Shown: positions 1-64,000 of the stretch, piece after piece
Layout of the letters: every line of letters starts with the position of its first letter
Position numbering within the stretch: the first letter of the stretch is position 1
Source of the DNA: Snodgrassella alvi
GTDB taxonomy: Bacteria > Pseudomonadota > Gammaproteobacteria > Burkholderiales > Neisseriaceae
NCBI RefSeq assembly: GCF_002777855.1
Contig: NZ_MEIK01000028.1
Location: 62,001-126,000 of the forward strand
DNA: 64,000 nucleotides
Direction of reading: 5' to 3'
Translations under genes and position numbers: made by a program
Notes under the pieces: generated by a model
The model's input: the letters and a program-made list of their open reading frames with translations, nothing else
The model's database searches: none
What the model was told of the DNA's origin: nothing

Positions 1-89
1 TAATCAACATCAAAGCCGGAGTCATACAGCATAAAAAACAACGCTAGTCCGACAATGCAGGCACATAGTATCCAGAAGCGACGGTTCAT
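1..89 (-). CDS. FecCD-type iron-siderophore ABC permease (N-terminal fragment, cut by window edge)
   Basis: Only the first 29 codons are in the window. The ATG (positions 87-89 on the complement) overlaps the stop codon of the upstream permease in an ATGA arrangement, so the two are translationally coupled. The visible peptide begins MNRRFWIL and runs into a hydrophobic segment ending near YDSGFD, as expected of the first membrane helix of the second permease in a two-permease siderophore importer. The rest of the importer (ATPase, binding protein, outer-membrane receptor) presumably lies to the left. The assignment rests on position, coupling and hydrophobicity. Confidence 0.7.
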   Translation of the reverse strand, partial: MNRRFWILCACIVGLALFFMLYDSGFDVD

Positions 90-1030
90 CAGCGTAACCC
101 CCGCAAAATCAGCAACAGAAACACAATGCCACCCACCGCTCCAGCTGTTAGCCCAATCGGTACTTCGAACGGATAAATCAGCAGACGGCCGCAGATATCA
201 CACAACAGCAGCAAGCAGGCACCACCAAGCGCCACCAGTGGCAGGGTTTTAACCAAATGTTCGCCATATTTCAGCGCTACCAAGTTTGGAATCACCAGCC
301 CAATAAATGGAATCGACCCCACCGTAATCACCGTGGCAGCCACCGTTATCGACACCAGCAGCAGCCCCAGCGCCACCGTGCGCCGGTAGCCCACACCCAG
401 ACTAGTGGCCATTTCCGCCCCCATGCCCACCACTGTAAACCGCTGAGCAAACACAAAGCTGAACACAAGCACCGGAATCAGCACATACAGCAGCTCATAA
501 TGCCCCTGTACCACACGGGCAAAATCACCCAGTAGCCAACCTTGCACATTTTGGAGAAGATTATATTTATAAGCATAGAATTCAGCTGCGGCACTGAGCA
601 CACAGCCATACATCAGCCCGATAACCGGAATCAGCACAACTTGTTGAAAACGGATTCTGGCAACAATCAAAATATAAATCGCACCGGCTACAAAGCAGAA
701 CAGCAGTGCAGTCAGCATTTTGCTGAACACACCGGCTGAAGGCAGCAGCACCAGCGATACCAGAATGCCCAGCTTAGCCGCATCCAGCCCGCCAGCTGTT
801 TCCGGCTCCACAAATTTATTGCGGACAATCTGTTGCAAAATCACCCCGCTAACAGACAGCCCCATACCCGTCAGAATAATGGCTATCAGGCGTGGCAAAC
901 GGCTAACGCGTAGCGTCAGCCAGTCACCCTCGGCACCGGCCAGTAAGCCCGACCATGACACCGGATCTGAGCCTACCAGCAAAGACACAATGCACAAACT
1001 GATAAACACAGCCGTCAGCGCCCGATACAT
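89..1030 (-). CDS. FecCD-family iron-siderophore ABC transporter permease
   Basis: Inner-membrane permease of a ferric-siderophore ABC importer. The 313-residue product is almost entirely hydrophobic, with about nine membrane segments. It carries the family's early region LRLPRLIAIILTGMGLSVSG-like (residues 43-62), where Arg and Pro precede a Gly-rich helix, and the late GSIPFIGLVIPNL region (about residue 238) that contacts the ATPase. Length fits the family (310-340). An AAGG stretch about 12 bases upstream supports the start. It lies leftward of a Fur-like site and opposite an NRPS gene, so the cargo is probably the siderophore made by the neighbouring enzymes. The substrate is inferred from context only. 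Confidence 0.85.
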   Translation of the reverse strand: MYRALTAVFISLCIVSLLVGSDPVSWSGLLAGAEGDWLTLRVSRLPRLIAIILTGMGLSVSGVILQQIVRNKFVEPETAGGLDAAKLGILVSLVLLPSAGVFSKMLTALLFCFVAGAIYILIVARIRFQQVVLIPVIGLMYGCVLSAAAEFYAYKYNLLQNVQGWLLGDFARVVQGHYELLYVLIPVLVFSFVFAQRFTVVGMGAEMATSLGVGYRRTVALGLLLVSITVAATVITVGSIPFIGLVIPNLVALKYGEHLVKTLPLVALGGACLLLLCDICGRLLIYPFEVPIGLTAGAVGGIVFLLLILRGLR

Positions 1031-1456
1031 CAGCCTAAAGCCTTATCAGCGTGACAACAGCACCTTGCTATCGACATTGAATTGAAAATAAGAAAAACCG
1101 CAAGCCCGCAGGATAAATTCTGCGCCTGCTCTGGCTGAAACCGCCCGCGCATTGATTCTCCTCAAGAAGGTGTATTGAATTCTTATCTCATGAGCACATG
1201 ATTCAAAACATATGCCAAAAATAGATAACACCGATTATTATTGATGGAAATGAGAATCAATTGTATTATATTGCTAAATTATATGTAAAGTATTATTAAT
1301 ACAATAAAAACAATCTAGCTTCAAAAGCAGAATAACACCGACACAAGCCCCTCAAATAGTTAATAAAAGTTAATTTATTGGCGTTTTATACCAATAAACG
1401 GCCATCAATTAACATTTACTCACTTAGCATAGTCAGGACAAGAGAGGTTAAACAGC
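1031..1456. promoter_or_regulatory. Divergent intergenic control region between siderophore permease and NRPS genes
   Basis: This 426-base AT-rich stretch separates the leftward permease from the rightward NRPS gene. It contains a Fur-box-like sequence at 1246-1264 and a purine-rich ribosome site (GAGAGG) just before the NRPS start. A 61-codon open frame on the minus strand (1046-1231) has no recognisable protein character and is treated as chance. A single Fur-controlled region for both directions fits an iron-starvation locus. Confidence 0.5.
1246..1264. promoter_or_regulatory. Fur-box-like site
   Basis: GGAAATGAGAATCAATTGT matches the 19-base Fur consensus at 12 of 19 positions by eye, including the central ATGANAATCA core. 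It sits between the divergent permease and NRPS genes, where iron repression of siderophore synthesis and uptake would be expected. Confidence 0.55.
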
Positions 1457-3550
1457 ATGCTCGACACCCAAACAGCACCATCACCCGCAACCGAACATGA
1501 AGAATATATCTGGATGCAGCAATTGCAGGAACCGGAGCAGATAAAATATCAGCTCACAGCATGGCAGATGCATCCTGCTGCGGATACTGCCATCCTGCAA
1601 CAAAGCATTCAAAATCTGCTCAGCAACCATCCCGATTTAAATACCCGTTACGAATTCACCGATGATGGCGATTTATACAAATATCCAGACACAGACTGGA
1701 CAGCCTGCATACATCATGAGCAGACAGACTCAGACAGCGTTGCCGGCTTATTAACCACTCTGGCGCAGCTTCAATGGCAACCAGAAAGCATGCCACCATT
1801 TTTGGCCGATATCATCAGCACCAGCACCGGCGTTATACTAGCCTTTCGCCTTCATCCAGTACTCTCACAATCATTCACAACCGAAGAACTATGTGAAGAA
1901 ATAATGGCTGACTACACCAAGTTGAGTCATTCTACCCGCCCGCCCGAGCTGATTCCCATTAATCTAGACGGCCTCAACACCATGGCTCAGGCACACGCTA
2001 ACAGTGCCATTTCTGACCTTATTCTGACCGAGTTCAGAAACACACTGGCCGAGCCGGATATGTCAGCGGACGATGACTTCTTCGACTTTGGTGGCCATTC
2101 ACTGCTGGCTACCCGCGTCATTGGCAACCTACAAAACAACCACGGCGTCAAACTCACCTTCAACGACTTCTTCAAATCACCCACCGCCCGTGCACTGGCT
2201 ACCGTCGCGCGGCAAGAGCAGGCTCCAGCCAACACCACCGAAGCACAGCCGGATGAGCAGGCACCCCTAACACTGGCACAGGATTTTCTATGGCAGGCCT
2301 ATCGTGCTTTCAACTTTAGTCCCATATATAACTTACCCTTTGCTATAGAATTTCAGCAGCCAATCAATGAAGAAGCTTTGCATCAGGCTTTTCAGGACTT
2401 AATCATCCGCCACGTTGGTTTGCGTACACTATTTCGCAGTGATGGAAAGCAAACCATACAATACACCGTGCCCGTAGCCGAACTAAAGCAATACCACTGG
2501 TTCTGGCCAAGCAGCGACAGCACCGGCGCCACATTAGCCAGCGAAGCAGCCTACCAGTTTGATCTGACCCGCGAACTACCACTCAGAATCCGGTTATTAA
2601 AAGCCAAAAACGGCCACACCATTCTTTCCTTTCTCGTGCATCACATGGTCATCGACGAATGGTCTCTAAATACCATCATGACCGATTTAAACACCGCCTA
2701 CGCCGCACGCCTGCAAGGTAAAGCGCCTGAATGGCCAAATAGCGTACCGAGTATTCATGAATTTGCACGCCAGCAGCGTTTGCACGGCATCGACCCGCAA
2801 CACCTCGAATACTGGCGCAGCCGTCTGCAAGGAGCCGTTACCGGCCTGAACCTAAAAACAGCCGTACCCGCAACCAGCAACAGCGCCCCACAGGTAGAAT
2901 GGCTGCAACTCAGTTTCGACCACACCTTCCATCAACAAATTTCTGCCTTTGCCAGAGCCCACCACGCCTCAATTTTCAGTGTGTTTTACACCGCCATCGC
3001 CAGCGTGCTGCAAAAAGAGGGCGATTTACAAGAAATCGTTATCGGCACCTCCGCTTCCGGCCGTACCGACCCAAATTACTTTGACACCGTCGGCTACTTC
3101 ACCACCATGGTGGCTCACCGTATTCATTTTAGTCCGCAGCAGACATTCGATTCCCTGCTGGCTGCCACCAGCCAGCAAATCAACGAATCCATGGATTATG
3201 CCGATATCCCGATAAACTATATCCAGCAGGCCATCGGCATCCCCGATAATCAGGGATTAATGTTTGACGTATACATCCACATCCACTCCGGCAACGCCCT
3301 CAACGGTGAGCTCAACACCCCAAAGGGTACGGTTCCCTACCGGCAAATACTGCCCGAACGCAATGAATCCATGTTTGGCCTGCATTTCGAAATCATGGAA
3401 AACCTCATCAACAACCAGCCCAGCCTGAACATGATCATCACCTATCAGGCACACCGCTTCCCGAGCGCATTAATCCAACGCATTGCCGCTGAAATACAAC
3501 AGTTATTGCTGCAATTGGCTGCTCAGGCTGTCATCAAAGCTGGTCGCTAA
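1457..3550 (+). CDS. Siderophore NRPS: degenerate half condensation domain - carrier - condensation domain
   Basis: Non-ribosomal peptide synthetase subunit of 697 residues without an adenylation domain. Residues 15-165 resemble the N-terminal lobe of a condensation domain, but where the active-site HHxxxDG should lie there is HPVLSQS (133-139), so this half is probably inactive. Residues 180-250 form a peptidyl carrier domain with an intact attachment serine (FGGHSLLA, Ser215). Residues 270-690 are a complete condensation domain with HHMVIDEW (395-402), catalytic second His and Asp present, the usual Gly replaced by Glu. It must receive amino acid from an adenylation enzyme in trans; the obvious candidate is the convergent gene downstream. 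Product and substrates cannot be read from the sequence. Start supported by GAGAGG. Confidence 0.8.
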   Translation: MLDTQTAPSPATEHEEYIWMQQLQEPEQIKYQLTAWQMHPAADTAILQQSIQNLLSNHPDLNTRYEFTDDGDLYKYPDTDWTACIHHEQTDSDSVAGLLTTLAQLQWQPESMPPFLADIISTSTGVILAFRLHPVLSQSFTTEELCEEIMADYTKLSHSTRPPELIPINLDGLNTMAQAHANSAISDLILTEFRNTLAEPDMSADDDFFDFGGHSLLATRVIGNLQNNHGVKLTFNDFFKSPTARALATVARQEQAPANTTEAQPDEQAPLTLAQDFLWQAYRAFNFSPIYNLPFAIEFQQPINEEALHQAFQDLIIRHVGLRTLFRSDGKQTIQYTVPVAELKQYHWFWPSSDSTGATLASEAAYQFDLTRELPLRIRLLKAKNGHTILSFLVHHMVIDEWSLNTIMTDLNTAYAARLQGKAPEWPNSVPSIHEFARQQRLHGIDPQHLEYWRSRLQGAVTGLNLKTAVPATSNSAPQVEWLQLSFDHTFHQQISAFARAHHASIFSVFYTAIASVLQKEGDLQEIVIGTSASGRTDPNYFDTVGYFTTMVAHRIHFSPQQTFDSLLAATSQQINESMDYADIPINYIQQAIGIPDNQGLMFDVYIHIHSGNALNGELNTPKGTVPYRQILPERNESMFGLHFEIMENLINNQPSLNMIITYQAHRFPSALIQRIAAEIQQLLLQLAAQAVIKAGR

Positions 3551-3567
3551 ACCAAAGTCCCAAAAAC

Positions 3568-3602
3568 AATAAAGTGCTTAAATCTACTTTAAGCACTTTA
3601 TT
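3568..3602. terminator. Bidirectional intrinsic terminator between convergent NRPS genes
   Basis: A perfect 15-base-pair stem (AATAAAGTGCTTAAA and its complement) closes a five-base TCTAC loop. A-rich sequence lies on the left and T-rich on the right, so it can end transcripts from both sides. Confidence 0.85.
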
Positions 3603-3619
3603 GATATTATTTTCTAACA

Positions 3620-5491
3620 CTAATGCCGCATCTTCTGCTGCACCTGTCGCACCACATCCTGTATCGTCTTACAACGCAGCAGCAACGGCGCCTCAAGCTT
3701 AATATCAAACCGCTCTTTAATCCGGCCAGCCACCTGCACCAATTGTTTCAGTCGCATGCCCATCGCTAGAATCTCAGTGTGTCCAGTGATATTTTCGGTA
3801 CTGGCAGCCGATTGCGAGTGGAAGTCGCGGAAAATCGCCACAATATCCGCAGCCAGAGTCTGCTCCTGCACTGAAGTGGTCTCAGCCTGCGGTGCAGACG
3901 GATACAACTGTTCCTGTGCCATTTGCTGAACCAGCTTGCGGTCAATTTTCACATTGCGTGTTAGCGGAATTTCTTCAACCGCTAGCCAGCGTGTCGGAAT
4001 ATGCGATTTAGGCAGGCTCAACAGCAGACGTTCTTTCAACGCCAAAATATCCATATCCTCCATCCCCGCCGGCAGCTTATACACGGCCACCAGCTCCTGC
4101 ATCGCTGTTACCGGATGCGTACAGCCCACCACCACACTATCGGCTAGGCCGCCGGATTTAGCCAGCACCGCTTCCACCTCCGCCGCCGAAATCCGTACCC
4201 CCTTAATCTTCAAATATCCTTGTGTACGCCCCGCAAAAATAATATTGCCATCCTCACGGACATAGCCCAGATCACTCATACGTAATGCAATTTTTCCGCC
4301 TGCGCAGTCCAGCGGCACAAAATCATTGGTCAGCATCTGCCCATTAAGCAGATAACCATTGGATAGATTCACACCTGACATATACATTTGCCCCACCTCA
4401 CCAAGCGCACACGGCTGCAATGCTTCGTCCAGAATATAGTAGTGGTTGTGTGGCAAAGCCTGACCATAAGGAATCACATCCACATCTTGTGCTGTTATTT
4501 CATGCCATATACTCCAGATAGTGGTTTCCGTCGGCCCCCCCAGCGAAAACAGACGAGCCTGTGGTAGTTGCTGGCGTAAATACTCAATCAGAGCAGGCTT
4601 AATATAATCACCTCCCTGTGCCACCAGCCGCAACGATTGTAATTGCTCCGGCCGCGCCACACTGCACAGCATATCCACAATTGCCGGTACACTCACCCAC
4701 ACTGTAATCTTGTGTTCGGCCACCAGCTCAGCCCATGCACACGCATCCTTCACTTGCATTATCGTCGGTACTACCAGCGTTGCTCCCTGAGCCATCGCCG
4801 CAAACACATCGAATACCGACATATCATGATGAAATGGCGTTACCGCCATCAACACATCTTCCTGCCGCACTTGCCACCTGTCGATTGTGTGTTCGAGCAC
4901 ATTCGCCGTAGCCTGATTATTCAGAACCACACATTTCGGCACCCCCGTACTGCCGGAAGTATACAAATAATAAGCCGCACTTCTGTCCAGCCGGTAGCGG
5001 CATTCCGGCACCGGCATTAACGGAGCTGCCGGTAGCTCATCCAGCACAATACATTGCCGACCAGCAATATGCGCTTGTGCAATCACAACATCAACCTCAC
5101 TATTGTCGAGCAAATACATACGCCGTGCCGGTGGTGCGTCCATATCCACCGGTAACCAAATAATGCCCAGCAGGGCGCATGCCACCACCGCATACACATG
5201 CTCCGCGCTTTTAGGCAGACACACCGCCACCACCGCGCCAGCTTGTAAATCTTTTTGTTGCAATACCTGCATGAACCTGGCCACCTGTTCACCCATCTGT
5301 GGATAACTAATGGCCTGACCAGCATAAAAGAGTGCCGTTTTATCCACCACACCCGCAAACAAATTACGCCGGATACGGTCTAAAAAATCAAATACCTGCT
5401 TCCCTGTACCCTTTGTATGCAATCCGTCCGGTACATAGTCATCTGATGCAGAAGGGTAGGGTTGCTGTAGCGCGGCTTGGTCAGATTGCAT
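3620..5491 (-). CDS. NRPS adenylation-domain protein with serine-less carrier-like tail
   Basis: Activates an amino or aryl acid as the AMP ester for siderophore assembly. Numbering from the start chosen here (GGGAG about nine bases upstream; an in-frame ATG at 5572 gives 27 more residues), the adenylation motifs are clear: LYTSGSTGVPK (176-186), GGPTE (318-322), GRTQGYLKIKG (421-431) and the final lysine in NVKIDRK (Lys515). The GGPTETTIWSIW stretch resembles adenylation domains of cyclising siderophore synthetases of the HMWP2/PchE type, but I do not assign a substrate. The last 80 residues look like a carrier domain, but the attachment serine position reads AMGMRLKQL with Arg580, so it cannot be phosphopantetheinylated. 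Loading would then go to the carrier of the convergent protein. Confidence 0.85.
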   Translation of the reverse strand: MQSDQAALQQPYPSASDDYVPDGLHTKGTGKQVFDFLDRIRRNLFAGVVDKTALFYAGQAISYPQMGEQVARFMQVLQQKDLQAGAVVAVCLPKSAEHVYAVVACALLGIIWLPVDMDAPPARRMYLLDNSEVDVVIAQAHIAGRQCIVLDELPAAPLMPVPECRYRLDRSAAYYLYTSGSTGVPKCVVLNNQATANVLEHTIDRWQVRQEDVLMAVTPFHHDMSVFDVFAAMAQGATLVVPTIMQVKDACAWAELVAEHKITVWVSVPAIVDMLCSVARPEQLQSLRLVAQGGDYIKPALIEYLRQQLPQARLFSLGGPTETTIWSIWHEITAQDVDVIPYGQALPHNHYYILDEALQPCALGEVGQMYMSGVNLSNGYLLNGQMLTNDFVPLDCAGGKIALRMSDLGYVREDGNIIFAGRTQGYLKIKGVRISAAEVEAVLAKSGGLADSVVVGCTHPVTAMQELVAVYKLPAGMEDMDILALKERLLLSLPKSHIPTRWLAVEEIPLTRNVKIDRKLVQQMAQEQLYPSAPQAETTSVQEQTLAADIVAIFRDFHSQSAASTENITGHTEILAMGMRLKQLVQVAGRIKERFDIKLEAPLLLRCKTIQDVVRQVQQKMRH

Positions 5492-5601
5492 ATCAATTTC
5501 TCCCATTATCGTGATAACACAGCGGCAGCCATCAAGCATTGCCCGCTCAGTTAACTGCCTGCTGACAAACACATTCTATACATGATTAACGCTTTTTAAA
5601 A

Positions 5602-5620
5602 GATAATAATAATTATTTTC
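5602..5620. promoter_or_regulatory. Fur box upstream of adenylation gene
   Basis: GATAATAATAATTATTTTC matches 16 of 19 positions of the Fur consensus GATAATGATAATCATTATC. It lies about 110 bases upstream of the adenylation gene and is the best Fur site in the window, marking that gene as iron-repressed. Confidence 0.8.
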
Positions 5621-5839
5621 ATTTATAAATATGGGTATGATTTATAAATATTTTTCTAATCGTATCTGATTGTCAGATATATTTTGTCAAACTCAGCAGG
5701 TAATAATTGCCAGCCGCAGAAGAGTAGGGACAAATTGGCTGAAAGAGCAGATTTGGATAAATCATAAACAGCCGCAAACATTTAGCAGGAATAAATCACA
5801 ACAATATTTTTGTTGCTCCTTATTATAAGTACACATATA

Positions 5840-5853
5840 ATAAGTTTACTTAT
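5840..5853. promoter_or_regulatory. Palindromic operator candidate for the SRPBCC-marR operon
   Basis: ATAAGT-TT-ACTTAT is a perfect inverted repeat ending 15 bases before the SRPBCC start codon, with a further ATAAGTA at 5825-5831. MarR-family repressors commonly bind such palindromes over their own promoters. Autoregulation by the downstream MarR protein is inferred. Confidence 0.45.
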
Positions 5854-5868
5854 CAAAAAGGGAAAACA

Positions 5869-6300
5869 ATGGACAAAATAGCAATCACTTTCACTCTGCC
5901 AACCTCAGCTACACCAGAAAAAATCTGGCCTTACTACACTGAAATCTCATTAAGACAGCAGTGGGAAACCGATCTAGAAGAATTTCGCCTTACAGGCGAG
6001 CTGAAAACCGGCGTACAGGGCATGTTTAAAATTCAGCATATGCCCGCAATGTCTGTAACACTTTCAAAAGTCATAACCAATCAGGAATTTACTGAAGAAT
6101 TTAATATGCCCGATATCGGCTTATTATATTTTTCCCATCAGATAGTGCAGCTATCAAAAGACCAATATGCCTTAAAAGCTGAAATTGCACTCATTCCTGA
6201 TGAAAAACTTGATAATGCCGCAACGCGTGATTTTCTAAAACAAATCTCTGATGATATTATGGACAAAGCATACGCATTGAAACATCTCGTCGAGAACTAA
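5869..6300 (+). CDS. SRPBCC-family (START-like) protein
   Basis: A 143-residue protein that opens with the pattern of SRPBCC proteins: an aliphatic beta strand, then SATPEKIWPYYTEI (residues 13-26), followed by WETDLEEFRL and a Gly-rich turn. The fold forms a deep hydrophobic ligand pocket and is used by polyketide cyclases, lipid-transfer proteins and stress proteins. No catalytic residue identifies a reaction. AAAGGGA precedes the start. The stop is three bases before a marR gene, so the pair is one operon, and the SRPBCC protein may bind or modify the compound sensed by the regulator. Ligand unknown. Confidence 0.75.
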   Translation: MDKIAITFTLPTSATPEKIWPYYTEISLRQQWETDLEEFRLTGELKTGVQGMFKIQHMPAMSVTLSKVITNQEFTEEFNMPDIGLLYFSHQIVQLSKDQYALKAEIALIPDEKLDNAATRDFLKQISDDIMDKAYALKHLVEN

Positions 6301-6303
6301 GAA

Positions 6304-6759
6304 ATGAGTCAGGACAATAAATTTCATACACAATTTACCAAAGATAGCGATTCAATTGGTTTTGTTTTCATGAAAACTTATTCGTCCTGGCACAACCAAA
6401 TAAAAAATTGTCTCAAACAGCAGCACATCACCCATCCCCAGTTTATCGTACTAGCCACACTTGCCTATTTGTCACAATATGAGCAAGAAATCACACAAGT
6501 CTTACTCGCCGATAAAACCAATATCGACGTCATGACCATCTCACAGATACTGGAAAATCTAGAAAAAAAGGGTCATATCATCCGCAGCGTTTCCAGCAGA
6601 GACAGTCGCGCCAAATCCATTACCCTCACACCAGCCGGCTTCGACAAAGCCAATCAAACCGTGCCTTTAGTCGAGCACATAGACCAGCAGTTTTTCGCGG
6701 CATTAGGGGAAAATAAAAACCGCTTCCATCAGATGCTCTTAGCCCTGTTGAAAGTTTAA
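6304..6759 (+). CDS. MarR-family transcriptional regulator
   Basis: A 151-residue winged-helix repressor. The core is typical: THPQFIVLATLAY (helix before the HTH), the recognition region TNIDVMTISQILENLEKKG (about 76-94), and the wing RSVSSRDSRAKSITLTPAG, containing the DxRxK pattern conserved in the family. It probably controls its own operon through the palindrome at 5840-5853. The inducer is unknown. Nothing links it by sequence to the siderophore genes, although they are adjacent. Confidence 0.88.
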   Translation: MSQDNKFHTQFTKDSDSIGFVFMKTYSSWHNQIKNCLKQQHITHPQFIVLATLAYLSQYEQEITQVLLADKTNIDVMTISQILENLEKKGHIIRSVSSRDSRAKSITLTPAGFDKANQTVPLVEHIDQQFFAALGENKNRFHQMLLALLKV

Positions 6760-6941
6760 AACTAAATTTTCTTCGGTTTACTTTAAATATAGTAGACTTA
6801 AAAAGTTAATTATACCAATATCATTTATCTGGCAATTGGCTGATATTGCCAATCATTGTTTCCCCAAACTATAGAAAAATTTGCCACAATTATAATCAAA
6901 GATTAATTTATATTTTAATAAAAATTGTTTTTGAATAAAAA

Positions 6942-6964
6942 AATAACCGCTCTTGGCGGTTATT
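6942..6964 (-). terminator. Intrinsic terminator of tRNA-Phe
   Basis: On the minus strand AATAACCGC pairs with GCGGTTATT around a CAAGA loop and is followed directly by a run of T residues. It starts a few bases after the CCA end of the tRNA. Confidence 0.9.
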
Positions 6965-6966
6965 AA

Positions 6967-7042
<76 letters not shown>

Positions 7043-7059
7043 ATCGGGGAAGAGTGCGC

Positions 7060-7088
7060 ATTAAACCAGATATTAGCGTGCTTGGCAA
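7060..7088 (-). promoter_or_regulatory. Sigma-70 promoter of tRNA-Phe
   Basis: On the minus strand TTGCCA (-35, 7083-7088) and TTTAAT (-10, 7060-7065) are 17 bases apart, followed by a GC-rich discriminator GCGC typical of stringently controlled stable-RNA promoters. Confidence 0.7.
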
Positions 7089-7278
7089 GTATTTTATTGG
7101 TTTGGTTGTTTATATGATTGTTTCTGTAACAGAAAAATCTGATTAATGACATTTTGCCTGCTATATTGGCAGCCAAAGCTTTACTCTAAATGCTTTGTGG
7201 GTCTCGTTTTTGGTTAATAGTGGACGGGTAAACGGAGCTGTATTAAGGTAAGCATTTTTTATCACAAAGGCGAAACAG

Positions 7279-7863
7279 ATGCAGGGCGAAGATAAGCCGC
7301 AATGGTTAAATGGCTGGTGGCAGCAATGTACGCATACACCGTCGCCGAATTTTAGTCCACGCCCGCAGCCGGCCGATATATCGCTAATTGTGTTACATAA
7401 TATTTCCCTGCCACCCTTTGAATATGGGCAGAAAGCGGTACAGCGGCTGTTTACCAATCAGATTAAAGCGGATGAACCGGATGATTTTATGCGCTCGCTT
7501 ACTGCTTTGCGCGTATCCAGTCATTTCTTGATTGAGCGCAGTGGTGCTTTAGTGCAGTTTGTATCCTGTGATGATGCAGCATATCAGGCGGGCGTATCGC
7601 GGTTTGAGGGACGAGAAGGCTGTAATGCGTTTTCGATTGGTATTGAGCTCGAAGGCTGCGATTTTGAACCATTTACAGAGTTTCAATATGCACAGCTAAT
7701 TGAGTTGTTGCAAGCATTATGTGCCAGTTATCCGATACGCGCGATTACTGGACATCAGCATGTGGCGCCGGGACGTAAGTCTGACCCAGGGCATTTTTTT
7801 CAGTGGCAGCGGCTCTGTGAGCATCATTTGCCAGTAATCACGGATTATCAATGGCCTTTGTAG
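7279..7863 (+). CDS. ampD: 1,6-anhydro-N-acetylmuramyl-L-alanine amidase AmpD
   Basis: Cytoplasmic zinc amidase that removes the peptide from anhydro-muropeptides during cell-wall recycling. The 194-residue product carries the Amidase_2 layout: zinc ligand His40 in LIVLHNIS, the GIELEG core (121-126), and TGHQHVAPGRKSDPG (157-171), giving zinc ligands His159 and Asp169 by analogy with Citrobacter AmpD. The usual GHSD is GHQH here, still with the essential His. Length matches the family (about 185). It precedes zipA without a shared promoter that I can define. Confidence 0.93.
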   Translation: MQGEDKPQWLNGWWQQCTHTPSPNFSPRPQPADISLIVLHNISLPPFEYGQKAVQRLFTNQIKADEPDDFMRSLTALRVSSHFLIERSGALVQFVSCDDAAYQAGVSRFEGREGCNAFSIGIELEGCDFEPFTEFQYAQLIELLQALCASYPIRAITGHQHVAPGRKSDPGHFFQWQRLCEHHLPVITDYQWPL

Positions 7864-7955
7864 CTTAAAGCTGCCTGTGGGTGGTATTTTTGGTTATAAT
7901 TCTGGTTAACTGTTAATTAAATTGCGGCTTTCGCAAATTGTCTAGTAGGAATGTA

Positions 7956-9233
7956 ATGAGTGATTCTGTATTGATTGTGCTGGTGGTGGGTGCAGCCATT
8001 ATTCTGGCGGTACTGGCTTATAATATTTATCAGGAAAGCCAATACCGCAAGCAGTTGCGTGATCAGTTTGGTCATGCCAATAAAGATGCTTTACTGGACA
8101 GTCAGGTAAATTCAGTGCGCGATGGTGCAGAAGCACAGTCGATGCTGAATACCAAAGCCATGGTGCCAGAGCCTGAGGCGGATAAAGCTGCAGATGCTGT
8201 GGCGGAGCAGGCTGAAACCATATTTACCGGTGAAAACGCCGTGCCCGAAGCCTCTGAAGGGCTGGTAGCGGAAGAAGAAATCATTGATGCGGTAGAGCCT
8301 GTGCCGGCAGCGAATTCTGAAGAGATTGCAGCAGAAAATACATCTGAACGTACACAAATGACGCCTTTATCACGTACTGTTGCGGTAAAAGGACGTAAAA
8401 CTTTGCTGGACGTACACGATATGTCCAAACAGCCTCTGCCATGGTTTGATGTTCGTTTTGATTATCTGGCTTATATTGCTTTGTACGAACCGAAAGAATT
8501 GCACGCTATGCCGCGCTTGAGCAGCCGTTCCCGTTTTAGGCTGGTGGGCTGCACCATGGACGACCGGTATCAGATAGCTGAGCCGATTCCTAGTGTTTAC
8601 TATCAGGGATTTGTGGTTGGTTTACAGGCAATCAGTCGTAGCGGTCTGCTGACCCATGAAGAGCTGGCGCATTTTGGTGAACAGGCAAATCGCTTTGCTG
8701 AGCAGATGGATGGTCAGTTATTGTTAACTGATATTAACACTTTTCTGGATGTGGCACGGCCGCTGGATGAGCTGTGTGCCCGTGTTGATCAGACCATTGC
8801 TATTCATCTAGTATCGCGTAGCAATGTTAGTGGAATGGAATTGCGCGCGGCGGTGGAAAAGCAGGGTTTTGAGCTTGGGCACGATGGGGCGTTTTTTTAT
8901 GCCGGTAGTGATGGTGAACCTTTGTTTAATATTGTTACCTTGGATAACACGCCGTTTACATCCACTTTGTTAGCAAATCAAAATTATCGTGGATTCAGTA
9001 TGTTATTTGATATAGTACATATACCGAACGGCGAAAAATGTTTTGATCAGTTTATGGATATGGCAGTTAAGCTTTCTAGTCAGCTGGGACTGGATCTGGT
9101 TAATGATAAAGTGGAAGAATTATCCACTGAATGGCTGCGAGAAGTGCGCCGTTATGTGATTGACCGGCAGAAAGAAATGAAGCAAGTTGAGCTGGAACCC
9201 GGAAGTGAACTGGCAAAAAGACTGTTTTCCTGA
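7956..9233 (+). CDS. zipA: Cell division protein ZipA
   Basis: Bitopic inner-membrane protein that tethers FtsZ to the membrane. It has one N-terminal membrane helix (residues 4-22), a charged Ala/Glu-rich linker (about 50-140), and a C-terminal globular domain (about 170-420) with the WFDVRFDYLAYIAL region that starts ZipA FtsZ-binding domains. The start at 7956 is preferred because AGTAGGA lies six bases upstream; a TTG at 7938 would add six residues. ligA follows, the same order as in E. coli. The 425-residue length exceeds the 328 of E. coli, the difference being mainly in the linker. Confidence 0.88.
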   Translation: MSDSVLIVLVVGAAIILAVLAYNIYQESQYRKQLRDQFGHANKDALLDSQVNSVRDGAEAQSMLNTKAMVPEPEADKAADAVAEQAETIFTGENAVPEASEGLVAEEEIIDAVEPVPAANSEEIAAENTSERTQMTPLSRTVAVKGRKTLLDVHDMSKQPLPWFDVRFDYLAYIALYEPKELHAMPRLSSRSRFRLVGCTMDDRYQIAEPIPSVYYQGFVVGLQAISRSGLLTHEELAHFGEQANRFAEQMDGQLLLTDINTFLDVARPLDELCARVDQTIAIHLVSRSNVSGMELRAAVEKQGFELGHDGAFFYAGSDGEPLFNIVTLDNTPFTSTLLANQNYRGFSMLFDIVHIPNGEKCFDQFMDMAVKLSSQLGLDLVNDKVEELSTEWLREVRRYVIDRQKEMKQVELEPGSELAKRLFS

Positions 9234-9262
9234 TATTGCCTGAGATTTTAATTAAAGAAGAG

Positions 9263-9298
9263 ATGGCAAGCCGCAGAATGGGGTTTGCCATTTTTTTT
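9263..9298 (+). terminator. Intrinsic terminator between zipA and ligA
   Basis: ATGGCAAGCC pairs with GGTTTGCCAT (10 pairs, one G-T) around a nine-base loop and is followed by eight T residues. It sits about 25 bases before the ligA start, so ligA is likely to depend on read-through or a promoter inside zipA. Confidence 0.85.
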
Positions 9299-9309
9299 AG
9301 CTGCTTTAA

Positions 9310-11742
<2,433 letters not shown>

Positions 11743-11747
11743 AACTG

Positions 11748-12620
11748 ATGAAAATACAACCAATTCGTAAATGTGTATTTCCTGTGGCGGGGATGGGTAC
11801 CCGCTTTTTACCGGCTACTAAAGCCAGCCCAAAAGAAATGCTACCGATTGTGGATAAACCACTGATTCAGTATGCCGTTGAAGAAGCAGTGGCAGCCGGC
11901 TGTACCGAGCTGGTTTTTATTACCGGCCGTAATAAACGCTGTATTGAAGACCATTTCGACAAAGCGTATGAGTTAGAAACCGAGCTGGCATATCGTAACC
12001 AAAATAAACTACTAGATTTTGTGCAGGATATTTTGCCACCCAATGTTACCTGTCTGTATATCCGGCAGCCTTCAGCACTGGGGCTGGGACACGCTGTATT
12101 ATGCAGCCGTGCGGCCATAGGTAAAGAAAATTTCGCCGTAGTTCTGGCTGATGACCTGATAGATGCCCAGCCGGGAGCATTAAGCCAGATGATGGAGGTT
12201 TATTATCGTACAGGCTGTAATGTACTGGGCGTGGAAAATATTGACCCGCAGCAGACTGGTGCATATGGCATCGTGGAAATCGCCCGCGAAGATACGGATG
12301 ATTATATCCAGAGCATAGTCGAAAAACCGCATCCTGATGATGCACCTTCACATCTAGGTGTAGTAGGGCGCTATATTTTGTCTGCACGGGTATTTGATTT
12401 TCTAACTAATTTACCGCGTGGTGCTGAAGGTGAAATTCAGCTTACGGACGCAATTGCCCGCCTGCTAACTGAACAAAAGATGATTGCGTATGCATTCAGC
12501 GGTACCCGCTATGATTGTGGTGATAAGCTTGGTTATCTTGAGGCTACCGTAGCTTATGGTTTGAAACATCCTTTAGTTGGAGAAGATTTCCGGAAGCTAT
12601 TGCAACAAATGGTTTGTTAA
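11748..12620 (+). CDS. galU: UTP-glucose-1-phosphate uridylyltransferase
   Basis: Makes UDP-glucose for surface polysaccharides. The 290-residue product has the nucleotidyltransferase signature FPVAGMGTRFLPATKASPKE (residues 11-30), VDKPLIQYAVEEA, the VEKP motif near residue 193 and the GEIQLTDAI region near residue 224. Length is normal for GalU (about 295). It starts five bases after ligA and is probably co-transcribed; a GC-rich hairpin follows. Confidence 0.95.
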   Translation: MKIQPIRKCVFPVAGMGTRFLPATKASPKEMLPIVDKPLIQYAVEEAVAAGCTELVFITGRNKRCIEDHFDKAYELETELAYRNQNKLLDFVQDILPPNVTCLYIRQPSALGLGHAVLCSRAAIGKENFAVVLADDLIDAQPGALSQMMEVYYRTGCNVLGVENIDPQQTGAYGIVEIAREDTDDYIQSIVEKPHPDDAPSHLGVVGRYILSARVFDFLTNLPRGAEGEIQLTDAIARLLTEQKMIAYAFSGTRYDCGDKLGYLEATVAYGLKHPLVGEDFRKLLQQMVC

Positions 12621-12630
12621 TTATTTCAAT

Positions 12631-12666
12631 AGCCGGCCTGTATCAGGTTTTGCTCCTAGGCCGGTT
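12631..12666 (+). terminator. Terminator-like hairpin after galU
   Basis: AGCCGGCCT pairs with AGGCCGGTT over nine pairs with an 18-base loop. There is no T run on either side, so it may be a 3'-end stabiliser or weak terminator between convergent galU and rtcR. Confidence 0.5.
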
Positions 12667-12750
12667 ATGATAATCACGTTATTTAATTCAGACACCAGTT
12701 AGAGTAAATATCTATTTCTAAATTCAGGTAGCTAAAAGGTTTTAACAAGA

Positions 12751-14364
12751 TCAGTTTTTTATTTGTTCCCAACTTATATCATATTTAGCCAGATATTTTT
12801 TCAGTCTGTCAGCATCATTGGCACGCTGTTTCTGCGCTCGTGACACCGCAAACAGATAGCGACCCGCTTCAGATAAAGTTCGGCTTTTGCGGCATACTTC
12901 CAGCACTTTTTCCAGTTGATAGCGGTCAAATTCATCTAATTCAGCTGGAATCAGCGCATCCCTAGAAGTGTTTTGCTGCCAATGTTGCTGTAAACGCTGA
13001 ATTTCATCTTCAACCTGTACCAAAGTAATATTTCCTTGGGTGGCTAACGTCGCCATGCGGGTAATGGAAGCTGTAAGCTCGCGGAAATTGCCTGTCCACA
13101 GAGCAGTAGCCGACGTGGCAAAATTCACATAACGGCTTCTAGATTGCTGATTAAAGCGCGGCATGGTGCCATATTCCTGTGCAAAGCGCGCCAGCTCAAA
13201 ATCGATATTCGGCTCAATGTCTTCCTTGCGTTCCGCTAGACCAGGCAATTGATAGCTCCATAAATTAATGCGTGCGTATAAATCCTCCCTAAACTTACCT
13301 GCCGCAATAGCCTGCTTTAAATCTTTATTGGTACCGGCTATCAACTGAAACTGACTGGATACCAGCTTATCCGATCCGAGCGGATAAAATTGTTTTTCCT
13401 CAATCGCTTTCAGCAGAATAGCCTGCTCATCCAGCCCCAGTTCGCCAATTTCATCCATAAACAACAAACCATTATCCGCCTGTTTCAGTAAACCGCTTCT
13501 GGCCGTACTGGCACCCGTATACGCCCCTTTGCTGTGACCGAACAAAGTAGACATCGCATTATCGCCGCTCAGCGTAGCACAATTAATTTCCACAAACTGC
13601 CCGCTTAACTGATGTTGATTCAGCTTAAGCTGGTAAATTTGCTTAGCCAGAAATGATTTACCCGCACCAGTAGGGCCACACAGCAGAATAGGCGCATGCG
13701 AACGGCTGGCCACCTGTTCTATTTCAGTAATTAACTGATTGTAATGTTGATTTCGCGTGGCAATACCAGATTTAAGTAACTCAGTCGCCTGACTGGCATA
13801 CTGCTGGAAACGCGTCAAAATCTGGTCGTAGCGGTGCAGATTCAAATCAATAATATTAACTTGCCCTCTGCTGCACAGATGCTGGTGTTCTTCAGCTACA
13901 GACAACACATTTTCCGCCTTGGCTGTATTTTTTTCAGGTGGGGAAGATTGCAACAATCTAGCCGGATAAAAGCGTGATTCAGCCAACAAAAACCAGCAAA
14001 TCTGCATCACATGCGTACCAGTTGTGATATTTAAAAAATAATTTTCTTCTTCAGTATCAAATTTATAACCCTTAGCTAAATCCAATAGATAGGTATATAC
14101 CTCTTCAAAGTCCCACGGGTCGCTTATCCGTACCTCAACCGGATTTACCTGAGTCAGCGGCGCAATAGTGTGAATATCCTGCACAATTTCAGTCAGTAAT
14201 CTCTTATCACAGGTTTTATACAACAGCTCAAGGCGTGAAACCGGCAATTCTGGATGATTGCAGACATCAACCGTTGGCCGCCAACGCCCCCAGCGTTTTC
14301 TCCCCTTGCCGCGCTGGTCTAGAACATTACCCAAAAAGCCAAAAACAACGTTTCTCTTATTCAT
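12751..14364 (-). CDS. rtcR: RtcR, CARF-domain sigma-54 activator of the RNA repair operon
   Basis: Enhancer-binding activator that turns on the rtc operon when damaged RNA is sensed. Residues 1-185 form the RtcR/CARF sensory domain (FGFLGNVLDQR at the start, NITTGTHVMQ near 112-121). The AAA+ domain follows, with Walker A GPTGAGKS (230-237), the sigma-54 contact loop as GAYTGA (280-285) and Walker B LLFMDE (300-305). The C-terminus has a short helix-turn-helix region. At 537 residues it matches E. coli RtcR (532). It is transcribed away from a sigma-54 promoter 160 bases upstream that leads to slipin and rtcB. In Salmonella RtcR is known to respond to tRNA fragments; the same ligand class is inferred here. 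Confidence 0.95.
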   Translation of the reverse strand: MNKRNVVFGFLGNVLDQRGKGRKRWGRWRPTVDVCNHPELPVSRLELLYKTCDKRLLTEIVQDIHTIAPLTQVNPVEVRISDPWDFEEVYTYLLDLAKGYKFDTEEENYFLNITTGTHVMQICWFLLAESRFYPARLLQSSPPEKNTAKAENVLSVAEEHQHLCSRGQVNIIDLNLHRYDQILTRFQQYASQATELLKSGIATRNQHYNQLITEIEQVASRSHAPILLCGPTGAGKSFLAKQIYQLKLNQHQLSGQFVEINCATLSGDNAMSTLFGHSKGAYTGASTARSGLLKQADNGLLFMDEIGELGLDEQAILLKAIEEKQFYPLGSDKLVSSQFQLIAGTNKDLKQAIAAGKFREDLYARINLWSYQLPGLAERKEDIEPNIDFELARFAQEYGTMPRFNQQSRSRYVNFATSATALWTGNFRELTASITRMATLATQGNITLVQVEDEIQRLQQHWQQNTSRDALIPAELDEFDRYQLEKVLEVCRKSRTLSEAGRYLFAVSRAQKQRANDADRLKKYLAKYDISWEQIKN

Positions 14365-14524
14365 CTCATCTTTCTTATCATTTATAAATATACATAAAAT
14401 TATATATAAAAATATAAAAAAAGGATGTATTTTATACGATAAAAATGAGCATAAAAACTTAAAAGATATTTATTTAAGTATTAAAAATAATTACTTATAA
14501 ATTTTATTTCAAAAAAATTTCCAC

Positions 14525-14541
14525 TTGGTACAGAAATTGCA
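14525..14541 (+). promoter_or_regulatory. Sigma-54 (-24/-12) promoter of the rtc operon
   Basis: TTGGTACAGAAATTGCA matches the consensus TGGYAC-N5-TTGCA exactly, with GG at 14527-14528, GC at 14539-14540 and ten bases between them. Predicted transcription starts about 12 bases after the GC, near 14552. RtcR is encoded divergently next to it. Confidence 0.92.
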
Positions 14542-14551
14542 ATAAGAATGG

Positions 14552-14665
14552 TGTCTGTCATACAGACTGTCTGATAGGGCAGTCAGGTGCATAGCGAATG
14601 TAGCCAGAAAGGGAATAAACCAGTTCAGTTGCATTATCAACATGTATTCCTGCGTAGAACAGACA
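14552..14665 (+). ncRNA. Candidate structured RNA with paired ends (Y-RNA-like) at the head of the rtc transcript
   Basis: The predicted start of the sigma-54 transcript falls on TGTCTGT (14552-14558), complementary to ACAGACA at 14659-14665, so a 114-nucleotide RNA could close on its own ends. Inside, GGAATA (14612-14617) pairs with TATTCC (14645-14650) and encloses a GTTG/CAAC hairpin (14628-14641). A competing local hairpin GTCTGT-CAT-ACAGAC (14553-14567) is also possible. There is no credible open frame. Salmonella carries Y RNAs in its rsr-yrlBA-rtcBA operon; this element has the same place and the end-pairing, but I could not match the Ro-binding sequence and no Ro gene is in the window. 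Confidence 0.6.
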
Positions 14666-14684
14666 ACTCCCTTTAACGGAGAAT

Positions 14685-14756
14685 ATTTGAATAGCTCACT
14701 GGTAGAGCAATTGGAACTGATCCAATTTGTAGCAGGTTCGATTCCTGTTTCAAATC
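14685..14756 (+). ncRNA. tRNA-like RNA in the rtc operon leader (anticodon position CTG, no U33)
   Basis: A full cloverleaf can be drawn. Acceptor ATTTGAA (14685-14691) pairs with TTCAAAT (14749-14755); D arm GCTC/GAGC has a GG-containing loop; anticodon stem is ATTGG/CCAAT; variable region TTGTA; T arm GCAGG/CCTGT has the canonical loop TTCGATT. The anticodon loop is AACTGAT, so the Gln-type CTG is present but the universal T33 is A, and A32 with T38 could extend the stem to leave a five-base loop. No CCA is encoded (CCT follows). It is therefore a tRNA mimic or a decayed tRNA-Gln rather than a decoding tRNA. It lies between the sigma-54 promoter and slipin, so it is probably induced with rtcB. 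Confidence 0.75.
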
Positions 14757-14848
14757 CTTGTCATAAAACTTTGTTGTAAAAAGCAATACCAGCCAGTAAA
14801 CAGCAATAAGCTAGTAGTTAAAGCTTAGGCACAGGAAAAACCGCTTAA

Positions 14849-14896
14849 CCGGACAAAATCAGCTTAAGATGATTTATCCGGATAAAAAAACCGGAT
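14849..14896 (+). promoter_or_regulatory. Mutually exclusive hairpins in the slipin leader
   Basis: TCCGG (14877-14881) can pair either upstream with CCGGA (14849-14853), reinforced by AAATCA/TGATTT (14856-14861 with 14870-14875), or downstream as ATCCGG/CCGGAT (14876-14881 with 14891-14896) across an A-rich loop. The two folds cannot coexist. This could control RNA processing or expression of slipin-rtcB relative to the upstream RNAs; the function is inferred. Confidence 0.45.
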
Positions 14897-15032
14897 AGCA
14901 GGCAAAAAATTAAAAAAGCATAAACAGGCAGTTTCTAGCTTATGCAGCTTAATCTTTCCCCTGTTATTTCGTTACTTAATCCGTTTGAATGTGTTCATTC
15001 TGTTTACTGGCTGCCTCAACAGGAGAATTAAA

Positions 15033-16610
15033 ATGTTTACCATCATAAATGTAAAAAAGGGTGAACTGGCCATAGTCAGTAAACGCGGAGAGATTGATAA
15101 CATCATCACCGCAGGCCGTCATTATTTTTGGAATCCCTTTTCCGTACTAACCTTTACACAGGTAGATTTGGCTGATACACAAATCGAGCCAGACACCGCC
15201 AACAAACTCATCAATTTTTATCCACAACTGGTAGAAAAATATTGTCATCACGTCAGCCTCGCAGAGGATGAAATTGGCCTGCGCTATGAGGAAGACAAAC
15301 TAGTAGAAATAATAATGCCCACTACCAAAACAGTGTACTGGCAGAGTTATAAACCACAATTACTAAAAAAAGTTACCTTGCAACAAGGTTACCGCTTGCC
15401 GGATGAAATAGCTCAAGAGCTGATACAGGCTAAAAATACCGGCAAAGTAATAAAAGGCTTAAATAATCTAATCCTGCATAATTTTACCGACGAAGAAATA
15501 GGTACCCTGTTTGTGGATAACCAATTTGTGCAGATTATTCCGCCTAAATCAGTATTCGGCATGTGTGAATTTAAACATAAACTGATACTGGGCAAATTCA
15601 AATTACAGGATAGCCGCATTAACGACGTACTGGCGGCATCAATAGAGCAGAACGCACCAGCACAAATGGCACAATTTTGCGTGCAGATGCAGGTGGGCGC
15701 CAATCAGGTCGGCCTACGATTCGAAGATGATTTATTGGTAGAAATCCTGCCACCGGGTACCAAACGCCTATATTGGCAGAATAACTGCAAACAACACATG
15801 CAGACCATAGAACTAAGCGATGGCTATCAATTGTCTGAACAAATGGTGCAGCAGCTATTACAGCCCAAATTGCGCCAAAAAGAAGTGCAGGGAGACAGCA
15901 GTGTACTGATTGCCCAAATACCGGCCTATCACCTTGGCGTACTGAAAGTAAATGGCAAAGTGGAAAAACTGCTGGATGCCGGTATCACCGCCTACTGGCG
16001 TTTTAACCGTGAAATCAGCGTTGACATCGTCGATACACGCTTGCAGACCAAAGAAATATCCGGTCAGGAAATACTCACCCGCGATAAAGTCAATCTGCGT
16101 ATCAATCTAGTGGCCAACTGGTACTACACCGATGTATTAACCGCCTATGCCAAAGTTGCACAGCCGACGGATTTGTTGTACCGACAACTGCAATTTGCAC
16201 TGCGCGAAGCGATTGGCACACGCACACTGGATGAATTACTGGAAAACAAAACAGTAATCGATGAAGTAATTAACGCTCATATGCAAACCAGTATGGCTGG
16301 CTATGGCATCGAAACAGTTAGTGTCGGCGTCAAAGACATCATACTACCGGGAGACATGAAAATCATACTTTCGCAGGTAGTGGAAGCAGAAAAAGCGGCA
16401 CAGGCCAATGTCATTCGCCGGCGTGAAGAAACTTCCGCCACCCGCTCCCTGCTCAATACCGCCCGCGTAATGGAAAACAATCCAGTGGCCTTGCGTTTAA
16501 AAGAAATGGAAACACTCGAACGAATCGCCGAACGCATTAACAAAATTTCCGTAGTTGGCGGACTGGATCAGATATTGCATGGATTAATCAATATCCAACC
16601 AAAAATATAG
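15033..16610 (+). CDS. Slipin / SPFH (band 7) family protein with five copies of an N-terminal beta motif
   Basis: A 525-residue SPFH protein encoded between RtcR and RtcB. The C-terminal part (about 293-470) is the SPFH domain, with NREISVDIVDTRLQT and the following LANWYYTDVLTAY segment. A short motif of the form G-x-(V/L)-x(3,5)-(V/I)-x-x-I-x-x-(A/P)-G-x-x-x-Y-W occurs five times, at about residues 11-34, 80-103, 155-179, 226-249 and 300-323. This suggests serial duplication of the family's leading beta hairpin. No membrane helix is evident, unlike classical slipins. Start at 15033 has CAGGAG upstream; a start at 14985 adds 16 residues. Band-7 proteins are known partners in RtcB operons; their role in RNA repair is unresolved. 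Confidence 0.85.
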   Translation: MFTIINVKKGELAIVSKRGEIDNIITAGRHYFWNPFSVLTFTQVDLADTQIEPDTANKLINFYPQLVEKYCHHVSLAEDEIGLRYEEDKLVEIIMPTTKTVYWQSYKPQLLKKVTLQQGYRLPDEIAQELIQAKNTGKVIKGLNNLILHNFTDEEIGTLFVDNQFVQIIPPKSVFGMCEFKHKLILGKFKLQDSRINDVLAASIEQNAPAQMAQFCVQMQVGANQVGLRFEDDLLVEILPPGTKRLYWQNNCKQHMQTIELSDGYQLSEQMVQQLLQPKLRQKEVQGDSSVLIAQIPAYHLGVLKVNGKVEKLLDAGITAYWRFNREISVDIVDTRLQTKEISGQEILTRDKVNLRINLVANWYYTDVLTAYAKVAQPTDLLYRQLQFALREAIGTRTLDELLENKTVIDEVINAHMQTSMAGYGIETVSVGVKDIILPGDMKIILSQVVEAEKAAQANVIRRREETSATRSLLNTARVMENNPVALRLKEMETLERIAERINKISVVGGLDQILHGLINIQPKI

Positions 16611-16668
16611 AAAACAAAAACACAAAATCATGCCATCAACTATGGCATGATAAAACCATGGAATAAAA

Positions 16669-17889
16669 ATGACTCAATATAATTTGTTACAAGCGGAAAA
16701 TGCAAAACCAATCAAAATGTGGACACAAGGCGTATCAGTCGAAGATGAAGCCAAAAACCAGCTAATCAAAACAGCCCAATTACCATTTATCTTTAAACAT
16801 ATTGCCGTCATGCCCGATGTCCATATCGGTAAAGGTTCAACAATAGGAAGTGTTATCCCAACCATGGGCGCAATTATTCCGGCAGCCGTGGGCGTGGATA
16901 TCGGCTGTGGCATGATTGCTGTACAAACTTCTTTAGTGGCAACTGATTTGCCCGATAATTTATTGCCTTTGCGTCAAGTTATCGAAAAAGCCGTGCCACA
17001 TGGCATGACCCCCAAATACCGCGGACGAGATAACGGTAGCTGGCAAAATCCACCACCAATTGTCAATCAATACTGGCAGCAACTGTTACCGGGTTTTGAA
17101 AAATTAACCGCAAAATATCCACGCTTCTTAAAAACGAAGAATCACAAACATCTAGGTACACTGGGTACCGGCAACCATTTTATCGAAATCTGTCTCGATG
17201 AAACCGATAGCGTGTGGATAATGTTGCATAGCGGTTCACGAGGCATAGGCAATACTATCGGCAACTTTTTTATCGAATTGGCTAAAAAAGATATGGAAGT
17301 GCATATCAGAAATCTACCCGATATAGATCTGGCTTATCTTCAGGAAGGGACAGAGCATTTTCAAGATTATGTTGAGGCCGTACATTGGGCACAGGAATTT
17401 GCGAGGCTAAACCGTGAAGCCATGATGCATAACGTTATCGCAGCAATGCGCAAAATCATTACCAAACCATTTACCACCCATCTATCCGCAGTAAATTGCC
17501 ACCACAACTACGTGCAAAAAGAACAGCATTTTGGTGATGAGATTTTTATTACCCGTAAAGGGGCAGTATCAGCGCGTAAAGGCGAACTAGGCATCATACC
17601 CGGTTCAATGGGCGCCAAAAGCTATATCGTGCGAGGATTAGGTAATGAAGAAAGTTTTTGCTCTTGTTCACATGGAGCAGGAAGAATAATGAGCCGAACC
17701 GATGCAAAAAAGCAATTTACCATAGACGACCAAATCAAAGCCACCGCCCATGTTGAATGCCGTAAAGACGCAGACGTAATTGATGAAATACCAATGGCTT
17801 ACAAAGATATCGATGCCGTCATGACCGCCCAAAAAGAACTAGTGGAAATCGTGCATCAATTACGGCAGGTAGTGTGCGTAAAAGGATAA
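16669..17889 (+). CDS. rtcB: RNA-splicing ligase RtcB
   Basis: GTP- and Mn-dependent ligase joining 2',3'-cyclic phosphate or 3'-phosphate ends to 5'-OH ends, used to heal cleaved tRNAs and rRNA. The 406-residue product (E. coli 408) has metal-site motifs MPDVHIGKG and GVDIGCGM (the Cys is a Mn ligand), GTGNHFIE, LHSGSRGIG, and the guanylylation motif SHGAGRIMSR with the catalytic His. It follows slipin after 58 bases in the sigma-54 operon. No rtcA (cyclase) follows, so ends that must be recyclised would depend on another route. Confidence 0.97.
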   Translation: MTQYNLLQAENAKPIKMWTQGVSVEDEAKNQLIKTAQLPFIFKHIAVMPDVHIGKGSTIGSVIPTMGAIIPAAVGVDIGCGMIAVQTSLVATDLPDNLLPLRQVIEKAVPHGMTPKYRGRDNGSWQNPPPIVNQYWQQLLPGFEKLTAKYPRFLKTKNHKHLGTLGTGNHFIEICLDETDSVWIMLHSGSRGIGNTIGNFFIELAKKDMEVHIRNLPDIDLAYLQEGTEHFQDYVEAVHWAQEFARLNREAMMHNVIAAMRKIITKPFTTHLSAVNCHHNYVQKEQHFGDEIFITRKGAVSARKGELGIIPGSMGAKSYIVRGLGNEESFCSCSHGAGRIMSRTDAKKQFTIDDQIKATAHVECRKDADVIDEIPMAYKDIDAVMTAQKELVEIVHQLRQVVCVKG

Positions 17890-18426
17890 AACGCATCAAG
17901 GAGAAATCATCTATATCAATAAAATATCAAATAACACTAACCTTGATACTGTTAATAGATAGCCTGATGCAAGCAAGGTTTTGCTAAAAGATTAGGCTTA
18001 AGCATTATTATAATTATTTACTGGAATAACTTAATAATTCAGAATGTTATAAAAAATTAAGCTTAGCCTTTTAATTTAATCGCAGAAATAAAGTTAAATA
18101 TTATGATGCAAAGGTAAGCCATATAAAAACAACAAATCAAAATCGATAAGCATATACAAATACTAATAGTCGAAATATGGTATTTACCAAAGTTATTCGC
18201 CAATTAAATAAAGAAAACTAAGGATGAAATAATGATATGAATTATTTGAACGTATAATTTAATATAGTAATCAATATTTTTGATATTTTATTTCTGGTAA
18301 AAAAATTTAGTGTTTATAAAAATTAAAAAATTTTAAATCACATATTTTTTGATATAATATACTTATTTTATTATATGTATTCTATTGATAATATTTAAAC
18401 AAAATTGTTTATAAAGGAGTAAAATT
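17890..18426. other. AT-rich intergenic region after rtcB
   Basis: A 537-base stretch without a credible gene. AACCTTG near 17939 and CAAGGTT near 17976 can form a hairpin followed by a short T-rich run and may end the rtc transcript. A second, imperfect long-range pairing (AGGCTTAAGC with GCTTAGCCT, about 17988-18069) is visible. GC content drops sharply into the next gene. A ribosome site AAGGAG lies just before the start at 18427. Confidence 0.4.
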
Positions 18427-19878
18427 ATGACTCAGTCTAATATAAAACTAAAAATCTATTTTACCGATTTCTTCAATGTAGATAAGTCAGAATTAGAAAA
18501 TTATGGAGCGTTTAATATCTCATTAATAAATGATTTACCATTATTTGTAGACCCTTTTTTATTATTTAATAGTGAAAATTCGCAGTACAAATCTCTACAT
18601 GAATCAATGATTAAATATATAGGTTTTTTAAAATATAAAATTCTGGCAAAAGAAGGGAAATTTTCTAATAATGAGATTAAAGCTTGGTTTATGTTTAACG
18701 AGGTTCAACAAAATTGGTTAGGTTATAGTTGCGTGGGAAATAGAGGTAGAGGTTTAAATAGAGCGTTTGCTAACACTTTGATTGATAGTTTTATTAATAA
18801 CTCAAGTGATTTTAAAGAAAACGATATAACACAAGGTCTTCATCCCGAAAAACTTTGTCTTATAAAAGATGGTACAGGAAAAGATAGTGTTAGTGATTTA
18901 ACGGTTAATTTAATAAAAAAATTTCTTCTAGAGTATACGCAAACGTTTGCAGAAAAATATATTTCCGAAGATAAATTAAAGGAATTTACAGTTGAAAAAG
19001 TAGAATTTAATTATGATACTGAAACTTGGCAAGCAAAAAAATATATATTACCGAAATTTGAAGAGGAATATGTTCTATTAACTCCAAAAAATATTCTAAC
19101 TAAAGATGAAAGTTGGATTAATAAAAAAGAAATGATAGGAGATTTTTCTAATATATGTTCTTCTATATCAAATGTAGAACTAAGAGCAAAATTGGAAAAA
19201 TATGTCAATGACATTTTACCAGAAAATTATAATGCACAAGAATGGGGAAAAGCTGTAAAACAAACTATTGAGAAATTTCCTGAATTTATTGACTATTTTA
19301 TTAAAATGAAAGAGATCGATGGTAAGGAAGCTCATATTCGAAGTGATTTAAAAATTAGAGAAACTCAAGAAATATTTATTGGATTAGTATCTAATTTAGT
19401 AGAAGCACTATATCATTATACAAATTTTTATCAACAGTCATATGATACTTTGAAAGATACTTATCAAAGAATAATATTTCTAAAGGATATTATTGAAAAT
19501 AAGGATGAATTTAAGCTTTCTTACCAAAATAAATTAATTAAAAAAGAATCAGATTTACAACTTTTATTAAGATTAATTTGGTTTGTTAGACCTTCTTATG
19601 TTGATAATGATATAAAAATTGATTTAAATACATTGGATTATGAAAATTCTCGATCATCTAAAGGTAAAATGTTAGTTGAATTTAAATTGGCTAATAATAA
19701 AAAACTTAAACAAAGTTTAAAAAATCAGATTAAAAAATATGGAAAGGAAAATCTTAAATCCATAAAAGTTATTATATACTCTAGTTTTCCTGAATATGAT
19801 AAAGTAAAAAGAATTTTAAGGGAATTAAACTTAAAAGTTGGCAAAAATATTGTTTTAATTAATGCAATTCCAGAATAA
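18427..19878 (+). CDS. Uncharacterised AT-rich protein with C-terminal PD-(D/E)XK-like motif
   Basis: I do not recognise this 483-residue protein as a named family. It begins KIYFTDFFNVDKSELENYG and NDLPLFVDPFLLF, a pattern I associate with standalone hypothetical proteins. Near the C-terminus a basic Ser/Lys-rich turn precedes LVEFKLANNKKL (Glu418, Lys420) with acidic residues upstream at 399-405, followed by a Q-x-x-K-Y helix. That is the layout of PD-(D/E)XK nucleases. There are no membrane segments. AAAGGAG supports the start. Base composition is far more AT-rich than its neighbours, and it stands alone between AT-rich gaps, suggesting horizontal transfer. A defence nuclease is possible but unproven. 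Confidence 0.6.
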   Translation: MTQSNIKLKIYFTDFFNVDKSELENYGAFNISLINDLPLFVDPFLLFNSENSQYKSLHESMIKYIGFLKYKILAKEGKFSNNEIKAWFMFNEVQQNWLGYSCVGNRGRGLNRAFANTLIDSFINNSSDFKENDITQGLHPEKLCLIKDGTGKDSVSDLTVNLIKKFLLEYTQTFAEKYISEDKLKEFTVEKVEFNYDTETWQAKKYILPKFEEEYVLLTPKNILTKDESWINKKEMIGDFSNICSSISNVELRAKLEKYVNDILPENYNAQEWGKAVKQTIEKFPEFIDYFIKMKEIDGKEAHIRSDLKIRETQEIFIGLVSNLVEALYHYTNFYQQSYDTLKDTYQRIIFLKDIIENKDEFKLSYQNKLIKKESDLQLLLRLIWFVRPSYVDNDIKIDLNTLDYENSRSSKGKMLVEFKLANNKKLKQSLKNQIKKYGKENLKSIKVIIYSSFPEYDKVKRILRELNLKVGKNIVLINAIPE

Positions 19879-20759
19879 ACAACAACACATTTAAAAAAAT
19901 TTATATATGTAATTATTACCAATTTAAATCTGATTTATCAAAATTTATATGAATATATTTAATAAATACACTTTAATTCAACAATACAATTGCAATTGCG
20001 TGTATGGATATTTAACAATGTTTTCTTTTCAACCTAATTATATACCTTTACATCGTCCATTTTTTTCAGTTTATTTTTTAAAATTTTATGTTTGTAAGGG
20101 CGTTTAAAGAGTTAATATGTTGAAGAATGGTTATATATTAAAATTACCCTTGATGCGTTTTCAATTATGGTAATCAGAAATATATATTGTTTCAGCATTG
20201 TGATTTTGTTACAGCCTTTTCAACTATAAACTGGTTAATATTTTAATTTATTGCAATATATAAACAAAACTAAATCTCATTTGATTATGTTTGTAAACGA
20301 TTTATATTTTTCTTTTCATTATTCAGAGATGGATAATGTAATGTGATTAAATAAATGTTTTAACAATTTAAATGCTAATATAGGCACCATTATTTAGCCA
20401 AAATCTTTATGAATATCTGGATTAACCTGAGCAATTTTGACAAATTGAATCTAGTTTGGTTGCTGTTTCTTAAGCTGTATAACTATGTGCATTTTTGGTA
20501 GTCGGATACAATAATTTTATAAGAACGGTCTAGATTAATTTGCTCATTTTTTTGGCTATTATTGGCATTGAACTAATATTTATTAGACACATCATTATTT
20601 TAGCTGGTAAAGAAACCCTTTTTATTTGATTTTATTACCAACCATGTGTTGATTCTTCTCAATTGTGAATAATTCCCATTAAAAAGTCTCGCAACTCAAT
20701 TTCACATTGTTTGGTATATAGCCTTATGTAAAATGTATGAAAAATATATATTCTTATCT
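19879..20759. other. AT-rich gap, no gene seen
   Basis: 881 bases of very AT-rich DNA with stop codons in all frames. No tRNA, repeat array or terminator is convincing. One perfect TTATNCACA DnaA-box match occurs on the minus strand at 20664-20672. The stretch may be a decayed insertion. Confidence 0.5.
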
Positions 20760-21434
20760 TTAATTATCAATATTTATTAGCTTGTGAACATTTTTGATTG
20801 GAATATCCATAATTTTGGCAATTTCTTCGATTGGCACACCTTTAGTCAATAATGCATTAGCAGTTGCATGTTCAAGTTTTTCCCGACGTGTTTTTTCAGC
20901 TTTGGTCTTACTTCTTTCAACCGCCAGCTTTTCTTTCGCAATTTGCTTTTCTTCTTTTCGGATGCGCTCAATAACTTGAAAAGTCGGTACGTATTTCAGG
21001 CTTTGTTCCAGTTCCTCCATCAGTTTAATACTGCGAAAACTAATATAAGTTGTGGGGGTAATAATCAGATGGTCGACAAGGTCAATATTTAAAATGCGGC
21101 CAACTTGAATTAAACGGTCAGTGATATCCTTATCTGCCTCAGACGGCGTCAGCGAACCGGAAGGGTGATTATGTACCATAATAACGCGAGAAGCGTTTTT
21201 CATCACAGCTACGCGAAATACATTTATTGGCTCTATATTCACCGATTTATAGCTGCCCAGTGCAATTAGCTCAAGGTACAGAATATAACCTGCCTGATTC
21301 ATACCAATCATCCACAGATGTTCTTTTTCTCGGTCGATCTTGTTTTCACGCAATAACACACGCTGCATAATCTTGTACACATCATCCGTGCCTGCAATAT
21401 AGCGTTTGTCCTGCGAGGTCAGTTTAATATCCAT
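20760..21434 (-). CDS. RadC-like JAB-domain protein with coiled coil and C-terminal helix-turn-helix
   Basis: A 224-residue protein whose first 140 residues form the RadC/JAB (MPN+) metalloprotease fold, with the metal motif HNHPSGSLTPSEAD (about 98-111) and an upstream Glu in the strand before it. It lacks the helix-hairpin-helix lead of long RadC proteins. Residues about 150-195 are a Lys/Glu/Arg-rich coiled coil. The tail, KGVPIEEIAKIMDIP, has the spacing of a small helix-turn-helix. RadC-like proteins are frequent on mobile elements; the biochemical role is unresolved. It lies alone between two long noncoding AT-rich stretches. Confidence 0.75.
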   Translation of the reverse strand: MDIKLTSQDKRYIAGTDDVYKIMQRVLLRENKIDREKEHLWMIGMNQAGYILYLELIALGSYKSVNIEPINVFRVAVMKNASRVIMVHNHPSGSLTPSEADKDITDRLIQVGRILNIDLVDHLIITPTTYISFRSIKLMEELEQSLKYVPTFQVIERIRKEEKQIAKEKLAVERSKTKAEKTRREKLEHATANALLTKGVPIEEIAKIMDIPIKNVHKLINIDN

Positions 21435-22643
21435 CTTAAAACCTTATAAAATCACCGAAAATACTATAGCATATACATGCATACGCTTGGCCAATGTCAT
21501 TTAATTTTGATATATCAAATTTTAGCGCTAAGTATCAATCTAGTAGATTTTTAATGTGAAAATGTCGTCCAGAACGACGGTTCTTTTTAATCAGAGCCTT
21601 ATTTGAATTCTATTTTACCAATATAAGCTCTTTTTTTGTTGCTATTCTATTTGATTAAACTCAGTTTTTTTCACCTTCTCAATAAAAAAGTTAATCACTT
21701 TATCTTGGCCGCTATTAGCCTCGCAGTAGATGAGACTTACTGCACATCCCGCATAAACCACAAGTTTACTTATTTTTCTCAAACGGTAGATTGTTAATGA
21801 TTGTCGATTGCCTGCTTATCTATTTAGTTTATCAGCAAGACTAATACTTTTTTCCTATAGCTGGTGGTTATATAACCAAGCAGGCACTATTCCCCTCTGA
21901 GCTTGAAAATGCTGATTTAGATGGATTAATAAGGAATAGATAGGAAACAGAAATACATGGCTGAGTGCAGAGCAAGATATGCTTATCACCAGCAACTAAA
22001 GATTAGACATGTAAGAAAGCAGACAAAACAGCATAATGAAAATTGCAATTTTTAAAACCAGCACATAATGAGCAAATAAGCTCATATAGGTAGTGAGATA
22101 AACTCAGCAGCAATCTATTTTGGCCAAAATAGCAACTAAAGTCAGCACTGGAATCTGGACTAAGTATGAAATACGAAGTAATTAGTGAATTAGATTTCAT
22201 TTTCTAAGGCATTTGTTTATTACCGCTATTAGCGAAGATTTTATATAATTTGGATAAAACATCCAGTTAGACAAAATCAATATCGCTTTAGGTATTATGA
22301 TAGAAAGTAATCGGCAATATTGGCTAACCAACTTTTGTCCACAACTCACAGCCACAATTGAGCATGAGAATATAAAACAGAATGGCAAATGCTATAATTT
22401 TTGTCTGATAACTAATAGATAAAATCAAACCCATACCGAAAAATCCACAAGACCAGCTCGGATATTAATACGCTCCGGCAGCCATAACTAATGCTGTTTT
22501 TAACCAATCTGTAGCTAGCTTAGAATATAGTTGTAAAAATTTACTTTGCTTCATTACATATCAGGTTGTATCAATTTATAATATAAATTAAGCATAAAAA
22601 AAGAATGGCAATAGCCATCCTTTTTTGATTAGAGAAAACTTGC
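21435..22643. other. Long AT-rich intergenic region upstream of radC-like gene and downstream of gyrB
   Basis: 1.2 kb without a convincing gene. Short frames on the minus strand (22003-22200 and 22197-22388) lack codon bias, and the plus strand at about 22260-22420 holds a 40-codon stretch that could be a gene remnant. Imperfect DnaA-box-like words occur at about 22249 (TTTGGATAA) and 22334 (TTGTCCACA). The gyrB terminator closes the region. Confidence 0.45.
22596..22626 (-). terminator. Intrinsic terminator of gyrB
   Basis: AAAAAAGAATGGC, AATA, GCCATCCTTTTTT forms a hairpin with A and T runs on opposite sides, so it works in the gyrB direction and possibly in both. Confidence 0.85.
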
Positions 22644-25043
<2,400 letters not shown>

Positions 25044-25265
25044 TTATAAATCTGGGGCAGCGGTTATGCTTTTAATATGATGCCTGTTGGCAGAAAAGAA
25101 TATTAAGGATGCTCAATTTTGCCATATTTACAGGGCTGAATCGAATAATTCATTAGATAATTATTATAGCAGAAATTAAGTTTTTTTTCAGCCGGTTGAT
25201 ATGTTTAAGGTGATGTTTTATCGGATTTTTTATTGAATGATAATTATGTTGAATGTAAAGAAAAA

Positions 25266-25319
25266 ACTGCCCTGAATCAGATATGGATGAGGGAATCATT
25301 TATTCTGATTCAGGGCAGT
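25266..25319 (-). terminator. Intrinsic terminator after dnaN
   Basis: ACTGCCCTGAATCAG (25266-25280) pairs perfectly with CTGATTCAGGGCAGT (25305-25319), a 15-pair stem with a 24-base loop. In the minus direction it is followed by a T run, ending the dnaA-dnaN transcript before gyrB. The remaining gap to 25034 is AT-rich and should hold the gyrB promoter. Confidence 0.9.
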
Positions 25320-25344
25320 TGCTAAGTCTTTGTATAAGAGATAT

Positions 25345-26448
25345 TTATATTCTCATCGGCATGACTATGTATTTAAAATCGGGATTGTTGGGGATTGTAA
25401 ATAATGTTGAGCGATTGGCATCGCCGAATGCCAGTTGCAAGTCATCGGCATGTAAGTTGCGTAATACATCCATCAGATAATTGATGTTGAATCCGACCTC
25501 CAGTGTGTCACCCTGATAAGCGATTTCCAATTCTTCGCGTGCTTCTTCTTGTTCATTATTGTTACAAGTGACGCTGAGCAGCCCCGGCTGGATTTGCAAA
25601 CGCGCACCGCGGAATTTTTCATTGGCCAGAATAGCTGCACGTTCTAAAGCGCCAAGTAATTCGCTACGATTGGCAAGGAAGATTTTGTCATTATCTAGCG
25701 GAATCACGCGGTTGTAGTCTGGGAATTTGCCGTCTACTACTTTGGAAACGATAATAGTATCGTTGCAACGGAAGCGAACCTGATTATTTAATAGTTCTAT
25801 AGTAATTGGTTGCTCAGGGAATGTAAGCAATTTGAATAGTTCCAGTACCGTTTTGCGGGGTAGAATCACTTCTGCTTTAGGTAAATCTGTATCGAGACTA
25901 CAGGCGGCATAGGCCAAGCGGTGCCCGTCTGTGGCTACTAAACGCAGCTGATTGCCTTCGGTTTGCATCAGTAAGCCGTTTAGATAATATCGAATATCCT
26001 GAATGGCCATGCTGTATTGGACCTGTGACAGCATTTCTCTGAAGGTCTCCTGAGGGAGGGAGAAGCTGGCATTTACGTCTTCTCCTACACTCATCAGTGG
26101 AAAGTCTTCTGCCGGCAAAGTTTGTAGATTAAAGCGGCTTTTGCCGGCTTTTAGGACCAGACGGTTATTGTTCCAGTCTAGTGAAACCATGGCACCGGCT
26201 GGTAGGGCACGCAGAATATCCTGTAGTTTTTTGGCATTGGTGGTAATGCGGAAATCTTCAGCTTCGCTTTTTGGGCCTATGGTATCAATCTGAATTTCCA
26301 GATCGGTGGCCAAAATTTTGATTTGCCCCTGATGGTTCTCCAGTAATACGTTAGATAGGATCGGCAAGGTATGGCGACGCTCGACAATGCCGGTTACGGC
26401 TTGCAGAGGTTTAAGTAAACTATCACGTTCTGCTTGTAGAATCAGCAT
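25345..26448 (-). CDS. dnaN: DNA polymerase III beta sliding clamp
   Basis: Ring-shaped processivity factor. The 367-residue product (E. coli 366) begins MLILQAERDSLLKPLQAVTGIVERR, the usual start of the clamp, and shows three similar domains ending in the conserved YIVMPMRI. The start codon lies 15 bases after the dnaA stop, so the two genes are one operon in the standard dnaA-dnaN order. Confidence 0.98.
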   Translation of the reverse strand: MLILQAERDSLLKPLQAVTGIVERRHTLPILSNVLLENHQGQIKILATDLEIQIDTIGPKSEAEDFRITTNAKKLQDILRALPAGAMVSLDWNNNRLVLKAGKSRFNLQTLPAEDFPLMSVGEDVNASFSLPQETFREMLSQVQYSMAIQDIRYYLNGLLMQTEGNQLRLVATDGHRLAYAACSLDTDLPKAEVILPRKTVLELFKLLTFPEQPITIELLNNQVRFRCNDTIIVSKVVDGKFPDYNRVIPLDNDKIFLANRSELLGALERAAILANEKFRGARLQIQPGLLSVTCNNNEQEEAREELEIAYQGDTLEVGFNINYLMDVLRNLHADDLQLAFGDANRSTLFTIPNNPDFKYIVMPMRI

Positions 26449-26463
26449 GTTGTTTTCCTTGGT

Positions 26464-28089
26464 TTAATCTCGCAAAATCATCATTAAGGTTTCGTACGCT
26501 TTGGTTGTCTCGGCATCTGATTTACGGAGTTTGGAGATGCTTTTTACCGCATGCATGACTGTGGTGTGGTCACGGCCACCAAATCCGCTGCCAATAGCGG
26601 GTAAACTAAGTGGGGTGAGTTCTTTAGCCAAGGTCATGGCCATCTGACGCGGACGTGCCAGATTACGTGTACGTTTTTTGCCTACCATATCACTGATGGT
26701 GATACCATAAAATTTGGCTACGGTGTTTTGGATGTGTTCCAGTGTCATTGGTTTGTGATTGACGGCCAGAATATCCTGTAGTGCTTCTGTGGCTAAACCG
26801 ACATCAATCGGCCGGCTGGCAAAACGGCTTTGAGCCACAACACGCTTGAATGCGCCTTCTAGTTCGCGCACATTACTGCGGATATGTTTGGCAATAAAGA
26901 ACGCAGCTTCGTCTTCAAGTTTTACCTGTGCCAGCTCGGCTTTTTTCTGCAGAATGGCAACACGCATTTCCAGTTCAGGTGGTTCCAGCTCTAGACTTAG
27001 TCCCCATGAAAAGCGTGATTTTAAGCGATCGTCCATGCCATCAATATGAGTAGGCAAGGTATCACATGTAAGAATAACCTGTTTTTTTTCGTCAATTAAA
27101 TGGTTGTAGACGTAAAAAAACTCTTCCATGGTGCGGTCTTTACCAGCAATAAACTGAACATCATCCATAATCAGCAAGTCCACCTGTTGGTATTGCTGAC
27201 GCATGGCATCGAAAGATTTAGCATGGAAAGCATTCATGATGCCACGGATGAATTCATCGGCATGTATATAACGGATTTTGACTTTGGCATCTGCAGCAAA
27301 GAGCTGATTACCAATGGCCTGTACTAAGTGAGTCTTACCCAAACCAGTGCTGCCGTAAACAAAAAACGGGTTGTACATGCTATTGCCTGGGTTTTCCGCT
27401 ATAGAGAGGGCGGCTGCATGGGCTAGCCGGTTACCTTTGCCTTGTACCAGTGCAGCGAAGGTGTGTTCAGGATTGAGATTAGTGTCGGTATAGCGTGATT
27501 TTTTACTGTTTGCCAGTACATTATCAGACTCAGTTGTAGGTGTAGTTGTTTCTTTTTTATCTACTTTGCTTGGTTTTTTAGGGCTGACTTCACTGCTTTC
27601 AGCCGTATTGCTATCACTTTTAGACTGATTATTTTTTAGCCTTTTGGCAATAATGTCCTGAGCGGATTCAGTGCGTTTAGTTGTTGAACGCGGTTTGGCT
27701 TCTTCAGGTGCAGGGGTAGTGTTTAAGGGTTCATGTTTATTAAGGTTTTCAGTCTCCACCTGAACCGGAGTACCGCTTTCAGCTTTTACAGAATTAATGG
27801 TATTGGTAATTGCCTGAGCCTGTGTAGCTGCTTGTAAAGATTGCCCCTGACCAATTTTGAGGATTAAAGGAGTTTGTCCGTGTGGGAGTATGGCCAGACG
27901 GGCGTTTTCCACAGCTGGCCAGAAACGCTCGCGTATATGGTTGAATGCAAAGGTATTGCGCGCGAATATTACCCAGTTGCCATTTTCTTCGCCTACGGTT
28001 AGGGGAGCAATCCACATTTGGTATTGCTGGGGCGGTAGGTTTTGTTTAAGTTGTAACAGGCACTGCGGCCAAAATTCTGTTAGGGTCAT
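26464..28089 (-). CDS. dnaA: Chromosomal replication initiator DnaA
   Basis: Binds DnaA boxes and melts the origin. The 541-residue product has domain I (TEFWPQCLLQLK and QQYQMWIAPL), an unusually long Ser/Thr/Lys-rich domain II (about 95-205), AAA+ domain III with Walker A GSTGLGKTH and Walker B LLIMDDVQF, and domain IV with the DNA-binding signature GRDHTTVMHAVKSI. E. coli DnaA is 467, so the surplus is in the flexible linker. It is first in the dnaA-dnaN operon and diverges from rpmH. Confidence 0.98.
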   Translation of the reverse strand: MTLTEFWPQCLLQLKQNLPPQQYQMWIAPLTVGEENGNWVIFARNTFAFNHIRERFWPAVENARLAILPHGQTPLILKIGQGQSLQAATQAQAITNTINSVKAESGTPVQVETENLNKHEPLNTTPAPEEAKPRSTTKRTESAQDIIAKRLKNNQSKSDSNTAESSEVSPKKPSKVDKKETTTPTTESDNVLANSKKSRYTDTNLNPEHTFAALVQGKGNRLAHAAALSIAENPGNSMYNPFFVYGSTGLGKTHLVQAIGNQLFAADAKVKIRYIHADEFIRGIMNAFHAKSFDAMRQQYQQVDLLIMDDVQFIAGKDRTMEEFFYVYNHLIDEKKQVILTCDTLPTHIDGMDDRLKSRFSWGLSLELEPPELEMRVAILQKKAELAQVKLEDEAAFFIAKHIRSNVRELEGAFKRVVAQSRFASRPIDVGLATEALQDILAVNHKPMTLEHIQNTVAKFYGITISDMVGKKRTRNLARPRQMAMTLAKELTPLSLPAIGSGFGGRDHTTVMHAVKSISKLRKSDAETTKAYETLMMILRD

Positions 28090-28246
28090 GCGTGAAGCTT
28101 ATTTTGTCTGCCAATGGGGCTTGGCTTAAGTAATAGAAACAGGTATCGCCTATTATGCTAATTATACGCAATAAAGAGCTTTATGACCACGATTTGCACT
28201 CTGTGTTAACCCGTTTGCAGTCTGGGTTTGCTCTAGATTATATTGA

Positions 28247-28275
28247 TTGACAAAGTGCTGTTCTTGTTGTGTAAT
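28247..28275 (+). promoter_or_regulatory. Sigma-70 promoter of rpmH-rnpA
   Basis: TTGACA (28247-28252) and TGTAAT (28270-28275) are separated by 17 bases and lie 36 bases upstream of the rpmH start. The rest of the 222-base dnaA-rpmH gap shows no good DnaA-box cluster. Confidence 0.8.
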
Positions 28276-28311
28276 GCTACGTTTTATTTAAAGTTAATTC
28301 GGGAATAAATT

Positions 28312-28446
28312 ATGAAACGTACTTATCAACCATCCGTTACCCGTCGCAAACGCACTCATGGCTTTCTGGTTCGCAGCAAAACACGCGGTGGACGTGCTGT
28401 ACTGGCTGCCCGTCGTGCCAAGGGTCGTAAACGTTTGGCTGTGTAA
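28312..28446 (+). CDS. rpmH: 50S ribosomal protein L34
   Basis: A 44-residue, strongly basic protein. It begins [19 protein letters not shown] and ends in [12 protein letters not shown], the L34 pattern over its full length. It is the first gene of the classic rpmH-rnpA-yidD-yidC cluster, opposite dnaA. AT-rich leader with GGGAA eight bases before the ATG. Confidence 0.98.
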
Positions 28447-28454
28447 GCACAAGA

Positions 28455-28814
28455 ATGGATTATCATTTTGGCAAAAAATATCGCCTTTTAAAAACGGATG
28501 ATTTTTCATCCGTTTTTGCGTTACGTTGCCAGAAAAGTCGTGCTTGGATTCAGGTGTTTCATGCACGCAATACACTTGGTTTTCCGCGTCTGGGTTTGGT
28601 AGTGGCCAAAAAAGTGGCCAAACGAGCCAATCGGCGCAATTACATGAAACGTGTATTAAGAGAATGGTTTCGCCTGCACCGGCATGAATTGCCGCCGTCA
28701 GATATAATCATTCGTGTACGCCAGCCCTTCCGACATGTGGATTATGCTGGTGTAACCAAGACTTTACAACAGTTGCTTTTGGCAGCTGACGGGTGTAAAG
28801 CAAAGTCGCAATGA
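28455..28814 (+). CDS. rnpA: Ribonuclease P protein component
   Basis: Basic protein cofactor of RNase P, which matures tRNA 5' ends. The 119-residue product shows the central strand [21 protein letters not shown]-like signature (the RNR motif, about residues 48-66), where the basic residues contact the RNA. It begins eight bases after rpmH, and its stop overlaps the start of yidD by four bases. Confidence 0.96.
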
Positions 28815-29020
28815 GATATTTATTGCTGGGTCTGATTCGGGTTTACCAGTATGCCATCAGCCCGCTTTTGCCGCCCCGTTGCCGTTATAGCCCGACCTGT
28901 TCGCAATATGCAGTACTCGCTCTGCAAAAATACGGGGTATTCAAGGGTGGCTGGCTGACAATCAAGCGCATTTGCCGCTGTCATCCCTGGGGTGGTTGCG
29001 GTCATGACCCACTTCCTTAG
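28811..29020 (+). CDS. yidD: Membrane protein insertion efficiency factor YidD
   Basis: A 69-residue protein that assists YidC-dependent membrane insertion. It has the family's core: [23 protein letters not shown] (residues about 12-34, three Cys in the window) and the ending [12 protein letters not shown]. It overlaps rnpA by four bases (ATGA) and lies 21 bases before yidC, giving tight coupling. Confidence 0.96.
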
Positions 29021-29041
29021 CGAATACACACGGAATACACT

Positions 29042-30697
29042 ATGGATTTTAAACGATTATTGATATTTTTTGTGCTGACCATGGCCATTTTGCTGGGTTG
29101 GGAAAAATTATACCCACAACCCGAAAATCAGCCAGCGGCACAACAAACATCTTCTACGAGCAATGCAGTTTCCACTGGCGTGGGAGCTGAGGGTGCATTA
29201 AGTAAAACTGAGCCAGTTACGGTCACTACGGATACTGTTAAGGCGGTTATTGATGAAAAAACTGGCGATTTGCGCCAGCTTACACTGACTAAATACAAAG
29301 CTACCAGTGATGCCAGTAAGCCATTTGTGCTGCTGGATAATGGTGCGAATGGCCATCAGTACATTGCCCAGTCGGTATTATTAAATCGTCAGGGTGATTA
29401 TCAGTTTAAAAATCTGATTTTTACTGCGCCGCAAAAACAATACACACTTAATGGAGACAAGCTGGATGTGCGTTTGACAGCAGCAGAGCAGAATGGTGTG
29501 CAGGTAAGTAAGATTTATACCTTTACTAAAGGTAGCTATTTGATTGGCCTTCGCTATGAAATTGCCAATCACAATGCACAGCCGCTGCAAATGGATGTGG
29601 CCTATCGGGTTTTGCGTGATGACAAGGAGCCTGAAGGTACTGGCTATTTCGATCACACCTATACTGGTCCGGTGCTGTATACGCCCAATGGTAAATTTGA
29701 AAAAGTGGCTTTTAAAGATCTGGACAGCGATTATGCTTCCGGTCGTGACCGAGCAGACTATCAGCGTAAAACCAATACCGGCTGGATCGGTATGACCCAG
29801 CACTACTTTATGACTACGTGGATTCTGCAGCCGAAAGAGGGCAGCAGTGTTTGTGGCAGCAATGATGACTGCAAAATTGATATTCGCAAACGTAGTGATG
29901 GCTTATATTCGGCAGGTGTGCGCGTACCAGTAAAAGATATTCCCGCTAATTCCAGTGCTAGCTTCGGTATTTCTTTATATTCTGGTCCGCAGATTTATTC
30001 AGTAATTACTAAGGTTGCTGATCATCTGCAAATGATTAAAGACTATGGCAAGGTATCGCTGTTTTCTTCGCCGTTATTTTGGCTGCTAAACTGGTGGCAT
30101 GGACTGGTACAGAACTGGGGCTGGGCAATTATTCTGCTGACGCTTACTGTAAAAGCCATTCTTTTCCCGCTTACTCATGCTTCGTATAAATCTATGGCTA
30201 AGATGCGTGCCGTAGCACCTCGCTTGCAGGCATTGAAAGACCAGTATGGCGATGACCGCATGCGTATGCAGCAAGAAATGATGTCGTTGTACAAAAAGGA
30301 AAAAATCAATCCTGTTGGCGGCTGCCTGCCTATGCTGTTGCAGATACCGGTTTTCATCGGTTTGTACTGGGCACTGTTTGCTTCGGTAGAATTGCGCGGT
30401 GCTCCATGGATTGGCTGGATTACCGATTTGGGACGTCAGGATCCTTATTACATTCTGCCGGTATTGATGGCCCTGACCATGTATCTGCAAACCTTTATGA
30501 ATCCGCCTCCTACGGATCCGATGCAGGCTAAAATGATGAAAATCATGCCGGTAGCGTTTTCTGTGATGTTCTTCTTTTTCCCTGCCGGTTTGGTACTGTA
30601 CTGGCTGACAAACAATATTTTAACGCTAGCACAACAATGGTTTATTAATAAACGTATTGAACGGCAGGCGAAACTGCACCGCTCATTGGATGCATGA
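29042..30697 (+). CDS. yidC: Membrane protein insertase YidC
   Basis: Inserts and folds inner-membrane proteins. The 551-residue product has an N-terminal membrane anchor (DFKRLLIFFVLTMAILLGW), a large periplasmic domain (about 60-340) and the conserved C-terminal hydrophobic core starting at FWLLNWWHGLVQNWGWAII, with the positively charged loop KSMAKMRAVAPR and the INPVGGCLPMLLQIPVFIGLYWAL segment. Length is typical of Gram-negative YidC (548 in E. coli). A terminator follows, so mnmE is not in this operon. Confidence 0.97.
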   Translation: MDFKRLLIFFVLTMAILLGWEKLYPQPENQPAAQQTSSTSNAVSTGVGAEGALSKTEPVTVTTDTVKAVIDEKTGDLRQLTLTKYKATSDASKPFVLLDNGANGHQYIAQSVLLNRQGDYQFKNLIFTAPQKQYTLNGDKLDVRLTAAEQNGVQVSKIYTFTKGSYLIGLRYEIANHNAQPLQMDVAYRVLRDDKEPEGTGYFDHTYTGPVLYTPNGKFEKVAFKDLDSDYASGRDRADYQRKTNTGWIGMTQHYFMTTWILQPKEGSSVCGSNDDCKIDIRKRSDGLYSAGVRVPVKDIPANSSASFGISLYSGPQIYSVITKVADHLQMIKDYGKVSLFSSPLFWLLNWWHGLVQNWGWAIILLTLTVKAILFPLTHASYKSMAKMRAVAPRLQALKDQYGDDRMRMQQEMMSLYKKEKINPVGGCLPMLLQIPVFIGLYWALFASVELRGAPWIGWITDLGRQDPYYILPVLMALTMYLQTFMNPPPTDPMQAKMMKIMPVAFSVMFFFFPAGLVLYWLTNNILTLAQQWFINKRIERQAKLHRSLDA

Positions 30698-30717
30698 TTA
30701 TAGCTTGCTAGTAAAAG

Positions 30718-30741
30718 GCACTTCAGTTTGAAGTGCTTTTT
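30718..30741 (+). terminator. Intrinsic terminator after yidC
   Basis: GCACTTC-AGTTT-GAAGTGC followed by five T residues, 20 bases after the yidC stop. Confidence 0.92.
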
Positions 30742-31486
30742 ATTTGTTCAGTGCTTCAGAGACATATCGCCGGTGTAAGAGTTAATCATTAATGAGTTTT
30801 TCTATATAAATTGTTTAAAGCAGTTCTTATATTTGCTACTGTGAGCATGAGTGCACATTTATGATATTCGTTCAGGTATTTTCAGGAATTAGTTTATATA
30901 GAAAATATGCTTACTTTTTTTTTATAAGCTGATGTGTATTAAATGTAAAGCAGGTACCTGATTTCTAGATGATAAAAAATAAACAAAAATACTTATGGTA
31001 GGGAATTAAGTTTAATTTTTAATGGAATGCATCACTGACCGTTATCGTTTTTTAAGCTTGAGAATCGCGATAAATGTTTTTTGTATTCAGATTTTTACTT
31101 ATCAATAATCAATTTGCATATTTATGTTTTATTCTTTTAGGAAAAAAAATGAGATTGGTATGAATAGGAACTTGTTCGGGTAATTACAGTAAATTAAGAT
31201 TGTCGGAATTTAGTAAGCTAGCAGACTTTAGTATTGCAATGATGGTCGTTATATCTGCTCAAATTTGCTTTTGGCTGGATTAACTCCTCCAAATTGAGCT
31301 ATGAATTTTTAATTTCTCTTTTTTGCGTTAGAACTATTATCAATACTATCATATTTTATTTTAAAACAAGCACTTCTGGCTGAAATGCTTGGTGATTATT
31401 GCGCATATTTTATTACGAATTAAATGATGGATAGCTTGGCTTAATTGTGATTAAGTTTTCAAACTTAATCATCATTGCTTTAAGCC
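30742..31486. other. Intergenic region without a gene
   Basis: About 745 AT-rich bases. No open frame of credible composition on either strand. The only clear structure is the palindrome at 31448-31471 next to the following leftward gene. Confidence 0.5.
31448..31471. terminator. Perfect 11-pair hairpin downstream of small membrane protein gene
   Basis: TGATTAAGTTT-TC-AAACTTAATCA lies 16 bases beyond the stop of the leftward gene at 31487. The T tract is weak, so it may be a terminator or a processing hairpin. Confidence 0.5.
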
Positions 31487-31765
31487 TTAAAACTGATGCG
31501 CTGAATTAGCGATAATGCTACCGAAAATGGCTAGGACAATTATATATAGTATTATCGTTATTGCCACGACTATCAGGTATGCTTTGCAAAAATTAGAGCG
31601 GTTAGGATTGCCGTTGCCACTAAAAGCCCAGACTAAAACCATGATCAGATTGACAATAGGTATGCAAAACACGATAAACATTATAAGCCAGTCCCCAATA
31701 GACATAACTGGCGCAAGGTTGCCTGAAGAAGAGTTGAAAGTGTTATTATTTGTTGGATTTTGCAT
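31487..31765 (-). CDS. Small two-helix membrane protein
   Basis: A 92-residue protein. A polar Asn/Ser/Thr-rich N-terminus (1-22) is followed by two hydrophobic helices (about 25-47 and 63-86). The loop between them reads WAFSGNGNPNRSNFCKA, a pattern of Trp-Ala-Phe, Gly-Asn and Asn-Arg-Asn-Phe-x-Lys-Ala that I have the impression of seeing in small uncharacterised bacterial membrane proteins. The function is unknown. It stands alone, with hairpins on both sides. Confidence 0.7.
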   Translation of the reverse strand: MQNPTNNNTFNSSSGNLAPVMSIGDWLIMFIVFCIPIVNLIMVLVWAFSGNGNPNRSNFCKAYLIVVAITIILYIIVLAIFGSIIANSAHQF

Positions 31766-31856
31766 AATTATTCATTTCAATAGTTAATAAATGTTATTAA
31801 ATACTAACACATTTAATATTGTAAATGAATATCATTTTGAAAAACTTGTATATTTA

Positions 31857-31900
31857 AGGCGTGACAGACTGAATGAAACGATATAGTGTCTATCACGCCT
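31857..31900 (-). terminator. Hairpin downstream of the OmpA-like lipoprotein gene
   Basis: AGGCGTGA pairs with TCACGCCT (8 pairs), extended inward by AGAC/GTCT after one mismatch. It starts nine bases beyond the stop at 31909. Confidence 0.7.
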
Positions 31901-31908
31901 TTTAGTCG

Positions 31909-32604
31909 TTACTGTACGTAGGTAGTGGTTTGTTGTGTAGTAGTGGTAGCTGTTTGTTGAACAGGGTTAACACGAATTTCTACACGGCGATTTTTGGCAC
32001 GGCCTTCCACTGTGGCATTGCTGGCAATTGGATTGGCAGAACCGTAGCCTACTGCGCTAATACGATTGCTGGCGACGCCACGGGCGCTCAGGAATGTGGA
32101 AACAGACTCAGCGCGACGTTGTGATAATGGCCTATTGATATTGTCATTACCGGTGCTGTCGGTATAACCAGCGATGGTGATATTGGTATCCACATATTTA
32201 GCCAGAATCTCAGCTACAGATGATAGGGAAGATGTGGCGGCGCTGCTTAATTCAGAGCTATTAGTTGCAAATGTGATGTTTTCTGGCATGGTGAGTTTAA
32301 TCTGGTCACCTTCGCGCTGTACTTCAACATTTGTATTAGCCAGTTTTTGACGCAATAGTTTTTCTTGGTAATCCATATAAGCACCGATGCCAGCACCGAT
32401 AGCACCACAGCCCAGAGCAGCATTACGTGCACCTCGGCTATTGTGGGTAATTGCACCAACGATTCCGCATACGGCAGCTCCACTTAGGCCGTAAACAGCG
32501 GTTTTGCTGGCATGGGTTTGGCCGGTACTAGGATCGGTAACACAGCCGGTCAAGGCTAAGGTAGTGGCGGCAGCGAGTGCAGCCAATGGTTTCATGATGG
32601 TCAT
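31909..32604 (-). CDS. OmpA-family outer-membrane lipoprotein (YiaD-like)
   Basis: A 231-residue lipoprotein. The signal peptide ends in LALTGC (lipid-modified Cys about residue 21). A Gly/Ala-rich glycine-zipper segment (about 38-80) with AYMDYQEKLLR follows, then a C-terminal OmpA peptidoglycan-binding domain (about 110-215) with TIAGYTDSTGNDNINRPLSQRRAESV and the RRVEIRV ending. The start at 32604 is chosen because GGAG lies eight bases upstream and a signal peptide follows at once; a longer frame to 32769 has no such support. It probably links the outer membrane to the cell wall. Confidence 0.9.
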   Translation of the reverse strand: MTIMKPLAALAAATTLALTGCVTDPSTGQTHASKTAVYGLSGAAVCGIVGAITHNSRGARNAALGCGAIGAGIGAYMDYQEKLLRQKLANTNVEVQREGDQIKLTMPENITFATNSSELSSAATSSLSSVAEILAKYVDTNITIAGYTDSTGNDNINRPLSQRRAESVSTFLSARGVASNRISAVGYGSANPIASNATVEGRAKNRRVEIRVNPVQQTATTTTQQTTTYVQ

Positions 32605-32812
32605 ACTTACTCCTTCTCTTAAAATTTGATTATGGTTTTCACATGTATGTTTTATGCTATCTATAGCAGAAAAGCAAGTGAGGGAGGGAGGAGGTGCGCA
32701 AACTGAAAATATTCTGTCCGGTTTGCATATCTGTAATTTATTTTGTAGCAATGCTGGTTTAAGCGACAAGTTTACTGCGCTATATTACAATTTAGTCTTA
32801 TTTAAACGTGTT

Positions 32813-32852
32813 TGAGGCTCGTTCGCCCTTGAAAACGGCCAGTTTAGCCTCA
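32813..32852 (+). promoter_or_regulatory. Stem-loop in the cysS leader region
   Basis: TGAGGCT (32813-32819) pairs with AGCCTCA (32846-32852) about 55 bases before the cysS start. Role unknown. The surrounding 300-base gap between the divergent lipoprotein and cysS genes should contain both promoters. Confidence 0.35.
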
Positions 32853-32905
32853 TTCAATTAAATTGCCTGTATTCAGGGCTACTATCAGTCACTTTGGAAC
32901 CAGAC

Positions 32906-34315
32906 ATGCTCAGCTTGTATAACACTTTAACTAGAAACAAACAGAAATTTACACCGATTAATCCACCACAGGTGCGTATGTATGTGTGTGGCATGACCGT
33001 TTATGATTATTGCCATCTGGGGCATGCACGGGTGATGATTGTGTTTGATATGGTGACGCGCTGGATACGTGAGCTGGGCTATGAGCTTGATTATGTGCGT
33101 AATATTACTGATATAGACGATAAGATTATTAATCGGGCAAATGAGCGCGGCATCAGTATTTCTGAGCTGACTGATTATTATATTCAGGCTATGCATGAGG
33201 ATGCGGCTGCTTTAGGTGTGCTGCCACCAAACCATGAGCCGAGAGCCACACAGTATATTGGACAGATGATTGCCATGATTGAAGAGATCATGGCAAATGG
33301 TAAAGCTTATTTGGCTGAGAATGGTGATGTATTTTATGCGGTACGTGAGTTTCCTGACTATGGCCAGCTGAGCGGTAAGAGTTTGGATGATTTGCGCGCT
33401 GGTGAACGAGTGGATGTGGATGGCTACAAGCGTGATCCCTTGGATTTTGTGTTGTGGAAAGCGGCCAAACCCCATGAACCGGCGTGGGACAGCCCGTGGG
33501 GACGTGGTCGGCCGGGCTGGCATATTGAGTGTTCGGCTATGAGCAAAGCTTTGTTGGGTGAGAATTTTGATATCCACGGTGGTGGAGCTGATTTGCAGTT
33601 TCCTCACCATGAAAATGAGATTGCTCAGAGCTGCGGTGCAGAAAAACAAGGTTGTTGCACGGAAAAAAATCACTTTGCTAGCCATGTAAAATATTGGCTA
33701 CATAATGGGTTTATTCGTGTGGATAATGAAAAAATGTCTAAATCCCTTGGAAATTTCTTCACTATCCGCGAAGTGTTGCAAAAATACGATGCAGAGGTAG
33801 TGCGTTTTTTTATTTTACGTGCCCATTATCGCAGTCCTTTAAATTATTCTGACGCCCATCTTGATGATGCCAGAGGCAGTTTGACTCGATTGTATACAGC
33901 ATTGAAAAACACAACAGCCGCAGATGTTGAAGTTAATGCGGATTTAAATGATTATACGCGCCGGTTCTATGCTGCAATGAATGATGATTTTGCTACAGTG
34001 GAAGCTGTTGCCGTTCTATTCGAACTGGCCAATGAAATTAATAAAACTCATGATGCGCAATTGGCAGGGTGCTTAAAAGGGCTGGGTGGTCTGCTGGGTT
34101 TGTTACAGCGTGATCCAGAGGCGTTTTTGCAGAATGAAGTGGGTGAAGGCGTACAAGGTCTTGATAATGCCACCATTGAAGCGATGATTGCTGCACGGCA
34201 GCAGGCGCGTGCAGAACGCAACTGGGCAGAATCAGACCGTATTCGCGATGAACTAACGGCTGCCGGCATTGTGTTGGAAGATGGTGCTAATGGTACAAGC
34301 TGGCGCCGTGCCTGA
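32906..34315 (+). CDS. cysS: Cysteinyl-tRNA synthetase
   Basis: Charges tRNA-Cys. The class I motifs are present: [16 protein letters not shown] (zinc Cys and HIGH-type signature, about 24-40) and KMSKSLGN (about 266-273). WHIECSAM and the HHENEIAQS motif supply the other zinc ligands. At 469 residues from this start it matches E. coli (461). The ATG at 32906 starts [10 protein letters not shown] as in homologues; a TTG at 32894 would add four residues. It is monocistronic. Confidence 0.97.
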
Positions 34316-34584
34316 TTTTTTCTTTATCTAAAACAGATATTAAAGAGACTATGGATCTATTCTGAATCAGGGGCTTGACAGCAGTATTATAATTTTAATG
34401 TATGGTATGTTTTGAATCTGGTAATACAGTGCATCTTTTTCACAGGACATCTGTGTAATATGGCTGTTCTGTGTGCTGATTTACTTGAAAATCTTACTCA
34501 TGCGAGTATAATCGCCCGATTCCAGACATCCGTTTCAAGAGGTACAGGCACATCCCCTGTGCCCGCTTAACTAAGGACGACACT

Positions 34585-34800
34585 ATGAATAACAGCATTC
34601 AACCTAACTACCACGACGTAACTGTGACTTGCTCCTGCGGTAATACTTTTGTAACTAAATCCGCAATGGAAAAAGATACTTTCAATATTGAAGTATGCTC
34701 TGCTTGTCATCCGTTCTATACCGGTAAACAGAAAATCGTTGACTCTACTGGTCGCGTGGACAAATTCAATCAGAAATACGGCAATATGTTCAAACGTTAA
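34585..34800 (+). CDS. rpmE: 50S ribosomal protein L31 (zinc type)
   Basis: A 71-residue ribosomal protein of the zinc-binding C+ type, with CSCGNTF (about 16-22) and [14 protein letters not shown] (about 36-50) giving four cysteines, and the ending [12 protein letters not shown]. The NYHDV start is like that of Neisseria L31. A TTGACA lies at about 34374. A strong terminator follows. Confidence 0.97.
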
Positions 34801-34823
34801 TCTTGTTTGCAAGATATTGCACC

Positions 34824-34854
34824 AAAAAAGACTGCCATTATGGCAGTCTTTTTT
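34824..34854. terminator. Intrinsic terminator after rpmE
   Basis: GACTGCCA-TTA-TGGCAGTC flanked by A6 on the left and T6 on the right. It can serve rpmE and the convergent urea transporter gene. Confidence 0.93.
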
Positions 34855-34946
34855 AATGGGGATTTCATATGCCTTATTCAGGATCAATATAAGTAATATT
34901 CACCTTTTATGGTTTTATAAGTAATTTTTATATTTTCAGCTATTAA

Positions 34947-35909
34947 TCAGCGTTGATTTAGTGTCTGGTTAATCAGCAGCCATAACCAGCTGACCACTAC
35001 AAAAGGCATGGTCAGTACCGGAAGTGCATAGGGTTTCAGAAGAGTAGTAAGGGCAGACTGAGTAAATACGGTGAGAATTATAGCCAGTAAAATATATAAA
35101 TTGGTTTTGCTGTCTGGTGAATTGCTGAAGGTAATCAGTGTAATAGCAGTTAATACCGCATTGAATGAATAAAGCCCCAGTGTAATAAGCTCAAGTTGAC
35201 CTCCGTACATTAGGGCGATGCCGATGGCAAGGATTGAACCGGTTATGGCATATAGGGTGATTCGGAGGGAATTGACAGCCAGAGCGATCAAAAATGTTAT
35301 TCCCACCAGTGTACTGTTGAATAAAAATACTTCAGCAATGCCAAGAATGCTGCTTGGCAGCAGGTGCAACAGTGTAAAGCTGGTAATGTGTGCGGTAGCG
35401 GTATCTGCCTGTACTCGTGACAGCGCTGAAAAAGAAGGAATTGCCAACAGGAATATCCATGTAATCAGGATGAAGGGCATGGTCAGACAGGGTAAATACC
35501 ATTGCTGTAATATTGTGCTTAGGGCTTTGGTAATGAAGACCGAAAGTATGGATGCCAGTACAATAGTGCACCATAAATAGGGTGAGTTTTCACAAAAGGT
35601 AGCCAATGCAATGCCTGTCAGACAGGCATTAAAGCCATAGATTCCTTGCTGCCAAGCTTTTTCATTAAGCTGATACACATAGGCCATGATGTTGGCGCTG
35701 ATTACGGCCACTAAACTGGCTACTCCTATAATTGGTTTGCCCGTAAAGCATCCCCCCATCAGTACCCCTAGCAGAAAAATCAGTCCAGATAATGCATTGT
35801 TTTGGAGCATGACCTGACCGTAGCTGCGGAGAATCACATCAGTAAAGCGGACACAGTAGTTGTGGTTGCATAATTGATGCCATTGCGCTGCTACAGACAT
35901 TTTTTTCAT
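34947..35909 (-). CDS. Urea transporter
   Basis: Inner-membrane channel of the urea transporter (UT) family, 320 residues. The twofold internal repeat of the family is visible: QGIYGFNACLTGIAL (about 88-102) and LGLYSFNAVLTAITL (about 243-257), each after several hydrophobic helices, and the paired endings CLTMPFILITW and VLTMPFVVVSW. The N-terminal QVMLQNNALSGLIFLLG is also typical. No urease genes are in the window, so urea use or release is left open. The gene is monocistronic, convergent to rpmE. Confidence 0.9.
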   Translation of the reverse strand: MKKMSVAAQWHQLCNHNYCVRFTDVILRSYGQVMLQNNALSGLIFLLGVLMGGCFTGKPIIGVASLVAVISANIMAYVYQLNEKAWQQGIYGFNACLTGIALATFCENSPYLWCTIVLASILSVFITKALSTILQQWYLPCLTMPFILITWIFLLAIPSFSALSRVQADTATAHITSFTLLHLLPSSILGIAEVFLFNSTLVGITFLIALAVNSLRITLYAITGSILAIGIALMYGGQLELITLGLYSFNAVLTAITLITFSNSPDSKTNLYILLAIILTVFTQSALTTLLKPYALPVLTMPFVVVSWLWLLINQTLNQR

Positions 35910-37068
35910 CCGTTTTCTCCTTTATTAATATTTCAGCTCAGTAGGTTAGACTGCTTTTATACTGTTTCTGCGTAGGTAAATGTTCTGGTAATGTGGGATG
36001 GAAATAAATATACGATATTTAATGCTAGTTGGGCGGAAAATTTTATTTTTTATGAGCTTGAAATATTTGATGATGAAAATGTTCCTGCCAAATTGAGAGT
36101 ATGCTTTTTCAGTGCTGTTGTTTAACTTTAGTTCTTTATTGTTTAGTTTGTTTTTTATTTTTTCATGTTTATAAGGTTTTTATTTGGGCAGGTAAGTTGT
36201 GCTGAAACGTTTAAGAATCTGAAATTCAAAGCAAGTAAACATTGATTAGTTGGTAAGATCAAATACAGCTTAGGAACGTTGAAGTTTGTACTAAATTTGC
36301 ATTTTGAATAATTTTTGTAATATAAAAGAAGAAATAATTAAAATATTATTTTTAAATTTAATTAAATAGGGTAAATATGTGACTATTCTAAATCTGTATT
36401 TGGCCGTCAGGCTAGCAGTGAAACGGTACAATCAGAAAACAATTTTGCTCTGAGTAACGTGCAGGTTAATTAAATAAGCTAAACCGAGCGATATCTACTT
36501 TCTAAATTTGCTCCTAATACTGAATTGATTGATATTAATAAAGAAAGGGCTCTTTCAATTATAAGTATGTGATCAGTGAAATGAAAGGCAATCTGAATTT
36601 AACCAAAAGTAAAAAATGACGGCTGAAAATCCGAAGATTGTAGTGTTAGAACTGTCATCCCAGTTTTATTTTTCCATATAAATGTAGCGATGATTTTGTA
36701 TTCTGAAACTTTCAGCATTATGCTTGGTATTGAGGAAGGTTGATAATAATTGAAATGTGCTGAAATGAGCTTAAATCGTTCTCCGTGGTAGGGATGGGCT
36801 TTATTGTCGCTGTTTTGGGATAATTTTTAAAACGCGGTTTTATTTCATAATGCATGTATCAGTCAGCCCCAGGTTTTCTGCTTTGATTGTTATTGCAATG
36901 AATTATCCGTTTACTTGGTATCGGAAGAGTGTCTGTATATGCACAACTGTTGCCAGTAGTAGTTGTATCTATGTTATTGTTTAATACTGGCTCGTTTCTG
37001 ATTTTGTTTAGAAGAGTGGCTTCTAGCAATGGGAATTGAATGATAAAAATATTAAGAAGAAAGAATTT
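35910..37068. other. Long intergenic region with possible gene remnant
   Basis: 1.16 kb with no intact gene. Around 36390-36570 on the plus strand, short in-frame stretches read like protein (for example SSETVQSENNFALSNVQV, then LLSKFAPNTELIDINKERAL) but are broken by stops, suggesting a decayed gene. No recognisable manganese or pH-responsive yybP-ykoY leader could be found ahead of the TerC gene. Confidence 0.4.
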
Positions 37069-38049
37069 ATGCAGCCTCATTTGAATTCAGTGGGCACACC
37101 TTTATTTTATGGCGTATTTATCGTCATCATAATTGTAATGATAGCGATAGATATGCTCACGCTGAAAAAAGAAGGCGTACATCGCGTTAGCACTAAAGAA
37201 GCGCTGCTGTGGACATGCGTCTGGATTGCTGTTTCACTTGGTTTTGCTCTCTGGCTTTATTTTGAGCTGATGCATAATCCGGTGCTGGGCAGTGAGGTGG
37301 CTGCTGATTCGGTGATGGATTTTCTTACTGGCTATGTGTTGGAAAAATCGTTATCGGTGGACAATATTTTTGTCTTCGTGCTGATATTTAGTTATTTTAA
37401 GGTGCCGGCAGAGTATCAACACCGAGTGCTATTGTACGGAGTATTGGGGGCAATCGTCCTACGTGCTGTGATGGTGGCTTTGGGTGCAGTTCTGGTCAGC
37501 CGCTTTGAGTGGGTGCTGTATCTGTTTGGTATATTCCTGCTTTATAGCGGGATTAAGCTGATGCTGCCGGAAAAAGATGAGAATAAAAGTTTGGCTGATA
37601 ACCCACTGATAGGTTGGCTGCACCGCCATATGCGCGTCAGTGAGCAATTTAATCGTGAGAAATTTTTTACCATCGAAAACGGCCAGCGCATGGCCACGCC
37701 ATTATTGCTTACATTGGTAGTGATTGAATTGAGTGATGTGGTTTTTGCTGTAGACAGTATACCGGCTGTCTTTGCTGTTACCACTGACCCGTTTATTGTG
37801 TTTACTTCGAATATTTTCGCGGTGCTTGGTTTGCGTGCGATGTATTTTTTATTGGCCAATGTGGTTGAAAAATTTGTTTATCTCAAATATGGGTTGGCAG
37901 TGGTCCTGACTTTTATCGGTGCCAAAATGCTGGTGGCAAAATGGTGGCACATTCCTTCTTTTGCTTCACTGGCTGTAGTATTTACTGCTTTACTGCTGGC
38001 GATTCTAGCTTCATGGTGGAAAACCAGAAAGCAGCCGCATAATCTGTAG
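37069..38049 (+). CDS. TerC/Alx-family integral membrane protein
   Basis: A 326-residue membrane protein with about nine helices and the TerC signature SLSVDNIFVFVLIFSYF (about 93-109), repeated later as ELSDVVFAVDSIPAVFAV (about 223-240), where the paired acidic residues lie inside the membrane. Alx and related TerC proteins are implicated in manganese export and metalation of exported proteins. The start at 37069 follows AAGAAAG; a TTG at 37036 would add 11 residues. It is monocistronic. Confidence 0.9.
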   Translation: MQPHLNSVGTPLFYGVFIVIIIVMIAIDMLTLKKEGVHRVSTKEALLWTCVWIAVSLGFALWLYFELMHNPVLGSEVAADSVMDFLTGYVLEKSLSVDNIFVFVLIFSYFKVPAEYQHRVLLYGVLGAIVLRAVMVALGAVLVSRFEWVLYLFGIFLLYSGIKLMLPEKDENKSLADNPLIGWLHRHMRVSEQFNREKFFTIENGQRMATPLLLTLVVIELSDVVFAVDSIPAVFAVTTDPFIVFTSNIFAVLGLRAMYFLLANVVEKFVYLKYGLAVVLTFIGAKMLVAKWWHIPSFASLAVVFTALLLAILASWWKTRKQPHNL

Positions 38050-38071
38050 ACGACAAAGGAAGTTTTCACAA

Positions 38072-38127
38072 CAGCCCGCTTCAGCTTATTTTGATTGTTA
38101 ATACACACAATAATGGCTGGCGGGCTG
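38072..38127. terminator. Large hairpin between convergent terC and flavodoxin genes
   Basis: CAGCCCGC (38072-38079) pairs with GCGGGCTG (38120-38127), extended by CAGC/GCTG after a TT bulge. There is no T run; it probably insulates the convergent genes. Confidence 0.6.
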
Positions 38128-38163
38128 ATACTCTGTAAGTAAGCTTAAAACAGAATGAAATGC

Positions 38164-38715
38164 TTAGGCCAATTTGTCTACAAATTCACTTACTCGAGCT
38201 ACGTAGATTTTTACAGTTTCGATATCGCCAGCTGGAATCTCATCGACACTGGCATCGGCTGGTGTCTGAACCATTGCTCCGATGGAACCTCCGAGTACAT
38301 TTACATCATTGCGCGCTGCTTCTTTGGAGTTAGCCGGCAGTAGTCCGAGACTTACCCAGATACCGCCATGCTGTGCTGCCAGTGTCTGCATCCAGATTAG
38401 GGTTACTTGTTTGTCGCCACTAAAACTGGCACTGTTGGTGAAGCCGCCGAACACTTTATTTTGCCATGCACGCTCTGCCCACAGGCCGGATGTGGCGTCG
38501 GCTACTTTCTTAAACTGCCAAGGTACATTGCCCATATAAGTAGGTGCAGCAAAGATGATACCTTTGGCCTGATGCAACTGCTGCCACTGATCATCATCCA
38601 GCTCGCCATTGGCATCGATTTCTACCAGTACAGCATCAGTATCGGCTGCAGCTGCCTGAGCAATTTTAAGTGTATGGCCATAACCGGAAAATACCAAAAT
38701 AGCTAGTTTACTCAT
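38164..38715 (-). CDS. Flavodoxin-family protein (WrbA/NAD(P)H-quinone oxidoreductase-like)
   Basis: A 183-residue flavodoxin fold. The FMN phosphate loop is FSGYGHTLKIA (about 9-19), the second FMN loop APTYMGNVPWQFK (about 57-69), and the third region FTNSASFSGDKQ (about 92-103) corresponds to the TGS-type loop of WrbA-like enzymes. It probably reduces quinones by two electrons in the cytoplasm. Electron donor and substrate cannot be read. It stands alone. Confidence 0.85.
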   Translation of the reverse strand: MSKLAILVFSGYGHTLKIAQAAAADTDAVLVEIDANGELDDDQWQQLHQAKGIIFAAPTYMGNVPWQFKKVADATSGLWAERAWQNKVFGGFTNSASFSGDKQVTLIWMQTLAAQHGGIWVSLGLLPANSKEAARNDVNVLGGSIGAMVQTPADASVDEIPAGDIETVKIYVARVSEFVDKLA

Positions 38716-39188
38716 GTGTCTGTTCCTTATGATTGATTGCCAAAACAGCTTAAGCGGGTGGCGCTACTATCGCAAGTATGATTCAGGAAATAAAAATGAA
38801 GATTATTGCCTGACAGTAAACTATCAATGCTTGGATATAAAATTCTTTACAACCCGGTAATTGATCCAGAAACGACCCTTTGCAGACTCAGATGAAAGAC
38901 TATATTGCACAGTTTAGTTGCATACTTGATAACGCAGTAAATAATTGTTAAACTGAATTAAATACATAATCATGTCTGAAACGTTTCAGGTATGGAAAGA
39001 AAACCTCGCCTGATCTCATCTGAAATATTGGTGTACAGAAGCGCGGTAGCATTCACATCAGGCACACAACCATTTCCAGATAGTTAAACACAAAAGATTG
39101 TCTCAAAACCTGCCCGAACTGCAGCCATTCATTTGTATGCTTAAGGGCAGCAAACGTGGTGTAACTTTTATAAATGAAAGGTAAATAT
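38716..39188. promoter_or_regulatory. Intergenic region upstream of the semialdehyde dehydrogenase gene
   Basis: 473 bases between divergent genes. It contains the 14-base perfect palindrome at 38976-38989 and an AAAGG ribosome site just before 39189. No other structure is clear. Confidence 0.4.
38976..38989. promoter_or_regulatory. LacI-type operator candidate
   Basis: CTGAAACGTTTCAG is a perfect palindrome with the central CG typical of LacI/GalR-family operators. It lies about 200 bases upstream of the dehydrogenase gene. No LacI-type regulator is encoded in the window. Confidence 0.4.
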
Positions 39189-40580
39189 ATGGCGTACGCA
39201 AGTACCAATCCCTACACCGAGCAACAGGTAAAAGCATTTTCTGATACCACCGATGTTGAACTGGAAACTGCTTTGAATCATGCAGATGCTGCTTTTAAAC
39301 AGTGGAAAAACACTACGTTTGCCCAGCGTGCGCGTGTTTTACAAAATGCTGCTGATATTCTTCGAGCCAATATTGATGAATATGCCCAGTTACTGACACT
39401 GGAAATGGGTAAACTGTTTCGCGAAGCCAAAGCTGAAACCGAGCTTTCTGCGCAGATTTTTGAGTATTATGCTGTTCATGCTGAGCGTCAGCTTCAGCCG
39501 GAAGTGTTGCCAGTTACTTCCAATAAGGGCAACCGTGCTCGCATTGAGTTTGCTCCACAAGGTATTATTTTGGCAGTTGAGCCGTGGAACTTCCCATATT
39601 ATCAGATTGCCCGTATTGCAGCCCCGCAGCTTGCTGCCGGTAATGTGGTTGTGCTGAAACATGCGTCCAATGTGCCGCAATGTGCCGCCAAAATGGCTGC
39701 CATGCTGCTACAAGCTGGTTTACTGGATGGTGCGTTTCAGAACCTGTACCCAACGCATGCACAACTGGCAAAAATCATTGCTGACCCGCGCGTGCGCGGT
39801 GTAGCCTTAACCGGTTCAGAAGGTGCTGGTGCTATTGTGGCTGCACAGGCTGGAGCAGCATTAAAAAAATGTACTCTTGAGCTTGGTGGCGCCGATGCAT
39901 TTATCGTTCTGAATGATGCTGATATCGAAAAAGCAGCCAAATGGGCTGTATTTGGCCGTCACTGGAATGCAGGGCAGGTGTGTGTGAGTGCCAAACGCAT
40001 TATTGTAGAAGAAGGTGTTTACGATCGTTTCCTGAATCTGTACCGCGAAGGAGTGCGTCAGCTGCGCATGGGTGACCCGATGGATGCCGCTACCACACTG
40101 GCACCACTATCTTCTCGTTCTGCGGTGACTGGTTTGCAACAACAATTGGATGAAGCGGTAAAACTGGGCGCTCATGCTGAAGAAATTGCATTGGATATGC
40201 CGGCTCAGGGATGTTTTTTCCGACCGGTTATCCTGACCAATATTCAGCCGGATAATCCGGCACGTCACTGGGAATTTTTTGGTCCGGTTTCTTCTATCTA
40301 CCGCGCCAAAGATGCAGCTCATGCCATTGAAATTGCCAACGATACCCCATATGGCTTAGGTGGTTCTATCTTTACGTCTGATGAAGAACGCGGTGCCAAA
40401 CTGGCTCAGCAGATTGATACGGGTATGGTCTTTATTAATCATCCCACCATGGTTAAAGCTGATTTGCCATTTGGAGGCGTGAAACGCTCCGGTTTCGGAC
40501 GCGAATTGCTTGATTTAGGCTTAAAAGAATTCGTGAATGCTAAACTGGTAAGTATTGCAGACATCGACGCTGAATTCTAA
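39189..40580 (+). CDS. NAD(P)-dependent succinate-semialdehyde dehydrogenase family enzyme
   Basis: A 463-residue aldehyde dehydrogenase. EPWNFPYYQI (about 131-140) and LKHASNVP line the cofactor pocket, Glu231 in LELGG is the general base, and Cys265 in GQVCVSAKR is the nucleophile. The FGGVKRSGFGRELLDLGLKEF ending is typical of the short succinate-semialdehyde dehydrogenase group. It would feed succinate into the TCA cycle from GABA or related compounds, but exact substrate is inferred. AAAGGT favours the start at 39189 over an ATG 15 bases earlier. Confidence 0.88.
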   Translation: MAYASTNPYTEQQVKAFSDTTDVELETALNHADAAFKQWKNTTFAQRARVLQNAADILRANIDEYAQLLTLEMGKLFREAKAETELSAQIFEYYAVHAERQLQPEVLPVTSNKGNRARIEFAPQGIILAVEPWNFPYYQIARIAAPQLAAGNVVVLKHASNVPQCAAKMAAMLLQAGLLDGAFQNLYPTHAQLAKIIADPRVRGVALTGSEGAGAIVAAQAGAALKKCTLELGGADAFIVLNDADIEKAAKWAVFGRHWNAGQVCVSAKRIIVEEGVYDRFLNLYREGVRQLRMGDPMDAATTLAPLSSRSAVTGLQQQLDEAVKLGAHAEEIALDMPAQGCFFRPVILTNIQPDNPARHWEFFGPVSSIYRAKDAAHAIEIANDTPYGLGGSIFTSDEERGAKLAQQIDTGMVFINHPTMVKADLPFGGVKRSGFGRELLDLGLKEFVNAKLVSIADIDAEF

Positions 40581-40595
40581 ATTTGTTTGAAAACT

Positions 40596-40631
40596 AACGG
40601 GGCTACTGGACAAAAAGCAGCTCCGTTTTTT
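40596..40631 (+). terminator. Intrinsic terminator after the dehydrogenase gene
   Basis: AACGGGGCT pairs with AGCTCCGTT (nine pairs with one G-T) and is followed by a T run. Confidence 0.85.
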
Positions 40632-40886
40632 ATTTTAAGATAATTTTTTTCATTAATATTTTGACTGAATAACGTTTGGCCAACAGCCATCCAAACAGAA
40701 GTGTTTAAAAGATGAGACAGATAAATTACTGAAATGTAATATAAATGTAGCATTGTGGTAAAAGTCAGCCAACTTATCCTGCACCAATCATTTTTCAGCT
40801 AAAGTAGTTTAATCAACTTCATGTGTACCATCATGTTGATAATAATTAGCTTTTTAAAGCGTGCCAGCAAATAGACAGGAGGCAGT

Positions 40887-41675
40887 ATGCTAACCATAAT
40901 CGCCGCACCGACCACTCAGGACTTTGCTAATCCGCGCCTGAGCGACACTTATAGCCAGCCGCAATTTCTGACACAGAGTGAACAGCTGGTACAGATTTGC
41001 CGCAAACTTAGCCTCAAACAATTAGAAGAAATTATGCACATTAGCCCGCATCTGGCTGAAGTGAATCAGCAACGCTTTCGCGATTGGAAGCCGCCATTTA
41101 CCCTCGATAATGCTTTACAGGCTATCTTTGCCTATGGTGGTGATATTTACAATAGCATGCGCGTCAGTGAATTATCATTGCACGAACTGGACTACATGCA
41201 GAAAAGAGTATCCATTCTTTCTGGCCTTTATGGTTTACTGCGGCCATTGGATTTAATCCAACCGTATCGTCTGAGTATGAATGTGCGACTGGAAAATCCA
41301 AAGGGAATCAATTTGTATCATTTCTGGCATGACATTCTTACCAACCATCTGAATCAGATTGAAACCGATACCATCATCGACTTAGCCTTTGACAATTATT
41401 TCAAAGTAATTGATAGCGATAAACTGAAAGCCAAAGTAATTAAACCTGTATTTCTTGATGAAAAAGCCGGTAAATACATGAATGTCAACGCCTATGATAA
41501 AGAAGCGATGGGTTTGATGACTCGCTTCATTGTGCGAAACAAACTTGAGTCGTCTAAAATGCTGCATGAATTCAGCGACCATGGTTACCAGTATTGCGCA
41601 AAAGAATCGAATGAACATGAGCTGGTGTTTAAACGTTCTGAAAAAACGGCGCAGCAGTATCAAAATCGAAATTAA
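40887..41675 (+). CDS. yaaA: YaaA family peroxide-stress protein
   Basis: A 262-residue protein of the YaaA/DUF328 family, which in E. coli lowers free iron during peroxide stress and binds DNA. Family features: MLTIIAAPTTQDF at the start (usually SPAK-x-LDF), FAYGGDIYNSM, the central ILSGLYGLLRPLDLIQPYRLSM-like core (about 110-131) and NVNAYDKEAMGLMTRFI. AGGAGGC lies just upstream of the start. The 306-base gap before it includes the dehydrogenase terminator and should hold the promoter. Confidence 0.93.
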   Translation: MLTIIAAPTTQDFANPRLSDTYSQPQFLTQSEQLVQICRKLSLKQLEEIMHISPHLAEVNQQRFRDWKPPFTLDNALQAIFAYGGDIYNSMRVSELSLHELDYMQKRVSILSGLYGLLRPLDLIQPYRLSMNVRLENPKGINLYHFWHDILTNHLNQIETDTIIDLAFDNYFKVIDSDKLKAKVIKPVFLDEKAGKYMNVNAYDKEAMGLMTRFIVRNKLESSKMLHEFSDHGYQYCAKESNEHELVFKRSEKTAQQYQNRN

Positions 41676-41788
41676 TTTCAGCATCTGGATACTAACGGCT
41701 GAAAAAGCGCGTAAGTTACACATAAAAATGTGGTGCTTGCAGTAGATTTCGGTACAATCCCCGCTTTAAACCATATAGAGATCTGACC

Positions 41789-42124
41789 ATGTCTGAAACA
41801 ACGCCGATTTGCCCGCAATGCGCTAGTGAACAAAATTACTTTGATGGCACATTTACTGTTTGCCTCGAATGCGGGCATGAATGGGATGCTAATAGTACAC
41901 CAGCCACACAGGAGCTGGATGTCAAAGACAGTAATGGCAATCCGTTAGCCAACGGTGATGATGTGATTCTGATTAAAGACCTCAAGCTCAAAGGTAGCAG
42001 CACCGTATTGAAAAAAGGTGCCAAAGCCAAAGGAATCCGTCTGGTTGAGGGTGACCACGAGATAGACTGTAAAGTAGATGGTATGAAAATTATGCTAAAA
42101 GCATGCTTTGTTAAAAAAGCCTGA
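41789..42124 (+). CDS. yjdM: YjdM (PhnA-type) zinc-ribbon protein
   Basis: A 111-residue protein with an N-terminal zinc ribbon, [25 protein letters not shown] (four Cys, about 9-32), followed by the conserved [25 protein letters not shown] region and the [17 protein letters not shown] end. It is nearly identical in layout to E. coli YjdM (formerly PhnA, 111 residues). Despite the old name it is not the phosphonoacetate hydrolase, and its function is not settled. A terminator follows. Confidence 0.93.
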
Positions 42125-42143
42125 TACTCTGAACGATAGAAAT

Positions 42144-42192
42144 ACCGCCAATCTAAGTGCCTAAACAAAGCATTGTAGACTGGCGGTTTTTA
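42144..42192. terminator. Intrinsic terminator between convergent yjdM and chuY
   Basis: ACCGCCAATCTA pairs with TAGACTGGCGGT (12 pairs, one mismatch), followed by five T residues on the plus side. Confidence 0.85.
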
Positions 42193-42194
42193 TA

Positions 42195-42245
42195 TGTGGA
42201 TCATTAAATTATCCACAAACTGTAATTACAGCTTAGTTATCCACA
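42195..42245. other. Cluster of DnaA-box sequences
   Basis: Two perfect TTATCCACA boxes in the same orientation (42209-42217 and 42237-42245) and one inverted near-match TGTGGATCA (42195-42203) lie within 51 bases at the end of a convergent gene pair. The last box overlaps the chuY stop region. It could be a DnaA-titrating or reactivating locus; single boxes elsewhere in coding sequence look incidental. Confidence 0.5.
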
Positions 42246-42880
42246 GTATCAAGCCCCGGATCAACTACAGCATACACACGGTTATCAAGCTTATCCGCAC
42301 TGATTCTTTGTAAAATTATCCGCGCTAACTCTGCTCTATGAATATAACCTTGTACCTGCTGCTGATAAAAACACTTGCCAGTGCCAGTAGCTTCACCTTG
42401 CGCCAGACCACCCGGGCGCAAAATCTCATAATTTAGCGTACTGGTTTGCAGCCACACCTCAGCCAGAGATTTTTCTCGTACTGCATGTCCGAAAGCTTTT
42501 TTCGCACGCTCTGACATTGTTGCCCAAGTATCACCACAGCCCAATGATGTCACCAGCAGCATCTGGCCGATACCACATAGCTCTGCCGTATCCATAATCA
42601 ACCGCTGTGCCAGATAGTGCGCGCCTGCCGAACCACCCAAGGTAGACACAATCACAGTATCCTGACCAGCTAGCGTGCACACTTCGCGCACACTGGATTC
42701 ATTCGTGGCATCTCCAACTATTGTTTCCACTCCTTGCTGTTGTAACTGGCGGGCAAAATCCTCATCCCGTACCAGCGCCACACAGCGCCAGCGACCGGTT
42801 TGTTTTAAAGCCTGCTGCACTACCTGATAAGCTGTGCCCATTTTTTGGCTTACCCCGAACAACAGTAATGTTTTCATCAT
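42233..42880 (-). CDS. chuY: ChuY-like NAD(P)-binding protein (anaerobilin reductase)
   Basis: A 215-residue Rossmann-fold protein of the NmrA/SDR-like group: LLLFGVSQKMGTAY at the start binds the dinucleotide, then ALVRDEDFARQL and VGDATNES. In E. coli O157 ChuY reduces anaerobilin, the product of ChuW. Here the start overlaps the chuX stop by four bases, in the order chuW-chuX-chuY on one strand, which makes this assignment stronger than sequence alone. The cofactor loop lacks a perfect GxxGxxG. Confidence 0.8.
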   Translation of the reverse strand: MMKTLLLFGVSQKMGTAYQVVQQALKQTGRWRCVALVRDEDFARQLQQQGVETIVGDATNESSVREVCTLAGQDTVIVSTLGGSAGAHYLAQRLIMDTAELCGIGQMLLVTSLGCGDTWATMSERAKKAFGHAVREKSLAEVWLQTSTLNYEILRPGGLAQGEATGTGKCFYQQQVQGYIHRAELARIILQRISADKLDNRVYAVVDPGLDTVDN

Positions 42881-43389
42881 TGCTCCTGTGTGGTGGCAAA
42901 ACGCTGTGCCAGACTGCGGAACTTAGTTAATTGCTCCGCTTTCAGCTGCCGCTGCTCATCTCGCCCCACAAAAATTTTAAACATTGCGTCACCATGCTGG
43001 TTGAGAAAAATAATCGACGCCGTAGCCATTTGCATAAAACTGCGTTCTACAAAAGCAATCTGCGCACAGTTTTCTGCGCGAATATGGCCGCCGAAACCTT
43101 GCTGATGTTGCAGATTAAAATAACCGGCACCATATTTACCTGCTGGTAGTAAACCCGAAAATTCCGCAATAATATCTGCTGTATGCACCAGAAAAGTAAT
43201 TTCTCCCCATGATTGCACATCCTGCCACACTGCATCAAAGTGGCTGCCAGCAGTTATCACCACATCCGGTATTGCCTTAATCACCTCAGCCAGTGTCACC
43301 TGATACTGTTGCGCAATCTGCTCCAGCGTCCCTTCTGGATTGCTGCGCATAAAAAGTTGCAGATTATTATTTTGTGAATGTTTTGTCAT
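42877..43389 (-). CDS. hutX: Cytoplasmic haem-utilisation carrier protein ChuX/HutX
   Basis: A 170-residue protein of the HutX/ChuX family, which binds haem in the cytoplasm and passes it to the degrading enzyme. Family features: EGTLEQIAQQYQVTLAEVIKAIP near the N-terminus, WGEITFLVHTADIIAEFSG in the middle, GYFNLQHQQGFGGHIR and FIFVGRDEQRQL-like end (here FKIFVGRDEQR). It lies between the radical-SAM gene (42-base gap) and chuY (four-base overlap). Confidence 0.9.
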   Translation of the reverse strand: MTKHSQNNNLQLFMRSNPEGTLEQIAQQYQVTLAEVIKAIPDVVITAGSHFDAVWQDVQSWGEITFLVHTADIIAEFSGLLPAGKYGAGYFNLQHQQGFGGHIRAENCAQIAFVERSFMQMATASIIFLNQHGDAMFKIFVGRDEQRQLKAEQLTKFRSLAQRFATTQEQ

Positions 43390-43431
43390 CGTTTTCCCTT
43401 AATCAAGTCAATTGCATTAAATGTATTTTTG

Positions 43432-44814
43432 TCACGACGTTGTGGCAAAACGCTGTATTGGTTTGCTGATGGGTTGGCGTTGCATCATTTTTTCCTGCCA
43501 CTCAAGATGTTCAGGATTATTTAAAGCCAGCAGTAACTGCTGCAATGCTTGCAACAGATTACTTGACCAAAAACGGCCAGACGGCGTTAAACGCGCGTAG
43601 CCCCTTTCATTGATCAGCAGACCAGCCCGCTGCCACTGCATAAGCAGCGGTTCCAACAATTCCGCCTGAGACGTTAGCGCGGGTAAATTCACCCGTCCCA
43701 CCTCAATCCCCGCCTGAAGCTGATGTAACCAGCTACCCAACAATGATTTATCCGTTAGCATCATCAATGGCTTTTTACCTGACTGCATCTGTGCATAGTA
43801 TTCAGCCAGATCACGATGCAGCATAAACGAATGCCCATTTAAACGCCCACCTGCGCCGGAGCCAAAAGCAAAAAAATCTGCTCCCTGCTTAATCAACAGG
43901 TTATATAAATTTCGTTCACGTGTGGTTTTTGCCCAATGGCTGTTATTTAATTGTATCCAGCCCTGCTGGCGTAAAAACGCCTCACCTTGTAAATAAAATT
44001 CACATTTAGCTGCCACGGCAGGCAATTCAAGCTGTCCTTTATCTACTCGTCTAGCCAAAGGCGTAGTTGGCAGCAAATTCAATGCATACAAATCTAACCC
44101 GTCCAGCGGCAAAGCGGCTGCCAGCTCCAGATCAGTCTGCCAGCTTTGCACAGTTTGCCCCGGCAAACCGAACATCAAATCACACACCAGTGCCACACAG
44201 TCTAGCCGCCCAATACGCTCAAATGTCTCAACAATCTGCTCACGGCAGGATAAACGTCCCAGCTTCTGCCGGATAGCTGTATCAAAAGTTTGTACACCGA
44301 TAGAAAACCGATTCGCACCAGCGGCAATATAACTTTCTGTACGTGCCTCATCAAAATCGGAAATTCGCCCCTCAATCGTAATTTCACAATCTGGCGCCAG
44401 TGGCAAAGATTGTCTGAGTAAGCTGATAACCCGCGCCAGTTGACCTGCGGGTAGAGCAGATGGCGTACCGCCCCCAAAATAAATAGCGTGAATCGGTGCA
44501 GACTGCATCACCGGATTATTCATTTCCAGAGCAATCTCAGCTAGTAAAGTCGTTATATACTTATCCGTATCAAATTTGCGCAGCAGATTCTGGTAAAAAC
44601 CACAAAACTGACAATGCGTTTCACAAAAAGGAATATGAATATAAATCAGCCTTTTATTGCCAGATATTGGCGATTGCTGCAATAAAGTCCATTGCTTTTC
44701 TATCTTTTCAGCAGCTAAAGGCAAACTGGCACGTAATGGCATCACCGCCCATCTATCCTGAAACGGCAGCCCAGTAGAGGCGGCGTAAAAACGGCTTAAA
44801 TCCAAAGAGTTCAT
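43432..44814 (-). CDS. hutW: Anaerobic haem-degrading radical SAM methyltransferase ChuW/HutW
   Basis: Opens the haem ring without oxygen, releasing iron and producing anaerobilin. The 460-residue protein is related to HemN. The iron-sulphur motif is IPFCETHCQFCGFY (three Cys in CxxxCxxC spacing, about 62-75), followed by IYFGGGTPSALPAGQLA and the NRFSIGVQTFD segment shared with coproporphyrinogen oxidases. The adjacent hutX and chuY, and a Fur-like site 33 bases upstream, identify it as the haem enzyme rather than HemN or HemW. It gives the cell a haem-iron route in low oxygen. Confidence 0.92.
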   Translation of the reverse strand: MNSLDLSRFYAASTGLPFQDRWAVMPLRASLPLAAEKIEKQWTLLQQSPISGNKRLIYIHIPFCETHCQFCGFYQNLLRKFDTDKYITTLLAEIALEMNNPVMQSAPIHAIYFGGGTPSALPAGQLARVISLLRQSLPLAPDCEITIEGRISDFDEARTESYIAAGANRFSIGVQTFDTAIRQKLGRLSCREQIVETFERIGRLDCVALVCDLMFGLPGQTVQSWQTDLELAAALPLDGLDLYALNLLPTTPLARRVDKGQLELPAVAAKCEFYLQGEAFLRQQGWIQLNNSHWAKTTRERNLYNLLIKQGADFFAFGSGAGGRLNGHSFMLHRDLAEYYAQMQSGKKPLMMLTDKSLLGSWLHQLQAGIEVGRVNLPALTSQAELLEPLLMQWQRAGLLINERGYARLTPSGRFWSSNLLQALQQLLLALNNPEHLEWQEKMMQRQPISKPIQRFATTS

Positions 44815-44846
44815 AACACAGACATCAAATCAAAGTGTCAGGATTA

Positions 44847-44865
44847 AATAATAATTATTCTCATA
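44847..44865. promoter_or_regulatory. Fur-box-like site upstream of the haem operon
   Basis: AATAATAATTATTCTCATA matches 12 of 19 Fur consensus positions and lies 33 bases upstream of the chuW/hutW start, where it would cover the promoter. Confidence 0.6.
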
Positions 44866-45513
44866 TGGCAATGGTTTTAAGCCAGCAAAATGCTACAACT
44901 TCCGCTTTATTGACACACATCAACTGACATAAAAATGTCAGCAAACTCATGAATGAAGTACAAAACGATAGCCAATGGGCTGGTGCAGACCTTTGCTTTA
45001 ACAACATCAAAAACTTCATTATTATTTAAGATTTATATTTTAGTAACAAATAAAAAGCAAATTAACTCTGCACCTATGCTCTAAGCGGGATTATTGAAAT
45101 ATTGCGAAGCCATCAGCATCTATCAGCTCAGGACGTTACAGAACAAAATGCTGGTTTGTTTCTAAAAATTCTCAATAGGCAAACAACAATAAAATGCTTT
45201 AGTTAGATGGTATTTGGTCTACTTTACTTGAATGCCTAATTAGCTGATCCCAACACTTTTACCAGTAAAGTGTGATTATCGAACAGGTTAACTGGGTATA
45301 TCCGAACGCTCCTGTAACTATCCACACTAAAACTCTTCAGCGAATTTTCAAACACTAATTTTGGTTTCACTTAATACCAATTGGGTTACATAAATATTAC
45401 CTTTAATATTACAATATAATAAAGCGTGTTAGATGTAGCAAATTGATTATTTGTGTTTTACTTAAAGCCTAATAAGAAAATGGTATTAATTAGATAGTCA
45501 CAAAATCTGATTC
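44866..45513. other. Intergenic region between haem operon and the defence-like module
   Basis: About 650 bases with no intact gene. Broken protein-like stretches around 45260-45340 might be remains of a mobile-element gene, but I could not identify one. One near-match to a DnaA box (CTATCCACA) occurs near 45317. Confidence 0.4.
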
Positions 45514-46926
45514 TTAATTGTTTGAAAAAATTTTTCCAAAATCTTTTATTGGAGACGATTCTTCTTTGTCCACAACAGGTTCTTTTAGATAATCCTGAAC
45601 AAGTTGAAAAATGTGATTTACTTTTTCTATTCGAGTGGTAATGAATCCAACTGGCAAGGGTACGTCATATGAATCCAAGTATGCATGATAGCAAACCACG
45701 GCAAATTGGTTCTCAAATACTATGATTTCAGTATTGTTATTTAAAAAACCTCCTTTAAAAGCATAGAAATTGTTTTTAAATTGTTTTTTATCCGACGGCA
45801 GCAAATTTTTTTTAGTATTTTTATATTTAGAATTTTTTATAGGAAGATACAGCCGAAAATTATATAAATGATATTCTTTTTTATTTTGATTACAAAATGC
45901 ATTATTGTAAAATAAATTAATTTGTTCCGAAAATTTTTCTTGAGCTCCCCAGTAAATATTCTCTACTCCCATCCAATAAAGTATTTTTGGCGATTGTGAA
46001 ATATTTTTTTTTAATTCATCCATCGAATTCTTCAAAAGCTTTTGAATATCATCTTGATGATAAGTTTGACCAACAAAATAAGTATCTTGGGGTGACTTTT
46101 GATTAATTTTTTCTAACATAAAAAAATTAAATTTTGGGGTAATAATTTTTAAGGTTTCAATATCATTTAATTTTTCCATGCTACTGATAATGTCTTGGAC
46201 ATTATTTTTATATTCATGTTTATATTTTTCTAATATATTTGTTACTTGATGAACTATTTTTTCACTATGATTTAGTGTATGAATATCATTTCGACCTAAT
46301 TGATTGCCAGTATCCTTATCCAAAGAAAAAAATTGGGTAAAACGAAAGTATTTATTATTAAATACTTCCACTCCATCTATTTTATACAAATGTCCATAAT
46401 CACTGTACAAAATTAATTTACCTTGATCCTTCAATTCATTAAACTGTTGTTGAAAATTACGTTCTGCATATTTTGACCTAAACGCAAATATTTCTGAAGA
46501 TATATTTAAACTAATAGCATTTTCATTATTGCTTAAATGTTTTTTGTCTATAAAATTTTCGTTTATTAGTTCCATATATAGATTGATTTCTTTTGTACGT
46601 AAATCAATTAATTTTGGTGCTAAAGTATTATGTTTAAATAGTTTTCTACCTGCTGTAGTTAAACCAATATTTCCATCGGAAAGATATTTAATCCATTTTT
46701 TATTCGCTAAATCATTTAATGCATTTTCAGTTTCATATTGAGTAAATGCAAAATATTTAGCAATTTCTTCAGGTCGGCAAGGACACAATATAAGTAGACG
46801 TAAAATATATTCCCGTACAAAAGACAATGCCTTTTCATCAGTGTATGAAAAAGAAATGCGAAACTTTGGCGCTATGATTATAAAATCTATTTGGTTATAA
46901 ACTAATTTATATTTTTGTTCTTCCAT
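45514..46926 (-). CDS. Winged-helix protein partnered with the NERD-kinase-helicase
   Basis: I do not recognise a named family for this 470-residue protein. Residues about 35-110 form a winged helix-turn-helix: LCPCRPEEIAKYFAFTQYETENALNDLA, then WIKYLSDGNIGLTTAGRKLF. The middle is helical and Lys/Asn-rich. The C-terminal third has a beta-rich stretch, FYAFKGGFLNNNTEIIVFENQ and AVVCYHAYLDS (about 380-420), whose rhythm recalls the second half of phospholipase-D-type nucleases. The HxK motif is missing, so this is weak. It begins 14 bases after the helicase stop on the same strand, so both are one operon. Base composition is very AT-rich, as in the helicase gene, suggesting transfer as a unit. 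Confidence 0.65.
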   Translation of the reverse strand: MEEQKYKLVYNQIDFIIIAPKFRISFSYTDEKALSFVREYILRLLILCPCRPEEIAKYFAFTQYETENALNDLANKKWIKYLSDGNIGLTTAGRKLFKHNTLAPKLIDLRTKEINLYMELINENFIDKKHLSNNENAISLNISSEIFAFRSKYAERNFQQQFNELKDQGKLILYSDYGHLYKIDGVEVFNNKYFRFTQFFSLDKDTGNQLGRNDIHTLNHSEKIVHQVTNILEKYKHEYKNNVQDIISSMEKLNDIETLKIITPKFNFFMLEKINQKSPQDTYFVGQTYHQDDIQKLLKNSMDELKKNISQSPKILYWMGVENIYWGAQEKFSEQINLFYNNAFCNQNKKEYHLYNFRLYLPIKNSKYKNTKKNLLPSDKKQFKNNFYAFKGGFLNNNTEIIVFENQFAVVCYHAYLDSYDVPLPVGFITTRIEKVNHIFQLVQDYLKEPVVDKEESSPIKDFGKIFSNN

Positions 46927-46940
46927 AATTTTCTCGCTAA

Positions 46941-49900
46941 TTACTGTTTATTTTTTTCAAATTTGATGATTGAATAAGCCAATTTATCTTCATTCGATTC
47001 CATCATTGCCAATACCTTGCCCAGAGGTAAATCAGCATTTTTACCTCGCCACATAGCTGTTGCACCTACAATTATTAATCTATCCATTGCACGAGAAAGA
47101 GCAACATTAATACGATTAGGTGAATTTAAAAAACCTGGTTGAAGTATTTTGTTATTGCGAGTGATAGACAACATAATAATGCGATTTTCTTTGCCTTGAT
47201 AACTATCTACAGTATCGATTTTAATCAGTTGCCTGAATTGTTCATCCCATTTTGTTTCGTTAAATTTTTTTCGTATCAAATTTTTTTGTTCACTATACAT
47301 ACAAATAATACCGATTGCAGCTTCTCCTTTTTTTAAACAATTCAGTACAATATCACTTTGTTTGAAATCTGTACTCGTTTCCAAATATCGAAGATGCTCT
47401 ATGATTATATCGGCTTCTGCCTCATTAAACAGTCTGCCATGCTCGTCCTTTTTTTGCTCGTTCGAATTAGGTAAATTACTTGTATCCAACCAAGTTACAC
47501 AGCTTGAAAAATGTTGATGAATTAATCTATAAATATTAGGTACATCTTTGATTAATCTACCATTTTCTAATTCTCCTGCATAAAAACAATTCGATACTAA
47601 AGTGCCTATTGCCGGTGCCATTCGATACTGTGTTTTTAGGGTAGCGCATGTATGCTGCCCATATGGGGAATCAAATACTCGTTGAAAATCACTGCTTAAA
47701 AACTGTTGTTCGAATTCTTCTTTACTTTTTCTATAATCATAATGTTCCATCAAAGCTTTTTTATGCTCTTCTGAATACAATGGAGGTAGCTGCTTATGAT
47801 CACCTACCAGTAAAATGCGCTTAGCCGATTGCATGGCTATAGCTAGCTCACTTGACATTGAGCGAGCTGCTTCATCAATAATCACCCAATCGTATATATT
47901 TTGATCAATTTCGATATTGTCATGACCTATGCCTACACATGTGCCTATAACCAGTTGACGCGAACGGGCTAGAAATTCATCATAATTAACTCCTTCGTTT
48001 GATAGGGCTTGCTGCATTGAATCGGTCAACTCAATTAAATTGTCAGCTTGAGCGGATTGTTTAGGCGAAATTCTGTAGTAATGGTCAAGTATTTCGATTA
48101 AACTGATTAAAATTGTATCAATTTTATTTATATCAAGTAAAATTTTATCGGTATAAATATTTTTATTTTTTCCAATGAAGGCTTCGAGAGAGAAACAAAT
48201 ATATTCATAAATTTGATTACAAAGATTCGAAGACTCAGCTATATATTCTTGGTTTTCAGCTACATCATATTGCTCTTCTTTAGGAATAGGTTTTTTCAAA
48301 CGTTCTAGGCGTTTAATTTGTTTACCAATGTTCAACTGTAATTCTGTTCTCAATTTTAAATAATCTTCAGATAATCCAAGTATTTGTCCAATTTCACAGA
48401 TGCGGTTTATCTGTGTGGCTTGAAGGATTTCTCGTTGAGCGCCAACTAGATTCAAAGAAAATACATCTTGTAAATCAGTAGAAACAGCGGTTTCACGGTT
48501 ACTAAATCGAACAATACTGATATCTTCTTTTAAACGTTGACAATGTTTGCGAATTCGTTCGGCTGCGGTATTAACTGCTTCATGAGACTGGCTGACCAAT
48601 AGAATTTTTTGTACATTTTGTTGAGTAAAAAGAAAATGTACAAATGCGGCGATAAACTCAGTTTTTCCGGTTCCGGGCGGACCTTGTAATAAGGATAAAG
48701 GGCCATTTTGAATTAATTTGGCAAATGCATAACGCTGTGCACTATTTAGGGTAACTATTTCACCATATCCGTTATCACGGTCATAGAGTCGGAATTCTTC
48801 TTCTCCTATTTTGATGTCGTAATTTTTACATGGAAGGGTACAATTGGTCTCAAAATATTCTGGTAATTGACTGATGATACTTTCTCCTGCCAAAATCCGC
48901 TCCACTGCTTTTTTTCTCCGTCTCAGCGAGGAAAAAGTCTGCCAATTTTGCAAGTACATAATGGGATTTGTTTTTAAGCAATTGATAAATTTAGGTTTTT
49001 CTTTAAAACAAAGATAATATGATGTACAAAATTGTAAATCCAATTGACCCATTGTACGTTCTTTATTTTTATCATTTTTTACTAAAACAAATATTTTATC
49101 ATCTGCACGAAACTGATCTAAAATTTGTCTATTATCTCCAGATTCGTAAAAAACAAACCATTTGTTATTATTTTCATCATGTCTAATTTTTGGAGAATTT
49201 TGATTCTCCTTATAATCTATTACAGCTTTAACATAAGGTAATGAATCTGTTTCTTTACTAATTATTGCTGTCCATAGATTACGTACGCTGAGCTGATGAG
49301 TTAAATTAGTTATGGGGAAGGAGATTTCTGATAGATTATCAATTGAATGTTGTAAGTTTGTTGAATCATTTGTACATGGTGGGGTTAAATTCAATTGCCT
49401 TTGTTCAATATTTGTTTGTTTAAAAATGGATATTTTATGGTTAAATTCAGGCCAATTTAGCAATTTCTTCGTTAGTTCAGTCAAATCAAAATTTTGATTT
49501 CCAGATATTTCTAAACTGAAAGGAATACTTAAATTGCTTTTTTTCTTTACCCAAAAGGGTATTTGCACTTTTGTATTTGATATTTTGGCTGAATCAAAAC
49601 ATTGAGTATTTAAATTGTATACAGTATGAAATAAACCTCCGATACCATAAAAATCAATGTTGATTTTATTTTTTATATCTTTTTTAAGAGATAAAACAAT
49701 AAATAATTTATTTTCATCTGGAAAAATTTTTATATCTTGGCTGTCACTATTTTGTCCTTTAATATTAATAGAATTCTTTTGTGTTGGCTGTAATGCTTTT
49801 TTAAATCTTTCCAGTGATAAAAATCCAGTTTCTCTATCTGAGCATTCAAGCTTGATTACCTTAGCTATTTCAGGAAATTTAGAAGATTCCTCTCCCCAAC

Positions 49901-52022
49901 TTATATCTAGCAATTCACAGGCCATTCGCATAACGGCAAAATTATCTCGTTCTTGCTCACTGGCTTCTTCAGCGGTAGGAGGGGAGTAATAATAATTGAG
50001 ATTACTTTTACCATTAGAAGTGTAATCTATTAAATCAAGTAAGTACACTTTAGCATTGTTATTATCATCGAGAATTTTTATGTTTTCTGGATGTAAATCG
50101 CCATGATATAAATTCAAACTATGCAATTGTTCTATAGTTTGTATTAATTTGTAAATTATTTTATATTTATTTTTTACATCTAGATTTTTACTTTGGATTT
50201 CTTTCCATGTATAACCTTCGATATATTCGCTTACTATAAATAAACTACTAGATCTATCCGCAATACCAAATTCTCGAATTGTGGGTAAGTAATCAGGAGC
50301 AAGATCTTTAAGTTGAGATACTTGCTTTAAAAAATTCAATAAAATTTGTGCTACAGATTTATTGTTTTTATAATGGATATTTAGCCATGCTTTTACGACT
50401 TGCCCATTAGATCGATAAACTTCTTTATCATTAGTAAATTTTAAATATTCTGTGTCTGTATCTTTTGAATATTCAATATTATGGTTATAAGGATGTTTGT
50501 AAGAATCTAATTGGTTTTCATCAAATTGAAAAATGTATGATTGTTGTTGTGTTCTTTCATTAAAAGCATCGAAAAAGGCTTTTCCATCTATATAAGGCTG
50601 TTCTGATAAGGCTTTCCTAAATATATCCGCATACCATTCGTTATTGGTTTTGATTTCTTCTGCAAATTTTTTAATGCTATCTGGCAAAATGCTTTTTGAA
50701 TTAATAATGTGCCATGCTAATACTGTAGCAGAGCGTATATCCTGAATAAAAGGAGTAGGTTTGCTTATGGGAAAGTATTCAAATGCTAAATCTTTTACCC
50801 CTGATACTGATAAAATTTCTCTGATATTTCCTATAGTACCTTTTTCAGGGTAATAAGCTGAAATAAAATTGGAAAAAGTAATTTTTTTTGTGTTTGCTAT
50901 CCATATACTATGATAATTGATGTCACGATGAGCAATACCTATTTTATGCAAATCCGCTAATTTGCTTAGCATTAAAAAAACTAATTCCAGTCTTTGTTCT
51001 TTACTCAAATTTTTAGCATTTTGTTCAATAAAGATATTGAAACTTTTATTTGAAGGCAAATAAGTGAATATGTCTGTATATTCTGAAGTAATATTATCTT
51101 TTGAAGGTGGTGATTTGTGATTGAGACAATTATTAAATAAGTCTTCATTAGCAATTTTAATGTGTTCTAAAACTTCATATTCGCGTTTTATGATGCTATA
51201 TCTGCCATCTGATGTTTTAGCAAAATCATCGTTAATCCGATTAAAATCCCAACGCCGAATTAATGCTAAATCTGTTTTAATATTTTCTGATTGTGCCAAG
51301 TATTCTTTATAAATCTCCTTTGGATGAACAAAAAGGGCATCTTTTTCGGCTTTATATCCGTTGATGCGGTAGAATTGAGACGAAATTCTGTTTTCTTTAA
51401 AAAATTCTTCAGCTAAATCAGCTGGGTTTATATAAGTTGCATCATTTCTAATATTGAATTTTTTTCTAAATTTTTCTTCGTCTTTTAGTTCTAAAAAATA
51501 TTGTAGTGACATGACATGGTTCTTTTCATCATCTGGTAAATTTATAAAAGTAGCTTTACCAGTCATGACCACTAAATATTCAATGTAAACACTTGAATAT
51601 TTGTTTTGTGATTTTTGATTAATTTGTCGCAGTTTTTCTTTTATAAGATAAAATTTATTTCTTGTTACTGCTACAGGCGATTTACCTCTGTCTTCCTCAT
51701 TCTGATACCAATGGCCTTTTGAACAACTTATTTTACCATTCCAATTTTTTAATTCGATAATAAGTATATTACAATGAGTAAATATTAATAAATCGTATTC
51801 ACCTTCATTTTTGTTAACAGCAAGTCTAAATCCAGCATAACCTTTCCAAGATAACTCAGAATAGGTTTGTTGTTTTAAAGATATAAAATCTTTAAGTCTA
51901 GTCTTTGAAGATGATTTTTTTTCCTCTTTTATAAAATTGTTTTCTATGGTTGAAATGGCTTTTATTTCATGTTGTTGTAAGCCTTCATTACATAATTTAA
52001 TCCATTTTTTTTGATTTATCAT
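46941..52022 (-). CDS. NERD nuclease - pseudokinase - protein kinase - SF1 helicase fusion protein
   Basis: A 1693-residue multidomain protein. Residues about 55-165 are a NERD nuclease-like domain with Asp77 and Glu90-Leu-Lys92 in IIELKNW. Residues about 240-480 look like a kinase whose loop is HRDINYHS (365-372) with the metal-binding Asn lost and no DFG, hence a pseudokinase. Residues about 525-740 are a second kinase with Lys544 in VVKAW, HGDLHPEN (640-647) and Asp663 in LLDLID, probably active. Residues about 1030-1690 are an SF1 Upf1/DNA2-type helicase: GPPGTGK (1114-1120), DEAA (1383-1386), GDHKQLPP (1407-1414), QYRM (1465-1468), DSYQGKE (1606-1612), NVALSRAMDR (1639-1648). Kinase-helicase fusions occur in Mokosh-type antiphage systems; a similar role is inferred. 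Confidence 0.85.
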   Translation of the reverse strand: MINQKKWIKLCNEGLQQHEIKAISTIENNFIKEEKKSSSKTRLKDFISLKQQTYSELSWKGYAGFRLAVNKNEGEYDLLIFTHCNILIIELKNWNGKISCSKGHWYQNEEDRGKSPVAVTRNKFYLIKEKLRQINQKSQNKYSSVYIEYLVVMTGKATFINLPDDEKNHVMSLQYFLELKDEEKFRKKFNIRNDATYINPADLAEEFFKENRISSQFYRINGYKAEKDALFVHPKEIYKEYLAQSENIKTDLALIRRWDFNRINDDFAKTSDGRYSIIKREYEVLEHIKIANEDLFNNCLNHKSPPSKDNITSEYTDIFTYLPSNKSFNIFIEQNAKNLSKEQRLELVFLMLSKLADLHKIGIAHRDINYHSIWIANTKKITFSNFISAYYPEKGTIGNIREILSVSGVKDLAFEYFPISKPTPFIQDIRSATVLAWHIINSKSILPDSIKKFAEEIKTNNEWYADIFRKALSEQPYIDGKAFFDAFNERTQQQSYIFQFDENQLDSYKHPYNHNIEYSKDTDTEYLKFTNDKEVYRSNGQVVKAWLNIHYKNNKSVAQILLNFLKQVSQLKDLAPDYLPTIREFGIADRSSSLFIVSEYIEGYTWKEIQSKNLDVKNKYKIIYKLIQTIEQLHSLNLYHGDLHPENIKILDDNNNAKVYLLDLIDYTSNGKSNLNYYYSPPTAEEASEQERDNFAVMRMACELLDISWGEESSKFPEIAKVIKLECSDRETGFLSLERFKKALQPTQKNSINIKGQNSDSQDIKIFPDENKLFIVLSLKKDIKNKINIDFYGIGGLFHTVYNLNTQCFDSAKISNTKVQIPFWVKKKSNLSIPFSLEISGNQNFDLTELTKKLLNWPEFNHKISIFKQTNIEQRQLNLTPPCTNDSTNLQHSIDNLSEISFPITNLTHQLSVRNLWTAIISKETDSLPYVKAVIDYKENQNSPKIRHDENNNKWFVFYESGDNRQILDQFRADDKIFVLVKNDKNKERTMGQLDLQFCTSYYLCFKEKPKFINCLKTNPIMYLQNWQTFSSLRRRKKAVERILAGESIISQLPEYFETNCTLPCKNYDIKIGEEEFRLYDRDNGYGEIVTLNSAQRYAFAKLIQNGPLSLLQGPPGTGKTEFIAAFVHFLFTQQNVQKILLVSQSHEAVNTAAERIRKHCQRLKEDISIVRFSNRETAVSTDLQDVFSLNLVGAQREILQATQINRICEIGQILGLSEDYLKLRTELQLNIGKQIKRLERLKKPIPKEEQYDVAENQEYIAESSNLCNQIYEYICFSLEAFIGKNKNIYTDKILLDINKIDTILISLIEILDHYYRISPKQSAQADNLIELTDSMQQALSNEGVNYDEFLARSRQLVIGTCVGIGHDNIEIDQNIYDWVIIDEAARSMSSELAIAMQSAKRILLVGDHKQLPPLYSEEHKKALMEHYDYRKSKEEFEQQFLSSDFQRVFDSPYGQHTCATLKTQYRMAPAIGTLVSNCFYAGELENGRLIKDVPNIYRLIHQHFSSCVTWLDTSNLPNSNEQKKDEHGRLFNEAEADIIIEHLRYLETSTDFKQSDIVLNCLKKGEAAIGIICMYSEQKNLIRKKFNETKWDEQFRQLIKIDTVDSYQGKENRIIMLSITRNNKILQPGFLNSPNRINVALSRAMDRLIIVGATAMWRGKNADLPLGKVLAMMESNEDKLAYSIIKFEKNKQ

Positions 52023-52214
52023 TACTTTTCTCTACTTAGCTTTATGACTTGTTCTTTATCATTATATAACTCTTGTATTAAATTTTATATATATTCAAAA
52101 TGTTAAATTAAAATGCTTATAAATTTTTTATTATTAAATTTAGATTAATCCATTAATTTTTATTAGCGTCGCTATGATATTTGGAATTTAATAAAAAATG
52201 ATAAGTTAGAAAAA

Positions 52215-52243
52215 AGATTGAACAGCAAGATGCCGTTCAATCT
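52215..52243 (-). terminator. Intrinsic terminator of glmS
   Basis: AGATTGAAC pairs with GTTCAATCT around an 11-base loop. On the minus strand it is followed by six T residues, 30 bases after the glmS stop. The gap on to the helicase start is about 190 AT-rich bases. Confidence 0.88.
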
Positions 52244-52271
52244 ATCTTAAAATTATAATTTTAAATAAATA

Positions 52272-54113
52272 TTACTCCACCGTCACCGATTTTGCCAGAT
52301 TACGCGGTTTATCCACATCCGTGCCGCGTGCCAGTGCGGTGTGATACGCCAGTAGCTGTACAGGTATGGTGTGAACAATTGGCGACAGTACGCCCATATG
52401 GCGCGGGGTGCGGATGACGTGTACGCCTTCGCCGGCGGTAAATTCGCTGTCTAAATCGGTAAAGACAAACAGTTCGCCGCCGCGTGCAGCGACTTCCTGC
52501 ATATTGGCTTTGACTTTTTCCAGCAAGCTGTCGTTGGGTGCGATAACCACTACCGGCATATTCTGGTCTACCAGTGCCAACGGCCCGTGTTTGAGTTCGC
52601 CGGCAGGATAAGCCTCTGCATGAATATAGGTGATTTCTTTCAGTTTCAGTGCACCTTCAAGGGCGATGGGGTAGTGGATGCCGCGGCCGAGAAACAGGGC
52701 GTTGTTTTTGGCGGCAAACTGGTTTGCCCAGCCGGCGATTTGCGGTTCCAGATTAAGTACATGCTGGACGCTGCCCGGTAGCAAGCGCAATTCGCTGGTG
52801 TATTGCTCTTCTTCCTCAGGGGTAACCAGTCCACGCATTTTGCCAAGGGTAACCGCCAAACCAAACAAGGCCACTAGCTGAGTGGTGAAGGCTTTAGTGG
52901 AAGCAACGCCGATTTCGGCACCGGCACGGGTATACAGTACCAGCTCGCTTTCGCGCGGCAGCGCAGATTCCATTACGTTGCAGATGGACAGGCTGTGCTG
53001 CATCCCCAGTGATTGGGCATATTTAAGCGCCTCCATGGTGTCGAGGGTTTCGCCAGACTGGGAAATAGTTATCACTAATTGTTCGGGGTCAGCGATCACT
53101 TTGCGGTAGCGGTATTCGCTGGCAATTTCCACATCGGTGGGTATCTGGGCAATGGCTTCGAGCCAGTAGCGTGCGGTTAGGGCGGCATAGTAGGAGGTGC
53201 CGCAGGCAAGAATTTTGATACTGCGAATGCGCTCAAAGATGGCGGCAGCATTAATGCCGAAGTTGGCCGGTTCGAAGCCACCAACTAAAAATACTTCTGC
53301 GGTGTCGGTGATAGCTTTGGGCTGTTCGTGGATTTCTTTCTGCATAAAGTGGCTGTACAGGCCAAGTTCGAGCGAAGCGAGTGACAGTTCGGACATTTTG
53401 ATTTCGCGCTCTACCGGTTGCTGGTGTTTGTCGAGCAGCAGGTCGATGCCATCTGTGGATAACTGTACGATATCGCCATCTTCCAAGAATACCACGTGGC
53501 GTGTATAGGCAATTACAGCGGAGACATCGGAGGCGATAAAGCTTTCGTTTTCGCCCAGTGCCACTAACAGCGGGCAGCCCATGCGTGCGGCTACCAGTTT
53601 TTCGGGATTATCGCGCGCGATAACGCCAATGGCGTAAGCGCCCTGAAAACGCTGGCAGGCATGCTGTACTGCTTGAAAAAGGTTGCCATTGCTGCTGTGG
53701 GTGTATTCGTAATGAATGCTGTGGGCAATCACTTCTGTATCAGTTTGTGAGGTGAACTGATAGCTCAATGCTTCGAGGCGGTTGCGTTCGCTTTCAAAGT
53801 TTTCGATGATGCCGTTATGGACGATGGCTATCAGATTATTGGAAATATGGGGATGGGCATTGGGTTCGGTAACACCGCCGTGGGTTGCCCATCGGGTATG
53901 GCCGATGCCAAGGCTGCCTTTTAGACCTGCGGCTTGTGCGGCTTCTTCCATCAGTTTAACGCGGCCGACGCGACGTACGCGCTCTATGCCATTGGGTGTC
54001 CAGACGGCAATACCAGAGGAGTCATAACCGCGATATTCCAGTCGTTCCAGACCGCTGGTTAAAAATTCTACTACGTTATTCTGAGCGCGAATGGCGCCAA
54101 CTATGCCACACAT
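52272..54113 (-). CDS. glmS: Glutamine-fructose-6-phosphate aminotransferase (isomerising)
   Basis: Makes glucosamine-6-phosphate, the entry to cell-wall amino sugars. The 613-residue product (E. coli 609) starts MCGIVGAI, where the Cys after Met is the glutaminase nucleophile. It has [11 protein letters not shown] and HNGIIENF in the amidotransferase half, two SIS sugar-isomerase domains ([36 protein letters not shown]) and the C-terminal [13 protein letters not shown]. It is monocistronic with a terminator. glmU, the next enzyme in UDP-GlcNAc synthesis, lies 3.7 kb away on the same strand. Confidence 0.98.
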
Positions 54114-54511
54114 GTTTTATCCTTTTACTACAGGCTGGTTGCTGGTGTGGCTGCGCGTGTGAAGGGTAAGACTGGCCGCGGCTGTTGTGTATGAGAGATG
54201 AATGCAGCGGTCGTCTATTTGGTGCGCAGTGCCATGCCTGTCTATGCTGTTTTCAATTGCTTAAGAAGACGATTGTAATGGAAATAGGCGTTTTGCACAG
54301 TAATGTTTGTTTGTGCAGGCAGCTGAGTGTTTGTTTATTTGGTAGAGATGTGGTTGGGTTGTGTTTATGATTTAGAAAAATTTATTTTTATTTATCAATA
54401 ATGTTGATTTTTTATACGCTGGTCGACGGCGGTTGTATTTACATGCGGTATGTTGCTGGTATTGATTTATGCTGTCACTTTGCTAATCAATTTTGACTGA
54501 ATCTGGCTTGT
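54114..54511. other. Intergenic region upstream of glmS
   Basis: 398 bases between feoC and glmS. It should carry the glmS promoter. I see no riboswitch, ribozyme core or convincing hairpin. A 61-codon frame at 54185-54370 has no coding character. Confidence 0.4.
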
Positions 54512-54793
54512 TTAGATGCTGTGTTGTGCGGAGGAGATGGGGATGGTTTTGCGGGGGCTGCTGACGACCTGATAAATTTTTTTGGCACCATCGGGACAGG
54601 CGAAGCAGTTGCTGCATTGGTTTGGACTACATCCGGGCTGAGTAAGACTAATTTGGCGTATGGTTCCTTTACGCAGCCAAAAGCTGAGTATTTGTTCCAT
54701 AGCACTTTCCTGTACTTGGAAATGGCGTGCTAAATCTTGCAGGCTGGCCTGTCCGATGCTGATAAGGTAATCGCGAATGGCGGTGATGAGCAT
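54512..54793 (-). CDS. feoC: FeoC-like iron-sulphur winged-helix protein
   Basis: A 93-residue protein, third in feoA-feoB-feoC order. The N-terminal 60 residues are a small winged helix (AIRDYLISIGQASLQDLARHF, then FWLRKGTIRQI). The wing is a cysteine cluster, CSPNQCSNCFACPDG (about 55-69, four Cys), as in FeoC proteins that bind an iron-sulphur centre. FeoC is thought to regulate or protect the FeoB transporter. It is separated from feoB by 133 bases containing a long hairpin. Confidence 0.88.
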   Translation of the reverse strand: MLITAIRDYLISIGQASLQDLARHFQVQESAMEQILSFWLRKGTIRQISLTQPGCSPNQCSNCFACPDGAKKIYQVVSSPRKTIPISSAQHSI

Positions 54794-54844
54794 TTTTTGT
54801 CTATCCTGTGCTGTTATGGTTCCTGTTGGTTAGGTATCTGAATA

Positions 54845-54886
54845 CAAACAGATAGTGACGATAGGGCAGATATCACTATCTGTTTG
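54845..54886. other. Long perfect hairpin between feoB and feoC
   Basis: CAAACAGATAGTGA (54845-54858) pairs perfectly with TCACTATCTGTTTG (54873-54886), 14 pairs with a 14-base loop. There is no T run in the feo direction, so it is unlikely to be a simple intrinsic terminator and may set the feoB:feoC ratio or mark RNA processing. Confidence 0.75.
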
Positions 54887-54926
54887 AGTAAATCTGTTTT
54901 AGCGGTTGGTAAAAATGTGCATCTGG

Positions 54927-57251
54927 TCAGTGGCAGCAGCTGCCTTTGCTATGTGGACAGGTTTTCATGGCTATCTGACAGGTCTGGCGCCGGCTACCGA
55001 TGATTTTCATGGCACAGATTACGAAGATCAGTAAAATAGCAACACCACCAATCCAGTAGGAGGCACTGGCCGAACGGCTGAGCTGGTGATACTGGTAGTA
55101 GACGGTGGCACAGCTCCAGCCAGTGAGGAATGTCCAGCCAGCAACAAATAGCATCCAGCGCCAGCCGGCTTCGCGGTAGATGGTACCAAGCGCAGCGGCA
55201 CAGGGGGTGTAGAGCAAAATGAATATCAGATATGCCATGGCAGCGGCGCTGCCACCAAAGGAACTTTCAAGTTTAGTTATGGTACGGCTGCTGATGTCCA
55301 TGTCCTGCTGGACGCTGGCTGTATTTTCGTCAAGGGCGCTGAAGCCAAGCGGGTCGAGAAATGAGCCGGCCATTTCGCTAAGGTTGGCTGGAATGGTTTT
55401 CAAAGCTTTGATGATGCCGGCTTGCAGGTTGAATTCTTCCTCGCCACCGTCTTCTTCTGCTTTCATTGAGTAGAGGGAATTGAGAGTGGCGATAACGGCC
55501 TCTTTGGCAAAGATGCCGGTGAAGATACCAACGGTGGCTGGCCAGTTTTGTTCGCTGATACCCATTGGGGTAAACACGGGGGTGATTTTTTGGCTGGCTA
55601 CAGATAGTACAGACTGGCTGCTATCGGGGTGGCCAAATGAACCGTCGCTACCAAGGGAGTTGAGCAAGCTAAGAATGGTAACCATCAGCACGATGGCCTG
55701 TCCGGCACGGAAAATAAACCCTTTTAAGCGTGACCATGTGAGGTAAAGCATGCCACGTAGTGTTGGTAGGCGATAGGCGGGCATTTCCATGATAAATGGT
55801 GTGGTATCACCCGGTAGCAAAGTGTGTTTGAGTATCAGGCCGGTAAAGATGGCGACACCGATACCGAGTAAATACAAGATAAATACGACACTGGAAGCGT
55901 TATTAGGAAAGAAGATAACGGCAAATAAGGTATAGACGGGTAATCTGGCGCCACAAGACATAAACGGAATCATGCTGATGGACATCAGACGGTCACGTGC
56001 GCAGTCTAGGGTGCGTGTGCCCATAATGGCTGGCACACCACAGCCGAAACCAACGAGCATGGGCACGAACGCTTTACCCGGTAAACCGATGGCACGCATG
56101 CCTCTGTCTACAACCATGGCTGCTCGTGCCAGATAGCCGGAATCCTCGAGAAACGACAGGCACAGAAACATGGCGGCAATGACAGGGATAAAGGTAGCTA
56201 CAGTTTGGATGCCGCTACCGATGCCGTTAGCCAGTATAGCTATCAGCCATTCTGGTGAGCCAATATGGGTAAGTAAGGTAGAAAAGCCATCAACAAATAT
56301 TGTGCCAAAAAGAACATCGAAAAAGTCGATGAATACGGAACCGAATTTTACTGCCAGCATAAACATAAGGTACATGACAAACAGAAAAAACGGTATGCCG
56401 GTATATCGACCTAGGGTAAAACGGTCGATTTTGTCGGATAGTGACTGGTTTGCTTCACGTGGTTTTTCGATAACCGTACGGCTTAGCTGGTCAATGGCAT
56501 CGTAACGAGAGCTAGCCAGTGCGATGTCGATTTCATAGTTACACCAACTAGATAGTTCGTCACGACATTGCTGAACAATGTGCTCTTCGTCATTGCTCAG
56601 AGAAATAGAACTTTGTTTTAGCAACAGTTCAATTAATGACCATTGATCGATTTGGTTTACTACACTGTCTGCCGGCAGTTGTGATAGATAGTGGCGGATG
56701 ATATCACTTTGTTTTTTTCCGAGGGTGTCCAGTTGCGGGTCAGCAGCTACAGGCTGGCTGAAAGCTTTGCTGATTGCTTGCTGCAATTGTATTAAACCCA
56801 TCTTTTTCGCTGCAGATATGGCTATGACAGGGCAGCCAAGCTGATGGGTAAGGGTACTGATATTGATGTTTTCGCCCATGTTTTGCAGGGCATCCATCAT
56901 GTTGAGTACGACCAGCATTGGCTTTTTCAGATCAAGCAGCTGAAAGGTAAGGTACAGGCTGCGTTGCAGGTTGGTAGCATCGATTATATTGATAATTAGG
57001 GTGTCAGGTTCGTTGAGCACGAATTCGCGCGCGATCATTTCGTCCTGTGAGGCTGCCATGTCGAGGTTTTCGATGGCATAAGTACCGGGTAGGTCGACGA
57101 TTTCTACTGACTGCCCATTTATCTGGGTACTGCCAATTTTGCGCTCTACAGTAACACCTGGCCAGTTGCCTACTTGCTGGCGAGAGCCGGTAAGGGCGTT
57201 AAATAATGTGCTTTTGCCGCTGTTGGGGTTGCCGATTAATGCTATTTTCAT
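54927..57251 (-). CDS. feoB: Ferrous iron transporter FeoB
   Basis: Inner-membrane Fe(II) transporter of 774 residues with a cytoplasmic G-protein domain: G1 GNPNSGKST (7-15), the conserved NWPGVTVER segment (33-41), G3 DLPGTY (about 58-63) and G4 NMMD. The membrane part has two gate repeats (LVGFGCGVPAIMGTRT, and GIFAKEAVIATLNSLY). The C-terminus ends in a Cys/His-rich tail CPHSKGSCCH, seen in some FeoB proteins. Its start codon shares one base with the feoA stop (TAATG), giving tight coupling. Confidence 0.97.
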   Translation of the reverse strand: MKIALIGNPNSGKSTLFNALTGSRQQVGNWPGVTVERKIGSTQINGQSVEIVDLPGTYAIENLDMAASQDEMIAREFVLNEPDTLIINIIDATNLQRSLYLTFQLLDLKKPMLVVLNMMDALQNMGENINISTLTHQLGCPVIAISAAKKMGLIQLQQAISKAFSQPVAADPQLDTLGKKQSDIIRHYLSQLPADSVVNQIDQWSLIELLLKQSSISLSNDEEHIVQQCRDELSSWCNYEIDIALASSRYDAIDQLSRTVIEKPREANQSLSDKIDRFTLGRYTGIPFFLFVMYLMFMLAVKFGSVFIDFFDVLFGTIFVDGFSTLLTHIGSPEWLIAILANGIGSGIQTVATFIPVIAAMFLCLSFLEDSGYLARAAMVVDRGMRAIGLPGKAFVPMLVGFGCGVPAIMGTRTLDCARDRLMSISMIPFMSCGARLPVYTLFAVIFFPNNASSVVFILYLLGIGVAIFTGLILKHTLLPGDTTPFIMEMPAYRLPTLRGMLYLTWSRLKGFIFRAGQAIVLMVTILSLLNSLGSDGSFGHPDSSQSVLSVASQKITPVFTPMGISEQNWPATVGIFTGIFAKEAVIATLNSLYSMKAEEDGGEEEFNLQAGIIKALKTIPANLSEMAGSFLDPLGFSALDENTASVQQDMDISSRTITKLESSFGGSAAAMAYLIFILLYTPCAAALGTIYREAGWRWMLFVAGWTFLTGWSCATVYYQYHQLSRSASASYWIGGVAILLIFVICAMKIIGSRRQTCQIAMKTCPHSKGSCCH

Positions 57252-57490
57252 TACTCAGCCTCAACTACGCCAATAGCCTGTGCTTCGCTGCGGCGCAGGC
57301 ACAGGTAAAAACCACGGGTTTTGATTTCCAGAGGGTCGCCCATGGGGGCGGTGCGGATAACAGTAACGTGGCTGCCGGGAGTGATGCCCATGGCTAACAA
57401 GCGGCGGCGAAATGGCATAGATTCGGGCAACAGTCGGGTAATAACTGCCGGTTGCCCGAACGGTAGTTGATCGAGAGTTAGTGTTGACAC
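57251..57490 (-). CDS. feoA: FeoA, SH3-like partner of FeoB
   Basis: A 79-residue cytoplasmic protein with the FeoA layout: MSTLTLDQLPFGQPAVI, FRRRLLAMGITPGSHVTVIRTAPMGDP and EIKTRGFYLCLRRSEAQAI. It stimulates ferrous iron uptake by FeoB and is first in the feo operon, behind a Fur-like site 38 bases upstream. Confidence 0.95.
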   Translation of the reverse strand: MSTLTLDQLPFGQPAVITRLLPESMPFRRRLLAMGITPGSHVTVIRTAPMGDPLEIKTRGFYLCLRRSEAQAIGVVEAE

Positions 57491-57527
57491 TGCGCTAAAC
57501 CTTAGGTGGTAGATTTGGTTTGTTGTT

Positions 57528-57546
57528 TTTATTGGGAATCATTTTT
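57528..57546. promoter_or_regulatory. Fur-box-like site upstream of feoABC
   Basis: TTTATTGGGAATCATTTTT matches 12 of 19 Fur consensus positions, with the central GAATCATT core. It lies 38 bases upstream of feoA. Confidence 0.55.
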
Positions 57547-57769
57547 ATTGTGCATGATATTACTTTTGCTTGTTAATTTGCATGCAAGGTTTGCTAAGGG
57601 AGTCGCTGTTGTTAAACAGTAATGTCAAGAAAGCGCTAATGTCTGTGTTGGTTTTGAGGATTATAATTTAGATGTGTTGAATTTACTGCTGCTAGTGTAA
57701 GGATATATACAGATTTTTAGTCAGTTTTGGGAAAGGTGCAAAAAGGAAGATAGAGGGTAGCGCAAGTTG

Positions 57770-57802
57770 CTCAGCCCATCTGGCTAAGCGAGATGAGCTG
57801 AG
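57770..57802. other. Stem-loop downstream of glmU
   Basis: CTCAGC-C-CATCT pairs with AGATG-A-GCTGAG (11 pairs, one mismatch) around a nine-base loop, 20 bases after the glmU stop. No T run is present. The rest of the 331-base glmU-feoA gap holds the feo promoter and no gene. Confidence 0.55.
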
Positions 57803-57821
57803 GCTGACAATGATGGCAGGA

Positions 57822-59192
57822 TTATTCCTGTGGTTTTTTTTCAGGGCGCTGCCATTCGTTTAAGGTAGTTTGCCGGCTGCGGGCCAGAGTGAGCTTATCT
57901 GGCGGGCAGTTTCTGCTCAAAGTACTGCCGGCACCGGTGGTGGCGCGGTCGCCAATGGTGATAGGCGCTACCAGCATGTTGCCGGAACCGATGCGTACTT
58001 GATTGCCGATGACAGTACGGTATTTATTGACGCCGTCGTAGTTGCAAGTGATGGTGCCGGCCCCGATATTGGTTTGTTCGCCAATGGTGGCATCGCCCAG
58101 ATAGGTGAGATGGTTAGCTTTGCTGCCATAGCCAATGGTGCTGTTTTTGACTTCAACAAAGTTGCCGATGTGTACGGCATCACCAATCTGTGCCTGTGGT
58201 CGCAGACGAGCAAACGGACCAATTTGAGCGTTGCTGCCGATAACGCAGTTATCTAGGTGCGAGTTGGGTTGGATTACAGTACCTGCGCCAATGGTAGCGT
58301 TTTTTATGACGCAGTTGGCACCAATGCTGACGTTGTCGCCCAGTTCTATGTTGCCTTCAAGTACGACGTTTACATCGATGATGACGTCCTGTCCGTGTTT
58401 TAACTGGCCACGTAAATCGAAGCGCGCCGGATCACGCAGGGTTACGCCGGCCTGAAGCAGGGCGTTGGCCTGTTGCTGTTGCAAAATCCTTTCTAGCTGC
58501 GCAAGTTGAAGCTTATTGTTGACGCCTGCCGCTAGCCATGAGGTGCGTACCTGTAGGGGATGTACAGGGATTTTATCGTGTTGTGCTAGTGCGATTACGT
58601 CGGTTAGGTAGTATTCCTGCTGGGCGTTGTGGTTTTGCAAGGCATTAAGCCATTGCGCCAGTTTGCGGTTGGGCAAAACGAAGATGCCAGTGTTGGTTTC
58701 GCAAATGGCTTTTTCGGCAGCGCTGGCGTCTTTTTCTTCAACGATGGCGACTACGTTGCCTTGCTGGCGGATGATGCGGCCATAGCCGGTGGGGTTGTCG
58801 AGAACGTCGGTAAGTAGAGCGACATCTTCACCAGCGATACTAAGTAAATCTGCTAGTGTCTGCTGGTCTATTAAGGGCACGTCGCCATAGAGTATCAGGG
58901 TGCGTCCGCTGTCTGCCAGATTGGGTAACGCCATTTTAACCGCATGGCCAGTGCCAAGCTGTTGGTCTTGTTCGACCCAGTGTACATTCGCCTGAATGCG
59001 TTGCCTTACTAGCTCTTTACCATGGCCGATAACCACGCTTATGCTGTCAGGGTTCAGATTCTGCGCTGTGTGGATCACCCGTTCCAACATGCTGATGCCG
59101 CCTATTTCATGCAGAACTTTAGGCAGACGTGAATACATGCGGGTGCCTTTACCAGCAGCGAGGATAACGATATTTAGGGATGAAGTAGCCAT
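57822..59192 (-). CDS. glmU: Bifunctional N-acetylglucosamine-1-phosphate uridyltransferase / glucosamine-1-phosphate acetyltransferase
   Basis: Final enzyme of UDP-GlcNAc synthesis, 456 residues (E. coli 456). The N-terminal pyrophosphorylase has IVILAAGKGTRMYS (about 8-21) and LYGDVPLI. The C-terminal half is a left-handed beta helix of hexapeptide repeats (GDNVSIGANCVIKNATIG), with the acetyl-transfer region FVEVKNSTIGYGSKANHLTYLGDA and NIGAGTITCNYDG. The start at 59192 matches homologues beginning MATSSLNIV; a frame to 59237 would add 15 unlikely residues. The ribosome site is weak. Confidence 0.97.
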   Translation of the reverse strand: MATSSLNIVILAAGKGTRMYSRLPKVLHEIGGISMLERVIHTAQNLNPDSISVVIGHGKELVRQRIQANVHWVEQDQQLGTGHAVKMALPNLADSGRTLILYGDVPLIDQQTLADLLSIAGEDVALLTDVLDNPTGYGRIIRQQGNVVAIVEEKDASAAEKAICETNTGIFVLPNRKLAQWLNALQNHNAQQEYYLTDVIALAQHDKIPVHPLQVRTSWLAAGVNNKLQLAQLERILQQQQANALLQAGVTLRDPARFDLRGQLKHGQDVIIDVNVVLEGNIELGDNVSIGANCVIKNATIGAGTVIQPNSHLDNCVIGSNAQIGPFARLRPQAQIGDAVHIGNFVEVKNSTIGYGSKANHLTYLGDATIGEQTNIGAGTITCNYDGVNKYRTVIGNQVRIGSGNMLVAPITIGDRATTGAGSTLSRNCPPDKLTLARSRQTTLNEWQRPEKKPQE

Positions 59193-59273
59193 ATATCTAT
59201 ATGTGTATGGATGTGAAAACGGGCTGCAGGTAATCAAGTCTGATTCCGGCAGCCCTGTGTGTTTAAACGCAGT

Positions 59274-59543
59274 TTATTCAGCACTGCTTTCTGGCTGATC
59301 CCACTTGGTGTGAGCTGGCAGCTTTTCATTAACGTCGCCCACCCCGGGTTTCATAGCATGTGGTTCGGGGCGCATTTTGTTGTACAGCATGTTGTGGGAA
59401 TAAGTGCCATCCTGATACACCACGCGTGTACCCGGTTCATATTTCTGGCGCAATCTGGTCTGGCCGGTGGCATCCTGATAAGTTTCCCATGTACAGCCGC
59501 TGAGTGCCAGTATTGTGCATATCAAGCAGATTCCCGCACGCAT
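59274..59543 (-). CDS. Small putative outer-membrane lipoprotein
   Basis: An 89-residue protein beginning MRAGICLICTILALSGC, a short lipoprotein signal with the lipobox LSGC (Cys about 17). The mature part is polar and Tyr-rich (WETYQDATGQTRLRQKYEPGTRVVYQDGTYS), ending in a Pro-rich, charged tail. Function unknown. The start at 59543 has AAGGA upstream, and the longer frame to 59702 lacks both signal and ribosome site. It lies between glmU and a phosphatase gene on the same strand. Confidence 0.8.
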   Translation of the reverse strand: MRAGICLICTILALSGCTWETYQDATGQTRLRQKYEPGTRVVYQDGTYSHNMLYNKMRPEPHAMKPGVGDVNEKLPAHTKWDQPESSAE

Positions 59544-59613
59544 GGTGTCATCCTTTGTGGTTGGTGATTTGTAGTCTGTTATTGTAGAGAATTTGTGTGC
59601 TGACGTATAGCTT

Positions 59614-60258
59614 TCACAATAAGGTAAGCGCAATGTCGCGCAGACCTGCCATATCAGTAACTGCAGCATCAATCTTTGCTCTCGGATAACTCTGTGGACC
59701 ATACCATACAGTACGCATGCCCAGCATATGTGCAGTGTGCAAATTGGCTAGGCTGTCATCAACCATAATGCATTGCTGAGGGTGAATATGTAGCTGCCGG
59801 CATAGGCTGTGATATGCATGGGGATGGGGTTTACAGTGCATTTCTACATTATCCGTTCCTATTACTGCATGGAAATATTGCTGGATTCCCAAGGCTTTGA
59901 TTAGTGCTTGTACATAATGACTAGGACCATTGGAAAAAACTATCTTGTGCCCATGTAGATAGGTCAGTGTCTGTGATAGCTCAGGCATGGGTTTAAGTAA
60001 AGGCAGAAGCTGTTCAAGTGGGTGGCAGGCAAGGAGAAATTCGTGCAGATTAATTTCAGGATGATGCAGGCCGATTCCAATAAGTGTAGCACCGTAATCG
60101 TCCCAATATTGCTGGCGTAGTTGTGAAGCGGCAATTTGATCAATGTGCAGTTGAGAAGCTAGAATGTGTGTCATATTCTGATTAATGACGTTGAATATGC
60201 CGGCATCTGCATAATGCAAGGTGTTGTCTAGGTCGAAAATCCAGTAATGAGTTGTCAT
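59614..60258 (-). CDS. HAD-superfamily hydrolase, pyrimidine 5'-nucleotidase type
   Basis: A 214-residue HAD phosphatase. Motif I is IFDLDNTLH (nucleophile Asp9, acid Asp11), motif II is FSNGPSHY with Ser/Asn, motif III Lys lies in CKPHPHAY, and motif IV is MVDDSLANL. The helical cap with NVINQNMTHIL follows motif I as in the SDT1/PpnN-like pyrimidine 5'-nucleotidases. It probably dephosphorylates nucleotides or sugar phosphates; the exact substrate is not readable. It diverges from the thiamine transport genes. Confidence 0.85.
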   Translation of the reverse strand: MTTHYWIFDLDNTLHYADAGIFNVINQNMTHILASQLHIDQIAASQLRQQYWDDYGATLIGIGLHHPEINLHEFLLACHPLEQLLPLLKPMPELSQTLTYLHGHKIVFSNGPSHYVQALIKALGIQQYFHAVIGTDNVEMHCKPHPHAYHSLCRQLHIHPQQCIMVDDSLANLHTAHMLGMRTVWYGPQSYPRAKIDAAVTDMAGLRDIALTLL

Positions 60259-60352
60259 GGTTTGTAAGATGGCGTCAGGTTTTTACTATATACGCGTAAA
60301 ACAGGTATGATTGCAGGCACGATATAGATAATTTTAACAACTGGAGGCTGGA

Positions 60353-61360
60353 ATGAAAGCGGGTAAGTGGTTAATCGGTACGTTGTGCATGCTGGTTGCG
60401 ATATGGGCACAGGCTCAGACTGAGGTGCGTCTCGCGGTACATGATTCTTTTGCTTTACCGAAAAATGTTCTAGCTGGATTTGAGCAACAAAATCAGGTTA
60501 AGTTAACCTTAATCAAGGTGGGCAGCGGTAATGAGATGCTGAATAAGCTTATTCTTACTCGCGGCAAACCGATTGCCGATGCCGTATATGGTCTAGACAA
60601 CAGCAATATCAGCAAGGCGCAACAATATCAGCTCTTTGCCGCCACTCAGCCGGCCAGCCGTGCAGTGAATGTTGATTTGCCTCAGGCACTGGCTATCGAT
60701 TACGGCTACATTACCATTAATTATGATAAGGCTTGGTTTCAGAAACATAAAAAACCCTTGCCGCGGTCTTTAGAAGATCTTGCCAGTCCGGCTTACAAAG
60801 ATTTGCTGGTGATGCCGAGCCCTGCTACATCAACGGTGGGATTGGGGTTTTTGCTGGCGAATATCGGCGGTCTAGGGGAGCAGGCTACATGGCAGTGGTG
60901 GGCAAAAATGCGTCAAAATGGTGTCAAAGTGACTAAGGGATGGAGTGAAGCCTACTACACTGATTTCACGCTGAATGGTGGCAGCCGACCGCTGGTCGTA
61001 AGCTATGCTTCCAGTCCTGTAGCTGAAGTATATTACGGTAAAGGGAAATATACTACGCCACCAACCGGAGATTTGCGCTTTAAAGGAGCGGTATTCCGCC
61101 AAATAGAAGGTGCAGCGGTATTGAATCATGCCAGCCAGCCGGCATTGGCGGCAAAATTGGTGCAGTATCTGCAAAGTAATCAGGTGCAAAGTGCCATACC
61201 GACATCTATGTGGGTTTATCCGGCCGTGAAGGGAGTGTCATTGCCACCGGTATACGCACACATCAGTATTCCCACTAAAGTTGTGCAGCCAACGATGGCA
61301 GATATGGCCGCCAAACAGCAAAGCTGGGTAAAACAATGGGTAAAGGTAGTGCAACGCTAA
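60353..61360 (+). CDS. thiB: Thiamine ABC transporter, periplasmic binding protein
   Basis: A 335-residue binding protein with a signal peptide (MKAGKWLIGTLCMLVAIWAQA, cleaved about residue 22). The mature start VRLAVHDSFALPKNVLAGFEQ, then KLILTRGKPIADAVYGLDN and DYGYITINYDKAWF, is the pattern of the ThiB/TbpA thiamine family. It precedes the permease and ATPase genes. GGAGGC lies upstream. No TPP riboswitch is seen in the 94-base leader. Confidence 0.9.
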   Translation: MKAGKWLIGTLCMLVAIWAQAQTEVRLAVHDSFALPKNVLAGFEQQNQVKLTLIKVGSGNEMLNKLILTRGKPIADAVYGLDNSNISKAQQYQLFAATQPASRAVNVDLPQALAIDYGYITINYDKAWFQKHKKPLPRSLEDLASPAYKDLLVMPSPATSTVGLGFLLANIGGLGEQATWQWWAKMRQNGVKVTKGWSEAYYTDFTLNGGSRPLVVSYASSPVAEVYYGKGKYTTPPTGDLRFKGAVFRQIEGAAVLNHASQPALAAKLVQYLQSNQVQSAIPTSMWVYPAVKGVSLPPVYAHISIPTKVVQPTMADMAAKQQSWVKQWVKVVQR

Positions 61361-61409
61361 GAGGTCAGGCCTGCGGTTAGGTCTGTGTGACATCAGACAG
61401 AACTTAATT

Positions 61410-61435
61410 AAACGGGGCATGCTAATGCCCTGTTT
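61410..61435 (+). terminator. Attenuator-like hairpin between thiB and thiP
   Basis: AAAC-G-GGGCAT-GCTA-ATGCCC-T-GTTT, ten pairs with one mismatch, followed by a T-rich stretch. It may partly stop transcription so that the binding protein is made in excess over the permease. Confidence 0.65.
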
Positions 61436-61477
61436 GATTTTGGTAAGCGTTAAGGTAAAGGTAATAAAACAGTGCAT

Positions 61478-63046
61478 ATGAAGCTGAACAGCCTGAAAGT
61501 CGGCGCCGGCAGAGTGGGAGAAAAGCTGCCGTACTTGCTGTTATTGCTGCCGCTGGGGTTTTTGCTGGCTGTAGTAGTGTTGCCTCTGGGGGCGATGCTG
61601 CAACAAACTAATGCAACCAGTTTCCACATGGTGTGGCAGGACGAATATATGCGCCGTCTGCTCGGGTGGACAACTTTGCAGGCTGCCGGCAGTAGTTTGC
61701 TGACTTTGCTGTTGGGCGTGCCGGTGGCATGGGCGATTACGCGGTGGCAGTTTGCTGGCCGCAATCTGGTACTGCGGTTGGTCATGCTTCCGTTTGTAAT
61801 GCCAACACTTGTGGCCGGTGTAGGAATTTTGGCGCTATTTGGGTCACAGGGTTTGCTGTGGCGTGGCTGGGAGGGTACGCCTTGGTTGTTATTGTATGGC
61901 AATGTGTTTTTTAATTTACCAGTAATGGTGCGTGCAGTCTATCAAGGCTTGTGTCAAGTGCCGGCATCGCGTCTTTATGCAGCGCAAACGCTTGGTAGCA
62001 GTGTGTGGCAGCGCTTTATTCAAGTGGAGTTGCCGCAGTTGCTGCCATGGCTAGCTGGCGGTATGTGCATGGTGTTTTTATATTGTTTTTCGGGTTTTGG
62101 TCTAGCCTTATTGCTAGGCGGTGAGCATTACATTACGCTGGAAGTACAGATTTATCAGCTGATTGCCTATGAGCTGGATATGGCGCAGGCCGGTGTGCTG
62201 GTACTGTGGGTGCTGGCCAGTACGTTTGTATCGGGTATGGTGTATGCGCTAGTAAGCCGGTTGAGCACACAGGCCAATATGGTACGAATGCTGCCACCAC
62301 GGATACCCGTCAGATGGCAGAAATGGGCGCTGTTACTGGCTTTGTTGCTATTGCTAGGTTGCTGTGTACTGCCGCTTATGGCTGTTGCTTGGCGTGCCGT
62401 ACTTGCTGGCAGCTCTTGGTTAGTGCTGCTGGATGGTAGTACATGGCAGGCACTGCTTAATACGGTACGATTTACTGTAATGGCCATGGTACTGGCACTG
62501 CTGCTGGGCATGACACATGCGGCTCTGGCTCATCGCTGGACATGGGTACGCAGTCTGACTTTTTTACCGTTCATGGTTTCACCTGTATGTGTGTCGTTCG
62601 GGCTGTTGTTATGCTATCCGGAATGGACGGCTTCGCTGACCATGTTGATATGTACATATGCATTGCTTGCCTATCCGTTTATTACCAAAGATGTACTGTC
62701 CGCATGGGACAGCTTACCACTCAGTTATATACAGGCTGCGCGTACGTTGGGTGCCGGTAGCTGGCAGGTGATGCTGTATGTGATTTTGCCTTTGTTACGG
62801 CCGGCCTTGCAGCGGGGGCTGGCACTGGCGGCAGCAACCTGTGTGGGTGAATTCGCAGCCACACTTTTTCTATCACGGCCAGAATGGCAGACCCTAACTA
62901 CCCTGATTTACCATTATCTAAGTACGGCCGGACGGGATAATTATGACAGAGCAATGGTGCTGACCTTGCTGCTGATGTTGCTGGCCATGCTTTTTTTTGG
63001 GTTGCTAGAATGGAGTAAGAGCAAAAAGGAACAACACTTATGCTGA
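61478..63046 (+). CDS. thiP: Thiamine ABC transporter permease ThiP
   Basis: Inner-membrane permease of about 522 residues with about twelve helices in two similar halves, as in E. coli ThiP (536). Each half carries an EAA-type loop: QTLGSSVWQRFIQVELPQLLPWL (about 170) and RTLGAGSWQVMLYVILPLLRPAL (about 425), the ATPase contact sites. An alternative GTG start lies six bases upstream. The stop overlaps the ATPase gene start by seven bases. Confidence 0.9.
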   Translation: MKLNSLKVGAGRVGEKLPYLLLLLPLGFLLAVVVLPLGAMLQQTNATSFHMVWQDEYMRRLLGWTTLQAAGSSLLTLLLGVPVAWAITRWQFAGRNLVLRLVMLPFVMPTLVAGVGILALFGSQGLLWRGWEGTPWLLLYGNVFFNLPVMVRAVYQGLCQVPASRLYAAQTLGSSVWQRFIQVELPQLLPWLAGGMCMVFLYCFSGFGLALLLGGEHYITLEVQIYQLIAYELDMAQAGVLVLWVLASTFVSGMVYALVSRLSTQANMVRMLPPRIPVRWQKWALLLALLLLLGCCVLPLMAVAWRAVLAGSSWLVLLDGSTWQALLNTVRFTVMAMVLALLLGMTHAALAHRWTWVRSLTFLPFMVSPVCVSFGLLLCYPEWTASLTMLICTYALLAYPFITKDVLSAWDSLPLSYIQAARTLGAGSWQVMLYVILPLLRPALQRGLALAAATCVGEFAATLFLSRPEWQTLTTLIYHYLSTAGRDNYDRAMVLTLLLMLLAMLFFGLLEWSKSKKEQHLC

Positions 63047-63975
63047 GTTGGCAGCAGGTTAACAAACAATTTGGTCACAAAGTAGTGGCTGCTGATTTAA
63101 GCCTGCACGTAGCTGATGGTGAGCTGGTGGCGGTACTGGGTGAGAGCGGCAGTGGTAAATCAACGTTGCTGAATATGGCAGCCGGTCTGGTGCAGCCGGA
63201 TAGCGGACAAATCCTGATTGATGAAGCGAATATTACGTTTTTGCCGGCAGAGCAGCGCCGTATCGGGCTCATGTTTCAGGACTACGCTTTATTACCGCAT
63301 CTGAATGTGTGGCAGAACGTGGCTTTTGGTTTGCGCATGCATGGGGTTAGTAAGGCACAGGCAAAGCAGCAGGCACAAGAGTTTCTGGCTGAAGTGGGTT
63401 TGGCTGACATGGCAATGCAGTCAGTTGAGTTGTTGTCTGGAGGGGAGCAGCAACGAGTAGCACTCATACGGGCACTGATTTTGCAACCGCGGGCTTTGCT
63501 GCTGGATGAGCCTTTCTCTGCACTGGATACAACCTTGCGAGGTAGTTTGCAGCAATTAACTTTACGCCTATTGCGCCAGCAGCAATGTCCGGCTGTACTG
63601 GTCACTCACAGCCCGCAGGAAGCATTTGCGCTGGCCGACCGTATCTGCCTGTTGCGGCAAGGACGCTGGGTGCAGGAAGGCAATGCAGCAACACTGCTAG
63701 CGCGACCAACAGATGCATGGGCAGCACGTCTGTTAGGCTGTGATAATGTGACAGACCATTGCTATATTCCGCAGCAGGCTTTGTGTTATGACCTTGAAAA
63801 CGGCGTGCAGGTACAGGTAACTGACGTTTGTCTGACCGCCAGAGCTTACGACGTACAATTGCTGCATCCGCAATATGGATTATTACGCTGGTGGCTACCG
63901 CTGCACCGGACGGTGAATCGGGGAGACCAACTGCCTTTAACTGTGCTACAAGATCAAATCGTTTTTTTTCACTGA
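63040..63975 (+). CDS. thiQ: Thiamine ABC transporter ATPase ThiQ with extended C-terminus
   Basis: ATP-binding subunit. Walker A GESGSGKST (about 34-42), Q loop FQDYALLPH, signature LSGGEQQRVALIRAL and Walker B LLLDEPFSALD are intact, followed by the switch His in VTHSPQEA. The protein has 311 residues against 232 in E. coli ThiQ. The extra 80 residues (NVTDHCYIPQQAL onward) are beta-rich and resemble a TOBE-like regulatory domain of larger importer ATPases. It overlaps thiP by seven bases. Confidence 0.87.
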   Translation: MLSWQQVNKQFGHKVVAADLSLHVADGELVAVLGESGSGKSTLLNMAAGLVQPDSGQILIDEANITFLPAEQRRIGLMFQDYALLPHLNVWQNVAFGLRMHGVSKAQAKQQAQEFLAEVGLADMAMQSVELLSGGEQQRVALIRALILQPRALLLDEPFSALDTTLRGSLQQLTLRLLRQQQCPAVLVTHSPQEAFALADRICLLRQGRWVQEGNAATLLARPTDAWAARLLGCDNVTDHCYIPQQALCYDLENGVQVQVTDVCLTARAYDVQLLHPQYGLLRWWLPLHRTVNRGDQLPLTVLQDQIVFFH

Positions 63976-64000
63976 CTCTTTCTTTCAGACCGCATGCACA

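Follow-up and report, generated by a model that had tools for sequence, protein, structure and literature searches.

A split BasA/BasB-type synthetase pair in Snodgrassella, with predicted loading in trans and serine-less carrier tails on BasA and BasD

A pair of NRPS genes from Snodgrassella, a genus of bee-gut symbionts, very probably encodes orthologues of BasA and BasB, the threonine-type loader and the carrier and release enzyme of an acinetobactin-type assembly line, which would act in trans via Ser215 of BasB. This assignment draws on the observed domain anatomy, synteny, a genome-wide count of carriers and a loss of Ser seen throughout the family. The window analysed is a stretch of 64,000 nucleotides that forms part of a 145.7-kb contig, and the following features within it are relevant.

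Positions 89 to 1030, minus strand: FecCD siderophore permease gene (BauC/D-like, by Pfam match and synteny), opening an uptake operon that runs on leftward past the window.
Positions 1238 to 1268 (limits approximate), no strand assigned: conserved footprint upstream of basB, TTGATGGAAATGAGAATCAATTGTATTATAT, recognised by conservation to A. baumannii and weak by consensus.
Positions 1457 to 3550, plus strand: basB/angM-like gene, 697 aa, by open reading frame, Pfam domains, and identity to BasB and AngM.
Positions 3620 to 5491, minus strand: basA-like gene, by Pfam and 55.8% identity to A. baumannii BasA; ATG at 5491, with the frame open to 5572.
Positions 3751 to 3749, minus strand: codon CTG (Leu581) in place of the phosphopantetheine Ser codon, by alignment with active carriers.
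Positions 5602 to 5620, no strand assigned: Fur-box-like palindrome upstream of basA, GATAATAATAATTATTTTC, matching at 16/19 positions, by consensus match and conservation.

The two genes are convergent, as an earlier sequence-only reading had described them, with 69 bp between them, and they stand at the edge of a complete siderophore cluster that lies mostly to the left of the window. The synthesis and export side of this cluster holds a phosphopantetheinyl transferase gene, two ABC exporter genes, and the set for 2,3-DHB synthesis and activation, namely EntA and EntC (identified solely by similarity to Vibrio genes), an isochorismatase-ArCP, and a DHB-AMP ligase that exceeds its NCBIfam equivalog cut-off (836 versus 724 bits). 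Also left of the window are a 948-aa Cy-Cy-carrier protein (BasD), an intact BasC-like histamine N-monooxygenase (TIGR04439, 755.5 bits against a cut-off of 700; 88–89% identical to S. gandavensis and S. alvi proteins), a TonB receptor, a binding protein, an ATPase, and the second of two permease genes, the first being inside the window. The BasD-like protein contains tandem Cy domains that keep both DxxxxD motifs and find solved Cy domains as their best structural matches. Gene order and orientation are those of the A. baumannii acinetobactin cluster, with identities of 53.5% for BasB, 48.8% for BasD, and 67.6% for BasC.

The two-protein anatomy that had been read from the sequence was borne out by open reading frames and Pfam. 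More specifically, the BasB-like protein (41% identical to AngM) consists of C1*, which is only the N-lobe of a condensation domain (residues ~1–175), a PCP (~183–252), and C2 (~268–690); Pfam places PP-binding at residues 196–249, Condensation at 268–690, and a weak second Condensation stretch at the N-terminus. The degenerate condensation half does carry HPVLSQS, at residues 133–139, the carrier is predicted to be active by its intact GGHS215 motif, and the C-terminal condensation domain keeps HHxxxD as HHMVIDEW. The predicted structure has a pLDDT of 59.5 overall, with residues 1–173 confident at about 85, and its alignment as a whole with condensation domains, at an rmsd of about 18–28 Å, supports a condensation fold and nothing finer.

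The BasA-like protein is likewise an A domain (AMP-binding, 243 bits) with a tail carrier, the C-terminal PP-binding match of 21.0 bits being barely above the cut-off of 20.8, and this pseudo-carrier tail (PCP*) spans residues ~545–622. The sequence-only reading had Arg replacing the carrier Ser. The loss of Ser stands and the placement of Arg does not, as GGHS of active carriers aligns with G578-M579-R580-L581: Leu581 replaces Ser, and Arg580 replaces the preceding His/Asp. A sequencing error at this codon is excluded, Ser being absent from this position in a second, independent genome of the species and in every relative as well. The protein therefore appears to be a stand-alone A domain without a functional carrier. 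Its pocket code, with positions assigned by motif anchors, reads DMFVVQLIWK compared with DMFSIQLIWK in A. baumannii, and since two positions differ, threonine is not certain as the substrate. Structure prediction for this protein was poor (pLDDT 53.9), and a helical tail is the sole feature taken from the model.

The genome, which holds three AMP-binding proteins, yielded only five PP-binding matches: AcpP (the fatty acid synthesis acyl carrier, assigned from its size and score), the PCP of BasB, the ArCP of BasF, and the Ser-less tails of BasA and BasD. The PCP of BasB is the sole Ser-bearing peptidyl carrier in this assembly (estimated 100% complete, 42 contigs), and because the other PP-binding domains are AcpP, the ArCP, and Ser-less tails, it would be the only one able to accept the amino acid of BasA. 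The proposal that the partner protein holds the only usable carrier, and that loading would thus occur in trans, is well supported by this count and by the published model. The adenylation protein has no alternative partner in the form of a complete carrier module immediately left of the window; the left neighbour is the Cy-Cy protein, whose tail carrier lacks Ser. With just five matches genome-wide, a usable carrier elsewhere was rejected for assembly GCF_002777855.1, and pairing with a complete module at another site is extremely improbable.

The two-protein arrangement is family-wide rather than peculiar to Snodgrassella, and dead domains are normal for these enzymes. In the accepted model of acinetobactin synthesis BasA loads the PCP of BasB (PMC12005286), and for anguibactin AngR is described as loading AngM (PMC6836290), with the PCP of AngR non-functional through a Ser to Ala change (PMC6836290; PMC5577590). 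Trans loading by BasA and AngR, the non-functional AngR PCP, and the catalytically dead C1 of VibF are already published. The Snodgrassella locus shares with the acinetobactin system of A. baumannii its gene order, domain set, Ser-less BasA and BasD tails, degenerate BasB half-C, and trans adenylation (PMC12005286), and differs in lacking basG and in two residues of the BasA pocket. For anguibactin (Vibrio anguillarum pJM1), the same literature gives AngM as C1*-PCP-C and AngN as Cy-Cy-PCP*, and the A protein, its carrier having no Ser, is taken to load in trans (PMC6836290). AngR differs from the BasA-like protein, to which it is 27% identical, in having an extra dead Cy domain and a PCP that reads GGDAYN, and its candidacy as direct orthologue was rejected on this identity and on its different carrier lineage. 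The AngR carrier seems to belong to a lineage of its own, which makes at least two independent losses of Ser probable.

VibF is a single chain ordered Cy-Cy-A-C1-PCP-C2. A cut after A leaves C1-PCP-C2, the layout of BasB, and by the published description of VibF the Snodgrassella proteins correspond to VibF cut up, although there are three chains and C1 is reduced to its N-lobe. The published account gives VibF two Cy and two C domains alongside a single A and a single PCP domain, and describes its C1 as having no catalytic role while aiding dimerisation (PMC5577590, citing Hillson 2004). The N-terminal half-C of the BasB-like protein is best explained as a vestige of the VibF C1 domain that has no catalytic activity. 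In relatives whose A is still joined to Cy (Chromobacterium, Rhodovulum, Agrobacterium, Roseibium, and an E. coli plasmid), the resemblance to the Snodgrassella system lies in a Ser-less tail that follows (Cy)-Cy-A and, where seen, a separate C1*-PCP-C protein; besides the fusion, they differ in their pre-PCP region, whose length varies between ~500 aa in Rhodovulum and Roseibium and ~200 aa in Chromobacterium. Counted from the open frame, Roseibium and Rhodovulum have ~485–517 aa ahead of the PCP, the E. coli plasmid ~364 aa, and Chromobacterium, Acinetobacter, and Vibrio ~186–209 aa, and HHxxxDG is recognisable in none of these regions. We infer that this series may reflect progressive erosion of C1.

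Histidine decarboxylase was found in none of the 14 Snodgrassella genomes searched with AngH, two of which are single-contig. In the genome studied here PF00282 gave nothing above its cut-off, with eight control genomes positive, and the lone weak match was IscS. A single tblastn found the gene in A. baumannii, in five Chromobacterium/Xenophilus loci, and in two Vibrio loci; in A. baumannii, basG lies between an exporter gene and basF (L091:3116-4267), and the corresponding gap in Snodgrassella is 53 bp. Regarding other decarboxylases as an amine source, PF01276 had no match in the genome and the sole PF02784 protein was LysA; a search for the pyruvoyl-type enzyme gave no signal in controls and carries no weight. 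With no histidine decarboxylase in the genome or the genus, the amine partner is uncertain, and the alternatives are an external supply of histamine, the use of a different amine, or an unrecognised enzyme. For the same reason, we describe the locus as an acinetobactin-type assembly line, a complete acinetobactin pathway not being established. The absence of the decarboxylase beside an intact histamine N-monooxygenase appears to be new.

Both genes had been thought to be Fur-controlled. For basA this view is favoured by the strong predicted box, which is expected 0.03 times in the window, is reached in score by 0 of 300 shuffles, and is identical in two other Snodgrassella genomes. For basB, the best site by Fur consensus (12/19, equalled in 208 of 300 shuffles) was no better than chance and was rejected, and the conserved footprint alone was retained. 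The block TTGATGNAAATGANAATCAATTNTA upstream of basB is conserved across Snodgrassella and A. baumannii and the rest of the intergenic region has diverged; the footprint is probably a Fur site that serves the divergent permease gene as well. A further predicted Fur box (15/19) lies between basE and basD.

The loss of Ser is not confined to BasA, as the BasD tail reads GLRP and Ser-less tails also occur in A. baumannii BasA (GIRP), A. baumannii BasD, and AngN, at the ends of the fused Cy-Cy-A proteins of Chromobacterium, Rhodovulum, and the E. coli plasmid, and at the ends of the Cy-A proteins of Agrobacterium and Roseibium (GLLP, GLKL). The tail is thus kept on BasA and BasD across alpha-, beta-, and gammaproteobacteria, and all tails except that of Rhodovulum share an L-x-x-C-[KR]-[NT] motif that active carriers lack. 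Searched against 13,045 ORFs, a profile of BasD tails recovered the fused tails at 44–61 bits, Rhodovulum at 18, BasA tails at 18–22, and no active carriers. A profile of BasA tails matched the others weakly (10–24 bits, with one ordinary carrier interspersed), and so the kinship between BasA and BasD tails looks real but distant. Tails in other genera score 13.6–18.3 bits or nothing in Pfam against the cut-off of 20.8, which would explain their omission from annotations. Paracoccus denitrificans carries Cy-Cy-A-PCP-C in one 1,917-aa chain, with an active carrier straight after A and no pseudo-carrier, and Paracoccus sp. MA has the same layout over two frames. The tail is therefore present in nearly all relatives examined whose true carrier is on a separate chain and absent where the carrier is in cis, a contrast drawn from one lineage (Paracoccus), so that it seems to go with a carrier on another chain. 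A wider search for tandem-Cy proteins (E <= 1e-100), covering 398 genomes of the phylum and 369 of the class, returned almost nothing outside the own genome, and the comparison consequently rests on plasmid records and the homologous loci gathered.

Docking appears to be the likeliest use of these tails, and the earlier suggestion that the dead carrier acts as a docking domain gains comparative support while keeping the standing of a plausible hypothesis. We tentatively propose, at a little under even chances, that the BasA and BasD tails form one dedicated pseudo-carrier family retained when an ancestral Cy-Cy-A-PCP* was split, and that they bring loader and cyclase to BasB, perhaps to its dead C1 half; under this proposal, vibriobactin-like siderophore synthetases as a group would have turned carrier folds into docking domains with no catalytic role. 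It is doubtful, though far from negligible, that the tails are instead inert relics tolerated once trans loading had made them needless. Between Snodgrassella genomes their dN/dS (0.16–0.46) indicates less constraint than in the catalytic domains (0.23–0.46 for the BasA tail versus 0.12–0.17 for the A domain), and most tails score at or under the Pfam cut-off, as relics might. However, these ratios are well under 1, and inert remnants would sit uneasily with retention on both proteins in three proteobacterial classes, with the shared motif (Rhodovulum apart), and with the absence of the tail where the true carrier is in cis.

Another reading, in which the whole locus is a decaying non-functional pathway and the dead carrier, the half C, and the missing decarboxylase are steps of erosion, is unlikely. 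Such decay would accommodate the lack of histidine decarboxylase, a deletion running from basE into entC in strain Nev4-2 (L013), and the patchy occurrence of basB (6/14 Snodgrassella genomes). Against this, the three NRPS frames are open in all five Snodgrassella genomes compared, with dN/dS of 0.05–0.46 pointing to purifying selection; the regulatory footprints are conserved; and A. baumannii and Vibrio do make their siderophores although the same domains are just as dead in them.

With a trans-acting BasA/BasB pair as the preferred reading, a route can be outlined in which the substrates, order of steps, and product are inferred from homologues. BasE would load 2,3-dihydroxybenzoate onto the ArCP of BasF, and BasA, having no usable carrier of its own, would adenylate its amino acid and load the Ser215-Ppant of BasB in trans. 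The tandem Cy domains of BasD would then join and cyclise both building blocks on BasB, whose C2 would release the product onto a free amine N-hydroxylated by the BasC-like monooxygenase; the Ser-less tails of BasA and BasD, taken as a single pseudo-carrier family, would most likely persist for docking or as structural elements. The same roles are given in the schemes published for acinetobactin, anguibactin, and vibriobactin (PMC12005286; PMC6836290; PMC5577590).

A pan-genome antiSMASH survey that covered 88 strains of Snodgrassella reported no NRPS cluster (PMC9598484), and no paper on acinetobactin in Snodgrassella or on Ser-less docking carriers was found among the open-access papers searched. 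The acinetobactin and anguibactin texts, in the parts consulted, mention no carrier-like tail for BasA or BasD, and the Ser-less pseudo-carrier shared by the two proteins appears to be new. Most of what is observed here follows the scheme already known for acinetobactin and anguibactin synthesis, now placed in a genus of bee-gut symbionts. That this histamine-type pathway lacks a gene to make histamine suggests uptake of the amine from the host, the diet, or neighbours, and the shared BasA/BasD tail supplies a concrete, testable rule for partner recognition in split siderophore synthetases.

Two genes are transcribed divergently from basA, one of the two convergent NRPS genes at the left edge of the window, and both share with it an intergenic region containing the Fur box:

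Window 5869-6759, divergent from basA: SRPBCC-like small protein (below the Pfam cut-off) and MarR regulator.

Left of the window, a 2,727-aa protein (L009:889-9072) adjoins the siderophore cluster; judged by eye, it contains numerous near-identical repeats and its C-terminus resembles a trimeric autotransporter adhesin.

Among the retrieved loci, the E. coli conjugative plasmid pWP4-S18-ESBL-07_1 (L094:4094-18122) encodes a VibF-like siderophore synthetase set, Cy-Cy-A-PCP* plus C1*-PCP-C (asterisks denote the serine-less pseudo-carrier and the degenerate N-terminal condensation half), accompanied by a TonB receptor and transport genes. The synthetase of Paracoccus sp. MA (L102:7358-13111) is divided into two genes by an in-frame break inside Cy2, whereas its P. 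denitrificans counterpart is a single 1,917-aa chain.

In S. alvi Nev4-2 (L013:4555-6920), basE is truncated after approximately 390 residues. Next come the C-terminal ~95 residues of entC, and after them entA. The Nev4-2 locus retains the receptor and uptake genes but has no phosphopantetheinyl transferase, no basF and neither of the exporter genes. This arrangement looks like the result either of a deletion at the level of the strain, which would make it solely a receiver, or of an assembly join.

In A. baumannii, histidine decarboxylase is encoded at the exporter-basF position. However, this gene was absent from all 14 Snodgrassella genomes searched, including the corresponding gap (L005:3955-4007, left of the window), although the histamine N-monooxygenase remains intact. 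Histamine may be supplied by the host, the diet, or gut neighbours.

What the first reader, a model, noticed from the sequence alone, without database searches (positions are those of the whole stretch)
14685..14756. tRNA-like RNA with a defective anticodon loop (CTG, no U33)
All four stems and the T-loop consensus are intact, but the loop is AACTGAT, so position 33 is A and 32/38 can pair. It resembles tRNA-Gln(CUG) made unable to decode. It may be a decoy or reporter substrate for the nucleases and ligase of the repair system, or the product whose fragments RtcR senses.
Basis: partly seen in the sequence, partly recalled or inferred. Interest (0 to 1): 0.75.

Follow-up and report, generated by a model that had tools for sequence, protein, structure and literature searches.

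The report
tRNA-like leader RNA of RNA-repair operon
The feature is a real tRNA-shaped, probably non-decoding RNA in the 5' leader of an RtcR-controlled slipin–RtcB RNA-repair operon; relatives sit in the same place across many bacteria and most likely act as an RNA partner of that repair system rather than as a tRNA used in translation.

Summary
Window 14685-14757 folds as a complete cloverleaf (Rfam tRNA 49.2 bits, the lowest of 58 in its genome) with anticodon loop AACTGAT: no U33, and 32/38 can pair. It is not a broken tRNA-Gln. The genome has normal tRNA-Gln genes, and this RNA is closer to tRNA-Lys and tRNA-Gly. It lies between divergent rtcR and slipin–rtcB, 144 nt downstream of a sigma54 -24/-12 box, inside a ~480-nt leader that shows covariation along most of its length. 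The T-arm motif occurs upstream of slipin in 62/62 non-redundant loci tested (expected 0.008 per locus) and in 21/22 further Pseudomonadota loci. About 30% of complete E. coli genomes carry an E. coli version of leader plus slipin. Most deeper relatives have two abutting tRNA-like units; Enterobacterales keep an acceptor–T minihelix, bee-gut bacteria one full cloverleaf. The anticodon loop is the most variable part and is a GAAA tetraloop in two Burkholderia, so decoding is not the conserved function. Best reading: a tRNA-mimicking RNA partner of slipin, analogous to Y RNA with Ro60. A Band-7-associated 'tRNA-like molecule' was, from memory, predicted in 2016 (paper not held). Decoy or sensor roles remain possible and untested.

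The parts
14526..14541 (+). sigma54 -24/-12 promoter element TGGTACAGAAATTGCA; predicted transcription start about 14551-14553
   Evidence: Scores 14 of 15.5 against the consensus. In 62 loci, 60 sites scoring at least 13.5 lie in the leaders, against 0.023 expected per 650 nt.
12751..14364 (-). rtcR: CARF-type regulator with sigma54-activator domain, divergent from the operon
   Evidence: Pfam RtcR PF06956 (4e-71) and Sigma54_activat PF00158; divergent rtcR next to slipin in most relatives.
14553..14667 (+). 5' domain of the leader RNA (hairpin plus GGTGCAT/ATGTATTCC helix)
   Evidence: Helices 1 and 2 of alignment A2: pairs kept 97-98%, compensatory changes.
14667..14681 (+). short hairpin CTCC-CTTTAAC-GGAG at the place where unit 1 of tandem relatives lies; remnant status is inference
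   Evidence: Centroid fold of the leader; relatives with unit 1 at this position.
14685..14757 (+). tRNA-like cloverleaf, non-decoding anticodon loop AACTGAT (about 14715-14721)
   Evidence: covariation in D, anticodon and T stems; anticodon loop identity 0.44 against 0.77-0.95 for the other parts.
14780..15018 (+). 3' domain of the leader RNA: long closing stem and internal hairpins
   Evidence: Helices 7-13 of A2, with many pairs changed on both sides; no Rfam family.
14886..14985 (+). core 3' hairpin ACCGGATAGCAGGCAAAA...TTTCCCCTGTTATTTCGT, shared with Enterobacterales leaders
   Evidence: 9 of 13 pairs with two-sided changes over 27 sequences. Model R1 finds it in Enterobacterales leaders; the only match in 274 class genomes is this locus.
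15033..16610 (+). slipin (SPFH/Band_7 protein), 525 aa
   Evidence: Pfam Band_7 2.4e-28.
16669..17889 (+). rtcB RNA ligase
   Evidence: Pfam RtcB 3.5e-127.

Best explanation
The element is the tRNA-mimicking module of a structured noncoding leader RNA made with the slipin-rtcB operon when RtcR is activated through sigma54. It keeps the tRNA parts that tRNA-handling proteins grip (acceptor stem and D/T-loop elbow) but not a usable anticodon. The most likely role is as RNA partner or scaffold of the slipin, which as an SPFH protein is expected to form large rings. The tRNA-like fold would bring tRNA-binding enzymes or damaged-tRNA substrates to the repair system, as the tRNA-like domain of Y RNA does for Ro60/Rsr. 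Shown: structure, conservation, position, promoter sequence, non-decoding loop. Inferred: transcription, release of the RNA, binding to slipin, and what it recruits.
For: Divergent rtcR, tRNA-like RNA, slipin and usually rtcB keep their order over Neisseriaceae, Gilliamella, Burkholderiales and Enterobacterales. T-arms lie upstream of slipin in 62/62 loci and in 21/22 further Pseudomonadota loci. The unit stays with slipin when rtcB is not adjacent: E. coli has leader-slipin-RlaP, RlaP being an RNA-repair nucleotidyltransferase. The leader shows strong covariation. Elbow and acceptor are conserved while the anticodon loop drifts. Analogy: YrlA lies in the RtcR-regulated rsr-yrlBA-rtcBA operon (PMC7790460) and its tRNA-like domain binds PNPase (PMC8394870). 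In Anabaena, slipin, rtcB and a tRNA array share one stress-controlled repressor (PMC10272220).
Against: No expression or binding data. Slipin is not shown to bind RNA. Some distant relatives keep canonical CTNNNAA anticodon loops, which a pure scaffold would not need. The 3' domain is not found in deeper relatives. The signal may simply mark RNase P or RNase Z processing of the leader.
Confidence: 0.55

Rival explanations
1. Decoy: once RtcR is triggered by tRNA breakage, the cell makes a useless tRNA look-alike that absorbs tRNA-cutting toxins, and its loop changes as the attacking nucleases change.
For: The anticodon loop is the fastest-changing part (identity 0.44) and differs between sister species. 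Some relatives carry canonical loops. A competitive-inhibitor role was suggested for YrlA (PMC7790460).
Against: Enterobacterales relatives show no anticodon arm, L100 and L101 have a GAAA tetraloop, and two Gilliamella have 5-nt loops. In the bee-gut group U33 is about as frequent as random. YrlA was not cut in Salmonella.
Confidence: 0.17
2. Processing mark: RNase P and 3' trimming enzymes recognise the acceptor-T minihelix and cut the leader from the slipin-rtcB message, setting mRNA ends or stability.
For: The conserved minimum is an acceptor stem plus T-arm, the known minimal RNase P substrate (own knowledge). It lies within the leader, and no terminator-like site was found between it and slipin.
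Against: It does not explain why D-arm, anticodon arm, two tandem units and a large covarying 3' domain are kept.
Confidence: 0.15
3. Feedback sensor: breaks in this RNA yield 2',3'-cyclic-phosphate fragments that bind the RtcR CARF domain and amplify the operon.
For: RtcR CARF binds tRNA halves ending in cyclic phosphate (PMC7790460).
Against: The RNA is made from the promoter it would have to switch on. Relatives without an anticodon loop could not give such halves. Ordinary tRNA fragments suffice in Salmonella (PMC7790460).
Confidence: 0.07
4. Ordinary or recently decayed tRNA gene that happens to lie in the operon.
For: It scores as a tRNA; some distant relatives have U33 loops, and one of these also has an encoded CCA.
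Against: Same position in more than 80 loci, changing 'anticodons', loops of other than 7 nt, normal tRNA-Gln elsewhere in the genome, compensatory changes in the stems.
Confidence: 0.03

Closest known systems
'Novel tRNA-like molecule' cognate to SPFH/Band-7 modules in RNA-repair systems (Burroughs & Aravind 2016, NAR, doi 10.1093/nar/gkw722; recalled from its abstract, paper not held)
   Same: tRNA-like RNA associated with a Band-7 protein and RNA-repair genes; very probably the same kind.
   Different: The extent of what they described could not be checked. The window's single cloverleaf with a drifting anticodon loop, its sigma54 promoter, the tandem architecture and the covarying 5'/3' domains are documented here.
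Bacterial Y RNA YrlA (Rfam RF02553) with Ro60/Rsr
   Same: tRNA-mimicking ncRNA in an RtcR-controlled RNA-repair operon; D and T arms mimicked, no decoding.
   Different: No Ro60/TROVE gene in this genome or in 47 slipin genomes. The window does not match RF02553. The YrlA model has a permuted arm order (T-arm before D-arm).
tmRNA tRNA-like domain
   Same: Acceptor plus T-arm without an anticodon arm resembles unit 1 of some relatives (L025 begins GGCGATGATTCTGG and ends CATCGTCACCA).
   Different: No tmRNA match in Rfam for L025 or for the window leader; the window unit is a full cloverleaf.
Anabaena trn operon / TrcR regulon (PMC10272220)
   Same: Slipin, rtcB and a tRNA array are controlled together under translational stress.
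   Different: 26 tRNA genes on a megaplasmid with a ribbon-helix-helix repressor, not RtcR/sigma54.

Membership tests
Elongator tRNA (tRNA-Gln CUG) | cloverleaf with intact D, anticodon and T arms | tested here: met
Elongator tRNA (tRNA-Gln CUG) | 7-nt anticodon loop with U33, conserved in orthologues | tested here: not met
   A33 in the window; 27 of 41 leader elements lack a 7-nt loop with U33
Elongator tRNA (tRNA-Gln CUG) | sequence related to tRNA-Gln or needed for the decoding set | tested here: not met
   Real tRNA-Gln(ctg) and (ttg) genes present; 62-66% identity, below Lys and Gly at 73%
Elongator tRNA (tRNA-Gln CUG) | aminoacylation | not testable with these tools
   Needs bench work
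Bacterial Y RNA (YrlA) | match to the family model | tested here: not met
   No RF02553 match in the window; tandem relatives L048 and L103 match below the cut-off (32.7 and 27.0 bits against 69)
Bacterial Y RNA (YrlA) | partner Ro60/Rsr (TROVE) protein | tested here: not met
   None in the own genome or in 47 slipin genomes
Bacterial Y RNA (YrlA) | tRNA elbow mimicry in an RtcR-controlled RNA-repair operon | tested here: met
   By sequence and position only
tmRNA | mRNA-like domain and pseudoknots around a tRNA-like domain | tested here: not met
   No tmRNA call and no tmRNA family match in the leader
SPFH/Band-7-associated tRNA-like RNA (2016 prediction) | tRNA-like RNA next to a Band-7 gene of an RNA-repair system | tested here: met
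SPFH/Band-7-associated tRNA-like RNA (2016 prediction) | physical association with the Band-7 protein | not testable with these tools
   Needs pull-down or CLIP

The most novel reading that the evidence does not exclude
Slipin-type repair loci encode a widespread family of dedicated tRNA dimers or mimics whose anticodon loop has been freed to change. They serve as inducible bait for tRNA-cutting toxins, or as docking RNA that couples damaged tRNAs to an SPFH ring and RtcB/RlaP. This would be a Ro60-free counterpart of Y RNA, present without RNA annotation in about a third of E. coli.
Probability: 0.3. Interest if true: 0.85.

Novelty: new variant of a known kind. Interest (0 to 1): 0.6.

Why it matters
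RtcB-type repair is widespread in bacteria, but its helpers and true substrates are poorly known. A conserved tRNA mimic made from the same promoter as the ligase and a slipin gives a concrete, testable RNA component. It also warns that tRNA finders list these RNAs as tRNAs with misleading anticodons. Because a version occurs in 1,624 of 5,426 complete E. coli genomes, the idea can be tested in laboratory strains.

Tried and rejected
Derivation from tRNA-Gln: rejected, identity only 62% and real copies present. Y RNA with Ro60: no TROVE gene, no model match in the window. tmRNA: no match. Protein-coding leader: a 45-codon frame starts at a conserved ATG (window about 14641) and crosses the tRNA, but it ends after 3-20 codons in all 13 relatives. 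Phage origin: slipin and the leader have no match in 50,697 phage records. Other Rfam families in the leader: only chance-level matches. A covariance model of the 3' hairpin (R1) found Enterobacterales and bee-gut leaders but none of the deeper relatives, so the tRNA-like units are the more widely shared part. Mutual exclusion of slipin and Ro60: 0 of 47 against a base rate of 8 of 398 is too few to say.

Full report
What is there. ARAGORN and Rfam both find a tRNA at 14685-14757, plus strand. It folds as a cloverleaf. The anticodon loop reads AACTGAT, so U33 is missing and 32/38 can pair; no CCA is encoded. Among 58 tRNA matches in the genome it scores lowest (49.2 bits). The genome has its own tRNA-Gln(ctg) and tRNA-Gln(ttg) genes. 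The tRNA-like RNA is only 62-66% identical to them and 73% identical to tRNA-Lys and tRNA-Gly, so 'Gln' rests on the triplet alone.

Setting. The RNA lies between divergent rtcR (PF06956 plus sigma54 activator) and slipin (Band_7) followed by rtcB. A sigma54 -24/-12 element, TGGTACAGAAATTGCA, is at 14526-14541. The predicted transcript starts near 14552 and runs through the tRNA-like RNA into slipin (start position inferred from the element). No terminator-like site lies in between.

Relatives. A slipin search of 84,980 species genomes gave 67 loci. In every locus with upstream sequence, apart from one cyanobacterial MAG, a T-arm motif GTTCRANTC lies 171-376 nt before slipin. In the 62 non-redundant loci used for the control this is 66 motifs in the leaders, against an expectation of 0.008 per leader; the sigma54 element gives 60 against 0.023 per leader. 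In an even sample of 398 Pseudomonadota, 23 genomes (the own genome included) have this slipin, and 21 of the other 22 have one to three T-arms upstream; the exception lies at a contig end. Burkholderia and Photobacterium show the same, and a Clostridia plasmid has two T-arms. In E. coli the leader and the start of slipin occur in 1,624 of 5,426 complete genomes. In the one inspected they are followed by RlaP, an RNA-repair nucleotidyltransferase, with no RNA feature annotated.

Architecture. The alignments suggest an ancestral pair of abutting units (inference). Unit 1 has a full acceptor, often ending ACCA, and runs straight into unit 2, which usually begins near GGATAGCTC with a short acceptor. 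Enterobacterales keep unit 1 as an acceptor–T minihelix with covarying acceptor strands (for example GCGAA/TTCGC, GCAAA/TTTGC, GTGAT/ATCAC; read by eye). Snodgrassella, Gilliamella and the window keep one full cloverleaf in the unit 2 position with a 7-bp acceptor.

Structure and conservation. On 14 bee-gut leaders, RNAalifold gives 99 pairs, 36 with compensatory changes. A shuffle control gives 22 on average (sd 2.3, 0/500 as high), and sliding the partners drops pairing from 96% to 31-45%. These counts treat related sequences as separate, so they overstate the number of independent events. D, anticodon and T stems each contain compensated pairs. A 3' hairpin is shared with Enterobacterales with 9 of 13 pairs compensated over 27 sequences. 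A model of it finds Enterobacterales leaders but not deeper relatives; in 274 class genomes its only match is this locus. The tRNA-like units are therefore the more widely shared part.

Not for decoding. Mean pairwise identity in the bee-gut group is 0.44 for the anticodon loop and 0.77-0.95 for every other part of the unit. ARAGORN labels sister species Trp, Arg, Pro, Asp, Gly or Gln. Of 41 leader elements parsed, 27 lack a 7-nt loop with U33. Two Burkholderia have GAAA tetraloops, two Gilliamella have 5-nt loops on inspection, and Enterobacterales show no anticodon arm. A minority of distant relatives keep canonical CTNNNAA loops, which argues against calling every member loop-dead.

Mechanism. 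Acceptor stem and D/T elbow persist and the anticodon does not. The conserved contact is therefore probably with proteins that read the elbow and acceptor (RNase P, RNase Z, CCA enzyme, TruB-like enzymes, or a repair-system protein). The RNA stays with slipin even where rtcB is not adjacent, so slipin is the best candidate partner. In Salmonella the RtcR-regulated operon carries Rsr and the tRNA-like YrlA instead (PMC7790460), and YrlA's tRNA-like domain binds PNPase (PMC8394870). In Anabaena, slipin, rtcB and a tRNA array are co-repressed by TrcR and released by translation stress (PMC10272220). From this I infer a slipin-partner tRNA mimic. Decoy, processing-mark and sensor readings are kept as rivals.

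Known or new. From memory, the abstract of Burroughs & Aravind 2016 names SPFH/Band-7 modules with a 'novel tRNA-like molecule'; the paper could not be opened. The finding is therefore filed as a variant of that kind, not as a new class. Y RNA and tmRNA membership were tested and not met.

Noticed in passing
window 16669-17889: RtcB is about 90% identical to that of several Gilliamella and an uncultured Neisseriaceae (L006), but only 74% to Snodgrassella, although slipin and RtcR are closest to Snodgrassella: likely gene replacement or transfer between bee-gut bacteria.
   Followed up: partly
L025:5603-5652: Unit 1 in Undibacterium resembles a tmRNA tRNA-like end (GGCGATGATTCTGG...CATCGTCACCA) and weakly matches the mascRNA model (23.5 bits).
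   Followed up: partly
L048:5591-5697 and L103:3652-3753: Tandem tRNA-like units match the full-length YrlA model below its cut-off (32.7 and 27.0 bits). YrlA's permuted T-arm/D-arm order is the one found across the junction of two tandem units; a relation is speculative.
   Followed up: partly
L119:625-839: Three abutting tRNA-like units upstream of slipin (Ser aga, undefined, Thr agt by ARAGORN).
   Followed up: no
L104:3690-3740: A Clostridia (Subdoligranulum) plasmid slipin has two T-arm hairpins 24 nt apart upstream, a possible Firmicutes form.
   Followed up: no
window 18427-19878: A 483-aa protein downstream of rtcB has no Pfam match.
   Followed up: no

What the first reader, a model, noticed from the sequence alone, without database searches (positions are those of the whole stretch)
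45514..52022. Two-gene NERD-pseudokinase-kinase-helicase module, a candidate antiphage system
The 1693-residue protein joins a NERD nuclease-like domain, a dead kinase, an apparently active kinase and an SF1 helicase, and is followed 14 bases later by an unrecognised winged-helix protein. Both genes are much more AT-rich than their neighbours. Published Mokosh type I systems combine a kinase-helicase protein with a PLD-nuclease partner; here the lead nuclease is NERD and the partner has no clear PLD motif. It may be a Mokosh relative or a separate class.
Basis: partly seen in the sequence, partly recalled or inferred. Interest (0 to 1): 0.87.

Follow-up and report, generated by a model that had tools for sequence, protein, structure and literature searches.

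The report
NERD-type Mokosh antiphage gene pair
The two AT-rich genes are a complete copy of Mokosh type I, a bacterial antiphage system already in public libraries, here in a bee-gut Snodgrassella beside glmS; the only new point is a hint that this branch cuts with a different nuclease from its sister branch.

Summary
In detail: two AT-rich minus-strand genes, 1693 and 470 codons, 14 bases apart. They are not an unassigned module. The "NERD instead of PLD" contrast is not peculiar to this locus: NERD is already listed for Mokosh type I (PMC10952713), and all 34 full-length relatives share NERD-dead kinase-kinase-helicase (one exception at kinase 2). MkoB is a MarR-like winged helix plus a predicted PLD fold whose HKD catalytic residues are absent in all 22 aligned sequences. 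The sister type I variant shows the reverse: two intact HKD motifs and no NERD in its three strong examples. I infer that the nuclease job moved from MkoB to MkoA's NERD domain in this branch; the sister sample is small and nothing is tested biochemically. The genome is a Snodgrassella; a same-species genome lacks the system. The pair sits directly after glmS, the attTn7 spot, where another Snodgrassella carries tnsA, tnsC and tnsD. Some relatives lie beside Gabija, JetA and restriction genes. Verdict: new member of a known kind.

The parts
46941..52022 (-). mkoA: NERD nuclease-like domain, dead kinase, apparently active kinase, SF1 (COG1112/UPF1-like) helicase, 1693 aa
   Evidence: (PDLC03921 MkoA, 1629 bits, residues 8-1690)
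45514..46926 (-). mkoB: N-terminal MarR-like winged helix (about 31-105) and C-terminal PLD-like domain without HKD residues (about 268-448), 470 aa
   Evidence: (PDLC03923 MkoB, 2.2e-72, residues 1-461)
51561..51860 (-). NERD domain (residues 55-154 of MkoA); E75, D77, E90, K92 invariant in 34 sequences
50031..50279 (-). core of the second, apparently active kinase (residues 582-664 of MkoA)
47061..48749 (-). SF1 helicase (residues 1092-1654 of MkoA)
45583..46125 (-). PLD-like domain of MkoB (residues 268-448); the HxK position reads NTE, with E400 invariant in 22 sequences
52215..52243 (-). terminator-like stem-loop between glmS and mkoA (13 pairs, then a T run), so mkoA probably has its own promoter
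   Evidence: consensus match only
52272..54113 (-). glmS (not part of the system); homology to Snodgrassella genomes without the system stops at or within about 25 bases of its stop codon

Best explanation
A complete chromosomal Mokosh type I system of the NERD-bearing variant, gained horizontally at the spot directly downstream of glmS in a Snodgrassella. Likely working (inferred): the MkoA helicase binds phage nucleic acid, probably RNA or an RNA/DNA intermediate, with MkoB as a DNA- or RNA-binding partner through its winged helix and catalytically dead, TrmB-like PLD domain. The dead/active kinase pair gates the complex by phosphorylation. Once activated, the NERD domain of MkoA, and not the PLD domain of MkoB, cuts nucleic acid and stops the phage or the cell. 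Shown here: family membership, gene pairing, domain content, conservation of NERD, kinase-2 and helicase residues, loss of the HKD residues, patchy presence in the genus. Not shown: nucleic acid target, trigger, role of phosphorylation, antiphage activity of this copy. Confidence about 0.95 for the identity and about 0.45 for NERD as the cutting domain.
For: Full-length PADLOC matches of both genes, the same in kind as those of E. coli and other copies. mkoB lies directly behind mkoA in every locus not cut by a contig end. NERD E19, E75, D77, E90, K92, W94 invariant in 34 MkoA, helicase Walker residues invariant, kinase-2 residues intact in 33/34. The MkoB C-terminal model matches PLD-superfamily structures almost exclusively (TrmBL2 Z 9.3, NucT Z 9.3, TrmB, Zucchini), while the HxK lysine position is Glu in 22/22. 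The sister variant has two HxK...SxN motifs in MkoB and no NERD in MkoA in three of three strong examples. Neighbouring defence genes. Absent from a 97%-identical same-species genome. The same NERD-dead kinase-active kinase arrangement in PglW and DndF is read as a nuclease plus kinase module in PMC12839542 and PMC10853773.
Against: No functional data for this copy. NERD nuclease activity is unproven in this family; in PglW it is called putative (PMC4365076). The HKD assignment in MkoB rests on motif spacing in predicted models built from 22 sequences (mean pLDDT 76 and 83). A fourth, weaker member of the sister variant (L118) has altered HKD motifs and also no NERD hit, so the exchange is not perfect. 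Acinetobacter MkoA has lost the kinase-2 catalytic residues, so kinase activity may not be essential everywhere.
Confidence: 0.6

Rival explanations
1. Ordinary Mokosh type I mechanism: MkoB is still the effector, a PLD-family nuclease with an altered active site, and NERD only binds nucleic acid or supports it.
For: Published descriptions give type I a PLD nuclease encoded apart from the helicase (PMC11672841; PMC10952713). The MkoB C-terminal domain has a PLD fold with its own invariant polar residues E400, Y413, H414.
Against: The catalytic His position is Asn in 19/22 and the catalytic Lys position is Glu in 22/22; the nearest folds include TrmB and TrmBL2, non-catalytic PLD-like DNA or sugar binders; NERD catalytic residues are invariant.
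Confidence: 0.2
2. The kinase is the main effector: activation phosphorylates host proteins and halts growth, with helicase and NERD serving for sensing.
For: Kinase-2 catalytic residues conserved in 33/34; PglW, with the same N-terminal module, autophosphorylates (PMC4365076).
Against: The Acinetobacter MkoA lacks the catalytic loop residues of kinase 2 yet keeps NERD, helicase and MkoB; the sister variant's kinase lacks the HRD aspartate in three of three.
Confidence: 0.12
3. A separate class related to BREX type 2 PglW, not Mokosh.
For: MkoA residues 59-381 match PglW (3e-26), and the NERD-dead kinase-active kinase order is the same as in PglW (PMC12839542).
Against: No PglX, PglZ, BrxC or BrxD recognisable beside it; MkoA matches the MkoA model end to end at 1629 bits and PglW only N-terminally; MkoB partner present.
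Confidence: 0.03
4. An inactive relic or a housekeeping pair.
For: Some relatives have broken mkoA frames (L026, L033, L034, L035, L037).
Against: Both genes here are open and keep every conserved residue; presence is patchy within the genus, 2 of 14 genomes.
Confidence: 0.04

Closest known systems
Mokosh type I, NERD-bearing variant (PADLOC MkoA PDLC03921 + MkoB PDLC03923), e.g. E. coli BE2-5 and ATCC 98082
   Same: Both proteins along full length, gene order, NERD-dead kinase-kinase-helicase, winged helix plus HKD-less PLD-like partner
   Different: 39% (MkoA) and 28% (MkoB) identity to E. coli; chromosomal, after glmS, in Snodgrassella
Mokosh pair in Snodgrassella alvi WF3-3
   Same: 68%/66% identical pair, also directly after glmS
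   Different: Keeps the GtrII gene behind the pair, which the window lacks
Mokosh type I, PLD-bearing variant (PDLC03920 + PDLC03922)
   Same: Helicase protein with a kinase-like domain, winged-helix MkoB, two adjacent genes
   Different: No NERD; kinase lacks the HRD aspartate; MkoB about 590-640 aa with two HKD motifs
PglW (BREX type 2), DndF and MAD6
   Same: NERD plus dead and active kinase module (PMC12839542, PMC10853773)
   Different: No SF1 helicase fusion and no MkoB; they belong to multi-gene systems
Mokosh type II (MkoC)
   Same: Related helicase core (3e-29)
   Different: Single gene carrying its own PLD domain (PMC11672841)

Membership tests
Mokosh type I | Helicase of the COG1112/UPF1-like SF1 group in one protein (MkoA) | tested here: met
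   AAA_11/AAA_12, UPF1/Nam7 best in PDB, MkoA model full length
Mokosh type I | Serine/threonine kinase domain in MkoA | tested here: met
   Pkinase 1.9e-09, residues 582-660; K544, HGD, N647, D663 kept
Mokosh type I | NERD domain, listed for Mokosh type I in PMC10952713 | tested here: met
   NERD 6.4e-12; also in E. coli MkoA
Mokosh type I | Separate adjacent mkoB gene | tested here: met
   14 bases downstream, MkoB PDLC03923 2.2e-72 full length
Mokosh type I | PLD-family domain in the partner (fold) | tested here: met
   Predicted C-terminal domain matches PLD-superfamily structures; no Pfam PLD match, as in the E. coli partner. Fold only, by prediction
Mokosh type I | PLD catalytic HKD residues in the partner, as implied by the words 'PLD nuclease' | tested here: not met
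   No HxK at the expected place in 22 aligned MkoB including this one. True of the whole PDLC03923 group sampled, so it qualifies the mechanism; the family assignment rests on the curated models
Mokosh type I | Protection against phage | not testable with these tools
   Needs an experiment
BREX type 2 / Pgl | PglW with PglX, PglZ, BrxC and BrxD neighbours | tested here: not met
   None recognisable among the window ORFs (read by eye); PglW similarity only N-terminal
Mokosh type II | Helicase and PLD in one protein (MkoC) | tested here: not met
   Two separate genes; MkoC only matches the helicase part

The most novel reading that the evidence does not exclude
Mokosh type I consists of two branches with exchanged nucleases: in the branch seen here the PLD partner has become a dead, TrmB-like nucleic acid binder and the NERD domain of MkoA does the cutting, with an active kinase as the switch; in the other branch the PLD partner cuts and NERD is absent.
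Probability: 0.4. Interest if true: 0.5.

Novelty: new member of a known kind. Interest (0 to 1): 0.3.

Why it matters
It settles an apparently new module as a known system and places it at the attTn7 spot of a bee-gut symbiont genus. The comparison of the two type I variants gives a testable claim: published accounts call Mokosh a helicase plus PLD nuclease, yet the NERD variant, which may be present in several percent of complete E. coli genomes, seems to lack a working PLD site. If NERD is the nuclease, descriptions and mechanistic work on Mokosh type I need to treat the two variants apart.

Tried and rejected
Separate class or BREX relative: rejected by the end-to-end MkoA match and MkoB presence. 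PLD domain of MkoB by Pfam: no match in five MkoB; resolved by folding the C-terminal part alone. Profile comparison of the MkoB C-terminus with the weak sister-variant MkoB of L090: nothing found (hhalign probability 0.4%), uninformative with a single sequence on one side. Viral contigs: no MkoB relatives; phage records: two short Acinetobacter contigs only. Remnant of GtrII between mkoB and the next gene: none found. Rfam families: none in 42000-55000. Promoter-like sites no more frequent than in shuffles; repeats marking insertion ends: only AT-rich chance-like pairs. The glmS-linked 1256-aa AT-rich gene of two other Snodgrassella: no Pfam or PADLOC match. The original Mokosh paper (10.1016/j.chom.2022.09.017) is not held, so statements about it rest on citing papers.
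Full report
What is there. Two minus-strand genes, 46941-52022 (1693 aa) and 45514-46926 (470 aa), 14 bases apart. GC is 30.6% and 26.2%, against 53% for glmS on one side and 47% for the next gene on the other. Pfam finds NERD (55-154), a kinase (582-660) and an SF1 helicase (1092-1654) in the large protein, and nothing above threshold in the small one. The closest solved helicases are UPF1/Nam7.

What it is. PADLOC matches the large protein to MkoA (PDLC03921, E=0, 1629 bits, residues 8-1690 against 3-1602 of 1607) and the small one to MkoB (PDLC03923, 2.2e-72, residues 1-461 against 1-446 of 454). E. coli copies give the same assignment. PMC10952713 lists NERD under Mokosh type I, and PMC11672841 describes type I as helicase and PLD nuclease in separate genes with a serine-threonine kinase domain.

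Spread. Relatives of both genes occur on plasmids, chiefly Acinetobacter, in Neisseria and one other Snodgrassella, and in 31 loci of the species-level genome collection, from Pasteurellaceae to Pseudomonas. A segment of the gene has a blastn match in 310 of 5426 complete E. coli genomes; only part of the gene aligns at DNA level and two of these loci were read in detail, both with the complete pair, so the number is an estimate. In all 14 loci, and in 29 of 31 loci, mkoB lies directly behind mkoA; the other two start at a contig end inside mkoB. Five relatives have a broken mkoA frame, which may be decay or sequencing error.

Conserved residues. In 34 full-length MkoA the NERD residues E19, E75, D77, E90, K92 and W94 are invariant, which fits the PD-(D/E)xK pattern. 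The first kinase has Ser at the DFG aspartate in all 34 and lacks the catalytic-loop asparagine, so the dead kinase is a family trait. The second keeps K544, HGDxxxxN and D663 in 33; the Acinetobacter copy L017 reads IGRICHGS. Helicase Walker residues are invariant.

MkoB. A model from 22 sequences (mean pLDDT 76) has a MarR-like winged helix at 31-105 (VIA Z about 12, rmsd 2.5-3, about 75 residues). The C-terminal 221 residues folded alone (pLDDT 83, pTM 0.85) match PLD-superfamily structures almost exclusively: TrmBL2 (Z 9.3, rmsd 3.4, 136 residues), NucT (Z 9.3, rmsd 3.2, 130 residues), TrmB, PLD3, Nuc, Zucchini, R.NgoAVII. Identities are about 10%, so this is fold and not close kinship. 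By motif spacing, HxKxxxxD corresponds to residues 398-405, which read N-T-E...E here; position 400 (Lys in active PLDs) is Glu in all 22 and position 398 is Asn in 19. The partner thus has the PLD fold expected for Mokosh but not its catalytic residues. This residue mapping is inference from predicted structure.

The sister variant. PADLOC's second MkoA/MkoB pair of models (PDLC03920/PDLC03922) was sought in about 1400 genomes; three strong examples were found and read (L114, L115, L117). Their MkoB (about 590-640 aa) has two HxK...SxN motifs each and PLDc_2 by Pfam in the two scanned. Their MkoA has no NERD by BLAST, nor by Pfam in the two scanned, and its kinase reads HRS, HRN or HGR at the HRD motif. 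A fourth, weaker member (L090/L118) has altered motifs although Pfam still finds PLDc_2. So NERD-intact MkoA goes with an HKD-less MkoB (34 and 22 sequences), and HKD-intact MkoB goes with a NERD-less MkoA (three). I read this as an exchange of the cutting domain. I found no paper saying so, but the original description is not in the library.

Neighbourhood. Among 96 flanking proteins of relatives, GajB matched in three and a JetA lay near one, with 171 PADLOC families hit in all at E up to 1e-15. Many of these families are redundant models and no control regions were scanned, so this is qualitative. An E. coli copy lies between restriction genes and an integrase; another lies near a TnsD-family Tn7-like gene and TIR-domain genes.

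The site. The pair starts 250 bases behind the glmS stop. A 97%-identical same-species genome (G101) has no copy anywhere and holds a GtrII glucosyltransferase gene in a 2.1-kb interval instead of 7.3 kb. S. alvi WF3-3 holds Mokosh followed by that GtrII gene, so the pair probably entered between glmS and gtrII, and gtrII was later lost here. Directly behind glmS in other members: tnsA, tnsC and tnsD plus a tnsB by position (G012), a 1256-aa AT-rich gene (G010, G003), large GC-rich genes (G002, G008). This is the attTn7 spot (PMC2918618, abstract). No Tn7 genes accompany the window's pair, so how it arrived is open.

How it probably works. The helicase recognises phage nucleic acid, MkoB binds with it, the kinase pair regulates, and NERD cuts. 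PglW and DndF carry the same NERD-dead kinase-active kinase module, interpreted as nuclease plus kinase, and PglW has shown autokinase activity. For MkoA this is by analogy only.

Verdict. A complete member of a known system. What remains interesting is the possible exchange of nucleases between the two type I variants, which simple mutants can test.

Noticed in passing
window 18427-19878 (+), with RadC-like gene 20760-21434 (-): A 483-aa protein in a 22-23% GC island matches the PADLOC candidate family PDC-M36A (4e-23, N-terminal half); a second, unrelated defence candidate in the window, with a RadC-like protein nearby.
   Followed up: partly
L080:494-4264 (-) and L082:811-4593 (+): A 1256-1260-aa AT-rich gene (30-31% GC) lies directly downstream of glmS in two other Snodgrassella genomes. 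The L080 copy has no Pfam or PADLOC match; possible unknown defence or mobile-element gene at the same hotspot.
   Followed up: partly
L089:454-6427 (+): A Tn7-like gene set (tnsA, tnsC, tnsD/tniQ by Pfam, tnsB by position) directly downstream of glmS in a Snodgrassella, followed by genes that look phage-like.
   Followed up: partly
L017:2951-7999 (+): Acinetobacter MkoA has lost the catalytic-loop residues of the second kinase (IGRICHGS for HGDxHPxN), so both kinase domains look dead while NERD, helicase and mkoB are kept.
   Followed up: partly
L014:8734-14917: On an E. coli plasmid the Mokosh pair lies close to a TnsD-family Tn7-like gene and two TIR-domain genes, which may point to Tn7-like carriage.
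   Followed up: no
window 12751-17889: An RtcR-like sigma-54 activator (12751-14364), an SPFH/slipin-like protein (14985-16610) and RtcB (16669-17889) flank a tRNA-Gln; looks like an RNA repair cluster with an unusual slipin-like member. Names from reading the sequence, not searched.
   Followed up: no
L026, L033, L034, L035, L037: In several relatives the mkoA frame is broken while mkoB is open; decay or sequencing error not resolved.
   Followed up: no
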